NCBI GenBank assembly: GCA_030524425.1
Contig: JAUNGN010000003.1
Location: 1 to 64,000 of the forward strand
DNA from: Clostridia bacterium
Lineage (GTDB): Bacteria > Bacillota > Clostridia > Lachnospirales > CAG-274
Length of the DNA stretch: 64,000 nucleotides
Reading direction: 5' to 3'
The notes under the pieces were generated by a model, which saw only the letters and a list, made by a program, of their open reading frames with translations, did no database searches and was not told where the DNA came from. Position numbers and translations under genes: made by a program. This document shows, piece by piece, positions 1-64,000 of the stretch (position 1 is the first letter of the stretch; each line of letters starts with the position of its first letter).

Positions 1-2
1 TT

Positions 3-449
3 GAAATACATAATAAAAAGTTGGATGCTTTGGAGGATTTAATTGAGGCAGCAAATGGAAAGCCTGTACTTATAGCTTATTGGTACAAGCACGATAAGGA
101 CAGAATTATGAAACGCTTTCAGGCAGAGGAGATAAACACATCTTTCGATATTGATAAATGGAACAGAGGTGAAATGCCTGTTGCTTTAATACACCCTGCA
201 TCAGCAGGGCATGGTTTAAATTTACAGCAAGGTGGCAGTACAATCATATGGTTTGGTCTTACTTGGAGTTTGGAGTTATATCAACAGTTAAATGCAAGGC
301 TCTATAGACAAGGTCAAAGGGAAACAGTTATTATTCATCATATCATAACTAAAAATACCATTGATGAAAATGTCATAAAGGCTCTAGAGAAAAAAGACTT
401 AAGTCAGAATGCTTTGATAGAAGCAGTGAAATGGAGGTTGGAAGAATGA
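3..449 (+). CDS. Phage SNF2-family helicase, C-terminal part (truncated by window edge)
   Basis: The reading frame is open from the first bases, so the gene starts outside the window and only about 148 C-terminal residues are present. It holds the end of helicase domain 2: the motif V region reads HPASAGHGLNLQ and the motif VI region reads QLNARLYRQGQ, both typical of phage-encoded SNF2/DEAD-box ATPases of the replication module. The C-terminus is an alpha-helical tail. The stop codon overlaps the next start (ATGA), indicating translational coupling with the ArpU-like gene. The function is inferred as ATP-dependent DNA or nucleoprotein remodelling during phage replication; the exact subfamily cannot be decided without the N-terminal half. 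Confidence 0.85.
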   Translation, partial: EIHNKKLDALEDLIEAANGKPVLIAYWYKHDKDRIMKRFQAEEINTSFDIDKWNRGEMPVALIHPASAGHGLNLQQGGSTIIWFGLTWSLELYQQLNARLYRQGQRETVIIHHIITKNTIDENVIKALEKKDLSQNALIEAVKWRLEE

Positions 450-931
450 ATGCTGAAACTATGATAAAGGAATACTGGGAGTATAAAAAAGAGACTGAAA
501 TATTAAAAAACCAACTTTTAAATTTCAGAGGAGTAACCGAGGTGGATATGATTGAGGCAATGAACTTTTCCAGACCTCATGAAGAAAGGGTGCAAAAAAG
601 CGGTGTTGCAGATAAGACTGCAAAGATAGCTTTAAATTATCACAGATTTCTTTCAAAGGAAAATGAGGATTTGTATAGATTTATTTTTAACAAATACAAG
701 TGCCATGCTGAAGAAATAATGTTCTTTGAGTCTGCTGTGGATTTGCTGCCGGATAACCTGTCTTTATTCATAAAGGATATGATTTTCAATAAACTTTCTT
801 GGGATGAACTGTCCTATAAGTATGATGTAAGTCGAAGAACTATAGGAAGATACAGGAGAAAAGCCATTAACAAACTTAATGAAATATATGATTGCCGCAG
901 TCAAATAGAGATAGAATATATGCTTAGTTAG
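446..931 (+). CDS. ArpU/sigma-like phage transcriptional regulator
   Basis: This is a 161-residue protein. An upstream in-frame ATG exists at 431, but the ATG at 446 has GGAGG eight bases ahead and overlaps the helicase stop by 4 bp, so it is preferred. The last 60 residues form a helix-turn-helix resembling sigma-70 region 4 (WDELSYKYDVSRRTIGRYRR), the arrangement seen in ArpU-family regulators that switch on late phage genes. In intact prophages such a gene sits just before the HNH/terminase block, and here too it is followed by an HNH gene. Late genes for it to activate are missing from the visible element, so its current targets are unclear. Confidence 0.75.
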   Translation: MNAETMIKEYWEYKKETEILKNQLLNFRGVTEVDMIEAMNFSRPHEERVQKSGVADKTAKIALNYHRFLSKENEDLYRFIFNKYKCHAEEIMFFESAVDLLPDNLSLFIKDMIFNKLSWDELSYKYDVSRRTIGRYRRKAINKLNEIYDCRSQIEIEYMLS

Positions 932-1045
932 AAAATTGGCACTAAGGTGTCACTAATGTGCCACTGACATGGCAAATGAGATGTGGTAATATATATAATA
1001 CGGAGAATAAGAGAGAGGTTGAAAGACTTCTCTCCGCTTTGAAGT

Positions 1046-1084
1046 CCGACACAGTCTTTACTCCTTTCACTGTGTCGGTTTTTT
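1046..1084 (+). terminator. Rho-independent terminator after the ArpU-like gene
   Basis: A perfect 10-bp inverted repeat, CCGACACAGT and ACTGTGTCGG, with a 13-base loop is followed by six T residues. It separates the helicase/ArpU transcript from the HNH gene. Confidence 0.85.
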
Positions 1085-1116
1085 ATAGGGAGTCAAGTGA
1101 AAGTGCAGGTGAAAAG

Positions 1117-1476
1117 ATGCCTAAAAGACCGAACATACCTTGTAAGCATCCCGGCTGTCCTAAGTTGGTTGCTTACGGAAATAAGTATTGTGATGAGCAT
1201 AAAGCTTTACATACTGATGAAGTGCGAAGTGCTTTTACAAGAGGCTACAATAGACAATGGCAGAAAGCAAGCAAGGCTTTTCTAAATTCTCACCCACTTT
1301 GTGAGAAATGCAAAGCTAAAGGAAGATATACCAAAGCAACAGTTGTTGACCACATTATTCCTCATCGTGGCAATATGGATTTGTTCTGGGATACAGATAA
1401 TTGGCAAAGTTTGTGCAAAAGTTGTCACGATAGAAAGACAATGACAGAGGATAGATATACGGAATATAAATATTAA
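1117..1476 (+). CDS. Phage HNH endonuclease
   Basis: This 119-residue protein starts at the ATG at 1117; the frame is open further upstream, but that extension would run through the terminator hairpin at 1046-1084. An N-terminal zinc cluster (CKHPGC, later YCDEH) is followed by a basic helix (RGYNRQWQKA) and the HNH core: CEKCKAKG, then VVDHIIPHRG with the catalytic His, and CKSCHDRKT. This architecture matches HNH nucleases encoded next to terminase genes in HK97-like phages, where they assist the terminase in cutting cos DNA. Here no terminase follows; a GC-rich dyad lies directly downstream. Confidence 0.9.
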   Translation: MPKRPNIPCKHPGCPKLVAYGNKYCDEHKALHTDEVRSAFTRGYNRQWQKASKAFLNSHPLCEKCKAKGRYTKATVVDHIIPHRGNMDLFWDTDNWQSLCKSCHDRKTMTEDRYTEYKY

Positions 1477-1489
1477 AATTTATTATGGG

Positions 1490-1542
1490 GAGGGGCGGTC
1501 AAAATCTCTAAAAATGGCTTAAATGGAAACCGCAGCCCCCTC
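1490..1542 (+). other. GC-rich dyad downstream of HNH gene; possible phage cos-like site
   Basis: In otherwise AT-rich DNA there is a GC-rich inverted repeat: GAGGGGCGGT pairs with ACCG...CCCCTC across about 29 bases, with a four-base bulge. It lies just after the HNH gene and before where a small terminase gene would start in related prophages. Position and composition suggest a packaging (cos) site or a regulatory hairpin. No T-tract follows, so it is not a simple terminator. The cos role is inference. Confidence 0.4.
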
Positions 1543-1614
1543 AAACGTAAATTTTCGCAGAATTTAAGGGGTGGGATACACTAAAAGCTGAAATTTAATA
1601 TTAAAAATCTCTTG

Positions 1615-1640
1615 AAACGCTGATAAATTCGGCGTTTTTT
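1615..1640 (+). terminator. Short terminator hairpin
   Basis: AAACGC and GCGTTT form a 6-bp stem with an 11-base loop, followed by a short run of T. It ends the phage-like segment and precedes the small HTH gene. Confidence 0.55.
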
Positions 1641-1693
1641 GTTATTAAAAATCAGGTGTTTTCGCCAAAAAGTTTATAAAAAGAGGTGGTTTT

Positions 1694-1849
1694 ATGACCG
1701 AATTACAGAAAAAACAAATAATAAATATGCGTAAAAACGGTGACGGTTATAAAACTATAGCCACAGCGATTGGGATGTCAAGGAATGCAATAAGAGTCCT
1801 TTGTAAATCGAGAAATATGGCTGTTGTTTGGAGAGGTAACTGCACCTAA
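1694..1849 (+). CDS. Small helix-turn-helix protein
   Basis: A 51-residue reading frame begins with ATG behind AAGAGGTGG with good spacing. The protein reads as one helix-turn-helix: KKQIINMRKNGDGYKTIATA followed by IGMSRNAIRVLCKSRN, resembling the DNA-binding tails of Hin-type resolvases. Small HTH proteins like this are often found beside large serine recombinases in Firmicutes elements, where they may act as directionality or accessory factors. Here it is separated from the recombinases by the Wadjet operon. The C-terminus is short and may be truncated. Confidence 0.6.
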   Translation: MTELQKKQIINMRKNGDGYKTIATAIGMSRNAIRVLCKSRNMAVVWRGNCT

Positions 1850-2065
1850 TAATATTAGGGAAACTCTGATTAAATTATTCTACCATTTAAAGCTTATTTA
1901 TGATATAATACAATCAAATTATAGTTCTGTATAAATTTAATGCGAACTTATTTTTAGTAGACTACTCATATCTTCTATAACTAGTTGAGATATAAATGTT
2001 ATTAATGCAAAAAATAGGTTTTTATATAACTTGAAGTTAAAAAATCTGAAAGGTGGTGATGTAGG
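1850..2065 (+). promoter_or_regulatory. Promoter region of the Wadjet operon
   Basis: This AT-rich 216-base interval has no gene. A TATAAT hexamer lies at 1904-1909, but no good -35 box is seen at 17 bp. The ribosome site AAGGTGGTGAT at 2050-2060 serves the GTG start of jetA. No operator dyad was recognised. Confidence 0.4.
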
Positions 2066-3472
2066 GTGGCAGTATTTGATATAATTCCAAGTAACTTTTT
2101 CTCTGTTTTGGTATCAGGTAATAGAGAAATATATGTAGAAGCTTTACTGCTTTTGCACCATATGTTTAAATTTGAATTGAATATTAAGGTAGATGATTAT
2201 ATTTCATCTCTTATTTCGTTACAGGAGGACAAGGATTTTAACCCTGAAGAAGATGATGAATTGCCTGAGGGAGGATTAACTCCAAGTGGTAAAGCAAGAC
2301 TTATATTAAATAGATTTATTAAAACAGGTTGGGTCGAAAAGGAGTTCTTAGAGGGCTCATTTGTTGAAATAATTACTCCTCAGCCTTATGCTATTCCTGT
2401 TATGAAGTTGTTGGATGAACTGGGTAAAGGCGGAGTGAAGGAATATAATTCATTGGTGTTTTCCACTTATTCAGGTTTAAAGCAGGCCAAAGAAGAACAG
2501 AAATCACAAATGTACGAAGCTGTTTTGTCGGCAAAATCCAATACAGAGCAGCTTGAATATCAGCTGCGAAGTCTTTATCATGGAATAAAAAGCTATTTAA
2601 GAAATATTGAAAAAGAAAATGAAGTTAATCAGTTACTTAAAGACCATTTCGAAAATTATAAGCAAATGTCTGACAGAATTTACCACCCTATAAAGACAAT
2701 GGACTCAATTCATCGCTATATGACACCAATTCAAAACATTTTGACGGATACTTTAAGTAATGAAGAACTCATGCAGCTTATGTGTGAACGTGCAATGACT
2801 ATAAAAAGATATGAAAATGAGTTATTGGCTGAAGAAGAGATTATTTCTGCCATTAATTATGTGTTAGATGCCTATCAGTCCTTGGATGATATTATAAATC
2901 AAATTGACCGTAAGCATAGCACCTATACCAAAAGCTCAATAGAAAAAATGCGTTATATTATGACAGCAGATCAAACAATAAAGGGGAAGCTTGCTCAACT
3001 TTTGAAGGCTTATGCGAATGCAGAAAATGAACAAAAGGAAGCTATCGGTGAATTGTTTGAAAAAAATATCCGTGTAAACAGACAAGAATTTATTGATGGA
3101 AAATCTCTTTATCATAAGAATGTGCGAAGCAGGAGAATTGACGCAGAGCCTTTAAAAATCAGAAAAGATGATGGTTTTTCAGAGCTTGCTATGAATGGAA
3201 TGCTTGAGTACTTGAAAAATAGGTATTCCGTTACGAGAGTTAAGGAATTTGTAAATTCTTTATTTAAAGAAAATAAAAACAGTGTGGAAAGCAGAGATAT
3301 TTCAATTGATAGCGAAAGCAATTTTATTATGCTTATTTTGGCTGTGGTACGTGCAAATGAACGTGGTATGAATTACAAAATAGAAATGAATAACGGTCAT
3401 GTTGAATGTAATGGTTATCGCATCCCGAATATGGTTATAGAAAAGAAAGAAGGTAAAGGTCATGTGGAGTGA
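2066..3472 (+). CDS. jetA: Wadjet defence protein JetA
   Basis: This is a 468-residue protein with a GTG start supported by GGTGGTGAT upstream. The N-terminal 100 residues look like winged-helix fold, the middle (about 140-330) is a long helical, coiled-coil-rich segment, and the C-terminus (about 375-460) looks like a second winged helix. This is the layout of JetA, the kleisin-like (MukF/MksF-related) subunit that bridges the SMC-like heads. The sequence matches the JetA family formerly called DUF5716 rather than the DUF3375-type JetA of the best studied systems. It overlaps jetB by 11 bp. The identification rests on the sequence plus three matching downstream partners; the exact Wadjet subtype is not assigned. 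Confidence 0.88.
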   Translation: MAVFDIIPSNFFSVLVSGNREIYVEALLLLHHMFKFELNIKVDDYISSLISLQEDKDFNPEEDDELPEGGLTPSGKARLILNRFIKTGWVEKEFLEGSFVEIITPQPYAIPVMKLLDELGKGGVKEYNSLVFSTYSGLKQAKEEQKSQMYEAVLSAKSNTEQLEYQLRSLYHGIKSYLRNIEKENEVNQLLKDHFENYKQMSDRIYHPIKTMDSIHRYMTPIQNILTDTLSNEELMQLMCERAMTIKRYENELLAEEEIISAINYVLDAYQSLDDIINQIDRKHSTYTKSSIEKMRYIMTADQTIKGKLAQLLKAYANAENEQKEAIGELFEKNIRVNRQEFIDGKSLYHKNVRSRRIDAEPLKIRKDDGFSELAMNGMLEYLKNRYSVTRVKEFVNSLFKENKNSVESRDISIDSESNFIMLILAVVRANERGMNYKIEMNNGHVECNGYRIPNMVIEKKEGKGHVE

Positions 3473-4136
3473 AGATTTTGAAAAATTATCTGCTTATGAA
3501 AAGTGTGAGTTTCGCCGCATTGGTAACTATTTGTTATCTCATACATATATGGTACGATACATATATGATGCATCGGAACAAATGACCTTGTTAAATAGTG
3601 ATTATCAAATGGCTACTCGATTATATTCATTACTATATGATTATTTTGCAGTTACAGGATGGCAGTTGGAAAAGGACGATACTTATGGTATGATGTCACT
3701 TATTAATATATTTGATAATAATCGTCTAAGAATTGACAGATTTACTACATTATTTTTATATACCTGTCGCCTTATATATGAGGAAGAGCGAGAACATTCA
3801 AGTAGTTTTCACATAATTAGAACAGATACCCAATCAGTAGTAGAAAAAATGCGAACATTGGGACTTTTAGAAAAAGGGAAATCTACGCAGAAGGAAAGAA
3901 TTGAAGCACAGCGCACTTTAGCACACTACAACATAATTCAGAAAATGGAAAAAAGTGCGTGGAATGTAGATGGAAATCAAATATTGATTTTGCCGTCAAT
4001 TTTAATGATAGTATCTAATCAAGGAATCAATGATATGATGATTCAATTTGAAGAAATGAAAATCGAACCTACAAAAAACGAATCTACAGACGAATATGTT
4101 GAAGGAGAGGGGAATACATATGAAATTACTGAATAG
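3462..4136 (+). CDS. jetB: Wadjet defence protein JetB
   Basis: This 224-residue protein overlaps jetA by 11 bp and jetC by 17 bp. It has the size and predicted fold of DUF4194/JetB, the KITE-type (MukE/MksE-like) subunit: tandem winged helices with a hydrophobic helical core (MATRLYSLLYDYFAVTGWQL) and a segment ending KMRTLGLLEK followed by a charged linker. KITE proteins bind the kleisin (JetA) and DNA in the Wadjet SMC complex. The family is poorly conserved in sequence, so the call depends strongly on position between jetA and jetC. The last 20 residues are acidic and probably disordered. Confidence 0.85.
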   Translation: MWSEDFEKLSAYEKCEFRRIGNYLLSHTYMVRYIYDASEQMTLLNSDYQMATRLYSLLYDYFAVTGWQLEKDDTYGMMSLINIFDNNRLRIDRFTTLFLYTCRLIYEEEREHSSSFHIIRTDTQSVVEKMRTLGLLEKGKSTQKERIEAQRTLAHYNIIQKMEKSAWNVDGNQILILPSILMIVSNQGINDMMIQFEEMKIEPTKNESTDEYVEGEGNTYEITE

Positions 4137-7100
4137 GCTTTTGCTGATTAATTGGCATTATTTTACTCATGAATGTATTTCCTTTGGACAATTGAACTTT
4201 TTAACAGGCAAAAATGCTTCAGGCAAATCTACAATCATTGATGCAATGCAGGTAGTATTGTACGGAGATACAAGCGGAAGCTTTTTTAACAAAGCTGCCA
4301 ACGGTAAAGGAAACCGTACACTCTTAGGGTATCTTTGCGGTGAATTAGGAGATGCTGAGGATTTAGGCTTTAGGTATCTTCGAAATTGTCGATTTACAAG
4401 CTATATTGCCCTTGAGTTTTATGATGATATCAAGAAAAAATACTTCACAGCCGGCTGTTGTTTTGATATTTACTCAGAAAACGATATGCAAAAATTATTT
4501 TTTTCTTACGATGGTCAATTTCATGATAATGAATTTATTTCCAATGATGGTGTACCGATAAGTATTCAGGACTTGCGTATCTATTTAAAGTCACAGTATT
4601 CAGGTCACTACTATACAACAGATGTTGGAAGAGATTTCCGTACCAACCTATATGGTAAGTTAGGCGGATTACGTGACCAATTTTGTCAATTGATGAAGAA
4701 GGCTGTTTCTTTTAATCCTAATGTAGATATTCAGCAGTTTATTTCGGAATTTGTTTGCAATTCACAGCAGACTGTAGATATCAGTCAAATGCAAGAAAAT
4801 ATTCGTAGTTATAAACAATTAGAAAAAGATGCCGACATTCTTAAAGAAAAAATGGAATTGTTGGATAATATATCTAATTCATTTCAAAGTTTCACAAAAA
4901 GTGAACAGGACTTTTTGATGTACAGTTATCTTCTGGATAGGGCTGATGCTGAGATTGTATCTGATAAGCTTACAAAGGAAAAAAGGAACGCAGATGAACT
5001 TGAGAAAAGTATTAACAAGCTTAAGAGTATAATTAGTGAAGAAGAAAAGCATATTGCTGCAATGCAGAAGGAACGGGATGATTTGAATATTCAGCTTGGG
5101 AATAATGAACAGGCACAGGCAATAAAGCTGCTTGAGGATAAGATAGAAGAAAAAGAAAAGGAGCTTGATCGTTTAAACAAGGAATATTCAATGGCTGTTG
5201 TAACCTTGACAAAAAACATTTCCGACTGGAGAACAAGTATTAATCAAATGATAAACAAGTTCTCAACAGTTTCAATTGATTTAAATAATCCAGCTTTACA
5301 AAGCCGTATTGATGATATAAAAGAGGAAGCAGAACAGCTTTTACAAAAAATTGAATTAATGCAGAATTTGGATGCCAGTAATATTGAAAAAATTGGCAAA
5401 TACGGTTTTGGGGAATGTAGAGAGAGGGTTACTGCTCTTAATAAGCATTCTATTCAGATTTCTACAAGAACTGATGAGGAAATGAAAAGAGTGTTAGATG
5501 AACGGAGTGATTTGCAGGAGGAAGAAAGGACATTGGAAAATGGTATCTATCATTTTCCGAAGGATGTTGTAGATTTAAAGGAAGCTGTTATATCAAAGCT
5601 AAGACTTACTTCAAAAACAGATGTTCCTGTTGTAATAGTTGCTGAAGCTGCCGAAATCAGAGGTGAACGTTGGCGTAATGTTATTGAAGGTTACTTGCAT
5701 GCTCAAAAATATTATCTCATTGTTCCGCCAGAGTATTTTCAAACAGCCGTAAAGGTTTATGATAAAATTAAAAGGCAAAAATCAATTTATGGCACAGGTA
5801 TTGTAGATATTGAAAAAATGGCAGGCAAAAAAACTTATGCTCAAGCTGGCAGCTTAGCTGAAGAAATACAAACCGATGACACAAATGTACGATTGTTTTT
5901 GGATTATACATTGGGTCGTGTTATAAAGTGTGATAAAGCTACAGATTTAAGAAATCATCATATAGCAGTTACTGATGATGGTATGCTATACCAAAATTAT
6001 GTTGTGCGTGCAATGAATCCTGAACGTTGGGCAAAGCCTGCCATTGGACAAAATGCTATTAAAAGCAGATTGATTGCTGTAAAAAATGAAATTAAATATA
6101 GTACTTCCGTAATAACAAGCTGTGCTATTGTTAAGCAAGCATTAGATAAAATAAGTAATCTGTCTGTGTTCAGCAAATCTGAGGTTGAACATGCTGTTAG
6201 TGTGGCTCATGAGGTGAAAAAAATACCGTTAATTAAAGCTGATATTGAACAACTTAAAGTAAGTCGTGCTGCCATTGACGAAAGTGCGGTAAAGGCAATA
6301 AAAGACCATATTGTTTTGTTGGAAAATAATATTAACAGTTGCAAAAATAAAAAAGAAGACTACATTGCGAAGAAAAGTACTTGTATTGAGCAAAATCGTG
6401 TATGTAAGGATGTAAACATACCAAATTATGAACATGAATTGGCGGAAAAGGAATTAAGACTATCCGAGCGATATGAACAGACTTGGGTTGAGAAGTTTGG
6501 TTCAATTCGTTATGAACGAGAGTTGTTATCTCGTGGAAGTGCTTTAAACATAGCGGTTGCCTTTCCAAGAGAACGAAGTCGAGTTGAAAATAAGAAAAAC
6601 GAAATGTGGCATGAAGTACAGGATCTCAGAAAAGAATACAATAATACATATAAAATGGGATATGATATACATATTAAAGATAATGAATTATATGATGATA
6701 TATGGCTTGAGTTAAGTGAAAATAAGCTTCCGGAATATATGACTCGTATTCAAGATACTAAAAATAAAGCTTTTGAGCAATTTCGTGAGGATTTCTTAAG
6801 CCGGCTTGAACACAACATAGATGATGCAAGGCGACAGATAGAGGGACTTAATCAAGCCCTTAAAGGTAGTTCCTTTGGTGAAGATACTTATCGTTTTTTG
6901 ATTGTACCTAAGCCTGAATATAAGCGATATTATGATATGATTGTTGACCCTATGAAGCTTGATGGTGGATATAATTTGTATTCAGAACAGTTTAATATCA
7001 AGTATAAAGATGAGATTTCAGATTTGTTTGCTCTAATTACTAATGAAGACTCTATATCAAAATCGGGAAACAGCGAAGATTATGAAAAGCGTGTGCGTAA

Positions 7101-7521
7101 ATTTACAGATTACAGAACCTATTTGTCTTTTGATTTAGAGGTTACTGATAAGGATGGTGACACCCAAAGACTTTCTAAAACAATGGGTAAAAAGTCAGGA
7201 GGAGAAACTCAAACACCATTTTATATTGCTGTATTAGCGTCATTTGCACAGCTATATCGTGTAGGCAGAGACAGGGTCGGCAATACTACTAGATTAATAA
7301 TATTTGATGAGGCTTTTTCAAAAATGGATGGAGAACGAATTTCACGTAGTGTTGAGTTGTTAAGACAATTTAAGTTTCAGGCTATTCTTTCAGCCCCACC
7401 GGATAAAATTGCTGATATTGTTCCTTATATGGACAGTAATATATGTGTGTTGAGAAATGGAAAGAATGCGTGTGTACGTAATTTTGATTCTAACAAATTA
7501 AGGGATTTAGAATATGATTGA
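4120..7521 (+). CDS. jetC: Wadjet SMC-like ATPase JetC
   Basis: This 1,133-residue protein starts at the ATG at 4120, which has AAGGAGAGGGG ahead of it; the start overlaps jetB. The Walker A motif GKNASGKST is at residues 30-38. Two long coiled-coil arms (about 220-370 and 700-790) flank a hinge-like region, and the ATPase is completed by the signature KSGGETQTPF (about 1025-1035) and Walker B LIIFDEAFS (about 1058-1066). It is the SbcC/MukB-like motor of Wadjet. In characterised systems the JetABC complex extrudes plasmid DNA and licenses JetD to cut small closed circles. All ATPase motifs are intact, so the motor is predicted active. Confidence 0.93.
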   Translation: MKLLNRLLLINWHYFTHECISFGQLNFLTGKNASGKSTIIDAMQVVLYGDTSGSFFNKAANGKGNRTLLGYLCGELGDAEDLGFRYLRNCRFTSYIALEFYDDIKKKYFTAGCCFDIYSENDMQKLFFSYDGQFHDNEFISNDGVPISIQDLRIYLKSQYSGHYYTTDVGRDFRTNLYGKLGGLRDQFCQLMKKAVSFNPNVDIQQFISEFVCNSQQTVDISQMQENIRSYKQLEKDADILKEKMELLDNISNSFQSFTKSEQDFLMYSYLLDRADAEIVSDKLTKEKRNADELEKSINKLKSIISEEEKHIAAMQKERDDLNIQLGNNEQAQAIKLLEDKIEEKEKELDRLNKEYSMAVVTLTKNISDWRTSINQMINKFSTVSIDLNNPALQSRIDDIKEEAEQLLQKIELMQNLDASNIEKIGKYGFGECRERVTALNKHSIQISTRTDEEMKRVLDERSDLQEEERTLENGIYHFPKDVVDLKEAVISKLRLTSKTDVPVVIVAEAAEIRGERWRNVIEGYLHAQKYYLIVPPEYFQTAVKVYDKIKRQKSIYGTGIVDIEKMAGKKTYAQAGSLAEEIQTDDTNVRLFLDYTLGRVIKCDKATDLRNHHIAVTDDGMLYQNYVVRAMNPERWAKPAIGQNAIKSRLIAVKNEIKYSTSVITSCAIVKQALDKISNLSVFSKSEVEHAVSVAHEVKKIPLIKADIEQLKVSRAAIDESAVKAIKDHIVLLENNINSCKNKKEDYIAKKSTCIEQNRVCKDVNIPNYEHELAEKELRLSERYEQTWVEKFGSIRYERELLSRGSALNIAVAFPRERSRVENKKNEMWHEVQDLRKEYNNTYKMGYDIHIKDNELYDDIWLELSENKLPEYMTRIQDTKNKAFEQFREDFLSRLEHNIDDARRQIEGLNQALKGSSFGEDTYRFLIVPKPEYKRYYDMIVDPMKLDGGYNLYSEQFNIKYKDEISDLFALITNEDSISKSGNSEDYEKRVRKFTDYRTYLSFDLEVTDKDGDTQRLSKTMGKKSGGETQTPFYIAVLASFAQLYRVGRDRVGNTTRLIIFDEAFSKMDGERISRSVELLRQFKFQAILSAPPDKIADIVPYMDSNICVLRNGKNACVRNFDSNKLRDLEYD

Positions 7522-8755
7522 TAAAATAAAAAGGGATTTACTTAATATTTTGATTAATAAGTATGAGAAAAGTGCTGCTTTTTGCAGGAATGAATCTCCT
7601 AAAAGGAAAATTTCAATTAGGCTATATGATAGTGGCAAAAGCGATTATCCTTTGTATGATATTGAGCAAAGTGATAAAAGAATTGAAATTAATCAAGCCG
7701 TACTTGATTTGTGTGAACGTGAAATGCTGTTTTTTAGTTGGATGAAGGGAGAAGAAGATCATATCATAGCTAAGGTTTGGTTAAACTTTAATAATATTTA
7801 TGATGCCTATATTTATCTGAACCGTAAACCTAAGAGTGACGAGATAGATGAAATTTGTACCCATATTTTGGAGGCTATTGAATGTACTGATGCGGAATGG
7901 GCAAAGGCCTTTTTGCAGGATACATATAATTATATCTATGCTAAAAGAAAAATCGGAAATACTTTGCCAACGAGTACTGAAGAAAGGGAAGGTCTGCTTA
8001 AATGTATTTGCTTTGCCGGTAATATAAAAAACGAAGAGTTGCTGGAAAGGATATTTTCTTTACGCTGCTTTGGTGATAGTAAAAGGTTTGAACATACTTA
8101 TCGTTCGCGCATGCTAAGTGTGCTGAGAAAATATCTTGATGTGGAACAAAACACAAAAGATGAGGATTTGCTGCGACAGATAGGTATTGCAAAATACCCT
8201 GAACAATTTGAGTTTTGTGGTAGTTTAATACTAAAAACTGAACATAATGAGCTTGATTTGTCTGATTTGCGTTACGGTGGTTCGATTTTTCATGACGAGA
8301 TAGAGCAAAATAAGGTAATATTGACTAAAAATGTCGAATGTGTAATTACTATTGAAAATAAGGCAAATTATATTGACTATATCTACAAACAGAAAAATGA
8401 AAATACATTAGTTATATTCCATGGTGGTCAATATAGTCAATCTAAAAAGAAATTTTTTGAAATGATTTCTCAAAGTATTAGTCAAAAATGTATTTGGCTC
8501 CATTGGGGAGATATTGACTATGGTGGATTTACCATGTTAGCTCGGCTTCGCAGAGAAATAAATGGAAATATACAGCCATATCGAATGGGGATTGCTGAAT
8601 TGAAAGAGCATCAACAATATTGTGCTTCATTTAATGATGATTATGCAGAAAGATTAAAGCAGCTTTTATCGTATAACGAATTATCTGATTGTTACATGTG
8701 CATAAAGTATATGATTGCAAACAGAAAAAAGTTAGAGCAGGAGGCCTTGATATAG
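7514..8755 (+). CDS. jetD: Wadjet nuclease JetD (Toprim-type)
   Basis: This 413-residue protein overlaps jetC by 8 bp. The N-terminal half (1-270) is the partner-binding arm related to DUF3322; the C-terminal part is the DUF2220 Toprim nuclease related to topoisomerase VI. The catalytic glutamate lies in ITIENKANY (about residue 280) and the acidic metal-binding motif in HWGDIDYGG (about 330-337). Both are present, so the nuclease should be active. In known Wadjet systems JetD cleaves closed circular plasmid DNA once the SMC complex stalls. It is the last gene of the four-gene operon; 85 bases separate it from the next gene. Confidence 0.92.
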   Translation: MIDKIKRDLLNILINKYEKSAAFCRNESPKRKISIRLYDSGKSDYPLYDIEQSDKRIEINQAVLDLCEREMLFFSWMKGEEDHIIAKVWLNFNNIYDAYIYLNRKPKSDEIDEICTHILEAIECTDAEWAKAFLQDTYNYIYAKRKIGNTLPTSTEEREGLLKCICFAGNIKNEELLERIFSLRCFGDSKRFEHTYRSRMLSVLRKYLDVEQNTKDEDLLRQIGIAKYPEQFEFCGSLILKTEHNELDLSDLRYGGSIFHDEIEQNKVILTKNVECVITIENKANYIDYIYKQKNENTLVIFHGGQYSQSKKKFFEMISQSISQKCIWLHWGDIDYGGFTMLARLRREINGNIQPYRMGIAELKEHQQYCASFNDDYAERLKQLLSYNELSDCYMCIKYMIANRKKLEQEALI

Positions 8756-8840
8756 GTATTTTTTGATTTATATTTTTCTAGGCATAATAGGAATGGCTTT
8801 TGCATTACTATATAATATATATAGTATGAGGTGAAGCAGC

Positions 8841-9050
8841 ATGGAAAGTCATTGCAATAATATTAGCATTTTGCAAAAACTATGTGAAGAACAATGGTCA
8901 AATGAAGCTTGTTTAGGATATGTGATTTTAGCTTGCAATATATTAGGCTATTCTTCAGATGAAAAATTTAGATTAATATCAACTGTTGAAGAAACATTTG
9001 GAAATTATACTGTTCTGCAGGCTAAGAAAAAATTTTACATTGATAGTTAG
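8841..9050 (+). CDS. Small helical protein of unknown function
   Basis: This 69-residue protein begins with ATG behind GAGGTGAA. It has no signal peptide, membrane segment or cysteine cluster. The C-terminal half (GYVILACNILGYSSDEKFRL, then ETFGNYTVLQAKKKFY) is predicted helical and resembles short conserved accessory proteins found in Firmicutes prophages and integrative elements. I do not recognise a named family. It lies between jetD and the KilA-N remnant, so a role in the element is more likely than in Wadjet itself. Confidence 0.6.
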   Translation: MESHCNNISILQKLCEEQWSNEACLGYVILACNILGYSSDEKFRLISTVEETFGNYTVLQAKKKFYIDS

Positions 9051-9118
9051 ATGCTAAGAGTTTGCTATATTAAATAAAAAAGAATATGAAAAACAGAATT
9101 CTTAAAAATTAGTATATA

Positions 9119-9876
9119 GCATTAACTGATATTGAGAATATAAAAGTGATGAACCAAACGAAGCAATCAGAAACTGGATGTGAAATCGAGACACGATTTA
9201 GTTTTTGAGGTTTTAGGAGTTGTTACATAATGAAACTTCTAAACCCGTCGAATTCGACGGGTTTAGAAGTCAGGCAGGATTAAATGCTTTTACTATGTCA
9301 CCGTCAAAATGGATTGACGGAGTAAATGCAATAGGTATAGTTACTAAGTCAGGAAGATATGGTGGTACATATGCTAATTCTGATATAGCTTTTGAATTTG
9401 CATCTTGGGTTTCAGCTGAGTTTAAACTGTATATTATTAAAGATTATCAAAGAATTAAACAGGATGAAAATAGCAGGCTTTCATTAAATTGGAATTTAAA
9501 CAGAGAAATATCAAAATTGAATTATCGTATACATACGGACGCAATAAAAGAAAATTTGATACCAGATGAAGTTACATCTGTTCAAAAATCAATGACTTAC
9601 GCAAGTGAAGCTGATATGTTGAATGTAGCTTTGTTTAATAGTACAGCAAAGCAGTGGCGTGATTCAAATTCAGATAAAAAGGGTAATATTAGGGATTATA
9701 CAGATATAAATCAATTGCTTGTTTTGGCGAACATGGAAAGCTACAATGCAATATTGATTGGACAGGGAATACCTCAGGAAGAAAGAATACAGATATTGAG
9801 AACATACGCTATTAAACAGCTTAACATGTTATCCAAATTGGGTATTGAAACAATCAAATCTTTTGAACAGAAGTAG
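9119..9876 (+). pseudogene. KilA-N domain protein, N-terminus decayed
   Basis: The C-terminal 218 residues are intact from about 9220 (FEFASWVSAEFKLYIIKDYQ and NWNLNREISKLNYRIH are typical KilA-N phage antirepressor-like sequence). The missing N-terminal part is still readable upstream: ALTDIENIK at 9119-9145, then after a one-base frame change DEPNEAIRNWM, NRDTI, FLRF and ELLHNE, separated by in-frame stops at 9181 (TGA), 9199 (TAG) and 9214 (TAG). Each stop is one substitution from a sense codon. Translation might restart at the TTG at 9220, but it has no clear ribosome site and would lack half of the DNA-binding domain. KilA-N proteins are DNA-binding proteins of phages; this copy is probably inactive. 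Confidence 0.8.
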
Positions 9877-10017
9877 GATTTATTGTGCATATATAATTTA
9901 TGGCAGGATTGAAAAACAGTCTGCTTTTTTGTTACTCAAAACCGCTAAATTACTTGACTTTTAAGCCAAAAAGAGTGATATATGGTAATGACATTATATA
10001 GGAAGGAGGAGACCACA

Positions 10018-11265
10018 ATGCGAGTAAGAATAATAAATCCAAACTTACAACCTAAAAAATTAAAGGTCTGTGCCTATTGTCGAGTTTCGACCAACTCTGA
10101 TGAACAGGCATTATCTCTTGAAAATCAAACCTCTACATACGAAAGATTGATAAAGTCAAATCCTGAATATGAGTTTGCAGGTGTATATCACGATAAAGCA
10201 ATGACAGGTTCCAAGGAAAAACGACAGGGTTTTCAAAAAATGCTTTCAGATGCAAAAGCAGGTAAAATAAATTTAATAATTACAAAGTCTATATCAAGGT
10301 TTGCACGAAATACCGTCACCGTTCTCAAATACAGCCGTGAGCTGAGAGAGATTGGTGTCGGTATTTTTTTCGAGGAAGAAAAGATAAATACGCTATCTTC
10401 TGATGGAGAAGTTATGCTTTCAACTATTGCAGCCATTGCTGAAGATGAGCTTCGTAGTATGAGCGAAAATATTAAATGGTCTATACACAAGAAATTTCAG
10501 CGTGGAGAACTTATAATAAGCACTAAATATTTCCTTGGATATGACAAGAACCAATATGGGCAGCTTATTATAAACGAAAAACAGGCAGAGCTTGTAAGAA
10601 GAATATTTAATCTTTACATTGGGGGAATGAGTACAGAGAAAATTGCAGATTTACTTAATAGCGAAAAAGTTCCTACTATTAAGAATGGCAAATGGCATTC
10701 ATCCACAATAAATATAATTATAAAAAATGAAAAATATAAAGGAGATTGTATTTTACAGAAAACATATCATCCTGAAATAAATAAGCAGGCTAAAAATAAA
10801 GGAAATGTAACAAGCTGGTATATTGAGGATAACCACCCTCCCATTGTTACTAAAGAAATTTGGGAAAAGGCTAATATTTTAATGGCTGAAAGGTCAAAAA
10901 ATAGAAATCCTGCAGTATATTCAAAACGTTACCCATTATCGGGATTGCTTATTTGCCCTTACTGCGGTTCAACATTAAGGCGAAAACAGGTTCATAATAA
11001 GCGAATTGAATGGTGGTGCAGTAAAAGCATTAAGGAGGGAGTGAAATCCTGTAAAGGTATTCATGTCAGAAATGAAGATGTTGTAATGCAGAATATTACC
11101 GAGCCGACAGTTGTAGAGGAGATGATAGTTGATGGCAAGAAACATTACAGTTATACCTGCAAATCAGATTTCAATGAAAACTGCAAAAAGCCAAAACAAG
11201 AGGTTGAGAATGGCGGCTTATTGCAGGGTATCCACAGACCGAGAAGAACAATTATTAAGTTATGA
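10018..11265 (+). CDS. Large serine recombinase (first of a pair)
   Basis: This 415-residue protein uses the ATG at 10018 with GGAAGGAGGAG seven bases upstream; an earlier in-frame ATG lacks a ribosome site. The resolvase domain starts with CAYCRVST, giving the nucleophile Ser24, with further active-site arginines in KSISRFARN. It is followed by the recombinase domain and a zinc ribbon (CPYCGSTLRR ... WWCSKS ... SCKG). The C-terminal tail of about 45 residues overlaps the next gene in another frame. Large serine recombinases integrate and excise phages and integrative elements at att sites. It probably acts with the following recombinase. Confidence 0.9.
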   Translation: MRVRIINPNLQPKKLKVCAYCRVSTNSDEQALSLENQTSTYERLIKSNPEYEFAGVYHDKAMTGSKEKRQGFQKMLSDAKAGKINLIITKSISRFARNTVTVLKYSRELREIGVGIFFEEEKINTLSSDGEVMLSTIAAIAEDELRSMSENIKWSIHKKFQRGELIISTKYFLGYDKNQYGQLIINEKQAELVRRIFNLYIGGMSTEKIADLLNSEKVPTIKNGKWHSSTINIIIKNEKYKGDCILQKTYHPEINKQAKNKGNVTSWYIEDNHPPIVTKEIWEKANILMAERSKNRNPAVYSKRYPLSGLLICPYCGSTLRRKQVHNKRIEWWCSKSIKEGVKSCKGIHVRNEDVVMQNITEPTVVEEMIVDGKKHYSYTCKSDFNENCKKPKQEVENGGLLQGIHRPRRTIIKL

Positions 11266-12532
11266 AAATCAGCTCAGGTATTATAAAAACTACATTGAAA
11301 GTAATCCAAACTATGAATTTGCAGGCTTATATGCAGATGAAGGTATTACAGCCACTAACACCAAAAAGCGTGACAACTTCAACAGAATGATAGTAGATTG
11401 CAGAAATGGAAAAATTGATATGATTATAACAAAATCAATATCAAGATTTGCAAGAAATACCCTTGACTGCCTTAATTATGTAAGAGAGCTGAAATCTTTT
11501 GGTATAGGTATAATATTTGAAAAAGAGGGTGTGAATACTCTTGAGGGCAGCGGTGAGGTGTTGCTTACCATTTTAGCTTCATTGGCACAGGACGAATCAA
11601 GGTCAATATCTGAAAACTCAAAATGGGGTATTCGCAGGCGTTTTGAGGCAGGAGAACATAAAATGGCTACTAAGCGTTTTATGGGTTATGACAGGGATAA
11701 AAACGGTAAGCTGATTATAAACCAAAGACAGGCAAGGGTTGTCAAAAGGATTTATAATGAGTTTCTTTCGGGTAAAACTGTTGATTATATAAAACGAATT
11801 CTTGAAAAAGAGAAAGTTCCTAAATGGGATGGTACTTATAAATGGGAGGCATCAACAATTCAAAGTATGTTAAAAAATGAAAAGTATAAAGGTGATGCTG
11901 TTTTACAAAAGAGCTATACTGCGGATTTTCTAACAAAGAAAAGAAACAAAAATAAGGGAGAAATGCAGAGCTACTACATAGAAGATGACCACGAAGCTAT
12001 TATCAACCCCAAAATATGGGAGTGTGTTCAACTTGAAATGGAGCGCAGAAAAAAATATCTGCAGAAGTATGGCTTAAACAGTTATTCTCATAATACGGAG
12101 AATAATCCTTTTGCTTCAAAGATAATTTGTGGAAACTGCAACAGGCCTTATTCACGGAAAGGATGGTTTGGCAAAAACGGTAAAACACGCAGTATTTGGC
12201 AGTGTAGTGAGCGATATAAGGTTAAGGGTATTCAAGGCTGTACAAACAGACATACTGACGAGGAAACCTTAGTAAAGGCTTTTTTAATGGCTTGGAATAC
12301 GGTACTTGACAACAGAGAGGCTTGCCTTGAAAAATGGAACACACAAAAGAAAAGTGATAATTTGCTTGAAGCTTACAGGGCAAAACGATTTATTGAGTAT
12401 ACTGAGGACACAACCCCTGTAAATGAGTTTAAAACGGATTTTATGCTTAAAGTATTAGACCATATCAAGGTATTTGAAGATGGAATGTTAGAGGTTACAT
12501 TCCTTGATGGAACAACAATAGAGTGCCGATAA
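11132..12532 (+). CDS. Large serine recombinase (second of a pair)
   Basis: This 466-residue protein starts at the ATG at 11132 (MARNITVIPA is the usual beginning of this subgroup), with AGAGGAG upstream. The nucleophile is Ser34 in AAYCRVST; KSISRFARNT carries active-site arginine. A recombinase domain and a zinc ribbon (CGNCNRPYSR ... WQCSER ... GCTNRH) follow, then a short coiled-coil tail. It starts inside the first recombinase gene with a 134-bp overlap in a different frame. Paired or tripled serine recombinases of this type move prophages and ICE-like elements in Clostridia. Its end lies 190 bp from the end of rlmD, which supports rlmD as the attachment gene. Confidence 0.92.
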   Translation: MARNITVIPANQISMKTAKSQNKRLRMAAYCRVSTDREEQLLSYENQLRYYKNYIESNPNYEFAGLYADEGITATNTKKRDNFNRMIVDCRNGKIDMIITKSISRFARNTLDCLNYVRELKSFGIGIIFEKEGVNTLEGSGEVLLTILASLAQDESRSISENSKWGIRRRFEAGEHKMATKRFMGYDRDKNGKLIINQRQARVVKRIYNEFLSGKTVDYIKRILEKEKVPKWDGTYKWEASTIQSMLKNEKYKGDAVLQKSYTADFLTKKRNKNKGEMQSYYIEDDHEAIINPKIWECVQLEMERRKKYLQKYGLNSYSHNTENNPFASKIICGNCNRPYSRKGWFGKNGKTRSIWQCSERYKVKGIQGCTNRHTDEETLVKAFLMAWNTVLDNREACLEKWNTQKKSDNLLEAYRAKRFIEYTEDTTPVNEFKTDFMLKVLDHIKVFEDGMLEVTFLDGTTIECR

Positions 12533-12535
12533 ACT

Positions 12536-12573
12536 AAAGCCACACTCATCACTTACTCGGGTGTGGCTTTTTT
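12536..12573 (+). terminator. Terminator after the recombinase pair
   Basis: AAAGCCACAC and GTGTGGCTTT form a perfect 10-bp stem with a 15-base loop, followed by a T run. It starts four bases after the recombinase stop codon. Confidence 0.9.
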
Positions 12574-12724
12574 GTGCAATTTGTATACCGTTTGGCGAAA
12601 TTATAACCTTTTGGCAAAAAGGCATTTTCCACTATAGGGGGGTAGTAAATGTTCTCACATAGAGGTCATAATTACCTTAAAACACACAATTATATTTGGG
12701 TGAAAAGTCTTGAAAAGTGCTTAA

Positions 12725-12775
12725 TTACTGGGCTTTTCGAGTGAGCAGACAAACGGTCTCAACGTGGTAACTGTG
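12725..12775. other. Candidate right attachment site in the 3' end of rlmD
   Basis: The element ends next to the last codons of rlmD, which encode HVETVCLLTRKAQ. The 3' end of rlmD/rumA (rum) is an established integration site for ICEs in streptococci, and the conserved HVET codons form the target there. The reading frame of rlmD is intact, as expected if the element restores the C-terminus. The exact crossover dinucleotide and the matching left site cannot be seen because the left end lies outside the window. Confidence 0.45.
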
Positions 12776-14092
12776 AGGAAACATATCAACAGGCTGAACT
12801 TTTTCAATATTATATACACTGCTTTCACATAAAATCTTCAAATCTCTTGCAAGAGTGGCACTATCGCAGCTTACATATACAATCCTTTCAGGCTTCATAT
12901 TAAGCATAAGTTTTAAAAGGCTTTCATCACAGCCTTTCCTCGGAGGGTCGACTACCATAACATCAGCCTTAATTCCTCTTTCATTATACAATTCAGGAAC
13001 TATATCCTCTGACTTACCTGCAAAAAACTCTGCATTTTTTATATTATTAAGCTTTGCATTTTCTGTTGCGTTTTCTATTGCATCAGGCACAATTTCAATA
13101 CCATAGACCTTTTTGGCCTTTTGAGCAAGAAAAAGGGATATTGAGCCTATTCCGCAGTAAGCATCAATAACAGTTTCATTTCCTTTAAGGTCAGCAAATT
13201 CAAGTGCTTTTGAATAGAGCTTATAGGTTTGTATAGGGTTGACCTGAAAAAAGGAAAGAGAGGATATTTTAAATGCTAAATCACCTATTTTATCTGTTAT
13301 ATAATCCTGTCCCCATATGGTTTCGCATTTTTGTCCCATAATTACATTTGATTTGACAGTGTTATAATTAATAACGACAGATTTTAAATTTTCAATTCCT
13401 TCAAGTGCCTTTAACAGCTCCTTTTTGTATTTAAACTTATTGCTGTTTACAATAAGGCAGACCATTATTTCGCCTGTATAAAAGCCTTCTCTTATGAGAA
13501 TATGACGTACAAGCCCTTTGCCTGTTTCTTCATTATAAGCAGATATATTGTTGCTTTCCATAAAAGCCTTTATAGTTTGCAAAATTTTACTGTTTTCTTT
13601 ACTTCCTATAAGGCAGTTGTCATTATTAACTATTTTGTGACTTCCCAGAGAATAAAAGCCCATATTAATGCCGTTTTTATCTGAATTAACAGGATACTGA
13701 GCCTTGTTTCTGTAGTGATATGGCTCATCCATACCTATAACAGGCTCAACTTCAATATTATTAAAACCGCCAATTCGCATTATGTTCTGCTTTACCTTGT
13801 TTTGCTTTAGTTTAAGCTGTTCTGAATATTCTAAATGCTGAATTGTACAGCCTCCGCATTTTCCTGCAAAAGAACAGGGAGGGGTTATTCTGTAAGGCGA
13901 GGGAGTAATAATTTCAAGTGCCTTGCCGTAGCCATAGCTTTTGTTTGCTTTTACAACAAGGACTTTAACTTCCTCTCCCGGCAAGGTGTTTTTGACAAAA
14001 AGGGTATAGCCCTCAATTTTGCCTATGCCTTCTCCCTGTGTGCCTAAATCTGTAATTTTTATATTGTAAATTTCATTTTTCTTAATATTCAT
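12725..14092 (-). CDS. rlmD: 23S rRNA (uracil-5-)-methyltransferase RlmD
   Basis: This 455-residue enzyme uses S-adenosylmethionine to methylate a uracil of 23S rRNA (U1939-type). A TRAM domain occupies about residues 3-62. Cysteines 73, 79, 82 and 160 match the [4Fe-4S] ligands of RumA/RlmD, and the methyltransferase domain includes DAYCGIGSISL, VVDPPRKGCD and the catalytic cysteine in YVSCDSATL. A TrmA/RlmCD paralogue with different uracil preference cannot be fully excluded. It lies 2 bp after yhaM and is probably cotranscribed with it. Its 3' end adjoins the mobile element, so the last residues may be element-derived. Confidence 0.88.
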   Translation of the reverse strand: MNIKKNEIYNIKITDLGTQGEGIGKIEGYTLFVKNTLPGEEVKVLVVKANKSYGYGKALEIITPSPYRITPPCSFAGKCGGCTIQHLEYSEQLKLKQNKVKQNIMRIGGFNNIEVEPVIGMDEPYHYRNKAQYPVNSDKNGINMGFYSLGSHKIVNNDNCLIGSKENSKILQTIKAFMESNNISAYNEETGKGLVRHILIREGFYTGEIMVCLIVNSNKFKYKKELLKALEGIENLKSVVINYNTVKSNVIMGQKCETIWGQDYITDKIGDLAFKISSLSFFQVNPIQTYKLYSKALEFADLKGNETVIDAYCGIGSISLFLAQKAKKVYGIEIVPDAIENATENAKLNNIKNAEFFAGKSEDIVPELYNERGIKADVMVVDPPRKGCDESLLKLMLNMKPERIVYVSCDSATLARDLKILCESSVYNIEKVQPVDMFPHSYHVETVCLLTRKAQ

Positions 14093-14094
14093 AA

Positions 14095-15039
14095 TTAAAA
14101 TTCTGTCTTTCTGATATTTCTTGCAAGTATTTTATTATAGCCTGCCCATGGACCGTTTGTGGAATTTTCGGCAATGGCAGTTTCAAACATTTTAACCTTA
14201 GCATCGGTATCATCAGCACAGTGAAGTATAAATGCTTCTATTGTGCGTGGAAGTTTTGGTGAGCCATATTCATATTCTCCGTGATGTGCTAAAATGTTAT
14301 GCTGAAGCATAGAGCGGAGCTGATGAGGAAAACCCTCAATCTTATCAGCTTCTCTGCCTATAAATTCAGAGCCCATTACAATATGTCCTAAAAGCTCACC
14401 GTCATCGGTATAGTCAATATTAGGGAATTCCGAAAGTTCTTTAAGCTTTGCGATGTCATGCAAAAGAGCTGAGGCTATAAGAATATCTCTGTTGACATTT
14501 TCATAGTGCTTTGCAAAAAAGTCACATATTCCTGTCACAGATATTGTGTGTTCAATAAGTCCTCCCATATAATTATGGTGCATAGCTTTAGCGGCTGTAT
14601 GCTTTTTAAAGCTTGAAGAAATATCCGTATTTTCAATAAATACATTTGTTAAAAGTGTTTTAATATATGGATTTTCAACAGAGCTTATGTATTCAGTAAG
14701 TTTTTGATAAAGCTCATTTACATTTTTTTCTGTTGCCGGAATGTAGTCGGACTCATTATATTCTCCGTCCTGAGCTTTTCTTATTTTCTTTATATTTAGC
14801 TGTAAATCGTTATTAAAAGTTTGAACAGTTGCATCTATTTTAATATAATCTCCTTCGTTAAAGGATTGTATATCTCTTGAAATATCCCATACTTTGCCGT
14901 TTATTGTACCGGTTTTATCTGAAAGGGTAAGAGAAAGATAATTTTTACCTGTTTTTTGTGATTTCATACTTTGTCTTTGCTTGCAGAAATAGAAATCAAT
15001 AATTCTTTCTCCGTCAGTTAGTTCCTTAATATAACGCAT
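14095..15039 (-). CDS. yhaM: 3'-5' exoribonuclease YhaM
   Basis: This 314-residue protein has the YhaM layout: an N-terminal OB fold (YLSLTLSDKTGTINGKVWD) that binds nucleic acid, then an HD-type hydrolase domain with metal ligands in HHNYMGGLIEHT and ALLHDIAKLKEL. YhaM trims RNA 3' ends, and single-stranded DNA in vitro, in Gram-positive bacteria. The length is the usual one for the family. The start is supported by AGGAGG a few bases upstream on the minus strand. It is the first gene of a yhaM-rlmD transcript. A perfect 16-bp palindrome sits just upstream. Confidence 0.9.
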   Translation of the reverse strand: MRYIKELTDGERIIDFYFCKQRQSMKSQKTGKNYLSLTLSDKTGTINGKVWDISRDIQSFNEGDYIKIDATVQTFNNDLQLNIKKIRKAQDGEYNESDYIPATEKNVNELYQKLTEYISSVENPYIKTLLTNVFIENTDISSSFKKHTAAKAMHHNYMGGLIEHTISVTGICDFFAKHYENVNRDILIASALLHDIAKLKELSEFPNIDYTDDGELLGHIVMGSEFIGREADKIEGFPHQLRSMLQHNILAHHGEYEYGSPKLPRTIEAFILHCADDTDAKVKMFETAIAENSTNGPWAGYNKILARNIRKTEF

Positions 15040-15060
15040 ATTTGCCTCCTGTTAATATTT

Positions 15061-15076
15061 AAATCTAATTAGATTT
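15061..15076. promoter_or_regulatory. 16-bp perfect palindrome upstream of yhaM
   Basis: AAATCTAATTAGATTT is self-complementary and lies 22 bases upstream of the yhaM start codon, in the likely promoter region. It could be a regulator site. No second copy was noticed in the window. Confidence 0.35.
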
Positions 15077-15217
15077 TAACACAAATGGGGGAAAATACAA
15101 CCATTTTTAATTTTTTTTAATAAATAACTTATAGTAATTTAAAAAAGAAAGTGTATATTGTACTTAATTAAATAAAGGTTTGGATAAAGAAAAAAATTAG
15201 TAAAAAGCAAAAAAAAT

Positions 15218-15231
15218 AATAGCAGGCTATT
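15218..15231. promoter_or_regulatory. MarR-type operator upstream of marR (first copy)
   Basis: AATAGCAGGCTATT is an inverted repeat, AATAGC-NN-GCTATT. The same dyad recurs before the neighbouring MATE gene at 15779. The copy lies in the promoter region of the MarR gene, consistent with autoregulation. Confidence 0.65.
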
Positions 15232-15286
15232 GATTTTTTGGCTTGCTTATATTATAATCATTATATAAAGATTGGGAGGTGATATT

Positions 15287-15715
15287 ATGTCAGCAATAGA
15301 TAATCATTGCGGACTTCTTATAAAGCAAATTCATGATATAATGGAAAAGCAGGGAAACAATGCTTTAAGAGGTCAGAATTTAACTTTTTCTCAGGCTTCT
15401 GTCCTCATGGCAATAAATGAAGCTGAAAGTAAAATTCTTACTATGAAAGAACTTGAAAGTAAAATGAATGTTGCACAATCTACTGTGGCAGGTATTGTAA
15501 TGAGGCTGGAAAAGAAGAAATTGGTAGAGGGCTTTGGAGATCCGATGGATAAAAGAATAAAAAAGGTCAGGCTTACATCAGAAGGAAGGAATTTTTGTGA
15601 TATTAGCAGAACAAATATGGCAGATGCGGAAAGGTATTTGTTGTCAGGTCTTAATGATGATGAAAAGGAGCAGTTCCGCAGCCTGCTTATTAAGATAATA
15701 AATAAGTTAAAATAA
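15287..15715 (+). CDS. MarR-family transcriptional regulator
   Basis: This 142-residue protein starts at the ATG at 15287 with GGGAGGTGAT ahead. It has the MarR winged helix: the recognition region MNVAQSTVAGIVMRLEKKKL and the wing DPMDKRIKKVRLT. It lies directly upstream of a MATE efflux gene and shares a dyad operator with it, so it is most likely the ligand-sensing repressor of that pump and of itself. The ligand is unknown. Confidence 0.88.
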   Translation: MSAIDNHCGLLIKQIHDIMEKQGNNALRGQNLTFSQASVLMAINEAESKILTMKELESKMNVAQSTVAGIVMRLEKKKLVEGFGDPMDKRIKKVRLTSEGRNFCDISRTNMADAERYLLSGLNDDEKEQFRSLLIKIINKLK

Positions 15716-15745
15716 TTTTATTAATTGTTACAGAACATTATATAA

Positions 15746-15768
15746 TGCCTCATAAGAGGCAGTCTTTT
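15746..15768 (+). terminator. Hairpin between marR and the MATE gene
   Basis: TGCCTC and GAGGCA pair around ATAA and are followed by GTCTTTTT. This is a short terminator that separates the two genes, leaving the MATE gene to its own promoter. Confidence 0.7.
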
Positions 15769-15778
15769 TACGCAAAAT

Positions 15779-15803
15779 AATAGCAAGCTATTAATAGCTT
15801 GCT
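15779..15803. promoter_or_regulatory. MarR-type operator upstream of the MATE gene (second copy)
   Basis: AATAGCAAGCTATT at 15779-15792 repeats the dyad found upstream of marR. It also belongs to a longer perfect 22-bp palindrome at 15782-15803, centred on CTATTAATAG. The site lies 23 bases before the MATE start codon, suited to repression. Confidence 0.7.
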
Positions 15804-15825
15804 GTAAGAACTGGGAGGCTTAAAT

Positions 15826-17187
15826 ATGGAAGAAAAAAATTCACTTGATATTTTTAGTTCAGCTTCTGTTCCGAAAGCTGTTTTAAAAAATGCTGTTCCT
15901 GCAATAGGTGCAATGCTTATGGTTTTGGTTTATAATTTGGCTGATACCTTTTTCATAAGCCAGACCCATGATGATATTCAGGTTGTAGCTATTTCTCTTG
16001 CAACACCTGTATTCCTGCTTTTTATGGCTGTTGGTACAATTTTTGGCATAGGAGGAACATCTGTTATATCAAGATCAATGGGTAAAGGAAATAGGGAATA
16101 TGCAAAGAAGGTATGTTCTTTCTGTATGTGGAGCTGTGTATTTGCAGGAATTTTAATGGCATTGTTTATGGGAGTTTTTATGGATAATATACTTGCCCTT
16201 ATTGGTGCAAGCAATGATACATGGGCCGGGGCAAAGTCATATCTTATGATAGCAATATGGTGCGGTCCTTTTGTATTGATTGCGAATTGCTATTCAAATA
16301 TACTGCGTGCCGAAGGACAGTCTAATAAGGCAATGATGGGTATGGTTATAGGCAATTTGCTGAATGTTATTCTTGATCCTGTTATGATACTGATATTTAA
16401 ATGGAATATTGCAGGTGCGGCAATAGCTACAGTAATTTGCAATATAGCGGGAGCTGTTTATTATATATTATATTTTATAAGAGGCAATTCTATGCTAAGC
16501 ATAAGTATAAAGGATTTTACCTTAAAAGAAAGAGTATGCAGAAGTGTGCTTTCAATAGGTATACCTGCTTCATTAGGTTCAATTCTTATGAGCATTTCCA
16601 ATATAATAATGAACAGTCAAATGACAGATTACGGAGATATGGCTTTGGCAGGAATTGGAGTTGCAATGAAGGTTACAATGATTACGGGTATGATATGTAT
16701 AGGATTCGGACAGGGAGTTCAGCCTTTACTGGGCTTTTGTGTGGGAGCTAAGGCATGGGACAGATATGAAAAGGTTATGAAATTTTCCGTTTGGTTTTCA
16801 ATTATTGCGGGAGTTTTGCTGACAGTTTTTTGTTATATTTTTTTAGACGGTATTATAAATATATTTTTAACCGATAAAGCTGCTTTTGATTATGGAGTGG
16901 AATTTGCAAAAATACTTTTGAGCACAAGCTCTTTATTTGGAATATTTTATGTGCTTACAAATGCTTTGCAGGCAATGGGAGCTTCAGCTCCGTCACTAAT
17001 AGTCAATGTAAGCAGACAGGGGCTTATTTATATTCCGTCACTGTTTATTTTAAAAGCATTGGTAGGTATGACGGGTTTGGTATGGGCACAGCCTGTTGCA
17101 GATGTATTGTCATTGACTATTGCATTTGTGCTATATATGAAAGCATTGAAAAGTTACGAAAGTGAAAATTTGAAAGGAGAGAAGTAA
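15826..17187 (+). CDS. MATE-family multidrug/cation efflux transporter
   Basis: This 453-residue membrane protein has the twelve-helix, two-bundle layout of MATE transporters, with the typical starts of each half (LKNAVPAIGAMLMVLVYNLA near residue 20 and SIGIPASLGSILMSISN near 240). It most resembles the MepA-like subgroup, which exports cationic drugs in exchange for sodium or protons. The ribosome site CTGGGAGG precedes the ATG. It follows a MarR gene with a shared operator. The real substrate is unknown. Confidence 0.9.
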   Translation: MEEKNSLDIFSSASVPKAVLKNAVPAIGAMLMVLVYNLADTFFISQTHDDIQVVAISLATPVFLLFMAVGTIFGIGGTSVISRSMGKGNREYAKKVCSFCMWSCVFAGILMALFMGVFMDNILALIGASNDTWAGAKSYLMIAIWCGPFVLIANCYSNILRAEGQSNKAMMGMVIGNLLNVILDPVMILIFKWNIAGAAIATVICNIAGAVYYILYFIRGNSMLSISIKDFTLKERVCRSVLSIGIPASLGSILMSISNIIMNSQMTDYGDMALAGIGVAMKVTMITGMICIGFGQGVQPLLGFCVGAKAWDRYEKVMKFSVWFSIIAGVLLTVFCYIFLDGIINIFLTDKAAFDYGVEFAKILLSTSSLFGIFYVLTNALQAMGASAPSLIVNVSRQGLIYIPSLFILKALVGMTGLVWAQPVADVLSLTIAFVLYMKALKSYESENLKGEK

Positions 17188-17189
17188 AA

Positions 17190-17334
17190 TGACAAAAGAA
17201 ATTTGTTTTTTAGAGGATGAAATATTTCCCGATGATACTGCTTTCATAGATTTTATTATGTTCTGATATGCTGTATAAAACCGATGTTGAAATGCAAAAT
17301 ATAGCAGCGGATATGAAAATTGATCTTACGTGAT
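17190..17334 (+). pseudogene. Short broken gene remnant after the MATE gene
   Basis: An ATG two bases after the MATE stop, with GGAGAGAAG upstream, opens a 25-residue frame (begins MTKEICFLEDE) ending in TGA at 17264. A second frame then continues with SDMLYKTDVEMQNIAADMKI to a stop near 17334. The two pieces look like one small gene broken by a frameshift. The family is not recognised. The rest of the 17335-17487 gap holds only the promoter of the next gene. Confidence 0.35.
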
Positions 17335-17417
17335 AACAGAAATATATGCAGTTAAGTATAATTTAATCTTAAATAAAACAAATAAATATTAATTTTTTAT
17401 TAAGCCTAAAAAAACTA

Positions 17418-17446
17418 TTGACAATGGGCATAAATAGGAGTAAAAT
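17418..17446 (+). promoter_or_regulatory. SigA-type promoter of the second MarR gene
   Basis: TTGACA at 17418-17423 and TAAAAT at 17441-17446 are separated by 17 bp. The start codon lies 42 bases further on. Confidence 0.75.
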
Positions 17447-17487
17447 CGTAAAAGATTAGATTTCTAAGTTTTTTTGGAGGTGATAAG

Positions 17488-17913
17488 TTGTTTAAAGTAG
17501 AAAGTATAGATGTAGGAATAACTCCTCTGCTTTACAGAGCGGCTCATAAATGTACTATGATACATAATGAAATGGTTAAGGAATTTTCAATTTCGGTTCA
17601 GCAGGCTGCTATTCTTGCCGTTATTGAATTTATGGGCAATGGTGAAATGAATCAGAAAAGACTTAGTGATGAAATGAGTGTAAAGGAATCTTCTGTTTCA
17701 AGTATTGTAAAAACCATGATTAAAAATAATTTTATATACAAGGAACAAAGCAAGACTGATGCAAGAAACCAAATATTGAAGGCCACGGAAAAAGGAAAAG
17801 AGGTCTGTGAAAAGCTTAAAAGCACTGCCAAAAGGGTTGAAGAAGAACTTTATGGTCACTTATCAGAAACAGAAAGAGAAGAGCTTATAGCTATATTAAA
17901 AAAATTGGTTTAA
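17488..17913 (+). CDS. MarR-family regulator of the RND export operon
   Basis: This 141-residue protein begins at a TTG codon at 17488, with GGAGGTGAT seven bases ahead. The MarR fold shows in MNQKRLSDEMSVKESSVSSI (recognition helix) and KTDARNQILKATEKG (wing). It stands immediately upstream of, and in the same orientation as, an adaptor-RND-TolC operon, so it probably controls that operon. No dyad like that of the first MarR was found here. Confidence 0.85.
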   Translation: MFKVESIDVGITPLLYRAAHKCTMIHNEMVKEFSISVQQAAILAVIEFMGNGEMNQKRLSDEMSVKESSVSSIVKTMIKNNFIYKEQSKTDARNQILKATEKGKEVCEKLKSTAKRVEEELYGHLSETEREELIAILKKLV

Positions 17914-18004
17914 TTTTAATTAATTTTTAATGTTGTTTTTATTATTACTTAATTATTATAGTTTATACTAAAATTATTATATATTATTATATTAGGAGGT
18001 TAAT

Positions 18005-19483
18005 ATGAAGAAGTATATCAGGATAACAGCTTTAGTATTGTGTGCGGCAATGCTTGCAGGCTGTGGAGGAAAAAAGGGCGATATGTCTATGATGGATGAA
18101 GAGGCTAAGGCAACAAGTGTTGAAATAGCAAACCCTACACTTAATACCGTAAAGGATGAATATATGTACTCAGGTACAATACAGGCAGCGGAAACCGTTG
18201 ATGTATCTGCAAAAGTATCAGGTACGGTTGAAGCTACATATTATGAAGTTGGCGACACAGTTACTAAGGGCGCAGTTCTTTACAGGATAGATGATACAGA
18301 TTATCAGAATAGCTTAAAAAGTGCACAGGCATCATTAACATCTGCAAATGCAGGTGTTCAGTCTGCAAAGACAGGTGTTGATACAGCTAACGGTGCTGCA
18401 ATGAAGACACAGCTTGAAAGTGCTAAAAATTCTATTACATCAGCAGAAACAAATCTTGAAAACAGTAAGAAATCTTTAGAGGATTCAGAAATTTCCATTA
18501 CAAATGCTCAGACAAATTATGATAAGGCAAAGAGTGATTATGATATAAATAAGCAGCTTTATGAAGTAGGCGGTGTTTCAGAGGATGCTCTTGATACATA
18601 CAGAATTTCTTATGAGCAGGCAGAAAACGCCTTAACAACAGCTCAGAATTCAAAAACTAAGGCAGAGCTTGCAGTAAAGAATGCTGAGGATAACCTTGCA
18701 CAGGCAAAAACTACTTATGATATTCTTTCAAAGGAAACCACGGCTGAAAATGCGAGAAAGGCTAAGGATAGCCTTAATTCAGCACAGGCTTCACAGAAGT
18801 CAGCATCTGTTGCTGTTGACAATGCAAAGCAGCAGATTGCATACTGTACCGTAACAAGCCCTATAAGCGGTACTGTTCTTTCAAAGAATGTTACTGCAGG
18901 TGCTATGGCAAGCGGTGTGGGTTATCAGATTGTAGATTTAACATCTGTTAATGTAGAGGTTAATGCATCTGAGCAGATTGCTGCAAGTGTTAAAGTCGGT
19001 GATGCTGTTACAATAAACATACCGACTATGTCAACTGACGGAGCATTTACCGGTTCAATTACTGAAATTCCGCCGGGAGCAAATGATGACGGTACATATA
19101 CTATAAAGATTAACATTCCTAATACAACAGGCGAATTAAAGGCAGGTATGTTTGCAGAGGTTTATTTTGCAAAATCTACAAGTGACAATGCTGTAATTGT
19201 TCCGAGAGATGCCGTAATGGATAACAACGGTGAGGAATATTATGTATATGTTGCTGACGGAAATACAGCTAAGAAGGTTGAAGTAACTGTAGGTATTGAT
19301 ACAGGAGATACTATTGAGGTAACATCAGGAATCACTATTAATGACAAGGTTGTTGTTAAGGGTCAGACTTATCTTGCTGACGGTGACGAGCTTAATATAG
19401 TATCAGATAATGGTGTTGATGTTGAGCCTGTTACCGAAGCAACAACAGCTCCTGCTGACGGCAAGGAGGCTAAGAAGAAATGA
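18005..19483 (+). CDS. RND efflux periplasmic-adaptor-type lipoprotein (HlyD/AcrA family)
   Basis: This 492-residue protein has a lipoprotein signal (lipobox LAGC, Cys20). A biotinyl-lipoyl half-motif (VDVSAKVSGTVEATYYEVGD, about 63-82) is followed by a long alpha-helical hairpin (about 100-275), the second lipoyl half (CTVTSPISGTVLSKNV), and beta-barrel and membrane-proximal domains to about 470. This is the membrane-fusion adaptor of tripartite exporters. It overlaps the pump gene by 4 bp and is followed by a TolC-family gene. The C-terminal tail is Thr/Ala-rich. In a cell with one membrane the adaptor would sit on the outer face of that membrane. Confidence 0.9.
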   Translation: MKKYIRITALVLCAAMLAGCGGKKGDMSMMDEEAKATSVEIANPTLNTVKDEYMYSGTIQAAETVDVSAKVSGTVEATYYEVGDTVTKGAVLYRIDDTDYQNSLKSAQASLTSANAGVQSAKTGVDTANGAAMKTQLESAKNSITSAETNLENSKKSLEDSEISITNAQTNYDKAKSDYDINKQLYEVGGVSEDALDTYRISYEQAENALTTAQNSKTKAELAVKNAEDNLAQAKTTYDILSKETTAENARKAKDSLNSAQASQKSASVAVDNAKQQIAYCTVTSPISGTVLSKNVTAGAMASGVGYQIVDLTSVNVEVNASEQIAASVKVGDAVTINIPTMSTDGAFTGSITEIPPGANDDGTYTIKINIPNTTGELKAGMFAEVYFAKSTSDNAVIVPRDAVMDNNGEEYYVYVADGNTAKKVEVTVGIDTGDTIEVTSGITINDKVVVKGQTYLADGDELNIVSDNGVDVEPVTEATTAPADGKEAKKK

Positions 19484-22400
19484 TAAAAGTTTGTATTAAA
19501 AGAACTGTTACGGTCATAATGATGACTCTGGTTATTCTTTTGGGCGGTACAATAGCCTATAATAACCTTGAGCTTGCCATGACTCCTGACATAGATTTGC
19601 CTGTAGCCCTTGTAATGTGTACTTATACAGGTGCGGCTCCCGAAGAAATGGAGGACCTTGTAACCAAGCCTATTGAGGAAACACTGGCAACCCTTACAGG
19701 TGTTGACACAATTACATCAAGTACATCAACAGGCTCATCAATGGTTATGATTCAGTTTGTAGACGGTACTGATATTGATAATGCTACAAATGATATAAGA
19801 GATAAACTTGACAGAGTAAAAAGACAGCTTCCTGATGATGCAGATGATCCGACAATAATGAAGCTGGATATGAATTCTACAACTATCAGTGTTGGTGTTA
19901 CAAGTGATAAATATGATGTAGATACACTTTATAATTTACTTGATGAAAATGTTTCATCAACATTTGAAAGAATTGACGGTGTATCATCAGTATCATTATC
20001 AGGCGGTACCGATACAGAAGTAAGAATTATTGTAGACCAGAATAAGATGGAAAACTATGGTGTTACAATGAATAGTATTGCATCTGCCCTTGCTGCAGAA
20101 AATACTAATGTTCCGTCAGGTGACTTAAAGCAGGGTACAACAGATATTTCCCTTAGAACCGTTGGTGAATTTGATTCTATTGAAGATATTAAAAATACAT
20201 TTATTACAACAAGCGGCGGCAACAAGATTATGGTTAAGGACGTTGCCGAAGTTAAGGAAATGCAGAAGGATAAGGAATCAAAATCCCTCATAAATGGTAA
20301 AGAGGGCTGTACATTTTCTTTGTCTAAGCAAAGTGATGCAAATATTGTAACAGTAACAGATAATGTTGTTAAAGCAATGGAAAAGGTACAAAAGGATTAT
20401 CCTGATTTTGAAATGACATTACTTACTGATACAGCAGATTACATAAAGTTATCTATTAACAATATGGTTTCTACTGCATTCCAGGCTGCTGTTATAGCCG
20501 TTATAGTACTTTTAATTATGCTTAGAAGCGTAAGAATGGCTCTTATTATAGGTGTATCTATTCCGACATCTATATTTGCAACCTTTGGACTTATGTATTT
20601 AACAGGTATGTCATTAAATATGATGTCCCTTGGCGGTGTAGTTATTGCCATAGGTATGCTGGTTGATAACTCGGTCGTTGTACTTGAAAACATATTTAAG
20701 AAAAAGGATGAAGGCATGAGCGGTCCGGATGCGGCGTATTACGGAGCAACAGAGGTAGCTATGGCTATTACGGCATCTACACTTACAACTGTAGCCGTAT
20801 TCCTTCCGTTGACATTTATGCAGGGTACAATGGGTCAGTTAATGAAGGAAATATCATACACTGTTTGTTTTGGTCTTGGTGCTTCATTATTCGTAGCCCT
20901 TACATTTGTTCCTATGGCGTCAGCTGTTCTTATGCGTCACGAGGATAAAAAGTCAGGCAATGGTTTATTCAGCAGAATTACAAATAAGCTTGATACGGTT
21001 GTAGGTTCATTCCTTGATAAAATGGATTATGGCTATTCAAAGCTTATTCGTGTTTGTCTTAATCACAGAATCAGAACTGTTGCTATAATATTTGTTGTGT
21101 TTATAGCGTCTTTATTCAGTGTACAATTTGTTGGTTCTGACCTTATGGCAAGAACTGATGAAGGTAGTGTAAGTGTTACTGCAACAATGCCTAACGGTAC
21201 CGATTATGAAACCTGTGAGGCAATGCTTAACACTCTTCTTGACAGAATAGGGGATGTTCCTGAAGCTGAAAAAATGGATGCCCGTATAGGCGGAGGCGGT
21301 ATTTCTTCATCTTCAAGCACAACTGTTTCCATTAATTATGACGTAGGTGATAAGGAAGACAGAATAAGAAGTACTGAGGAAATTGCAAATGAAATTGAAT
21401 CAAAGCTTCAGAATATTGCAGGCTGTGAAATTGAAGTCAGTGACGAAGGTTCATCAATGGGTTCTATTGGCGGCAGCGGCTTTAATGTAATGATTAAGGG
21501 TGATGATAATGATACCCTTAGAGAAATCAGTGATGATTTAATAGCTGAAATTTCTCAGCTTCCTAATGCAAAGAATGTTGAGTCATCTATGGATGATGCA
21601 TCATCTGAGGCAAGTATTGTAATTAACAGAGCCAAGGCGTCACAGTACGGTCTGACAACACAGAGTATTGCAAGTGCAGTAAGTGCTGCAAATTCAGGTT
21701 CAGTTGCTACAGAGTATAAGACGGACGGTACTGAAATAGATGTCAGAATTATGTACCCCGATGAAAAAATTGAATATATTAAGGATTTGAATAACCTTAG
21801 TATAACAAATTCTCAGGGAATTTCCGTTCCATTAACTGAGGTTGCATCTGTTGAAATGGGCGAGAGTGCTTTAACAATTTCAAGAGAAAATCAGCAGAAA
21901 TATATTGAAGTAACAGGCGAAATACAAGGACTTGATACAAGTTCACAGCAGGCTCAGGTACAGCAGATACTTGATAACTATGTATTCCCTGAGGGTTACA
22001 GCTATGAGTTCGGCGGTATGATGGAAATGATGGCTGAAACTTTCTCAAGTTTGTTTACTTGTATTATTGTAGCCATTATACTTGTATATATGGTTATGGC
22101 TTCACAGTTTGAGTCCTTTGTTTATCCGTTTATCATAATGCTGGCAATGCCTTTATCTATTACAGGCGGTATTGTTGGTCTTTTGGTAACAGGCAATTCT
22201 CTTACATCAACGGCTTATATGGGTCTTATAATGCTTGTTGGTATGGTTGTTAACAATGGTATTGTACTTGTTGACTATACAAATCAGCTTCTTGAAAGAG
22301 ATGAAAATCTTGGTGTAAATGATGCACTTGTAATGGCGGCACGTTCAAGATTGCGACCAATTCTTATGACAACTCTTACTACTGTTGTAGGTATGATTCC

Positions 22401-22653
22401 TGTAGCCCTTGCTATTGGTTCAGGTATGGAGTCAAATCAGGCTATGGGTATTGTAATTGTATTCGGTCTTACAATCGGTACTATGGTAACATTGGTATTT
22501 ATTCCTGTATTGTATTCAGGAGTTAATTCAATAAAGAACAGAATAAGAAGGAATAAAAACCGTAAGCGCAGGGTATCTGCAAAGGACGACGCTAAAAAGG
22601 CAAGAAGAGATGCAAAAAAAGCATTTAAGAAAGGGGTAGTGACTAATGAATAG
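19480..22653 (+). CDS. RND-family (AcrB-like) efflux pump
   Basis: This 1,057-residue protein has the full duplicated RND architecture: one helix, a large external loop and six helices, twice. It begins with IKVCIKRTVTVIMMTLVILL. TM4 carries AIGMLVDNSVVVLEN with the proton-relay aspartate, the second half starts near residue 525 (NHRIRTVAIIFVVF), and TM10-12 lie near 855-1015. It is a proton-driven exporter; the substrate (drug, lipid or peptide) cannot be told from sequence. The C-terminus is lysine- and arginine-rich. It overlaps both neighbours by a few bases, so the three export genes are coupled. Confidence 0.92.
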   Translation: MIKVCIKRTVTVIMMTLVILLGGTIAYNNLELAMTPDIDLPVALVMCTYTGAAPEEMEDLVTKPIEETLATLTGVDTITSSTSTGSSMVMIQFVDGTDIDNATNDIRDKLDRVKRQLPDDADDPTIMKLDMNSTTISVGVTSDKYDVDTLYNLLDENVSSTFERIDGVSSVSLSGGTDTEVRIIVDQNKMENYGVTMNSIASALAAENTNVPSGDLKQGTTDISLRTVGEFDSIEDIKNTFITTSGGNKIMVKDVAEVKEMQKDKESKSLINGKEGCTFSLSKQSDANIVTVTDNVVKAMEKVQKDYPDFEMTLLTDTADYIKLSINNMVSTAFQAAVIAVIVLLIMLRSVRMALIIGVSIPTSIFATFGLMYLTGMSLNMMSLGGVVIAIGMLVDNSVVVLENIFKKKDEGMSGPDAAYYGATEVAMAITASTLTTVAVFLPLTFMQGTMGQLMKEISYTVCFGLGASLFVALTFVPMASAVLMRHEDKKSGNGLFSRITNKLDTVVGSFLDKMDYGYSKLIRVCLNHRIRTVAIIFVVFIASLFSVQFVGSDLMARTDEGSVSVTATMPNGTDYETCEAMLNTLLDRIGDVPEAEKMDARIGGGGISSSSSTTVSINYDVGDKEDRIRSTEEIANEIESKLQNIAGCEIEVSDEGSSMGSIGGSGFNVMIKGDDNDTLREISDDLIAEISQLPNAKNVESSMDDASSEASIVINRAKASQYGLTTQSIASAVSAANSGSVATEYKTDGTEIDVRIMYPDEKIEYIKDLNNLSITNSQGISVPLTEVASVEMGESALTISRENQQKYIEVTGEIQGLDTSSQQAQVQQILDNYVFPEGYSYEFGGMMEMMAETFSSLFTCIIVAIILVYMVMASQFESFVYPFIIMLAMPLSITGGIVGLLVTGNSLTSTAYMGLIMLVGMVVNNGIVLVDYTNQLLERDENLGVNDALVMAARSRLRPILMTTLTTVVGMIPVALAIGSGMESNQAMGIVIVFGLTIGTMVTLVFIPVLYSGVNSIKNRIRRNKNRKRRVSAKDDAKKARRDAKKAFKKGVVTNE

Positions 22654-23839
22654 AAAAAGAGTAATCTGCGGTATTATGGCGGCTGTAATGCTTATGCCTG
22701 CCTACAGCACTTCTGCTGCCGTAAAGAGTCAAATCTCAAGTGATGTAAGCGGTGAAAGAAGAGTAATAGGCTCAACATCAACAGGTGCATCCTATGAAGA
22801 ACTTACAGAAAAGAAAGATTTGACAATAGATCAGGCTGTAACCGATGCAATTGCATTCAGCAGAGATTTAAAGAATCTTGAGGACAGTATTGATGTTGCC
22901 GAGGACAATGAAGTTTCTGTCAGAGATAACTGGCAGAATGCAGGTGTTGAAGATGCTATGGGAAATGTAGCTGTCAGCGATGATTATTCAACTGTACACT
23001 CACTGTCTGTAAGTTTAAGAGAAATCGCCATTGCTCTCAGCACATATAGTGCTAATCAGGAAATTGCAAAGCAGAAAATTGAATATAACATAAGAAGTCT
23101 TTTTTATAACATTCATAATGCCGAAAAGAGTCTTGTGCTTTATGATGAGCAGATTGATATTAAGGCAAGGCAGTTAAAGATATATGAGGTTATGCTTAAT
23201 TTGGGTAAGCTTAGTCAGGTTGAGTATAATGACTATAAGAAGGATTATGATAAGACTGTATCAGACAAGGCTTCTATTGAAACTCAGATTACATCTGCTT
23301 ACAGAAGCTTAAACCAGTTAATGGGTAAAGCTATTAATCAGGAGTATAATCTTATTGTGGATGATATCACATTTACAAATATGGAAGAGGTTTCTCTTGA
23401 ACATGAAATTAACAAGGCTTTGACCAGCAACCAGACAGTAAAGTCTGCAGAGGATACAATGAATTTAAATAAATATTCATTAGATACCTTTGTGTATAGT
23501 GCCAGCAGAAACAGCGAGCGAAGCACAATCAAAACAGCTTATGAACAGTCAACAAGAACTTATGAAGATACAAAAACAAATCTGAGAGTTCAAATGTCAT
23601 CTCTTTATGATGAAATAATGGAGGCAGAAAGAACCTATAAGGATAATCAGGCTGAACTTGCAACTATGGAAGAACAGCTTAAGGTTAAGGAAACTCAGTA
23701 TAGCTTAGGAAAAATAACCGAGCTTGAGCTTGATGCCTATAAGCTTTCTATTGACTCTCTTAAGACAGAAATGGAGGCTTCTGCCTATACTCATGATTTA
23801 TCAGTAAGAAAGTTCCAGAATTCTGATCTTATTATGTAA
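22646..23839 (+). CDS. TolC-family protein of the RND operon
   Basis: This 397-residue protein has a signal peptide (cleavage probably after STSAA) and then almost only long amphipathic helices, matching the helical barrel of the TolC outer-membrane efflux family; the residues near 195-215 (LNLGKLSQVEYNDYKKDYDK) and 350-370 (YSLGKITELELDAYK) are the paired helical-hairpin repeats of that family. TolC-like proteins normally span an outer membrane; this genome has spore genes and no seen outer-membrane markers, so the role is uncertain. It may be a wall-associated conduit or adaptor partner. Confidence 0.8.
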   Translation: MNRKRVICGIMAAVMLMPAYSTSAAVKSQISSDVSGERRVIGSTSTGASYEELTEKKDLTIDQAVTDAIAFSRDLKNLEDSIDVAEDNEVSVRDNWQNAGVEDAMGNVAVSDDYSTVHSLSVSLREIAIALSTYSANQEIAKQKIEYNIRSLFYNIHNAEKSLVLYDEQIDIKARQLKIYEVMLNLGKLSQVEYNDYKKDYDKTVSDKASIETQITSAYRSLNQLMGKAINQEYNLIVDDITFTNMEEVSLEHEINKALTSNQTVKSAEDTMNLNKYSLDTFVYSASRNSERSTIKTAYEQSTRTYEDTKTNLRVQMSSLYDEIMEAERTYKDNQAELATMEEQLKVKETQYSLGKITELELDAYKLSIDSLKTEMEASAYTHDLSVRKFQNSDLIM

Positions 23840-23868
23840 ATATTATAAAATAAATATTTATATTATTG

Positions 23869-23912
23869 AAAAACCTCTACCTTTGGGTTATACTAATGGT
23901 AGAGGTTTTTTA
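23869..23912 (+). terminator. Terminator of the RND export operon
   Basis: AAAACCTCTACC and GGTAGAGGTTTT form a 12-bp stem with a loop of about 16 bases, ending in a T run. Confidence 0.92.
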
Positions 23913-23926
23913 AGGAGCTGATTTAT

Positions 23927-24382
23927 ATGATTAAAATGGTTATATCTCCTGAATATTTCGGAAATAACGATAAGAAAAATGATATTAAAAAACAGTTAAA
24001 GGGCTTGGGTGCCCATGATATAAACATAGATGAAACAACAGGCTTTGTGACAGCATTAATGACACAGGATAAATATGAAAATTTTGTGGAGAACTTAAAA
24101 AAGCGTGTTGAAAAAATTGCAATGAACATTACTGATAAGTATAAGGGTGTAGAATATATTGACTATAATCCGGATTATACTGTTTTTAATATAGTAACAG
24201 ATAAAGTGCCTGAAAATATAAAAATGTCAATAGTTTTTGAACTGCAGATATCCAGCGCCACTTATCAGGTTATTAGCGGCATTCCGCAGACAGATGCATC
24301 TATTAAAGTTAATTTTTATGATAAGGATAAAAGGCTTATTGAATGTATTGATACCGGCAAAAATAAGGAGACATCAGTATGA
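23927..24382 (+). CDS. Conserved hypothetical protein upstream of a metallo-hydrolase
   Basis: This 151-residue protein has no signal peptide, membrane helix or known motif. It is a mixed alpha/beta protein with AAGGAG ahead of its ATG. Its stop overlaps the start of the next gene by 4 bp (ATGA), so it is coupled to the ComEC-like hydrolase lipoprotein and may assist it. The family is not recognised. Confidence 0.7.
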   Translation: MIKMVISPEYFGNNDKKNDIKKQLKGLGAHDINIDETTGFVTALMTQDKYENFVENLKKRVEKIAMNITDKYKGVEYIDYNPDYTVFNIVTDKVPENIKMSIVFELQISSATYQVISGIPQTDASIKVNFYDKDKRLIECIDTGKNKETSV

Positions 24383-25443
24383 GGAAAATTAAATTATTAA
24401 GTATACTTATATTTGTTATTTTCATAATTAACGGATGTTCAAACATAATAAATATAAGTGAAAATATAAGAGTAAATACAGATAATACTGTTCATTTTAT
24501 TGATGTAGGTCAAGGTGACAGTATACTTGTGGCAAGCGATGGGGAATATATGCTGGTTGATGCCGGTGAAGAGGATAAGGGAGATGACGTTGTTAATTAT
24601 ATAAGGAGTCTTGGAATAAGCAATTTAAAATATGTTGTAGCAACACACCCTCATTCAGACCATATTGGGGGTATGGATGATGTGATTAATGCTTTTGAGG
24701 TTGAAAATATTATAATGCCTGATACTGTGACTTCTACAAAGTGCTTTGAAAATTTGCTGGATGCAGTTGAAGCTAAAAAAGTAAATTCAATTGAGGCGGT
24801 TTTTGGAAACAGTTTTGAACTGGGTGACTTTAAGTGTAAAATACTTGGACCTGTCAATATATCTGATGAACAAAATAATAATTCTGTTGTTATAAAGCTT
24901 AATTATAATAATGACAGTATACTTTTGACAGGTGATTGCAGTAAGGAAGAGGAAAGAGATATTATAAACACAGGTGTTGATATTTCTGCCGATTTATTGA
25001 AGGCAGGTCATCACGGCAGCTCAACTTCAAGCACTGAAAACTTTATTGAAAATATAAAACCAAGCAGTGCCGTAATAAGCTGCGGCAAAAATAATGATTA
25101 CGGGCATCCACATAAGAGAACAATGGATACTTTTGAAAAGAATAATATAAAGATTTACAGAACAGATACAGACGGTACAATAATTGCTGATTGCAGTGGA
25201 AGCGGTATAACAATCAGGACTAATAATGGTACATATGATGTTGAAAATGTAAATGATGATAATGGAAATTTACCGTCAGGTGAGAAAACATACATATTGA
25301 ATATTAAGTCAAAAAAGTATCATAAAATTGATTGCGGTGGAGCAAGAAATATAAGTGATGCAAATAAAAATGAATTTACAGGAACAATTGAAGAACTTAA
25401 AGAAGAGGGATATTCTCCTTGCGGTATTTGTAAGCCTGAATAG
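24379..25443 (+). CDS. ComEC/Rec2-like metallo-beta-lactamase-fold lipoprotein
   Basis: This 354-residue protein has a lipoprotein signal (Cys20 in INGC). The metallo-beta-lactamase domain (about 30-275) begins with FIDVGQGDSILV and has the zinc motif THPHSDHIGG, LTGDCSKEE, KAGHHGSS and YGHPHKRT, all as in the hydrolase part of the DNA-uptake protein ComEC. The membrane channel part of ComEC is absent. The C-terminus (about 305-354) has the pattern YHKIDCG ... CGICKPE, like the Ada-type metal-binding domain that often follows such hydrolases. It is probably an extracellular nuclease or phosphodiesterase anchored to the membrane; the substrate is unknown. Confidence 0.85.
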   Translation: MRKIKLLSILIFVIFIINGCSNIINISENIRVNTDNTVHFIDVGQGDSILVASDGEYMLVDAGEEDKGDDVVNYIRSLGISNLKYVVATHPHSDHIGGMDDVINAFEVENIIMPDTVTSTKCFENLLDAVEAKKVNSIEAVFGNSFELGDFKCKILGPVNISDEQNNNSVVIKLNYNNDSILLTGDCSKEEERDIINTGVDISADLLKAGHHGSSTSSTENFIENIKPSSAVISCGKNNDYGHPHKRTMDTFEKNNIKIYRTDTDGTIIADCSGSGITIRTNNGTYDVENVNDDNGNLPSGEKTYILNIKSKKYHKIDCGGARNISDANKNEFTGTIEELKEEGYSPCGICKPE

Positions 25444-25469
25444 GCTATAAAAATATATTTTAATATTTG

Positions 25470-25498
25470 TTGAAATTGCTCTGAAAATGTGTTATATT
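25470..25498 (+). promoter_or_regulatory. Promoter of the EamA transporter gene
   Basis: TTGAAA at 25470-25475 and TATATT at 25493-25498 have a 17-bp spacer. Confidence 0.65.
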
Positions 25499-25531
25499 TA
25501 TTTTTAATTAATATTTATGCAGGGTGAAAGA

Positions 25532-26410
25532 ATGAACAAAAAAATATATTATTTATATGTAATAAGCGGTGCAATATTATGGGGACTTATAAGCCTTTTT
25601 TCAAATACTCTTGCAGGCTTTGGGCTGTCGCCTAAAAATATTGTGGCAATAAGGAGCTTTGGTGCTGCTGTTGTGCTTTTTATTATATTTGCAGTAAAGG
25701 ACAAAAGTCTTTTAAAAATAGAATTAAAGGATATCAGGTATTTTATAGGTACAGGCATTATAAGCTTTGTGTTTTTTAACTGGTGTCTTTTTACTTCAAT
25801 GAATGAATGCAGTGCGGCAATAGCTGTTGTGCTTTTATATACGGCACCTGTTTTTGTGACATTAATGTCGGCAGTACTTTTTAAGGAAAAGATGACTAAA
25901 ATCAAAATTTTTGCTCTTATATTGACCGTAATTGGCTGTATGTTTGTTACGGGAGTTGTGGGAGGCAAAATCAACGGCACATTATTTGGAGTGGTTTGCG
26001 GTATTGGCTCAGGCGTTTTTTATGCACTTTACAGTATTTTCGGAAGGTATGCACTTGAAAAATACAGTGCCGTTACGGTAACGGTTTACACCTTTATATT
26101 TGCTGCCTTAGGATCAATACCAATGATTGAGCCAAGCTCTCTTATTAACGGACTGTCAAATACTACAGCTATTATATCGGCAATATTAATTGTTGTGGTT
26201 TCAACAGTAAGTCCCTTTCTTCTTTACACAAAAGGACTTACAGGAGTTGAGTCAGGTACGGCATCAATACTTGCAACTGCTGAACCGGCTGTAGGAGTGC
26301 TTGTAAGTGTGTTTATACTTCATCAGCCCATTAACTTAATTTCGGTTATTGGTGTGCTTTTTATACTTGGGGCAGTTATATTGTTAAATTTTAATAAACA
26401 GGAGAATTAA
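25532..26410 (+). CDS. EamA/DMT-family transporter
   Basis: This 292-residue membrane protein starts at the ATG at 25532 behind AGGGTGAAAG. Two repeats of five helices give the ten-helix DMT (EamA) fold; the repeats begin near residues 8 (GAILWGLISLFSNTLAG) and 150 (GVVCGIGSGVFYALYSIFG). Members export amino acids or other metabolites. It lies two bases ahead of proB and probably forms one transcript with the proline genes, but a proline-related substrate is only a guess. Confidence 0.85.
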   Translation: MNKKIYYLYVISGAILWGLISLFSNTLAGFGLSPKNIVAIRSFGAAVVLFIIFAVKDKSLLKIELKDIRYFIGTGIISFVFFNWCLFTSMNECSAAIAVVLLYTAPVFVTLMSAVLFKEKMTKIKIFALILTVIGCMFVTGVVGGKINGTLFGVVCGIGSGVFYALYSIFGRYALEKYSAVTVTVYTFIFAALGSIPMIEPSSLINGLSNTTAIISAILIVVVSTVSPFLLYTKGLTGVESGTASILATAEPAVGVLVSVFILHQPINLISVIGVLFILGAVILLNFNKQEN

Positions 26411-26412
26411 AA

Positions 26413-27219
26413 ATGGACTACAGAGGAAAATTAAAGGATTGCAAAAGAGTTGTTGTTAAGGTTGGTACTACTTCTCTTACATATCCTAATGGAAAGTTCA
26501 ATTTAAAGAAAATAGATAACCTTTCAAAAATGCTTACGGACCTTACCAATAAGGGTATGGAGGTAGTGCTTGTTTCATCAGGCGCAATAGCTATCGGAGC
26601 ATCTAAACTGGGCCTTGCCGAAAGACCAAGGGATGTTATTGGAAAGCAGGCTGCTTCTGCTGTAGGTCAGGCATTATTAATGCAGATGTATGAAAAGTTT
26701 TTCAGTGAATATAATCAGAAGGTGGCACAAATTCTTTTGACTAAGCCTGTATTTGATGCTGAAATTAAAAGGAGAAATGCAAGCAATACAATAAACAGAT
26801 TGCTTGAAATGGGTGTTATCCCTATCGTAAATGAAAATGACACTATATCAACTGATGAGTTTAATGAATTTTCTGATAATGACACTCTATCATCTTATGT
26901 TGCGGGACTGATTAAGAGTGATTTACTTATTATACTTTCTGATATTGACGGTATGTATACTGCTGACCCAAATAAGAATGAAAATGCTGAAATTATAGAT
27001 ACCGTGCCTGAAATTACTGATGAAATTTATTCCCTTGCAGGAGGCTCAGCATCTGCCTTAGGTACAGGGGGTATGGTTACCAAGGTTAAGGCAGCAGATT
27101 ATTTGAGAAAGAAAAATGTAAGCATGGTAATTGCTTCAGGTGAAAATCCTGATGTTGTATATGATATTTTGGAAGGTAAAAAAATAGGTACGCTTTTTGT
27201 AGGTGGTAATATTGGTTAA
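26413..27219 (+). CDS. proB: Glutamate 5-kinase (short form, no PUA domain)
   Basis: This 268-residue enzyme makes glutamyl-5-phosphate, the first step of proline synthesis. The amino-acid kinase fold shows in VVVKVGTTSL, VLVSSGAIAIGASKL, NENDTISTDEF and LSDIDGMYTADP. It ends after the kinase domain; the C-terminal PUA domain found in the E. coli enzyme is missing, which is common in Clostridia. The next gene overlaps its end by about 8 bp. Confidence 0.93.
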   Translation: MDYRGKLKDCKRVVVKVGTTSLTYPNGKFNLKKIDNLSKMLTDLTNKGMEVVLVSSGAIAIGASKLGLAERPRDVIGKQAASAVGQALLMQMYEKFFSEYNQKVAQILLTKPVFDAEIKRRNASNTINRLLEMGVIPIVNENDTISTDEFNEFSDNDTLSSYVAGLIKSDLLIILSDIDGMYTADPNKNENAEIIDTVPEITDEIYSLAGGSASALGTGGMVTKVKAADYLRKKNVSMVIASGENPDVVYDILEGKKIGTLFVGGNIG

Positions 27220-27769
27220 AAAGGAAATCAGAAAAAGATTTAAAGAAATCAGAAAAAATCTCAGAGGCAATATAACCTCTGAGTTTTTTAAAACTGATTT
27301 ATATAAAAATGCCGGTACAATATTTTCTTTTGTAAGCTATGGTTCTGAAATTGGTACAGTTGAGCTTATAAATAAGGCATTAAGTGACGGTAAAATTGCA
27401 GCTGTTCCCTATATGACAGGAAAGCCTCACGAAATGGTTTTTATTAAAATAAAATCTATGGTAGAATTAAAGCCGAATAAAATAGGTATATTGGAGCCTG
27501 AATATAGGGCTGAAAGCATATTAAAATCAGATAAAAATACTGTTATTATAGTTCCCGGACTTGCATTTGACAAGGAATTTTACAGAATTGGCTACGGCGG
27601 TGGTTATTATGACAAGTATATTGATGAAAATGAATATATGCTGACTGTGGGAGTTTGCTTTGAGGAACAGATTACTGATTTAGTCCCGAGAGAGAATACG
27701 GACAGGGCTGTTGATATAATTGTAACCGATAAAATGATAAGGAGGAAACAGTATGAGAACATTAAATGA
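27212..27769 (+). CDS. 5-formyltetrahydrofolate cyclo-ligase
   Basis: This enzyme of about 185 residues converts 5-formyl-THF to 5,10-methenyl-THF with ATP. A TTG at 27212 with AGGTGG five bases ahead is the best start; a GTG at 27203 has no ribosome site. Family motifs are [12 protein letters not shown] at the start and the glycine-rich ATP-binding motif [12 protein letters not shown], preceded by VPGLAFD. It is embedded between proB and proA and overlaps both, an unusual place for a folate enzyme. Confidence 0.9.
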
Positions 27770-29000
27770 AATTGGCGAAAGTGCTAAAATTGCAAAAAGA
27801 GCATTGGCAAAGCTTACAACGGGAGAAAAAAATCAGCTTTTATTAAAGGCTGCCGATGCTTTAAAGGATAACTATGAGGAAATATTAAGGGCGAATGAAA
27901 TTGACCTTGAAAACGGCAAAAATGCAGGGCTTAAAGGCTCAATTATAGACAGACTTGCCTTAAACAGGGACAGAATTTATGCCATGGCTGACGGTCTTTA
28001 TCAAATTGCTAAATTACCTGACCCTATTGGCGAAATTATAAATATGAAAGAATTGCCTAACGGCTTAACCGTTGGACAAAAAAGAGTGCCTATGGGCGTT
28101 ATTGGTATTATTTACGAGGCAAGACCCAATGTTACATCTGATGCCTTTGGATTATGCTTAAAGGCAGGCAGTGCCGTAATATTAAGGGGCGGAAAGGAAG
28201 CCATAAATTCAAATAAGGCTGCAATTTCTGTTTTTAAAAAGGCAATCAGTGAAATGGGCATTGATGAAAATATTGTACAGCTTATTGAGGATACATCAAG
28301 GGAAACTGCTGCTCAAATGATGAAAATGAACGGTTATATCGATGTTCTTATTCCAAGAGGCGGTGCCGGCTTAATTCAGTCTGTTGTAAAAAATTCTACT
28401 GTGCCTGTAATTGAAACAGGTGTAGGTAATTGTCACGTTTTTGTTGATGAAAGTGCTGATATTGAAAAGGCTGTAAATATTATTGTCAATGCCAAGGCTC
28501 AAAGACCGGGGGTTTGTAATGCGGCTGAAACTTTGATTGTCCATAAAAATATTGCTGAGGAATTTTTGCCAAAAGCTATTAAGGCGTTGAGAGAAAAGAA
28601 CGTTGAAATCAGAGGTGACAAGGCTGTTAAGGCTATTGTTAATGATGTTGTTGACGCTTCAGATGAGGATTGGGCAACGGAATATCTTGATTATATTCTT
28701 GCCGTAAAGGTTGTTAATGACATTGACGAAGCTATTGAACATATTACAAAGTATTCAACAGGTCATTCAGAGTGTATTGTAAGTGAAAATTATACAAACA
28801 CACAGAGATTTTTGCAGGAAATAGATTCGGCTGCTGTTTATGTAAATGCCTCAACAAGATTTACTGACGGCAATGAATTTGGTTTTGGTGCTGAAATCGG
28901 TATAAGTACTCAAAAGCTTCACGCAAGAGGTCCTATGGGGTTAAGAGAGCTGACTACTACCAAGTATTTAATATATGGAAATGGACAGATAAGAGAATAA
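27753..29000 (+). CDS. proA: Glutamate-5-semialdehyde dehydrogenase
   Basis: This 415-residue NADPH-dependent enzyme reduces glutamyl-5-phosphate to glutamate semialdehyde, the second step of proline synthesis. Diagnostic segments are [32 protein letters not shown], the catalytic-cysteine region [15 protein letters not shown] and [17 protein letters not shown]. The start has AGGAGG upstream and overlaps the cyclo-ligase gene by 17 bp. Confidence 0.95.
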
Positions 29001-29001
29001 T

Positions 29002-29685
29002 ATGAAGTATGATGGTATTGTTGAAGGTAAATTTATAAGGCGTGATAACAGATTTATTGCACAGGTTGAAATCAACGGCAATGTTGAAATATGTCACGTT
29101 AAAAATACAGGCAGATGCAGGGAGCTTTTAACTGAAGGGGCAGAGGTTTATATAGAACCGAGTACAAATCCCGAAAGAAAGACCAAGTTTTCTCTTGTTA
29201 CCGTAAACAAAAAGGGTCGGCTTGTGAATATGGATTCACAGGCTCCCAATAAGGTTGTTGAGGAGGCAATAAAAGAGGGTTGGCTTTTTGACAATGTTAC
29301 TTATTGTAAAAGAGAATATACCTATGGCAATTCACGATTTGATTTTTATATTGAAAGAGGAGAGGAAAAAGCTTTTATTGAAGTTAAGGGTGTAACTCTT
29401 GAAAATGACAATGTTGTAAGTTTTCCCGATGCACCAAGTGAAAGGGCAGTAAAGCACCTTGATGAGCTTTATAATGCTGTAGGTCAGGGTTATGGGGCTT
29501 ATGTGATTTTTGTTGTACAAATGAGTGATGTGGACTATTTTGTGCCTAACAAAATAAATCATAAGGCTTTTGCCGATAAGCTTAAAGAAGTTAGGAGCAA
29601 AGGGGTTAATGTACTTGCATATGACTGCAATGTTACAAGAGATGAGCTTGTATTAAGGGATAATAAAGTTGAAGTAAGGCTTTAA
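29002..29685 (+). CDS. sfsA: SfsA family protein
   Basis: This 227-residue protein matches SfsA, first described as a sugar-fermentation stimulation protein. Recognisable parts are an OB-like start (EGKFIRRDNRFIAQVEING), CHVKNTGRC, and the nuclease-like core FYIERGEEKAFIEVKGVTL and FPDAPSERAVKHL, with the acidic/lysine pattern of PD-(D/E)XK enzymes. The biochemical role is not settled. It lies one base after proA. Confidence 0.92.
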   Translation: MKYDGIVEGKFIRRDNRFIAQVEINGNVEICHVKNTGRCRELLTEGAEVYIEPSTNPERKTKFSLVTVNKKGRLVNMDSQAPNKVVEEAIKEGWLFDNVTYCKREYTYGNSRFDFYIERGEEKAFIEVKGVTLENDNVVSFPDAPSERAVKHLDELYNAVGQGYGAYVIFVVQMSDVDYFVPNKINHKAFADKLKEVRSKGVNVLAYDCNVTRDELVLRDNKVEVRL

Positions 29686-29693
29686 TAAATAAA

Positions 29694-29727
29694 AAACGTG
29701 TAAATCATTAAAGGTTTACACGTTTTA
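29694..29727. terminator. Terminator hairpin after sfsA (first copy of a 33-bp repeat)
   Basis: AAACGTGTAAA and TTTACACGTTT form an 11-bp stem. The whole hairpin is repeated with one base change in the loop at 29964-29996, where it also holds the 3' end of thiM. Confidence 0.85.
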
Positions 29728-29901
29728 GGCTGTCGAAAAAGTCGACAGCCTTGAAAGAAATGCTTGCATTTCTTTCAGAATACTAAGGTAGGAACTACCA
29801 AGTTTTCTGCACTTTTGATGTTAAAACATCAAAAGCACAGAAAAGTTCCTGTCCTCGGTCGGGCAAAGCTCGACCTGCGGATTAAAGTCTGCGACGCTTT
29901 T
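29728..29901. repeat. Tandem hairpin cassette between two copies of a terminator repeat
   Basis: Successive inverted repeats fill this gene-free interval: a 9-bp stem GGCTGTCGA/TCGACAGCC (29728-29750); a 12-bp stem TGAAAGAAATGC/GCATTTCTTTCA (29752-29777); a long stem of 18 pairs in 20 (29803-29844), clamped outside by GGAAC/GTTCC; an 8-bp stem GGTCGGGC/GCTCGACC (29857-29875); and a weak stem ending in CGCTTTTTT. No protein frame is present. The arrangement looks like a small mobile or structured-RNA repeat; its nature is unknown. Confidence 0.7.
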
Positions 29902-29963
29902 TTGAATTTTCAGTATTACAGAAATTAAAATTTTTGGTAAAAAATTAGTTTTTTGACAATCTG

Positions 29964-29998
29964 AAACGTGTAAATTATTAAAGGTTTACACGTTTTTT
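29964..29998. terminator. Bidirectional terminator of thiM (second copy of the 33-bp repeat)
   Basis: AAACGTGTAAA and TTTACACGTTT pair across a 10-base loop, with T runs on both sides depending on strand. The last thiM codons and its stop lie in the right arm. It is the likely original shared terminator of convergent sfsA and thiM. Confidence 0.85.
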
Positions 29999-30804
29999 AT
30001 TTTAGCATATTTACTCATTTTTTCTGCTGTCATTGTACTGACCATATCAAGCAGGCTTATTTTAAAACTGCCTGTGCCCTTGCTGTTATCAGCAAGGGCA
30101 CCTGCAATACCAAGAAGTGCCGCAGCCATAATACCTGATTTAATTGGTTCGGCAACGGAAAGCATAGTTCCCGTAAGTACATTTAAAATACAGCCTGTGC
30201 CTGTTATAAGGCTCATTAATTCACAGCCGTTTTCTACGGTATAGGCAGTATTTCCGTCAGTTATAATATCTATTTTTCCACTGGCAATTACTACTGTTTT
30301 ATATTTTTTGGCAAGTTTTTTTGAAATTAATACATTTTCTGCAATATTCTCATTTGTTGTTGCATCTGCCTTTGTTACATCTATACCCTTTCCATGACTC
30401 TCAATATGGCTTATAGCTTTAATTTCTGACATATTTCCCTTTATAACTGAAGGCTTAAAATTATTAAGAAGTTCATTTACGTAATTAAATCTGAGCTTTG
30501 AGCAGTTTACGCCCACAATATCAATTATCCATGGTATATTAAGTTCATGGGCTTTTTTGGCTGAAAGCCTTATAGATTTAAGCCTTGCATCTGTAATATT
30601 GCCTATGTTGACAGCCAGTGCATCTGCTCTTGAGGTTATTTCTTCAACCTCAAGAGGGTGTTCAGCCATTATAGGCTTTGCTCCGGCAGCAAGCACAAAG
30701 TTTGCACAGTCGTTAATTGATATGGGATTGGTTATACAGTGTATAAGAGGTGAAGCAGAAAGTATACTGTTTTGCACAGATTTAAAATCATTTATACTAA
30801 ACAT
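29986..30804 (-). CDS. thiM: Hydroxyethylthiazole kinase
   Basis: This 272-residue enzyme phosphorylates 4-methyl-5-(2-hydroxyethyl)thiazole, a thiamine salvage step. Family features are PLIHCITNPISINDCAN near the start, GNMSEIKAI, and the nucleotide-binding stretch LITGTGCILNVLTGTML containing the catalytic cysteine. It follows thiW by 37 bases on the minus strand with AGAGG ahead of the start, consistent with an uptake-salvage operon. No TPP riboswitch was found upstream of this operon. Confidence 0.93.
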   Translation of the reverse strand: MFSINDFKSVQNSILSASPLIHCITNPISINDCANFVLAAGAKPIMAEHPLEVEEITSRADALAVNIGNITDARLKSIRLSAKKAHELNIPWIIDIVGVNCSKLRFNYVNELLNNFKPSVIKGNMSEIKAISHIESHGKGIDVTKADATTNENIAENVLISKKLAKKYKTVVIASGKIDIITDGNTAYTVENGCELMSLITGTGCILNVLTGTMLSVAEPIKSGIMAAALLGIAGALADNSKGTGSFKISLLDMVSTMTAEKMSKYAKIKNV

Positions 30805-30841
30805 TTATTAATCCTCTTTCTTTGCAAAATGCAAAAAGTAT

Positions 30842-31549
30842 TTATTTCTTATAATATATAATACCTATAATAACAAAAAGAGCACATAGAGCATAAGGTA
30901 TAAAAAGCCAAAAACCTGTAAGTCCAAGAAGTGATTTAATTATTACAAGAGATACAATGTATAAAATTATACCTATAAAGCCAATACCTATAGCATCATC
31001 TTTCTTTGTTATTTCTGTAGTAGTGATTTCATTTCCCAGGCTTTGCTGGAATTTCTGCAAAAGCTTGGTCTTAACAAGCTTTTTAAGGAAAAGAAAGGCA
31101 AAGCTTCCGCCTATAAGTGTGCCTAAAACAAAGGAAGGCACATAGAAAAACCAGGTAAGGTGATTATAAGCGCCATTTGTGTTCCATAACAGTTTCATAA
31201 CAGGATATGAAATTACAGAGCCTATAAGACCTGTGCCTATGATTTCACCTATAACTGCAAAAATTATTCTGCCCTTTGACAGTCTGTAGAGTATTCCTGA
31301 CAATAAAGCGCCAAATACTGCACCTGTAAGGGCAAGAGGGGGTATTCCCATAATGCACATTCTTATAATGCCTATAAGCAGGGCACATATAAAGGCATAA
31401 ACCGGTCCAAGCATTACGGCACATATTATATTTATAAAATGAGCCATGGGACACATACCCTCAACTCTGAGTATTGGCGATATTACTACACCTATTGCAA
31501 TAATCATAGCCATAAAAACCATTTTTAAAAGCTTTGTATTCTTTGACAT
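30842..31549 (-). CDS. thiW: ECF transporter S component ThiW (thiazole uptake)
   Basis: This 235-residue protein has about six membrane helices. The first part (RVEGMCPMAHFINIICAVML) is the conserved start of ThiW, the substrate-binding S component that imports the thiazole precursor of thiamine through a shared ECF energising module. An extra C-terminal hydrophobic segment of about 60 residues follows a charged linker (about 165-185), longer than the usual 160-180 residues of ThiW. The thiM neighbour supports the thiazole substrate. Confidence 0.88.
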   Translation of the reverse strand: MSKNTKLLKMVFMAMIIAIGVVISPILRVEGMCPMAHFINIICAVMLGPVYAFICALLIGIIRMCIMGIPPLALTGAVFGALLSGILYRLSKGRIIFAVIGEIIGTGLIGSVISYPVMKLLWNTNGAYNHLTWFFYVPSFVLGTLIGGSFAFLFLKKLVKTKLLQKFQQSLGNEITTTEITKKDDAIGIGFIGIILYIVSLVIIKSLLGLTGFWLFIPYALCALFVIIGIIYYKK

Positions 31550-31566
31550 AAATAAAACCTCTGTTT

Positions 31567-31845
31567 TTAAAATCTAAGTGATGAAATAAACTGCTCGTAA
31601 GCATCTGACCATTCCTCAATAGGAAATGTTGCGCCGCCGTTAGTGCTTTTAAGCAGGTTGTTCCAAAGAGTTTCGTTTAATGCAAGCAAGTCACCCATAG
31701 ATATATTACAGCCATATTCTGATGCAATATTGCAAAAGTCCTCCATTGGTTCCTTTGCATTTTCTGTAGCAAGGAGCTTTGTCTTTAGATTACTGTCCGC
31801 TAATGCCATTTTCAAAAGCCTGTCCAATTCTTCGTTTATTGTCAT
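31567..31845 (-). CDS. Small Nif11-like protein
   Basis: This 92-residue protein starts at the ATG with AAGGAGTG just upstream on the minus strand. The N-terminal part (LDRLLKMALADSNLKTKL, then EPMEDFCNIASEYGCNISMG) has the pattern of the Nif11-like domain used in some peptide-maturation leader sequences and in stand-alone small proteins. A possible Gly-Gly (NGGATF) follows, but no maturation enzyme is nearby. It is the first gene of the thiW-thiM transcript. The similarity is judged by eye and the role is unknown. Confidence 0.6.
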   Translation of the reverse strand: MTINEELDRLLKMALADSNLKTKLLATENAKEPMEDFCNIASEYGCNISMGDLLALNETLWNNLLKSTNGGATFPIEEWSDAYEQFISSLRF

Positions 31846-31919
31846 ATTTATCACTCCTTATAAAATGTAAATTTTAAAATAAGTATACTCCTTAATTGTA
31901 AAATTTGCAATAAAAAAAT

Positions 31920-31946
31920 GGTACAGAGAATAAATTTCCCTGTACC
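31920..31946 (-). terminator. Terminator after the anti-sigma gene
   Basis: GGTACAG and CTGTACC form the closing 7-bp stem, and on the minus strand the hairpin is followed by ATTTTTTT. It ends the sigma/anti-sigma transcript. Confidence 0.85.
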
Positions 31947-31954
31947 GAAAAATT

Positions 31955-32725
31955 TTATCTTACATCAATTACCTGTTTAGCCATTTCAATAAATTCTGTT
32001 TTATCAATTTCTTCTCCCATATCCATAAGGTTATAGGTAATACCGTCTTCACTCCAGCTAAGTGACTGAGTATTTTTTTCTTCTATTTTATCTGAACCGT
32101 AGCCAATCATTAACTTACCGCTTTCTTCGAGTTTTTTATCCTCATCTGTTTTAACATAGTCAGGCGGTACGGCTTTGTAAGCACAGCTGCTGTAGTAGAG
32201 TGTAATACCGTTATAGGATATTTGTTCATAATTTTCATCGAGCTCTAAGCCTGTAAATGCAGGCTGAGCAGATAATGTAAGTATGGCGTCCTTATTATCT
32301 GTTTCATACCAGAAAGAAATATCCTTATAGTCATTAATTACATTTCCCTTTTCGTCCATATTCTGAGAATTACCCGGATTGGCAAATTTAAATTTGTGAC
32401 TTCCGAGGGTTTCCGTATATTTTGGTGAGAAATCAACTATATTCTCGATCTCTTCAAGGGCAGGGAAGTGATTAATATCATCCAGTCTTGATGAGCTTGA
32501 GCGTGTGGATACAATTTTACCTGCACCGATTACTCCTGTTGCAAGTATAGCTGTTAATGCCAATGTTGCAATTAATAGCTTTGGTGTAAATCTAAATTTC
32601 TTCATATCATTATTCTCCTTTTTCCCCAACTCGGTTTTAATTGTATTAAGGAGGTTTTCGGGAAGCTGTACATTTTCAGCTTTTACCGACAAAGCCTTTT
32701 TTATTTCATTGTCCAAATTATTCAT
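31955..32725 (-). CDS. Membrane-anchored anti-sigma-like protein
   Basis: This 256-residue protein has a short cytoplasmic N-terminus (about 1-48), one membrane helix (PKLLIATLALTAILATGVIG, about 48-67) and an external domain of about 185 residues with the DUF4367-like look (FKFANPGN, YNGITLYYSS, LSWSEDGITYNLMD). It overlaps the ECF sigma gene by 4 bp. Such single-span partners hold the sigma factor at the membrane and release it on signal. The signal is not known. Confidence 0.85.
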   Translation of the reverse strand: MNNLDNEIKKALSVKAENVQLPENLLNTIKTELGKKENNDMKKFRFTPKLLIATLALTAILATGVIGAGKIVSTRSSSSRLDDINHFPALEEIENIVDFSPKYTETLGSHKFKFANPGNSQNMDEKGNVINDYKDISFWYETDNKDAILTLSAQPAFTGLELDENYEQISYNGITLYYSSCAYKAVPPDYVKTDEDKKLEESGKLMIGYGSDKIEEKNTQSLSWSEDGITYNLMDMGEEIDKTEFIEMAKQVIDVR

Positions 32726-33252
32726 TGCAATACCTCCTTATTCAGTGATTTTTTTAATTTACTTTTGGCTGTAAAAAGTCTGGATTTAACTGTACCTTCC
32801 AAACAGCCCATTGTTTTGGAAATTTCCTTGATTGACATTTCGTTGAAATAAAATAATATTATGGTCGTTTTAAGCTTTTCGTTAAGCTTATTTATTTCCT
32901 CGTAAAGCAGGTCATATTTATTATCTTTGAAATACTCATCACAAGCTGATGTGTTTATTTTGTCGGCTATTTCATCAACTAATATGCAGTATGTATCATT
33001 TTTGGCGTGTTTCCATGCTATACGGGTCAATATTTTATAAAACCATGGTTTAAAGGAGTTTTGGTTTTTTAGTGTTTTAATGGCTTTAATGCTTTGTACA
33101 AATGCCTCTTGTGTAACATCCTCTGCCGTGTAGCTGTTGGAGGTTATGAGATAGGCTGTTCTGTATGCCTGTTTGACATACTTTGTATAAAGCTCATTAA
33201 TTCCGCTTTCGTCGCCCTTTTTTATTTTCTCTATTATTTCATAATCTTCCAT
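32722..33252 (-). CDS. ECF-family RNA polymerase sigma factor
   Basis: This 176-residue protein has sigma region 2 (ELYTKYVKQAYRTAYLIT, AEDVTQEAFVQSIKAI) and region 4 (EMSIKEISKTMGCLEGTVKS) with the usual linker, as in extracytoplasmic-function sigma factors. The downstream overlapping gene is its likely anti-sigma. A self-type promoter (TGAACC-17-CTCTTA) sits about 37-65 bases upstream of the start, suggesting autoregulation. Strong AAGGAG precedes the ATG. Confidence 0.93.
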   Translation of the reverse strand: MEDYEIIEKIKKGDESGINELYTKYVKQAYRTAYLITSNSYTAEDVTQEAFVQSIKAIKTLKNQNSFKPWFYKILTRIAWKHAKNDTYCILVDEIADKINTSACDEYFKDNKYDLLYEEINKLNEKLKTTIILFYFNEMSIKEISKTMGCLEGTVKSRLFTAKSKLKKSLNKEVLQ

Positions 33253-33288
33253 AATCTCAACTCCTTGCTTTTTAGATGCATCTACTTA

Positions 33289-33317
33289 TAAGAGGCAGAA
33301 AAATGTGAAAAGGTTCA
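33289..33317 (-). promoter_or_regulatory. Candidate ECF-sigma autoregulatory promoter
   Basis: On the minus strand TGAACC (33317-33312) and CTCTTA (33294-33289) are 17 bp apart, resembling the AAC-type -35 and CGTC-like -10 elements of ECF promoters in Firmicutes. Confidence 0.5.
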
Positions 33318-33350
33318 AATTATTTTAACATATTTTTATAAAAAAACAAA

Positions 33351-33414
33351 TGTAAAGTAAACTTGACATTTGTTTTTTGCTATGTTATACTATTAATGTA
33401 AAGTTAACTTTACA
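33351..33414 (+). promoter_or_regulatory. Promoter with two XRE operator copies
   Basis: TTGACA (33363-33368) and TATACT (33386-33391) have a 17-bp spacer. A perfect 18-bp palindrome TGTAAAGTTAACTTTACA lies at 33397-33414, just after the -10, and a two-mismatch copy TGTAAAGTAAACTTGACA at 33351-33368 covers the -35 box. The layout is classic for autorepression by the XRE protein encoded next. Confidence 0.8.
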
Positions 33415-33429
33415 AAAAGGGGGCATGAC

Positions 33430-33627
33430 ATGAAAACAAAGATTCAGGAATTAAGAAAGGAAAGAGGATTGTCACAGGAAACATTGGCAGGTGAGTTGGG
33501 AGTAACGAGGCAAACGGTAATTTCTCTTGAAAAGGAGAAATATGTTGCATCATTGGAACTGGCTTTTAAAATATCTAAGTTTTTTGGAAAAAGTATTGAG
33601 GAGGTTTTTATATATGAAGAGGAATAA
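33430..33627 (+). CDS. Small XRE-family regulator
   Basis: This 65-residue protein is a single helix-turn-helix domain (KIQELRKERGLSQETLAGEL, GVTRQTVISLEKEKYVAS, LAFKISKFFGKSIEEVF), the compact XRE type common in Firmicutes. Two dyad operators flank its promoter. It overlaps the next membrane-protein gene by 14 bp, forming a regulator plus membrane protein pair. Confidence 0.93.
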   Translation: MKTKIQELRKERGLSQETLAGELGVTRQTVISLEKEKYVASLELAFKISKFFGKSIEEVFIYEEE

Positions 33628-34090
33628 AGTTATAAAATTATTAACAGGAAGAGCAGAGCTTAGAGAGCAGCTGATATTTAAGAACCGGGTATGTGTAGTA
33701 TTGATTGTAATGGGTATATTCTTTTATATGCTGAAATTTTTTGATGCAGCAGAATTTAACGGGCTTATAGGAAAGGGAGAATATATATATAATGGTGCTG
33801 CAAGCTGCTTTATTATAATAGGAATTGTCAGAATTTTAAGAAATTTCAGGCTTTTAAAAAATGAGGATTTATTAAAACGCTATGAAATAGCAATTAATGA
33901 CGAAAGGAATATTAATATACAGAAATGTGCTCTTAGCAATGCCGTAATTGCATATACATGGCTTGGATTTTTAGCAGGACTTGCAGCAGCACCGTTTAAT
34001 GAAGCAGTAGCCTGTACAATATTATATTCTATATGCTCTTTGCTTATTATATATATGATGTTTAGTTTTATTTTCAACAAAACTATGTAA
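33614..34090 (+). CDS. Small membrane protein paired with XRE regulator
   Basis: Starting at the ATG at 33614 behind GAGGAGG gives 158 residues. Four hydrophobic helices are seen (VCVVLIVMGIFFYML, CFIIIGIVRIL, AVIAYTWLGFLAGLAAA, ILYSICSLLIIYMMF) in two pairs, separated by a charged segment. Such proteins regularly follow small XRE regulators of this type, but their function is unknown. Confidence 0.8.
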   Translation: MKRNKVIKLLTGRAELREQLIFKNRVCVVLIVMGIFFYMLKFFDAAEFNGLIGKGEYIYNGAASCFIIIGIVRILRNFRLLKNEDLLKRYEIAINDERNINIQKCALSNAVIAYTWLGFLAGLAAAPFNEAVACTILYSICSLLIIYMMFSFIFNKTM

Positions 34091-34140
34091 AAAATATTGA
34101 CAAAACTACTTAATTTTTATATAATTACAAATAGTGTGAA

Positions 34141-34373
34141 AACGGAGAGATAAGTAAATATAAGCTTAAGCTAAAGAGAGAATACGGTTGGTGAAAGTAT
34201 TTGCAAGGCTTATGTTGAAGCTACTCTTAGAGCTTTGCTCCTGTGTATGTTAATAGCATATCGTTTAATCTGCGTTAAGGATTTAATGAGATACATAAGT
34301 TAAGACTTGTGTAAATCAGGGTGGTACCGTGAAATAATTTCGCCCCTGTAGCTTTGACTATAGGGGCTTTTTT
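34141..34373 (+). promoter_or_regulatory. Alanine T-box leader of alaS
   Basis: The leader begins with an AG-rich segment (GGAGAGATAAGTA), has a long stem I region, and the diagnostic T-box GGGTGGTACCGTGAAA near 34319-34334. The UGGU of the T-box would pair with the ACCA end of uncharged tRNA-Ala. The terminator arm GCCCCTGTAG/CTATAGGGGC (34342-34367) is followed by six T. Alanine specificity is inferred from the downstream gene; the specifier codon was not assigned. Confidence 0.93.
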
Positions 34374-34391
34374 ATTAGGAGGAAAAGAAAA

Positions 34392-37028
34392 ATGAAATTC
34401 ATGGGTGTTAATGAAATCAGAGAAAAATACCTTTCTTTTTTTGAAAGTAAAGGACATTTAAGAATGGCAAGTGCATCACTTGTACCGCAAAATGACAAGA
34501 GCTTATTACTTATTAATTCAGGTATGGCACCTTTAAAGCCTTTCTTTACAGGTCAGCAGATTCCGCCCCGCAAGAGAGTCACAACCTGTCAGAAGTGTAT
34601 CAGAACGGGGGATATTGAAAATGTAGGTAAGACTGCAAGGCATGGTACATTTTTTGAAATGCTTGGTAATTTTTCTTTTGGTGACTATTTTAAGCACGAG
34701 GCCATTCCTTGGGCTTGGGAGTTTTTTACCAAGGTAGTTGAATTGCCTGAGGACAGATTATATGTTTCCGTATATCAGGATGATGATGAAGCTTATGATA
34801 TTTGGAATAAGGAAATTGGTCTTGCTCCGGAAAGAATTTTCAGAATGGGTAAAGAGGATAACTTCTGGGAGCACGGTGTTGGTCCATGCGGTCCATGTTC
34901 TGAAATATACTATGACAAGGGTGAGGAATATGGCTGCGGCAAGCCTGACTGTACTGTAGGCTGTGACTGTGACAGATATATGGAAATCTGGAATCTTGTA
35001 TTTACTCAGTTTAATAAGGAAGAGGATGGTTCTTATTCTAATCTTTCTCATCCTAATATTGATACAGGTATGGGTCTTGAAAGAATTGCTACTGTTATGC
35101 AGGGGGTTAATTCTATTTTTGATGTTGATACCGTCAAGGCTATAAGAGATGCTGTATGTAACATTTGCGGTAAAAATTATGGTGATAGTCATAAGGATGA
35201 TGTATCAATAAGAGTAATTACCGACCATGTCCGTTCAGTAACATTTATGACTGCTGATGGAGTTCTTCCTTCCAATGAGGGCAGGGGCTATGTTTTAAGA
35301 CGTCTTTTAAGAAGAGCGGCAAGACATGGAAAATTACTTGGTATTGACAGAAAATTTATTGCTGAATTATGCAAGGTTGTTATTGCAAATTCAGGTGAGG
35401 CCTATCCTGAATTGGTTGAAAAGCAGGATATGATTTTAAAGGTGCTTACAACAGAGGAAGAAAGATTTTATGCAACTCTTGATACAGGTATGGCTATGCT
35501 TTCAAGTAAGCTTGAGGAATTAAAGGCTAATGGCAAGAATGTACTTGGCGGTGAAGACTCATTTAAGATGTATGACACTTACGGATTTCCTGTAGACTTA
35601 ATGGAAGAAATTTTAGCTGATGAAGGCTTTAGTCTTGATGAGGAAGCTTTCAAAGCCGAAATGGAAAAGCAAAGAGTAAGAGCCAGAAATGCAAGGGCAA
35701 CAGATACTTATATGGGTGCCGAGGAAACAGTATTCCATAAGTTAGACCCGGCTATGTCAACTGAATTTGCCGGATATAACAGCTTAACAGGTGAAGGCAG
35801 GATTTTGGCTTTAGTTGTGGATGATGCTATTGCAGATGAGGCTAATGCCGGGGATAGTGTTGCGGTTATTCTTGATAAAACTCCTTTTTATGCAGAAATG
35901 GGTGGTCAGGCAGGCGACAGCGGTGTAATTACTGCTGATGGATTAAATATTGAAATTGAAGATTGTACTAAGTTTGGCGGCAATAAATTTGTTCATACAG
36001 GTATGGTTACGGAAGGCAGTGTTAAGGTTGGAGATACAGTGACATTAACCGTAAACAGTGAACAGAGAATGTCAACTGCAAGAAATCATACTGCTACTCA
36101 TATTTTACAGGCTGTATTAAAGGAAGTACTTGGCAGCCACATTGAGCAGGCAGGTTCCTTTGTAAATAAGGACAGATTAAGATTTGACTTTACTCATTTT
36201 GAGGCTATTGATAAGGAAACTCTTACTTTAATTGAAAAGAAAGTAAATGAAAAGATTTTAGAGGCTCTTCCTGTTGAGGTTAAGGAAATGAGTATTGAAG
36301 AGGCTAAAAAGACAGGCGCAACTGCTTTATTTGGTGAAAAATACGGTGATGTAGTAAGAGTAGTTAACATTGGCGGATATTCTGTTGAATTTTGTGGTGG
36401 TACTCACTTAACAAACTCAGCATACTGCGGTTCATTTAAGCTTGTATCAGAAAGCGGTGTTGCGGCAGGTGTAAGAAGAATTGAGGCCTTAACAGGTGCA
36501 GGTGCGCTTTCATTCTATGAAGAGATAGAATTTAAATTAAAGAATATTGCTGATACATTAAAGACAGGACCAAATGATTTAGCAAAGAGAATTGGTCATT
36601 TAATTGATGAAAATAAGAGGCTTGCTAAAGAAATTGAAAGCCTTAAGGCTAAGATGAGTGGTGGTCTTGTTGATGATATTATTAACAGCAGGGTAAATAT
36701 AAAGGGTATAGATGTTGCAGCCGCTGAGGTTAAGGGACTTGATATGAATGCCTTAAGAACAATGGGTGACCAGATTAAGGATAAATTTGACGGTGTTATT
36801 GTTCTTGCAAGCGGTGAAGGTGCTAAGTGCAGCTTTGTTGTTATGTGCAGTGATTCTGCTGTTAAGGCAGGGGCTAATGCAGGTCAGATTGTCAAGGCTG
36901 CAGCAACTGTTTGCGGCGGAGGCGGAGGCGGCCGTCCCAATATGGCTCAGGCAGGCGGTAAGGATGCATCTAAGATTAATGAAGGTCTTGCGGCTGCCAA
37001 GACAACTATTGAGGGTTTGATTAAGTAA
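34392..37028 (+). CDS. alaS: Alanyl-tRNA synthetase
   Basis: This 878-residue enzyme charges tRNA-Ala. The class II catalytic core occupies about 1-440 (FFESKGHLRMASASLVPQND; GRGYVLRRLLRRAARHGK), the editing domain has zinc ligands in HTATHILQ and CGGTHLTN, and the C-Ala part ends with a glycine-rich loop before RPNMAQAGGKD. The length is normal. It is preceded by a T-box, so expression should rise when charged tRNA-Ala is scarce. RBS AGGAGG. Confidence 0.98.
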   Translation: MKFMGVNEIREKYLSFFESKGHLRMASASLVPQNDKSLLLINSGMAPLKPFFTGQQIPPRKRVTTCQKCIRTGDIENVGKTARHGTFFEMLGNFSFGDYFKHEAIPWAWEFFTKVVELPEDRLYVSVYQDDDEAYDIWNKEIGLAPERIFRMGKEDNFWEHGVGPCGPCSEIYYDKGEEYGCGKPDCTVGCDCDRYMEIWNLVFTQFNKEEDGSYSNLSHPNIDTGMGLERIATVMQGVNSIFDVDTVKAIRDAVCNICGKNYGDSHKDDVSIRVITDHVRSVTFMTADGVLPSNEGRGYVLRRLLRRAARHGKLLGIDRKFIAELCKVVIANSGEAYPELVEKQDMILKVLTTEEERFYATLDTGMAMLSSKLEELKANGKNVLGGEDSFKMYDTYGFPVDLMEEILADEGFSLDEEAFKAEMEKQRVRARNARATDTYMGAEETVFHKLDPAMSTEFAGYNSLTGEGRILALVVDDAIADEANAGDSVAVILDKTPFYAEMGGQAGDSGVITADGLNIEIEDCTKFGGNKFVHTGMVTEGSVKVGDTVTLTVNSEQRMSTARNHTATHILQAVLKEVLGSHIEQAGSFVNKDRLRFDFTHFEAIDKETLTLIEKKVNEKILEALPVEVKEMSIEEAKKTGATALFGEKYGDVVRVVNIGGYSVEFCGGTHLTNSAYCGSFKLVSESGVAAGVRRIEALTGAGALSFYEEIEFKLKNIADTLKTGPNDLAKRIGHLIDENKRLAKEIESLKAKMSGGLVDDIINSRVNIKGIDVAAAEVKGLDMNALRTMGDQIKDKFDGVIVLASGEGAKCSFVVMCSDSAVKAGANAGQIVKAAATVCGGGGGGRPNMAQAGGKDASKINEGLAAAKTTIEGLIK

Positions 37029-37029
37029 T

Positions 37030-37893
37030 ATGGAAGCAAGTTTAGCTTATAAGACAAAACAAATAATTAAGAAGTACGAATTTAATTTTAAAAAAAATTT
37101 TGGACAGAACTTTCTCGTAGATGAGAGAGTTCTGGAAAAAATTGTAGGTGCTGCCGATATTAATGAAAATGATTTGGTTATTGAGGTAGGTCCGGGTATA
37201 GGAACTCTTACTCAGGCTATGGCTAAGAAGGCTGGTAAGGTTGTATCTGTTGAAATAGACAAAACTCTTGTACCTATTTTAGGTGAGCTTTTGGCTGACT
37301 ATGATAATATTGAAATTATAAATGAGGATATATTAAAGGTTGATATTAATGAGTTAATTGAGCGACATAAGGGAATGAATGTTAAAATGGCGGCTAATTT
37401 GCCTTATAACATTACAACTCCCATTATAATGAATATATTGGAAAAGCACATTCCTATGGAAAGCCTTACGGTAATGATTCAAAAGGAAGTAGCCTATAGA
37501 ATGAACGCAAAGCCTTCAACTAAGGACTATGGCTCTCTTTCTCTTGTTACACAGTATTATTGTGAGCCGTATCTTGTTGCCAATGTTCCTCAGAATTGCT
37601 TTATGCCTAGACCAAATGTGGATTCGGCAGTAATTAAGCTTACCATACTTAAAGAGCCGAGAGTCAATGTTAAAAATGAGCAGTTTATGTTTGACTTTAT
37701 AAAGGCTGCATTCAGCCAAAGAAGAAAGACTCTTGTAAATTGTATTTTCAGCAGTGGTATGCTCGGACTTAATAAAGAGGAATTAGGCAAGGCTTTAAAT
37801 GAGCTTGGTTATGATGAAAGGGTAAGAGGTGAAAGTCTTACTCTTGAGGATTATGCAAAAATAAGCGATAAAATGCTTGAGTTTAAAAAGTAA
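37030..37893 (+). CDS. rsmA: 16S rRNA dimethyladenosine transferase RsmA (KsgA)
   Basis: This 287-residue enzyme dimethylates two adenosines near the 3' end of 16S rRNA. Motifs are NFGQNFLVDERVLEKIV, SAM-binding EVGPGIGTLTQAM, the catalytic NLPYNITTPI and the C-terminal FSQRRKTLVN. It starts one base after alaS and probably shares its transcript. Confidence 0.96.
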   Translation: MEASLAYKTKQIIKKYEFNFKKNFGQNFLVDERVLEKIVGAADINENDLVIEVGPGIGTLTQAMAKKAGKVVSVEIDKTLVPILGELLADYDNIEIINEDILKVDINELIERHKGMNVKMAANLPYNITTPIIMNILEKHIPMESLTVMIQKEVAYRMNAKPSTKDYGSLSLVTQYYCEPYLVANVPQNCFMPRPNVDSAVIKLTILKEPRVNVKNEQFMFDFIKAAFSQRRKTLVNCIFSSGMLGLNKEELGKALNELGYDERVRGESLTLEDYAKISDKMLEFKK

Positions 37894-38008
37894 AATTTCA
37901 GTATAGAGTTTTCATCTGCTTACCGAACAAGCGTGGTAAATGCCTTTGAATTGGCAGAAAGTCATTAATAAATTAAGAATTTCTGCATAGCTAGTACATT
38001 GAAATCAT

Positions 38009-38050
38009 ATATTAAATAAGACTTAATTTTGGGAGGTACTTATTTAATAT
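38009..38050 (+). promoter_or_regulatory. Hairpin with the Shine-Dalgarno in its loop and the start codon in its stem
   Basis: ATATTAAATAAG (38009-38020) and CTTATTTAATAT (38039-38050) are perfect 12-bp arms. The 18-base loop carries GGGAGGT, and the start codon at 38049-38051 overlaps the end of the right arm. The upstream 37916-37958 interval has further small stems (TTACC/GGTAA and TGCC/GGCA), so the leader may be more widely structured. Confidence 0.6.
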
Positions 38051-38921
38051 GGCATATTCAAGAGTATTTATAGCATTAAAACAAGGCTGTCAGGACTATG
38101 CAAAGGACATAAGAGGTTCAGTTGGCAGGTGTGTAATTGAGCTTAGAAATGGTGCAGGCAGACTGATATTACAGGCACAGGGTCTGAGAAGTGATTGTGA
38201 CTACAGAGTTTGCATTTTAAGCAGAGAAAGCTATGCTGAGGTTGCAAGACCGCTGTACGTTGACGGCACAGGCAAGGGTGAAGTGAAATGGGAATTTTCG
38301 CCTAATGAAATTGGCCTTGAGGTTTCTGATATTAAGGCTGTTGCAGTGCTGGTTAAGGACAAAGCACCACTTATCGGCTTTGTGGAAGGAGAATATAATT
38401 GGCAGCGCTGTCTTATGGCAAAAAATATGGAGGATACATCAATTAAGGCAGCAGTTGCGGATTCCGGAGCCGAAAGTACGGAGACTGAATCAGAAGGCGA
38501 AAATATTAATGAAAAAGAAAAGCTTATTTGTATAATAAGTGAGCTTGATAAGGATATTGATGAAATAAAAGAATATTCCAGAATCGGTACGGCTGACGGA
38601 GAAAAATATTTGTTTTCAAGAGAAAACGTAAATCCTTTTGGAGATGACGGTATTAACTGGATAAAGGCGAATATTAAGGAGCTGTGTCTTGTAAAAAGTC
38701 TTTGGAAATATATTAACAATCCGTTTGTAATTAAGGGCTGCAGGGATTATAAACACCTTTTAATTGGTAAGAATGGGGACATTTACCTGCTTGGTGTACC
38801 CGGTAAATACGATAAGGAATACAGGCTGGAGGCAATGGCACAGGGTTTTAATGAATTTAAGTCTGTTGATAAAAGGCCTCCGGAACAAGGGAATTTCTGC
38901 TATTATATTTTGAAATGCTAG
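38049..38921 (+). CDS. Two-domain protein of a Lachnospiraceae-type family (DUF6128-like C-terminus)
   Basis: This 290-residue soluble protein has a beta-rich N-terminal domain (about 1-118; GRCVIELRNGAGRLILQAQG, DYRVCILSRESYAEV), an acidic linker (about 130-165), and a C-terminal domain (about 195-290) with NPFVIKGCRDYKHLLIGKNG and YLLGVPGKYDKEYRLEAMAQ, ending FCYYILK. Proteins of this layout recur in Lachnospiraceae, but no function is known to me. The start has GGGAGGT in the loop of a hairpin. The family name is a judgement from memory of its C-terminal pattern. Confidence 0.65.
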   Translation: MAYSRVFIALKQGCQDYAKDIRGSVGRCVIELRNGAGRLILQAQGLRSDCDYRVCILSRESYAEVARPLYVDGTGKGEVKWEFSPNEIGLEVSDIKAVAVLVKDKAPLIGFVEGEYNWQRCLMAKNMEDTSIKAAVADSGAESTETESEGENINEKEKLICIISELDKDIDEIKEYSRIGTADGEKYLFSRENVNPFGDDGINWIKANIKELCLVKSLWKYINNPFVIKGCRDYKHLLIGKNGDIYLLGVPGKYDKEYRLEAMAQGFNEFKSVDKRPPEQGNFCYYILKC

Positions 38922-38942
38922 TTTGATGAAAGGAATATAAAA

Positions 38943-39611
38943 ATGCGAATAAGAAAAAAGCCTTGGGCTGAAAGGGAATTTGCAAGCAATAAGACAATTA
39001 TTGAAAATCCTGAAGAGCTTAAAGGTAAGTGGAGTGAAGTTTTTGGCAATAATAACCCTATCCATATTGAAATTGGTTGTGGTAAAGGTAATTTTATAAG
39101 TGAAATGAGTAAGCTTAATCCTGATATTAATTATATAGGTATTGAAAGAGAGGAACAAATAATTGTTTCCGCCCTTAAGAAAAGCAGAGAGCTTGGGGTT
39201 GGGGAAAATATAAGATTTTTTTGTGAGGATGTAGCTGATTGTCTTGAAATATTTGAAACAGGTGAGGTAACAAGAATATACACTAACTTTGCTGATCCAT
39301 GGCACAGAAGAAGAAAATGGGCTAAAAGAAGGCTGACACATAAAAATTTTCTTAATATTTACGAAACTCTTTTTGGTGAAAAAGGCGGAGAGCTTTTTAT
39401 GAAGACTGATAACAAAATTTTGTTTGAATTCAGCTTAAATGAAATTGCCGATAAGGGATGGAGATTACATAATATTACTCTTGATTTGCATAACAGTGAT
39501 TATGAAGGCAATGTTATGACTGAGTATGAGAAAAAGTTTTCCGAAAAAGGAATGCCTATATACAGATTAGAAGGATATTATAATAAAATGCCTGAAATTC
39601 ATAAAGATTAA
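38943..39611 (+). CDS. trmB: tRNA (guanine-46-N7)-methyltransferase TrmB
   Basis: This 222-residue enzyme methylates guanine 46 in tRNA. The SAM-binding motif is IEIGCGKGNFISEM, and the diagnostic catalytic segment is TNFADPWHRRRKWAKRRL. The C-terminus has TEYEKKFSEKGMPIYRLE. It follows the DUF6128-like gene by 21 bases. Confidence 0.96.
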   Translation: MRIRKKPWAEREFASNKTIIENPEELKGKWSEVFGNNNPIHIEIGCGKGNFISEMSKLNPDINYIGIEREEQIIVSALKKSRELGVGENIRFFCEDVADCLEIFETGEVTRIYTNFADPWHRRRKWAKRRLTHKNFLNIYETLFGEKGGELFMKTDNKILFEFSLNEIADKGWRLHNITLDLHNSDYEGNVMTEYEKKFSEKGMPIYRLEGYYNKMPEIHKD

Positions 39612-39612
39612 G

Positions 39613-39642
39613 AATAGAGCCGTTGTGCTCTATTTTTTTATA
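39613..39642 (+). terminator. Terminator after trmB
   Basis: AATAGAGC and GCTCTATT form a perfect 8-bp stem with a six-base loop, followed by T. Confidence 0.88.
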
Positions 39643-39700
39643 TAATAATTTAGCTAAACTGATTATATATTAATATTAACTTAACAGTGAGGTAAAAAAT

Positions 39701-40462
39701 TTGATTCAAAATAATTATATTGTTGTTAAAGGAGAAAGAGGGGTAAGGAGCATAAAAAATTTTATTAAAACTGCTTTTGAACCTGTTGGAAAAGTTATGT
39801 ATATTTACGGCGGAGGATGGAATGAAACCGATAACGGTGCAGGTAAGGAGGCTATGACATTAGGTATTTCAGAAAGCTGGATTGATTTTACAAGTAAACA
39901 AAACAGTAATTATAATTATAAGAACTATGATTATAAAAAAGATGTAAATGTAATACATAACGGACTTGACTGTTCAGGCTATGTCGGATGGGTTATTTAC
40001 AATGTTTTAGCTGATGGAAAGGGATATGTAACCAATTCTTATAAAATGGATGATATGCTTGCAGAAAAAGGATACGGAAAAATTACATTAAAAGAAAATG
40101 TAACTGACAGCAGGGCAGGAGATATTATGTGCAGCGGCTGCAATGACTGTAAGCACGTTTATATTTCATTGGGCAAATGCAGTGACGGCAGTATTTTGCT
40201 TTTGCATTCAAGTCCTCCGGGAGTACAGCTTAGCGGTACATATACGCCGAAGTGCGGTAAAAATTCTGAGGCAGTAAGGCTTGCATCAGAATATATGAAA
40301 AAGTATTATACTGACTGGTATAATAAATATCCTGAAAATAGCAGAAATACATCATATCTGACTCATTATGATAAATTTGAATGGTCAATATTAAGTGATG
40401 AGGAGGAATATAGAAATATGACCCCTGAGAAAATGTTGAAAGATATATTTAATGAACAGTAA
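39701..40462 (+). CDS. NlpC/P60-like peptidase, no signal peptide seen
   Basis: This 253-residue protein starts at TTG 39701 with GTGAGGT upstream. The cysteine peptidase motif is NGLDCSGYVGW (about residue 90) with a likely catalytic histidine in CKHVYISLG; RAGDIMCSG is the usual strand before it. It has a preceding YIYGGGWN motif as in NlpC/P60 cell-wall endopeptidases. No secretion signal is visible at the N-terminus, so it may act inside the forespore or mother cell, or be exported by another route. It precedes the spoIIIA operon. Confidence 0.75.
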   Translation: MIQNNYIVVKGERGVRSIKNFIKTAFEPVGKVMYIYGGGWNETDNGAGKEAMTLGISESWIDFTSKQNSNYNYKNYDYKKDVNVIHNGLDCSGYVGWVIYNVLADGKGYVTNSYKMDDMLAEKGYGKITLKENVTDSRAGDIMCSGCNDCKHVYISLGKCSDGSILLLHSSPPGVQLSGTYTPKCGKNSEAVRLASEYMKKYYTDWYNKYPENSRNTSYLTHYDKFEWSILSDEEEYRNMTPEKMLKDIFNEQ

Positions 40463-40478
40463 AAAATTAAATGTTTTT

Positions 40479-40516
40479 AGCCGATTGATTTAATTATAAA
40501 ATTATTCGGCTTTTTT
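40479..40516 (+). terminator. Terminator after the NlpC/P60-like gene
   Basis: AGCCGA and TCGGCT pair, followed by TTTTT; the loop is about 21 bases and AT-rich. Confidence 0.75.
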
Positions 40517-40568
40517 ATTTGTAATAAATTGGACAGCTTAATCATATATACTAATTGAGGTGGTACAA

Positions 40569-41453
40569 ATGAATGTATATGACATGTGCAACAAATATTT
40601 ATGTGATAATGTAAGAAGAGCGGTAATGTGCCGTAATCTTGATTTGGCTGAAGAAATAAGACTGAGGCTTGGCAAGGCTGTAAGAATAAAATATTGTGAC
40701 AATGAAGAAGGTCTTTCTTATATAGTCAGCAAGGAGGATATTGAAAATATCTATGGCAGACTGACACAGTATTCTCCATATGCATTTAAGGAGGAAATTA
40801 ATTCGGGATATATTACTGTTGAGGGCGGGTACAGAATTGGCATAGCAGGAACTGTTTTAGAGGAGTATGGAGCTGTAAATAATATAAAAAATATAAGCGG
40901 TATGAATATAAGAATTGCAAGAGAAATAAAAGGATGCTGTAAGCACATCATAGACTATATTAAAGGGAATACCCTTATTGTTTCGCCGCCGGGGGCAGGA
41001 AAAACAACCCTTCTGAGAGATTTGGTAAGATTATGGAGCAACAAGGGAAAAAATATTTGTGTTATTGATGAAAGAAATGAAATAAGCGGTACATATATGG
41101 GAATTAGTCAGCTTGACTTAGGAGAAAGAACAGACGTAATTGTAAATGTAAGTAAATCTAAGGGTTTTGAAATGGCACTAAGAGCAATGGCCCCTGATGT
41201 TATAGCTGTCGATGAAATAGGCGGACAAGCGGATATTGAATCAATAAACAGAGCAATAAATTGCGGTGTAACAATATTGTGTACTCTTCATTCCTATAAT
41301 GAAGATGATATGATAATAAAAAAAGGAATTTCAGATTTAGTTAAGGCAAAGGCTTTTGATACATATATTTTTATGAATAAAGGCTTGAGTAAAAAAAGAA
41401 TAAAAAAAATATGCAATAAGGAGTTGAATATTATATGGCAGGAAAATTCTTAG
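40569..41453 (+). CDS. spoIIIAA: Stage III sporulation protein AA (ATPase)
   Basis: Starting at the ATG at 40569 behind TTGAGGTGG gives 294 residues. It is the secretion-type ATPase of the SpoIIIA channel that links mother cell and forespore. Walker A is SPPGAGKTTLLRDL (about 140-153), Walker B region is APDVIAVDEIGG, and the arginine-finger region GLSKKRIKKI closes the protein. It is the first gene of the operon and overlaps spoIIIAB. Confidence 0.96.
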   Translation: MNVYDMCNKYLCDNVRRAVMCRNLDLAEEIRLRLGKAVRIKYCDNEEGLSYIVSKEDIENIYGRLTQYSPYAFKEEINSGYITVEGGYRIGIAGTVLEEYGAVNNIKNISGMNIRIAREIKGCCKHIIDYIKGNTLIVSPPGAGKTTLLRDLVRLWSNKGKNICVIDERNEISGTYMGISQLDLGERTDVIVNVSKSKGFEMALRAMAPDVIAVDEIGGQADIESINRAINCGVTILCTLHSYNEDDMIIKKGISDLVKAKAFDTYIFMNKGLSKKRIKKICNKELNIIWQENS

Positions 41454-41941
41454 GTTCTATACTTGTATTAATTGCCTGTTTTTCTATGGGGTACAGGCTG
41501 TCTGTAAGGGAAAAGTTCAGACTTGATGAGCTTTTATATTTTAAGTCAGCCATAATTAAAATAATATCAGAACTTGAACATAACAGAGCTACCTTTTGTG
41601 AAGCAATGAGTATGGCGGTTAACATTGAAGAAAATGATATATTTGGCTCAATTTATAATGCAGTAAAAAATAACAATACAATTAAAACTGCATGGAAGTA
41701 TGCTTTTGAGGAAAATGCTGATAACTGTTATATGACAGCAGAGGATATAGAAAGGCTTTCAATAATAGGTGACGGATTTAACAGCGGGGATATTGAGCTG
41801 CAGAAAAAATATGTGAATAATGCTGTTGAGTACATAAATTCTCAGGAAAATATAATTAATCAAAAACTTGATAAAGATAAAAAAGTATACAGAAGTGTGA
41901 GCATAACAGTGGGATTATTCATAGTTCTTCTTTTGATATAG
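41435..41941 (+). CDS. spoIIIAB: Stage III sporulation protein AB
   Basis: This 168-residue protein is a GspF-like membrane subunit with a helix at each end (LGSILVLIACFSMGYRLS and SVSITVGLFIVLLLI) and the typical middle segment IISELEHNRATFCEAM. It overlaps spoIIIAA by 19 bp. It supports the channel made between the mother cell and forespore. Confidence 0.94.
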   Translation: MAGKFLGSILVLIACFSMGYRLSVREKFRLDELLYFKSAIIKIISELEHNRATFCEAMSMAVNIEENDIFGSIYNAVKNNNTIKTAWKYAFEENADNCYMTAEDIERLSIIGDGFNSGDIELQKKYVNNAVEYINSQENIINQKLDKDKKVYRSVSITVGLFIVLLLI

Positions 41942-41956
41942 GAGGATTGTTTTGCA

Positions 41957-42151
41957 ATGGATATAAATATTGTATTTAAAATAGCGGCAGTTGGAATATT
42001 GGTTTCCGTAATGAATCAGGTGCTTTCAAGAGCCGGCAGAGATGAACAGGCTATGCTTACAACATTGGCAGGGCTTGTTGTAGTTTTGTATTGGATAATT
42101 CAGTACATAAGTGATTTATTCAGTGAGGTACAAACGCTGTTCAGATTGTAG
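41957..42151 (+). CDS. spoIIIAC: Stage III sporulation protein AC
   Basis: This 64-residue protein has two membrane helices (FKIAAVGILVSVMNQVLSRA, and LTTLAGLVVVLYWIIQY), the standard size and pattern of SpoIIIAC. GGAGGATTG lies upstream. Confidence 0.94.
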   Translation: MDINIVFKIAAVGILVSVMNQVLSRAGRDEQAMLTTLAGLVVVLYWIIQYISDLFSEVQTLFRL

Positions 42152-42159
42152 GTGAAAGT

Positions 42160-42543
42160 ATGGATGTTATAAAAATTGGTATAATCGGTTTAATTGGAGC
42201 TATACTTGCAGCTGCGTTAAAAAATGATAAAGGTTATGGCTTTTTTGTTTCAATAGCCACGGGAATTGTACTCTTATTTTTATTACTTCCCGCTTTGTCT
42301 GATATTTTTAATAACTTTGTTTTTTTAGGTCAGGATATAGGAATAAACAGTCAGTATGTTTTGGTTATGATTAAGGCACTGGGAATTGCCTATGTTTCTA
42401 TGTTCTCGTCACAAATATGCCGGGATTTCGGGCAGAACAGTATTGCTGATAAAATTGAACTGGGAGGAAAAGTTATTATTTTATTAAATGCCATGACAAT
42501 AATAAATGAACTTATAGAGGAAATGCTGGGGTTTATAATGTGA
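42160..42543 (+). CDS. spoIIIAD: Stage III sporulation protein AD
   Basis: This 127-residue protein with about four membrane helices matches SpoIIIAD (KIGIIGLIGAILAAAL; FSSQICRDFGQNSIADKIEL; LNAMTIINELIEEML). It overlaps spoIIIAE by 4 bp (ATGTGA). Confidence 0.94.
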   Translation: MDVIKIGIIGLIGAILAAALKNDKGYGFFVSIATGIVLLFLLLPALSDIFNNFVFLGQDIGINSQYVLVMIKALGIAYVSMFSSQICRDFGQNSIADKIELGGKVIILLNAMTIINELIEEMLGFIM

Positions 42544-43622
42544 AAAAAATATTATTGATTTTTATATTTACAATGATTTTAAGCAGTAATGTAAAAGGAG
42601 AAGAAGTTATAGAAGAGTTTAACTTTGATAATTTGGAAGAGGTGGTTGAGGATAAAACGGATTTATCATTTAATGAACTGTTAAAGGATTTAATGGAAGG
42701 CAAAAGTATTTTCCGGGTTATAAAGGAAAGGATTATTTATATATGTAAAAACGAGCTTTTTTATAATAATAACTATATTAAGGCTATTATTATTATAAGT
42801 ATAGTATCAGCTGTTTTAAATATTGCCGCAGCAGATATAAAGGATAAATCGGTTGCTGAACTTCTTGGGTTAATAGGGCAGATTATTATAATTGGTATTG
42901 CTGCAGCGTCCTTTAAAAATTCTATAAACCTTTTAAAAAATTCAGTGGAAGATATAACAGACATTATGAATAGTGCTGTTCCGTTTATAGTAATGCTGCT
43001 GACTGCCACAGGAAATACGGCTGCTGTAGGAGGAGGCGGAATTATTGCAGTAGGCACAAGCATAATGGGAAATGCAATAAAGACGTTAATTATACCTGTT
43101 CTGGTTATTGCAACACTTTTAAAGGTGTTAAATATTTTATCAAAAAAACAGCTTTTAGACAAACTTTCGGATCTGTTTATGTCAGGAACTAAGCTGGGGT
43201 TAAAGATTTGTGCATACATATTTGTTTTTTTGATAACTCTTGAAAAAATAAGCGGAGGTGTTATAAATAAAGGTGTTGGCGGTTCCCTTAAATCTGTTAT
43301 TAAAATGGTTCCCGTTGTAGGTGATGTTGTGGGCGGGGTAAGCGACATTGCAGTAAATACAATTGCAGCAATAAGTAACGGTGTTGGGCTGTTATTGATT
43401 TTGGTTATAATTATTTCCGCTCTTATGCCTATTATTGAAATTGGAATTGCGGCATTTATGTTTAAGCTTATTGCAGCAGTACTTGAGCCTATATGTGATA
43501 AACAGACAATTGAAATAATAGATACGATAGGCGAAGGTAATTTTATGATTTTGTCGGCACTGTTCATAATAAGTGCAATGTTTGTTATGGCGTGTGCAAT
43601 TATTCTTTGTGGAGTGGTATAA
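42540..43622 (+). CDS. spoIIIAE: Stage III sporulation protein AE
   Basis: This 360-residue protein has a signal-like N-terminus and about seven to eight membrane helices. It is the large polytopic channel-platform component. SpoIIIAE features are FNELLKDLMEGKS and a glycine-rich segment VGGGGIIAVGTSIMGNA, followed by VPVVGDVVGGVSD. The start at 42540 is GTG. It ends directly before spoIIIAF (no gap). Confidence 0.94.
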   Translation: MKKILLIFIFTMILSSNVKGEEVIEEFNFDNLEEVVEDKTDLSFNELLKDLMEGKSIFRVIKERIIYICKNELFYNNNYIKAIIIISIVSAVLNIAAADIKDKSVAELLGLIGQIIIIGIAAASFKNSINLLKNSVEDITDIMNSAVPFIVMLLTATGNTAAVGGGGIIAVGTSIMGNAIKTLIIPVLVIATLLKVLNILSKKQLLDKLSDLFMSGTKLGLKICAYIFVFLITLEKISGGVINKGVGGSLKSVIKMVPVVGDVVGGVSDIAVNTIAAISNGVGLLLILVIIISALMPIIEIGIAAFMFKLIAAVLEPICDKQTIEIIDTIGEGNFMILSALFIISAMFVMACAIILCGVV

Positions 43623-43793
43623 ATGGATTTGATAAAAGGCTATGCGGAAAAAATTGCAGTATTTGTTATTATATCTGCTTATATAGATTTAATATTGCCC
43701 AATAACAGTTACAGAAAATATATAAGGTTAATAGTTGGAGCTATGCTTATAGGTATTGTTATTGAACCTATTTCTTTATTGTTAAAGAGGTGA
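43623..43793 (+). CDS. spoIIIAF: Stage III sporulation protein AF, very short (membrane part only)
   Basis: This 56-residue frame starts in the base after the spoIIIAE stop and ends four bases before spoIIIAG. It matches the N-terminus of SpoIIIAF: two membrane helices (KIAVFVIISAYIDLILP and YIRLIVGAMLIGIVIEPI) with the conserved LPNNSYRKYI linker. The usual family member is about 170-210 residues, with a soluble C-terminal domain that is completely missing here. The stop is a clean TGA. The sequence shows no leftover C-terminal domain. Confidence 0.85.
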   Translation: MDLIKGYAEKIAVFVIISAYIDLILPNNSYRKYIRLIVGAMLIGIVIEPISLLLKR

Positions 43794-43797
43794 ACAG

Positions 43798-44280
43798 ATG
43801 AATTTAAGTAAATTGGTAATGGATAAAAAAGGCTTGTTTATTATTATATGTGTTCTTGTTCTGGGGGTTATGATGCTGATGGGAAATAACAGCGGAATTA
43901 AAACTGGGGTTAAATCTGAAAACACATCAGAAATAAATATTAACAGAGAGCTTGAAAAAATTTTATCCAGTGTAGAGGGAGCAGGCAGGGTTAAGGTACT
44001 TATTAATTATAATCAGTCCGGGGAAAAAATACTTGCCTATGATATGGAAAGCAATATAAACGAAAAGGAGAGTGGTAAAGAAAATAATTCAAAAAGTGAG
44101 GTGGTTTATGACGGAAACAAAATGCCTGTAATTTTAAAGGAATATATGCCTAAAGTTGAAGGTGTAATTATTGTTGCCCAAGGGGGAAACATTGATAATG
44201 TAAAAAAACAATTAATTGCAGGAACAGTGGCATTATTAGGCATTGACGAGCATAAAATAGAAGTACTAAAAATGAAATAG
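43798..44280 (+). CDS. spoIIIAG: Stage III sporulation protein AG
   Basis: This 160-residue protein has one N-terminal membrane helix and an external ring-forming domain (ILSSVEGAGRVKVLINY; VEGVIIVAQGGNIDNVKKQL; ALLGIDEHKIEVLKMK). SpoIIIAG makes a large ring of the sporulation channel. It is shorter than the Bacillus protein. Confidence 0.93.
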   Translation: MNLSKLVMDKKGLFIIICVLVLGVMMLMGNNSGIKTGVKSENTSEININRELEKILSSVEGAGRVKVLINYNQSGEKILAYDMESNINEKESGKENNSKSEVVYDGNKMPVILKEYMPKVEGVIIVAQGGNIDNVKKQLIAGTVALLGIDEHKIEVLKMK

Positions 44281-44289
44281 GAGGTTATC

Positions 44290-44931
44290 ATGTCAATTAA
44301 GAAAAATCATGTTATTATTACAGCTCTGGTAGTTATGATTGCAGCAGCAGGCTATCTTAACTACATAGATACAACACCGGGTGAAGTAAGTGAGGTTATG
44401 CTTACTGATGAAGGAGATTTAGCAGCTGTTCCCAATGAGGTGGCGGTTAATGATGAAAACCCTGAGATATTAGGTGAAGAGGCCGCTTTGGAAGCAACTT
44501 CATCTGCTTCGGAAGGCTCGACGGAAGAGGCGGCAAATCCTGATGCAGGTACTGCGGTATTTGTAAATTCTTCTAATGATTCATCCTACTTTGTTCAGGC
44601 AAAGCTTGACAGAGAGCAGTCCAGAAACAAGCAAAAGGATATGTTAAATGAAATGCTTAACAATGAAAATATTGACGGTGAAAAGAAAAATGAGGTAACG
44701 ACTGCTATGCTTCAAATTCAGCAGAGAATTGAAAAAGAAACTGCTGCCGAATCCATGATTGAGGCAAAGGGGTTTAAAGAGGTTTATGTAAGAATTGATG
44801 ATGATACAGTGGATGTAGTCGTTGATAAGGCTGAATTAACTGATGCGGAAATAGCTCAGATTGAAGATATTGTTAAGAGAAAAACAGGTGTGAGCGCCGA
44901 TAAAATAAGAATTACACCATTAAAAAAATAA
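44290..44931 (+). CDS. spoIIIAH: Stage III sporulation protein AH
   Basis: This 213-residue protein has one membrane helix near the N-terminus, an acidic spacer (about 35-100) and the ring-building domain (FVQAKLDREQSRNKQKDMLN ... VYVRIDDDTVDVVVDKAEL ... RKTGVSADKIRITPLKK). SpoIIIAH pairs with SpoIIQ across the forespore membranes. It is the last gene of the operon. Confidence 0.95.
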   Translation: MSIKKNHVIITALVVMIAAAGYLNYIDTTPGEVSEVMLTDEGDLAAVPNEVAVNDENPEILGEEAALEATSSASEGSTEEAANPDAGTAVFVNSSNDSSYFVQAKLDREQSRNKQKDMLNEMLNNENIDGEKKNEVTTAMLQIQQRIEKETAAESMIEAKGFKEVYVRIDDDTVDVVVDKAELTDAEIAQIEDIVKRKTGVSADKIRITPLKK

Positions 44932-44945
44932 GCTGCTGTATTTTG

Positions 44946-44978
44946 GTCCTTGTATATGTGGAATACAAGGACTTTTTT
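44946..44978 (+). terminator. Terminator of the spoIIIA operon
   Basis: GTCCTTGTAT and ATACAAGGAC pair perfectly over 10 bp, followed by six T. From 44979 to the thiC promoter at 45234, an AT-rich stretch holds no recognised gene or dyad. Confidence 0.92.
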
Positions 44979-45233
44979 ATGTTGAATTGAGTAATAAAAA
45001 ATATTACATAACAAAAAGTAATTTGTTTATATTATATTAATTAATTTAAAAACGGCAGCTCTTATAGTGTAAAGGTTGAAAAGGGAGTAACATATAATAT
45101 TGTATAAAAACTGCATACGTTTTTCATAATTGTATTAATTATTATTTTAGTGTGTAGTATATATATGGCAAGTTATATTATTTTTTTATGGTTTATTTAT
45201 TCATTCAGACCGTGAATCAAACTTTTATTTATA

Positions 45234-45262
45234 TTGACAAAATGTTGTAATGGTATTATAAT
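45234..45262 (+). promoter_or_regulatory. SigA promoter of thiC
   Basis: TTGACA at 45234-45239, 17-bp spacer, TATAAT at 45257-45262: both consensus hexamers. Confidence 0.92.
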
Positions 45263-45279
45263 ACTTTCAGATGAATATG

Positions 45280-45350
45280 TTGCAGGGGTACCATTTTGGT
45301 TGAGAAATACCCTTTGAACCTGACGGTTAATACCGTGGTAGGGAGCAAGA
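45280..45350 (+). promoter_or_regulatory. TPP riboswitch (THI element)
   Basis: The canonical elements are present in order: GGGGTACC, GGTTGAGAAATACCC, the thi-box core TTTGAACCTGA, then GGTTAATACCG and GTAGGGA. A closing stem TTGC/GCAA brackets them. It starts about 18 bases after the promoter -10. With the terminator that follows, it should stop transcription of thiC when thiamine pyrophosphate is high. Confidence 0.97.
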
Positions 45351-45364
45351 ACGGTTTTTATTGC

Positions 45365-45390
45365 GCTTGGCTTTCTGCTAAGCCTTTTTT
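45365..45390 (+). terminator. Expression-platform terminator of the TPP riboswitch
   Basis: GCTTGGC and GCTAAGC make a 7-bp stem with one G-T pair, loop TTTCT, followed by CTTTTTT. It lies 15 bases after the riboswitch core. Confidence 0.85.
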
Positions 45391-45434
45391 ATTTCTGCAT
45401 ATATTTGTTAAATATATTTTTGGAGGAAAATTTT

Positions 45435-46757
45435 ATGAGAAATTATGCAACTCAGATGGAAGCTGCTAAAAAGGGCATCATCACTAAGGAAATGGAAGTA
45501 GTGGCAAAAAAGGAATATAAGACACCTGAGGAAGTCAGAGCGTTAGTAGCTGAGGGTGTAGTATGTATTCCTGCCAATATCAACCATACTGCTTTGGATC
45601 CAGAGGGTATTGGTCAGGATATGAGGACCAAAATTAATGTAAACCTTGGTATTTCAGGCGATTGTAAAGACTATACAATGGAAATGAACAAGGTTAAGAT
45701 GGCAATTGACTATGGTGCTGAAGCTATTATGGATTTAAGCAACTATGGCAAGACCAATACATTCAGAAAAGAGCTTGTTGCTATGTCGCCTGCTATGATT
45801 GGTACTGTACCTATGTATGATGCTATAGGTTATCTTGAAAAGGATTTAATGAAAATAACTGCTAAAGAATTTCTTGAGGTTGTAGAAGCTCACGCTAAAG
45901 AAGGTGTTGACTTTATGACTATACATGCAGGTATTAACAGGAGAGCTGTTGAAGCCTTTAAGAGAGATAAGAGAAGAATGAATATTGTTTCAAGAGGCGG
46001 TTCATTGCTTTTTGCATGGATGGAAATGACAGGGAATGAAAATCCGTTTTTTGAATATTATGATGATGTACTTGAAATTTTAAGAAAATATGATGTTACA
46101 ATTTCTCTTGGTGATGCTTTAAGACCGGGATGTAATGATGATGCTACCGATGCAGGTCAGATTTCCGAGCTTATTGAACTTGGCTATCTTACCGAGAGAG
46201 CATGGGCAAAGGATGTTCAGGTAATGGTTGAAGGTCCGGGTCATATGGCTATTGATGAAATTGCGGCTAATATGAAGCTGCAAAAGAGATTATGTCACAA
46301 TGCTCCTTTCTATGTTTTGGGTCCTATTGTAACTGATATTTTCCCTGGCTATGATCATATTACATCAGCTATCGGAGGTGCTATTGCAGCAAGTAATGGT
46401 GCTGACTTCTTGTGTTATGTTACACCGGCAGAACATTTAAGACTTCCTGATGAAGATGACGTTAAAGAGGGCATTATTGCAAGCAAGATTGCTGCTCATG
46501 CCGCTGATATTGCAAACAAGTATCCTCATGCAAGAGATATTGATAATGCAATGTCTGATGCAAGACATGCTCTTGACTGGGAAAAAATGTTTGAGCTTGC
46601 TGTAGACGGTAAAAAGGCAAGAGAATATTATGAGAGTGTTCCTCCTGCTGAAAGACACAGTTGTTCAATGTGCGGCAAGATGTGTGCCGTAAGAACCACT
46701 AATATGATTTTAGATGGTAAGAAGGTGGAATTTTGTAAGGAAGACGGCTCCTGCTAA
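45435..46757 (+). CDS. thiC: Phosphomethylpyrimidine synthase ThiC
   Basis: This 440-residue radical-SAM enzyme makes the pyrimidine half of thiamine from aminoimidazole ribotide. The ATG at 45435 has GGAGGAAAA ahead. The central barrel carries [18 protein letters not shown] and [11 protein letters not shown], and the iron-sulfur cluster cysteines are in [10 protein letters not shown] at the C-terminus. It is the short clostridial form without the plant-type N-terminal extension. The upstream TPP riboswitch controls it. Confidence 0.98.
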
Positions 46758-46880
46758 CCCATTGTATGGTTTAATTATGTTTTCAGTAAAGTAAATAGTT
46801 ATTATAAAAAATAATATATTGCTGTCATATTTGGAATATTGAATTGTTATAATAAATTTACAAATTAATTTTAACATGAA

Positions 46881-46920
46881 AAAGCATCGGTTATAATCCT
46901 TTGATTTGACCGATGCTTTT
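46881..46920 (+). terminator. Terminator after thiC
   Basis: AAAGCATCGGT and ACCGATGCTTT pair over 11 bp, ending in TTTT. The rest of the 46758-47096 gap holds this, a weak promoter area and a dyad. Confidence 0.9.
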
Positions 46921-47030
46921 GTGCAAAATGACGAAAAATGTTTTTTGTATAAAAAAACACTGGAATATTTAAACAAAAATATAGTATAATAAAATGATTA
47001 TAAATTTGTAATTTGCACAAATTAAATGGC

Positions 47031-47066
47031 AATAAATATAGTTAGCTTATGCAAACTGTATTTATT
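47031..47066 (+). promoter_or_regulatory. Long dyad upstream of the hydrogenase operon
   Basis: AATAAATATAGTT and AACTGTATTTATT form 12 pairs in 13, enclosing AGCTTATGCA. It lies 30-66 bases before the hydC start. It could be an operator or an RNA hairpin in the leader. A second AATTTGT/ACAAATT dyad (about 47003-47022) is near the promoter. Confidence 0.45.
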
Positions 47067-47096
47067 GTACCTAAATTAAGTTAGGAGGACTAAAGA

Positions 47097-47582
47097 ATGA
47101 ATGAAAATTTTGACTACACCCTTGTAGATAAGGTGCTGGCTGACCATGACTGTAAGCAAAGCTCTATTATAGCTATATTGCAGGATGTTCAGGAGCATTA
47201 TCATTATCTGCCAAGAGAAATTTTTTCTTATATAGCTGAAAAGCTTGATACAAGTGTAGCTACTATTTACAGTGTAGCAACATTTTATGAGAATTTTTCT
47301 CTTGAGCCTAAGGGCAAGTATGTTATAAAGGTTTGTGACGGTACTGCCTGTCATGTAAGAAAGGGTATACCTGTTCTTGAAAGGTTAAGATCTGAACTTG
47401 GACTTTCTGATAATAAGGTTACTACAGATGACCTTATGTTTACTGTTGAAACTGTAAGCTGTTTAGGTGCCTGTGGTCTTGCTCCTGCAATGACCGTAAA
47501 TGACAAGGTTTTGCCTGCAATGACACCTGATAAGGCAAGTGCGGTTATCCGAGAGATAAAGGAGGCTGAAAAAGATGCTTAA
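47097..47582 (+). CDS. hydC: NADH-dependent hydrogenase subunit, NuoE-type [2Fe-2S]
   Basis: This 161-residue protein is the NuoE/HydC subunit. A helical N-terminal part (HYHYLPREIFSYIAEKL) is followed by a thioredoxin-like domain with the four [2Fe-2S] cysteines in CDGTACHVRKG and CLGACGLAPAM. It passes electrons in trimeric HydABC complexes. RBS AGGAGG. It overlaps the next gene by 8 bp. Confidence 0.93.
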   Translation: MNENFDYTLVDKVLADHDCKQSSIIAILQDVQEHYHYLPREIFSYIAEKLDTSVATIYSVATFYENFSLEPKGKYVIKVCDGTACHVRKGIPVLERLRSELGLSDNKVTTDDLMFTVETVSCLGACGLAPAMTVNDKVLPAMTPDKASAVIREIKEAEKDA

Positions 47583-49449
47583 AAACAGGGAAGATTTAAT
47601 TGAATTAAGACAGGCTTATGAGGCATCAATTAAGCTCCAGACAAGAAAGATACTTGTGTGTGCAGGTACGGGATGTGTTGCAGGCGGTTCCCTTGATATT
47701 CATGATGAGCTTATAAGACTTATTGAAGAAAAGGGTATTAAATGTTCTGTTGAGCTTGAAAAAGACCCTCATGATGAAACTATCGGCGTTAAGAAAAGCG
47801 GCTGCCATGGTTTTTGTGAAATGGGTCCTTTAGTGAGAATTGAGCCTGAAGGTATTTTGTATACAAAGGTTAAGCTTTCCGACTGCCGGGATATTGTAAA
47901 TCAGACTATTGTTGAAGGCAAGGTTGTAGACAGACTTGTTTATAAGGTAGAGGGCAAGCCATACATAAGACAGGAAGATATTCCTTTCTATGCAAAGCAG
48001 CACAGAGTTGTTCTTGAACACTGCGGTCATATTGATGCAACTTCAATACTTGAATATATTGCCATAGGCGGTTATGAGGCTTTTGAAAAGGCTTTGTTTG
48101 AAATGGAGCCTTGTGATATTGTAAATGAGGTTGAAGAATCTGCTTTAAGAGGCAGAGGCGGCGGCGGTTTCCCTACAGGCAGAAAGTGGCGTCAGGTTTT
48201 AAATCAGAAGGAGCCTGTACATTATGTTGTCTGTAACGGTGACGAAGGTGACCCCGGTGCATTTATGGACAGAAGTATTATGGAGGGTGATCCTCACAGA
48301 ATGCTTGAAGGTATGATGATTGCAGGTATTGCAACAGGCTCTCACGAGGGTTACATATATGTTAGAGCCGAGTACCCTATGGCTGTATCAAGACTTGAAA
48401 ATGCCATTAAGCAGGCAAGGGAAATAGGTCTTTTAGGAAAAAATATATTGGACAGCGGTTTTGACTTTGATTTCCATATTAACAAGGGTGCAGGCGCTTT
48501 TGTATGCGGAGAGGGCTCTGCTCTTACTGCATCTATTGAGGGCAAGAGAGGTATGCCGAGAGTTAAGCCTCCCCGTACTGTTGAAAAGGGATTATTTGAA
48601 AAGCCTACTGTTCTTAACAATGTTGAAACCTATGCAAATGTACCTAAGATTATAATTAAGGGAGCAAAATGGTATAAGAGTATTGGTCCGGAATCAAGCC
48701 CCGGCACAAAGGCCTTTGCTTTAACCGGTAATATTCAGAATACAGGTCTTATTGAAGTACCTATGGGTACTACTTTAAGAGAAATTATATTTGATATTGG
48801 CGGAGGTATGAAAAGTGATAAGCCTTTTAAGGCTGTTCAGATTGGCGGTCCTTCAGGCGGTTGTCTGATTACTCCTAATCTTGATTTACCGCTGGATTTT
48901 GATTCTCTTAAAAAGGTTGGTGCAATGATTGGTTCAGGCGGTCTTGTAGTTATGGACGAAAGCACCTGTATGGTTGAGGTTGCCCGTTTCTTTATGAACT
49001 TTACACAAAATGAATCCTGCGGAAAGTGTGTTCCTTGCCGTGAGGGTACTAAGAGAATGCTTGAAATTCTTGAAAGAATTGTTGCAGGTAATGGTAAGGA
49101 GGGAGATGTTGAGCTTTTGCTTGACCTTGCTGATACTATTTCATCAACGGCTCTTTGCGGTCTTGGCAAAACTGCGGCAATGCCTGTTGTGTCAACTATA
49201 AAGAGCTTTAGAGATGAGTATGATGCCCATATTATAGATAAGAAATGTCCTGCAGGTCAGTGCAAGAAGCTTATTACATATGTTATTGACCCTGAGCTTT
49301 GCAAGGGATGCTCCAAGTGTGCAAGAAATTGTCCTGTTGAGGCTATCAGCGGCGAAATCAAGTCACCATTCACAATTGATACATCTAAATGTATTAAGTG
49401 CGGTGCCTGTTTGGAAAACTGTAATTTTGGTGCAGTTAAGGAGGTGTAG
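47575..49449 (+). CDS. hydB: NADH-dependent hydrogenase subunit, NuoF-type flavoprotein
   Basis: This 624-residue protein has an N-terminal [2Fe-2S] thioredoxin-like domain (CAGTGCVAGGS ... GCHGFCEMGP, about 28-88), the NADH- and FMN-binding core (RGRGGGGFPTGRKW; CNGDEGDPGAFMDR), the [4Fe-4S] site ESCGKCVPCREG (about 480-490) and a C-terminal two-cluster ferredoxin (CKGCSKCARNCP; CIKCGACLENCN). This is the HydB pattern, the site of NAD binding and probably flavin-based electron bifurcation. Whether bifurcation occurs depends on the complex and is inferred. Confidence 0.95.
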   Translation: MLKNREDLIELRQAYEASIKLQTRKILVCAGTGCVAGGSLDIHDELIRLIEEKGIKCSVELEKDPHDETIGVKKSGCHGFCEMGPLVRIEPEGILYTKVKLSDCRDIVNQTIVEGKVVDRLVYKVEGKPYIRQEDIPFYAKQHRVVLEHCGHIDATSILEYIAIGGYEAFEKALFEMEPCDIVNEVEESALRGRGGGGFPTGRKWRQVLNQKEPVHYVVCNGDEGDPGAFMDRSIMEGDPHRMLEGMMIAGIATGSHEGYIYVRAEYPMAVSRLENAIKQAREIGLLGKNILDSGFDFDFHINKGAGAFVCGEGSALTASIEGKRGMPRVKPPRTVEKGLFEKPTVLNNVETYANVPKIIIKGAKWYKSIGPESSPGTKAFALTGNIQNTGLIEVPMGTTLREIIFDIGGGMKSDKPFKAVQIGGPSGGCLITPNLDLPLDFDSLKKVGAMIGSGGLVVMDESTCMVEVARFFMNFTQNESCGKCVPCREGTKRMLEILERIVAGNGKEGDVELLLDLADTISSTALCGLGKTAAMPVVSTIKSFRDEYDAHIIDKKCPAGQCKKLITYVIDPELCKGCSKCARNCPVEAISGEIKSPFTIDTSKCIKCGACLENCNFGAVKEV

Positions 49450-49452
49450 GAA

Positions 49453-51153
49453 ATGGCCAATGATAACTATATGATTATTGACAATATCCCTGTTGCCATT
49501 GAGGGAGAGAAAAACATATTAGAGCTTATAAGAAAGGCAGGTATTGATTTACCTACTTTCTGCTACCATTCTGATTTATCCGTATATGGTGCCTGCAGAA
49601 TGTGTATGGTAGAAAATAAATGGGGCGGTATGGAGGCTGCCTGTTCAACACCTCCTAAGCCGGGTGCTGAAATTTACACAAATACTCCAAAGCTTAGAAA
49701 GCACAGAAAAATGATTCTTGAGCTTTTGCTTTCAAACCATTGCAGAGATTGTACTACCTGTGACAAGAACGGTGAGTGCAGATTACAGGAGCTTGCAAGC
49801 CGATTTGGCATTACAAGCGTCAGATTTAAGAATACTGCTGCCGAACCTGATATTGATGATTCATCAGTATGTATTACAAGGGACAGAAATAAGTGTATTC
49901 TTTGCGGTGACTGTGTAAGAGTATGTAACGAAGTACAGAATGTAGGTGCAATTAATTTTGCCAACAGAGGTTCTAAGATGATTGTTGCCACTGCTTTTGA
50001 TGAGCCTATTGCAAACAGCAATTGTGTTGGCTGCGGTCAGTGTGCTGCTGTCTGTCCTACAGGTGCTATTGTTATTAAAAATGACAGAATGAAGCTCTGG
50101 GATGAGTTTGACAAGGAGGATGTTAAGGTTGTTGCACAGATTGCTCCTGCCGTAAGAGTTGCGGTTGCCAGGTCATTTGGTCTTACTGATGGCAATGTAA
50201 TGGGCAAAATTGTTGCATCATTAAAGAGAATAGGCTTTGATGAAGTATTTGATACTGTAACAGGTGCAGATTTAACTGTTCTTGAAGAAGCCAATGAATT
50301 TTTAGACAGAGTTTCCGAAAATAAAAATATACCTTTATTTACTTCCTGTTGTCCTGCATGGGTGAATTACTGTGAAAAGAATTACCCGGAATTACTGCCT
50401 AATGTATCTACCTGCCGTTCACCAATGCAGATGTTTGGCAGTGTTATTAAGGAGCAGTACAAAACAAGCAGAAAGAAAATTATAAGTGTTGCAATTATGC
50501 CTTGTACAGCTAAGAAGTTTGAGGCTGTAAGACCTGAATTTAAGAGAGAGGACGGCTCTCCTGTAATTGACTATGTAATTACAACCAAGGAGCTTATACA
50601 GATGATTAAGGAGGCAGGTATTGTATTCAGTGAAATTGAGCCTGAATCTATTGATATGCCTTTTGGCTCTATTTCGGGTGCCGGTGTTATATTCGGTGTA
50701 ACAGGCGGTGTTACTGAGGCTGTTATAAGGCGTGTGGCAACGGATAAGTCTGTAAATGCTTTGAGAAATCTTGCATTTAACGGTGTCAGAGGACTTGAAG
50801 GAGTTAAGGAAACAACTATAAATTACGGAGGCACGGATTTAAAGATTGCGGTTGTGAGCGGTCTTAAAAATGCCGATAATTTAATAAAAAGGATTAAAGC
50901 AGGTGAGCACTATGACCTTGTGGAGGTTATGGCTTGCCCAAGCGGCTGTATAAATGGTGCAGGTCAGCCACACACTGATTTTGATGGCAGAAAAGAAAGA
51001 AGTGATAATCTTTATGAGGCTGACAGAATGTGTACTAACAAGAGAAGTGAGGAAAATCCTCTTATGATGTCACTTTATAACGGACTTTTAAGAGGTAAGG
51101 TTCACGAATTACTCCACGTTCATTATGGTAAGGAGGGTGTTCATAATGATTAA
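49453..51153 (+). CDS. hydA: [FeFe]-hydrogenase catalytic subunit
   Basis: This 566-residue protein has the M3-type layout: N-terminal [2Fe-2S] ferredoxin (CYHSDLSVYGACRMCMVE), the His-ligated cluster region HCRDCTTCDKNGEC, two [4Fe-4S] clusters (CILCGDCVRVC and CVGCGQCAAVC), and the H-cluster domain with the three signatures TSCCPAW, MPCTAKKFE and ACPSGCINGAG. All active-site residues are intact. It makes or uses hydrogen with ferredoxin and NADH through HydBC. It starts three bases after hydB. Confidence 0.97.
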   Translation: MANDNYMIIDNIPVAIEGEKNILELIRKAGIDLPTFCYHSDLSVYGACRMCMVENKWGGMEAACSTPPKPGAEIYTNTPKLRKHRKMILELLLSNHCRDCTTCDKNGECRLQELASRFGITSVRFKNTAAEPDIDDSSVCITRDRNKCILCGDCVRVCNEVQNVGAINFANRGSKMIVATAFDEPIANSNCVGCGQCAAVCPTGAIVIKNDRMKLWDEFDKEDVKVVAQIAPAVRVAVARSFGLTDGNVMGKIVASLKRIGFDEVFDTVTGADLTVLEEANEFLDRVSENKNIPLFTSCCPAWVNYCEKNYPELLPNVSTCRSPMQMFGSVIKEQYKTSRKKIISVAIMPCTAKKFEAVRPEFKREDGSPVIDYVITTKELIQMIKEAGIVFSEIEPESIDMPFGSISGAGVIFGVTGGVTEAVIRRVATDKSVNALRNLAFNGVRGLEGVKETTINYGGTDLKIAVVSGLKNADNLIKRIKAGEHYDLVEVMACPSGCINGAGQPHTDFDGRKERSDNLYEADRMCTNKRSEENPLMMSLYNGLLRGKVHELLHVHYGKEGVHND

Positions 51154-51394
51154 AATTTCTGTATGTATTGGAAGTGCCTGTCATTTAAAGGGTTCATATA
51201 ATGTAATAAACGGTATACAGCAGGCTATTGAAAAAAATGGTTTGACTGATAAGGTAAGCATTAACGGTACATTTTGTACAGGCAACTGCGGCAGCAAGGG
51301 TGTTGCGGTACTGGTTGATGATGAGTATTACGGTGTTGACCCAACTAAGGTTAAGGAATTTTTTAATGATGTAGTAATGAAGAAAGTTGATTAA
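51146..51394 (+). CDS. Small [2Fe-2S] thioredoxin-like ferredoxin in the hydrogenase operon
   Basis: This 82-residue protein starts at the ATG at 51146 behind AGGAGGGTG and overlaps hydA by 8 bp. It has the cluster motif pattern CIGSACHLKGS ... CTGNCGSKG of NuoE/HydC-type [2Fe-2S] domains, without the helical part. It is a stand-alone ferredoxin translated with the catalytic subunit; it may bring electrons to the complex or act in maturation. The specific role is unknown. Confidence 0.85.
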   Translation: MIKISVCIGSACHLKGSYNVINGIQQAIEKNGLTDKVSINGTFCTGNCGSKGVAVLVDDEYYGVDPTKVKEFFNDVVMKKVD

Positions 51395-51402
51395 GTCTTA
51401 TT

Positions 51403-51441
51403 GAGTGTGGCATGTATATTATATGTCACACTCTTATTTTT
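51403..51441 (+). terminator. Terminator of the hydrogenase operon
   Basis: GAGTGTG and CACACTC (51403-51409 and 51427-51433) pair, then TTATTTTTTT. Confidence 0.85.
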
Positions 51442-51514
51442 TTATTAATTTATATGTAATTGGTAGAATAATAATTTAATATATGTTATTATTATAATAA
51501 AAAGAGGTGATGCT

Positions 51515-53113
51515 ATGATAAATATGTTAATACTTGTATCTGTTGTAATTATATTGTGTGTTATATTTAATAAGGTTTCCAGTAAGCTTGGTGTTCCCAT
51601 GCTTTTATTTTTTATACTGCTTGGTATGCTCTTTGGCTCGGACGGTATATTTAAAATACATTTTGATGATTATCATTTTGCTGAGTCAATCTGTTCAACT
51701 GCTCTGATTTTTATTATGTTTTACGGTGGTTTTGGCACTAAGTGGAGTGAGGCAAAGCCTGCAGCCGTTAAGGCTGTTCTTCTGTCTACATTAGGTGTTG
51801 CAATGACTGCTTTTATTGTAGGCTTGCTTTGTCATTTTATATTAAGAATAGAATGGCTTGAAAGTTTGTTAATAGGTTCTGTTATAAGTTCAACTGATGC
51901 GGCTTCCGTATTCTCCATATTAAGGTCTAAAAAATTAGGCTTAAAGTATAATACAGCTTCATTGCTGGAGGTGGAAAGCGGTAGTAATGATCCATGCTCC
52001 TATATGCTTACAACAATTGTTCTTGCAATAATGGGGGGAGATGCTCAGGGGGGCAGTATTATTTATATGATATTTGCCCAGTTGTTTTATGGTATTGCTA
52101 TTGGTGTTGTTGTGGCTTTGTCAGCTATATGGATATTAAAAAAGCTAAAACCTGATACAGCAGGCTTTGATGCAATACTTGTAGTGGCTGTAGCAATATT
52201 TGCCTATGCTTTGCCGTCATTAATCGGAGGCAATGGCTATTTAAGCGTATATATTGCGGGAATTATTATGGGTAACAGTACTATTAGGAACAAAAAGTCC
52301 CTTGTGAACTTTTTTGACGGTGTAACAGGACTTATGCAGGTTCTTATTTTCTTCTTATTGGGACTTTTATCCTATCCGTCACAAATGATTTATAATATTG
52401 TACCGGCAATAGCTATTGCCTTGTTTTTAACATTTATAGCAAGACCTGTTTCTGTTTTTGCTGTTTTATCACCATTTAAATGTAATATAAACCAGCAATT
52501 ACTTGTTTCATGGTCAGGATTAAGAGGCGCCGCATCTATCGTATTTGCGATTATGATTTTTATCAGTCCCGTATATACTAAAAGTGATATTTTCAATATA
52601 GTGCTTTGTATAGTGCTTTTGTCTATTGGTATACAGGGAACACTGCTGCCGTTTTTGGCAAAAAAGCTTAATATGATTGATGAAAATGCAGATGTATTAA
52701 AAACATTCAGTGATTATTCGGAAGAAATTGAAGTCAATTTTATACAGCTTTCAATTACTGAAAATCATATGTGGATTAATAAAAGTCTCAAGGAAATTGC
52801 AATACCGCCCAATACTCTTGTCGCATTGTTAATAAGGAATAATGAAAAAATTGTGCCACATGGAGATACTATAATAAATGAAGGCGATATTCTTGTGCTT
52901 GCGGCAAAAAGTTTGTGCGAAAATTATGGTATTGTACTTACTGAAATAATAATTGATAAAAAGAGTAAGTGGATTGACTGCAGCCTTTCTGATGTAAAGC
53001 TTGACGGTGGCTTGGTAATAATGATAAAGAGAGATGAAAATGTCATTATACCTAATGGTGATACAAAGATTAAGGATAAGGATATACTTGTGATTAACTC
53101 ATTTGAGGGGTAG
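51515..53113 (+). CDS. CPA1-type cation/proton antiporter with TrkA-C domain
   Basis: This 532-residue protein has about twelve helices (about 1-385) with the antiporter motif SSTDAASVFSILRSKKLG and VESGSNDP, plus a C-terminal TrkA-C domain region (about 405-530). It resembles the K+/H+ antiporters of the CvrA/NhaP2 group that exchange K+ or Na+ for protons. The ligand for the TrkA-C domain is unknown; c-di-AMP regulates similar domains in some Firmicutes. Start ATG with AAGAGGTGA ahead. Confidence 0.88.
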   Translation: MINMLILVSVVIILCVIFNKVSSKLGVPMLLFFILLGMLFGSDGIFKIHFDDYHFAESICSTALIFIMFYGGFGTKWSEAKPAAVKAVLLSTLGVAMTAFIVGLLCHFILRIEWLESLLIGSVISSTDAASVFSILRSKKLGLKYNTASLLEVESGSNDPCSYMLTTIVLAIMGGDAQGGSIIYMIFAQLFYGIAIGVVVALSAIWILKKLKPDTAGFDAILVVAVAIFAYALPSLIGGNGYLSVYIAGIIMGNSTIRNKKSLVNFFDGVTGLMQVLIFFLLGLLSYPSQMIYNIVPAIAIALFLTFIARPVSVFAVLSPFKCNINQQLLVSWSGLRGAASIVFAIMIFISPVYTKSDIFNIVLCIVLLSIGIQGTLLPFLAKKLNMIDENADVLKTFSDYSEEIEVNFIQLSITENHMWINKSLKEIAIPPNTLVALLIRNNEKIVPHGDTIINEGDILVLAAKSLCENYGIVLTEIIIDKKSKWIDCSLSDVKLDGGLVIMIKRDENVIIPNGDTKIKDKDILVINSFEG

Positions 53114-53120
53114 TGAAAAT

Positions 53121-64000: not shown

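Follow-up and report, generated by a model that had tools for sequence, protein, structure and literature searches.

In the Wadjet systems described so far, JetA, JetB and JetC assemble into an SMC dimer-of-dimers, which loads onto DNA and works as a loop extruder (PMC10586767). On closed circles below about 50–100 kb extrusion completes, the motors meet, and JetD is freed from auto-inhibition and cuts; small plasmids are removed, and linear DNA and the chromosome escape cutting (PMC10586767). For the solved branch, an N-terminal IFDR motif of JetB that contacts JetD has also been described (PMC10586767). The solved Wadjets of E. coli GF4-3 and P. aeruginosa PA14, together with MksBEFG of Corynebacterium glutamicum, have the same four functional parts as the locus analyzed here, which lies in a 64,000-nt stretch of Clostridia bacterium DNA (the window) that starts at base 1 of contig C22. 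For the carrier of the locus, rather than the locus itself, a described parallel is found among streptococcal ICEs, where serine-integrase elements insert into rumA (PMC4701971).

Four plus-strand open reading frames within positions 2066–8755 of the window encode jetA, jetB, jetC and jetD in sequence, each overlapping the next (Table 1), by 11 nt at jetA/jetB, 17 nt at jetB/jetC and 8 nt at jetC/jetD. PADLOC Wadjet models cover all four proteins over nearly their full length (JetA1, E = 4e-172; JetB1, 2e-74; JetC1, E = 0; JetD1, 3e-117). The Pfam matches are likewise all above cut-off, namely PF18982 for JetA (392 bits, the cut-off being 26 bits), PF13835 (DUF4194) for JetB, PF13558 (SbcC_Walker_B) for JetC and PF09983 (JetD_C) for JetD. 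Because four profile matches occur in the gene order of the family, and because the A–B–C–D order is kept in 28 of the 40 DUF5716 loci fetched from the host's order (by custom HMMs), the agreement is far beyond chance. The Walker A, signature and Walker B motifs of JetC are intact and conserved among homologues, as are both Toprim motifs of JetD, whose catalytic acidic residues are invariant across five homologues. The original prediction of a complete operon of four overlapping genes, with an intact ATPase in JetC and the Toprim acidic residues in JetD, is thereby borne out. Read in this way, the locus is a complete Wadjet of the PADLOC type I branch with a DUF5716 kleisin, a known kind of system, which it matches in gene order, protein families, motifs and profile scores along the full length and from which it differs in nothing basic. 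What sets it apart from a typical member is a 69-aa gene after jetD, present in three related loci, and its prophage-remnant carrier; as a defence system the locus is unremarkable, and what is unusual is confined to its genetic surroundings. The reading adopted here, a complete type I Wadjet operon with a DUF5716 kleisin that forms the cargo of a defective, prophage-derived element, is assigned a probability of roughly 90%.

Table 1. Features of the Wadjet-carrying element and its surroundings (window coordinates unless another locus is named)
Feature	Position	Strand	Remarks
Phage DNA helicase, C-terminal part, cut by contig end	21–449	+	PHROG 62, E = 2e-57; 86% DNA identity to C23 helicase
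Phage transcriptional regulator	431–931	+	PHROG 36, E = 2e-16; same position in C23 sister prophage
Phage HNH endonuclease	958–1476	+	PF01844; PHROG 144
Truncated phage gene, 51 aa	1694–1849	+	PHROG 2308, first 44 of 138 positions; C23 sister copy 146 aa
jetA, kleisin subunit, 468 aa	2066–3472	+	GTG start; PF18982/DUF5716; PADLOC JetA1 571 bits; Pfam JetA 392 bits
jetB, KITE/MukE-like subunit, DUF4194, 224 aa	3462–4136	+	PADLOC JetB1 248 bits; PF13835
jetC, SMC/MukB-like ATPase, 1133 aa from corrected start	4120–7521	+	PADLOC JetC1 1186 bits; start via relative G009; motifs located
JetC Walker A, GKNASGKST	4207–4233		Intact
JetC signature, KKSGGETQTP	7189–7218		Intact
JetC Walker B, RLIIFDEAF	7291–7317		Intact
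jetD, Toprim nuclease, 413 aa	7514–8755	+	PADLOC JetD1 390 bits; PF09983; AlphaFold model best match 7til
JetD Toprim motif TIEN	8348–8365		Intact
JetD Toprim motif GDIDYGG	8507–8527		Intact
69-aa gene	8841–9050	+	85 nt after jetD stop; homologues directly after jetD in G009 and L007
69-aa gene homologue, locus L008	15763–15960	-	Three Wadjet loci including the window
69-aa gene homologue, locus L007	14659–14853	+	Three Wadjet loci including the window
KilA-N-domain regulator pseudogene	9132–9876	+	Three stop codons in N-terminal part; open frame 9220–9876; PF04383
Large serine recombinase 1	9982–11265	+	Intact; catalytic-serine motif CRVST; PHROG 95 integrase
Large serine recombinase 2	11129–12532	+	Overlaps recombinase 1 by 137 nt, as in C32 sister pair; PHROG 95
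Right attachment arm of element	12533–12766	+	Ends at core ACGGTCTCAACGTG (12753–12766)
rlmCD/rumA-like rRNA uracil methyltransferase, integration target	12725–14092	-	PF05958 and TRAM domain; C-termini compared with uninterrupted relatives
RND efflux operon	18005–23839	+	Adaptor, permease, outer-membrane efflux protein homologue (PF02321); MarR-like regulator upstream

The start of jetC required correction. Counted from its first ATG at 4096, the gene would overlap jetB by 41 nt; the relative G009, however, has a stop codon immediately 5′ of the homologous MKLITKLLLINWHYF, which places the start at 4120, downstream of a ribosome-binding site, GGAGAGGGG. A stop reported inside the G009 JetC is this same codon and lies just 5′ of the true start, outside the gene. 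Ribosome-binding sites are present at the starts of the Wadjet genes, the 6.7 kb of four overlapping frames contain no stop, and the overlapping starts suggest translational coupling. Together with the conserved catalytic residues, these features argue against a decayed, silent Wadjet that keeps its frames intact and is not expressed. Such decay would fit the state of two neighbours, the KilA-N pseudogene and the truncated PHROG 2308 gene, as well as a promoter scan upstream of jetA that yielded no candidate above chance level, and it is considered unlikely; the window Wadjet is probably functional.

The branch represented here is distant from the solved complexes, since in a phmmer search of the PDB the window JetC aligns to solved JetC over the head end only (E about 3e-8 to 2e-6). 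The same search returned no match for the window JetA, JetB or JetD. Likeness to the solved Wadjets thus resides in JetC head homology and in the fold of JetD, whereas the IFDR motif is absent from the window JetB. An AlphaFold model of JetD, built from three homologues and of moderate confidence (pLDDT 69), has P. aeruginosa JetD (7til, E = 8e-7) as its best Foldseek match, followed by topoisomerase VI A, and its ten significant PDB matches comprise JetD and topoisomerase VI A subunits only. As modelled, JetD has the expected CAP-Toprim, topoisomerase VI A-like fold. A JetA model from three sequences was too poor for use (pLDDT 42) and was set aside. As one clean member of the DUF5716 branch, with no close solved structure found by sequence, the window Wadjet would be a reasonable source for structural work. 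The original prediction that its JetA belongs to DUF5716 (PF18982) and not to DUF3375 (PF11855) stands. All matching PADLOC JetA1 models carry the DUF5716 label, both for the window JetA and for the JetA of four plasmid-borne systems, and by these labels DUF5716 is a regular branch of Wadjet, neither an oddity nor an exception. The DUF3375 branch occurs in C. glutamicum (MksBEFG), the control in which PF11855 finds one match; the window JetA falls outside PF11855, which has no match across the whole genome, and PF18982 has none in any of 14 control genomes.

Within the host's order, a PF18982 kleisin scores above cut-off in 50 of 392 genomes. Six of the 40 fetched loci, from six genomes (L060–L065), encode a DUF5716-family JetABC but have no JetD within reach. 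They share the DUF5716 kleisin, the DUF4194 protein and the SMC ATPase with the window, which alone adds JetD, and by gene content they are MksBEF-like. Since these loci do without JetD, membership of this kleisin family is not enough to make a system a plasmid defence, and PF18982 by itself is no proof of Wadjet; a single-gene search would miscall all six, and in the window it is JetD that supplies the proof. The same six loci are what commends the view that the window JetABC is an MksBEF-like chromosome-organizing complex accompanied by an inactive or unrelated JetD. This view is nevertheless very improbable: the window does have a jetD, which overlaps jetC, and its product reaches 390 bits, retains both TIEN and GDIDxGG, and resembles JetD and topoisomerase VI A in its fold. 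The closest homologue of the complete window operon was found in G009, of another genus of the same family (74% protein identity for JetA, 81% for JetB, 67% for JetC and 66% for JetD), followed by loci L006 and L007 with 39–67% depending on the subunit. The operon is missing from all six same-genus genomes searched, and either horizontal acquisition or wide loss therefore has to be invoked. By homology to the studied Wadjets, the window JetABC would load on DNA and extrude loops; on a circle below about 50–100 kb two motors would meet and JetD would be released and cut, such that small plasmids would be lost and the chromosome spared. The presence of Wadjet would accordingly predict host resistance to small plasmids, a matter of consequence for engineering the host.

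The operon is flanked on both sides by phage-type DNA, in an element whose left end is off the contig. Upstream, positions 1–1761 match in blocks, at 85–86% DNA identity, the early region of a sister prophage on contig C23 of the same genome, where the helicase cut in the window is complete (437 aa); similarity ends at 1761. Downstream, positions 9946–12058 are 77.5% identical in DNA to a recombinase pair on contig C32. Further along C23 come tail and tail-sheath genes, and the recombinases of C32 are preceded by genes for baseplate, holin and endolysin. None of these late genes is found in the window, and between 1850 and 9982 there is no packaging, capsid or tail gene, only jetABCD, the 69-aa gene and the KilA-N pseudogene. 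Since the related phages keep late genes at this position, the Wadjet stands where late genes would be; gene order suggests that the ancestral prophage lost its late region, in whose place Wadjet and the small gene downstream would now be found. A single prophage may be split between C23 and C32, whose ends have about 26 nt in common but do not overlap cleanly. Set beside a complete tailed prophage, the window has integrases and a right attachment arm, with no left attachment site seen, and lacks a late-gene module between the replication and integration modules. Structural genes could lie further left, beyond the contig end; an assembly-overlap search for the missing left half of the element found none. 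The KilA-N pseudogene has a 95.5% identical DNA counterpart on contig C3, where the fragment begins the contig (L059). It matches the PADLOC PDC-S22 profile from position 62 only, and automated calling would report it as an intact defence gene. Companionship of Wadjet and recombinase is local and not a rule, since a large serine recombinase lies near a DUF5716 Wadjet in one of the 40 order-level loci (L089) versus two of 20 control stretches.

The right end of the element can be placed exactly, at 12766, inside the 3′ end of the rlmCD/rumA-like gene, for which the element supplies the last codons; the core ACGGTCTCAACGTG falls in the codons for HVET of the methyltransferase. Four further copies of the attachment arm are present in the genome (two on C33, one each on C18 and C32). 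All five end at the same base, and in the arms on C33 and C32, too, there is coding sequence for a replacement rlmCD C-terminus that starts at HVETV. What six relatives have in common with the window is limited to rlmCD and the region upstream of it; they have none of the element and continue into unrelated DNA after rlmCD. A search for direct and inverted repeats within 1–14200 revealed no second attachment site. Beyond the core, C33 and C18 have 400 nt in common (89%), which, the contigs being unordered, looks like the left end of related elements in tandem. The arrangement resembles the streptococcal rumA ICEs in that the insertion lies towards the 3′ end of a rumA-like methyltransferase gene and gives its product a new C-terminus (PMC4701971). 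Unlike those elements, the one in the window has two overlapping recombinases rather than one, is prophage-derived, and has no conjugation genes that could be seen. It is also reminiscent of SCC, which likewise has neighbouring large serine recombinases and variable cargo and inserts at the end of an rRNA methyltransferase gene, but the target is rlmCD/rumA-like instead of rlmH and the backbone is that of a phage. With the NCBIfam Ccr recombinase models the scores reach 138 and 114 bits, where the cut-off is 900, which places the pair outside SCC by this measure.

That the operon sits in a mobile element, and so can spread, was part of the original prediction; the prophage-derived location is supported, the capacity to spread is not. 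No packaging, structural or conjugation genes were found in the 12.8 kb of element within the window, one phage gene is truncated, the KilA-N gene is a pseudogene and the left end is off the contig, and mobility is therefore unproven. One might still picture a self-mobile, satellite-like or integrative element, moved by its own recombinases and bearing Wadjet as a weapon of competition, given the intact recombinase pair, the precise right attachment end and the related elements at several attachment copies in the genome. Besides the missing gene classes and left end, however, the published size rule weighs against it, since the element, once excised as a circle of less than about 100 kb, would be among the substrates of Wadjet (PMC10586767); such autonomy seems improbable. 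The setting raises a question of its own, namely the fate of a system that destroys small circular DNA when the element encoding it would, on excision, form just such a small circle.

Copies of the recombinases or attachment arms elsewhere in the genome also adjoin defence-type genes. Those on C32 (L052) lie beside Lamassu-like PDC-M22 and HEPN genes, those on C33 (L054/L121) beside AbiJ-like and SIR2-like genes, and others beside an ATPase-Toprim gene (C3, L059), an RnlA-like toxin gene (C53, L053) and an LA2681 HEPN gene (C18, L128); on C33, a 9-kb stretch of defence genes is enclosed by two attachment cores of opposite orientation. These neighbours may point to a family of defence-carrying elements in this genome. 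Conceivably, though doubtfully, rlmCD-targeting prophages with paired serine recombinases are carriers of exchangeable defence modules in the lineage, of which one has Wadjet and a conserved small fifth gene in place of its late genes, and the attachment ends adjoining Lamassu-like, AbiJ-like, SIR2-like and HEPN genes form an SCC-like, attachment-bounded defence array.

The small gene itself, which has no Pfam or PHROG match, has homologues directly 3′ of jetD in G009 (64% identity) and L007 (42%), and follows jetD in none of the other order-level loci. A Wadjet-specific role was entertained at first, but a wider profile search recovered distant homologues in about 18 genomes; at the loci inspected, their neighbours include a large serine recombinase and a sigma-like gene and no adjoining Wadjet. 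A role as a mobile-element accessory is therefore at least as likely as a Wadjet-specific one, and the gene may either accompany this Wadjet as an accessory to recombination or be a fifth component.

A JetC search of viral contigs produced no relative. The only record filed as phage that covers most of a Wadjet JetC, MT835591.1 (Bacteriophage sp., L027), does hold a Wadjet operon; by ORF reading its neighbours are tRNA-synthetase-like, MATE, carbon-starvation-type and pantothenate-kinase-like genes, and it was rejected as a phage-borne Wadjet, reading instead as a piece of bacterial chromosome. A 352-kb conjugative plasmid of Vibrio nigripulchritudo (L132) carries a Wadjet whose jetC is split by an IS3-family transposase gene. 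Further along the window, beyond the integration target, lies an RND efflux operon that includes a PF02321 homologue; should the host be a single-membrane bacterium of the Clostridia type, such an operon would not be expected.
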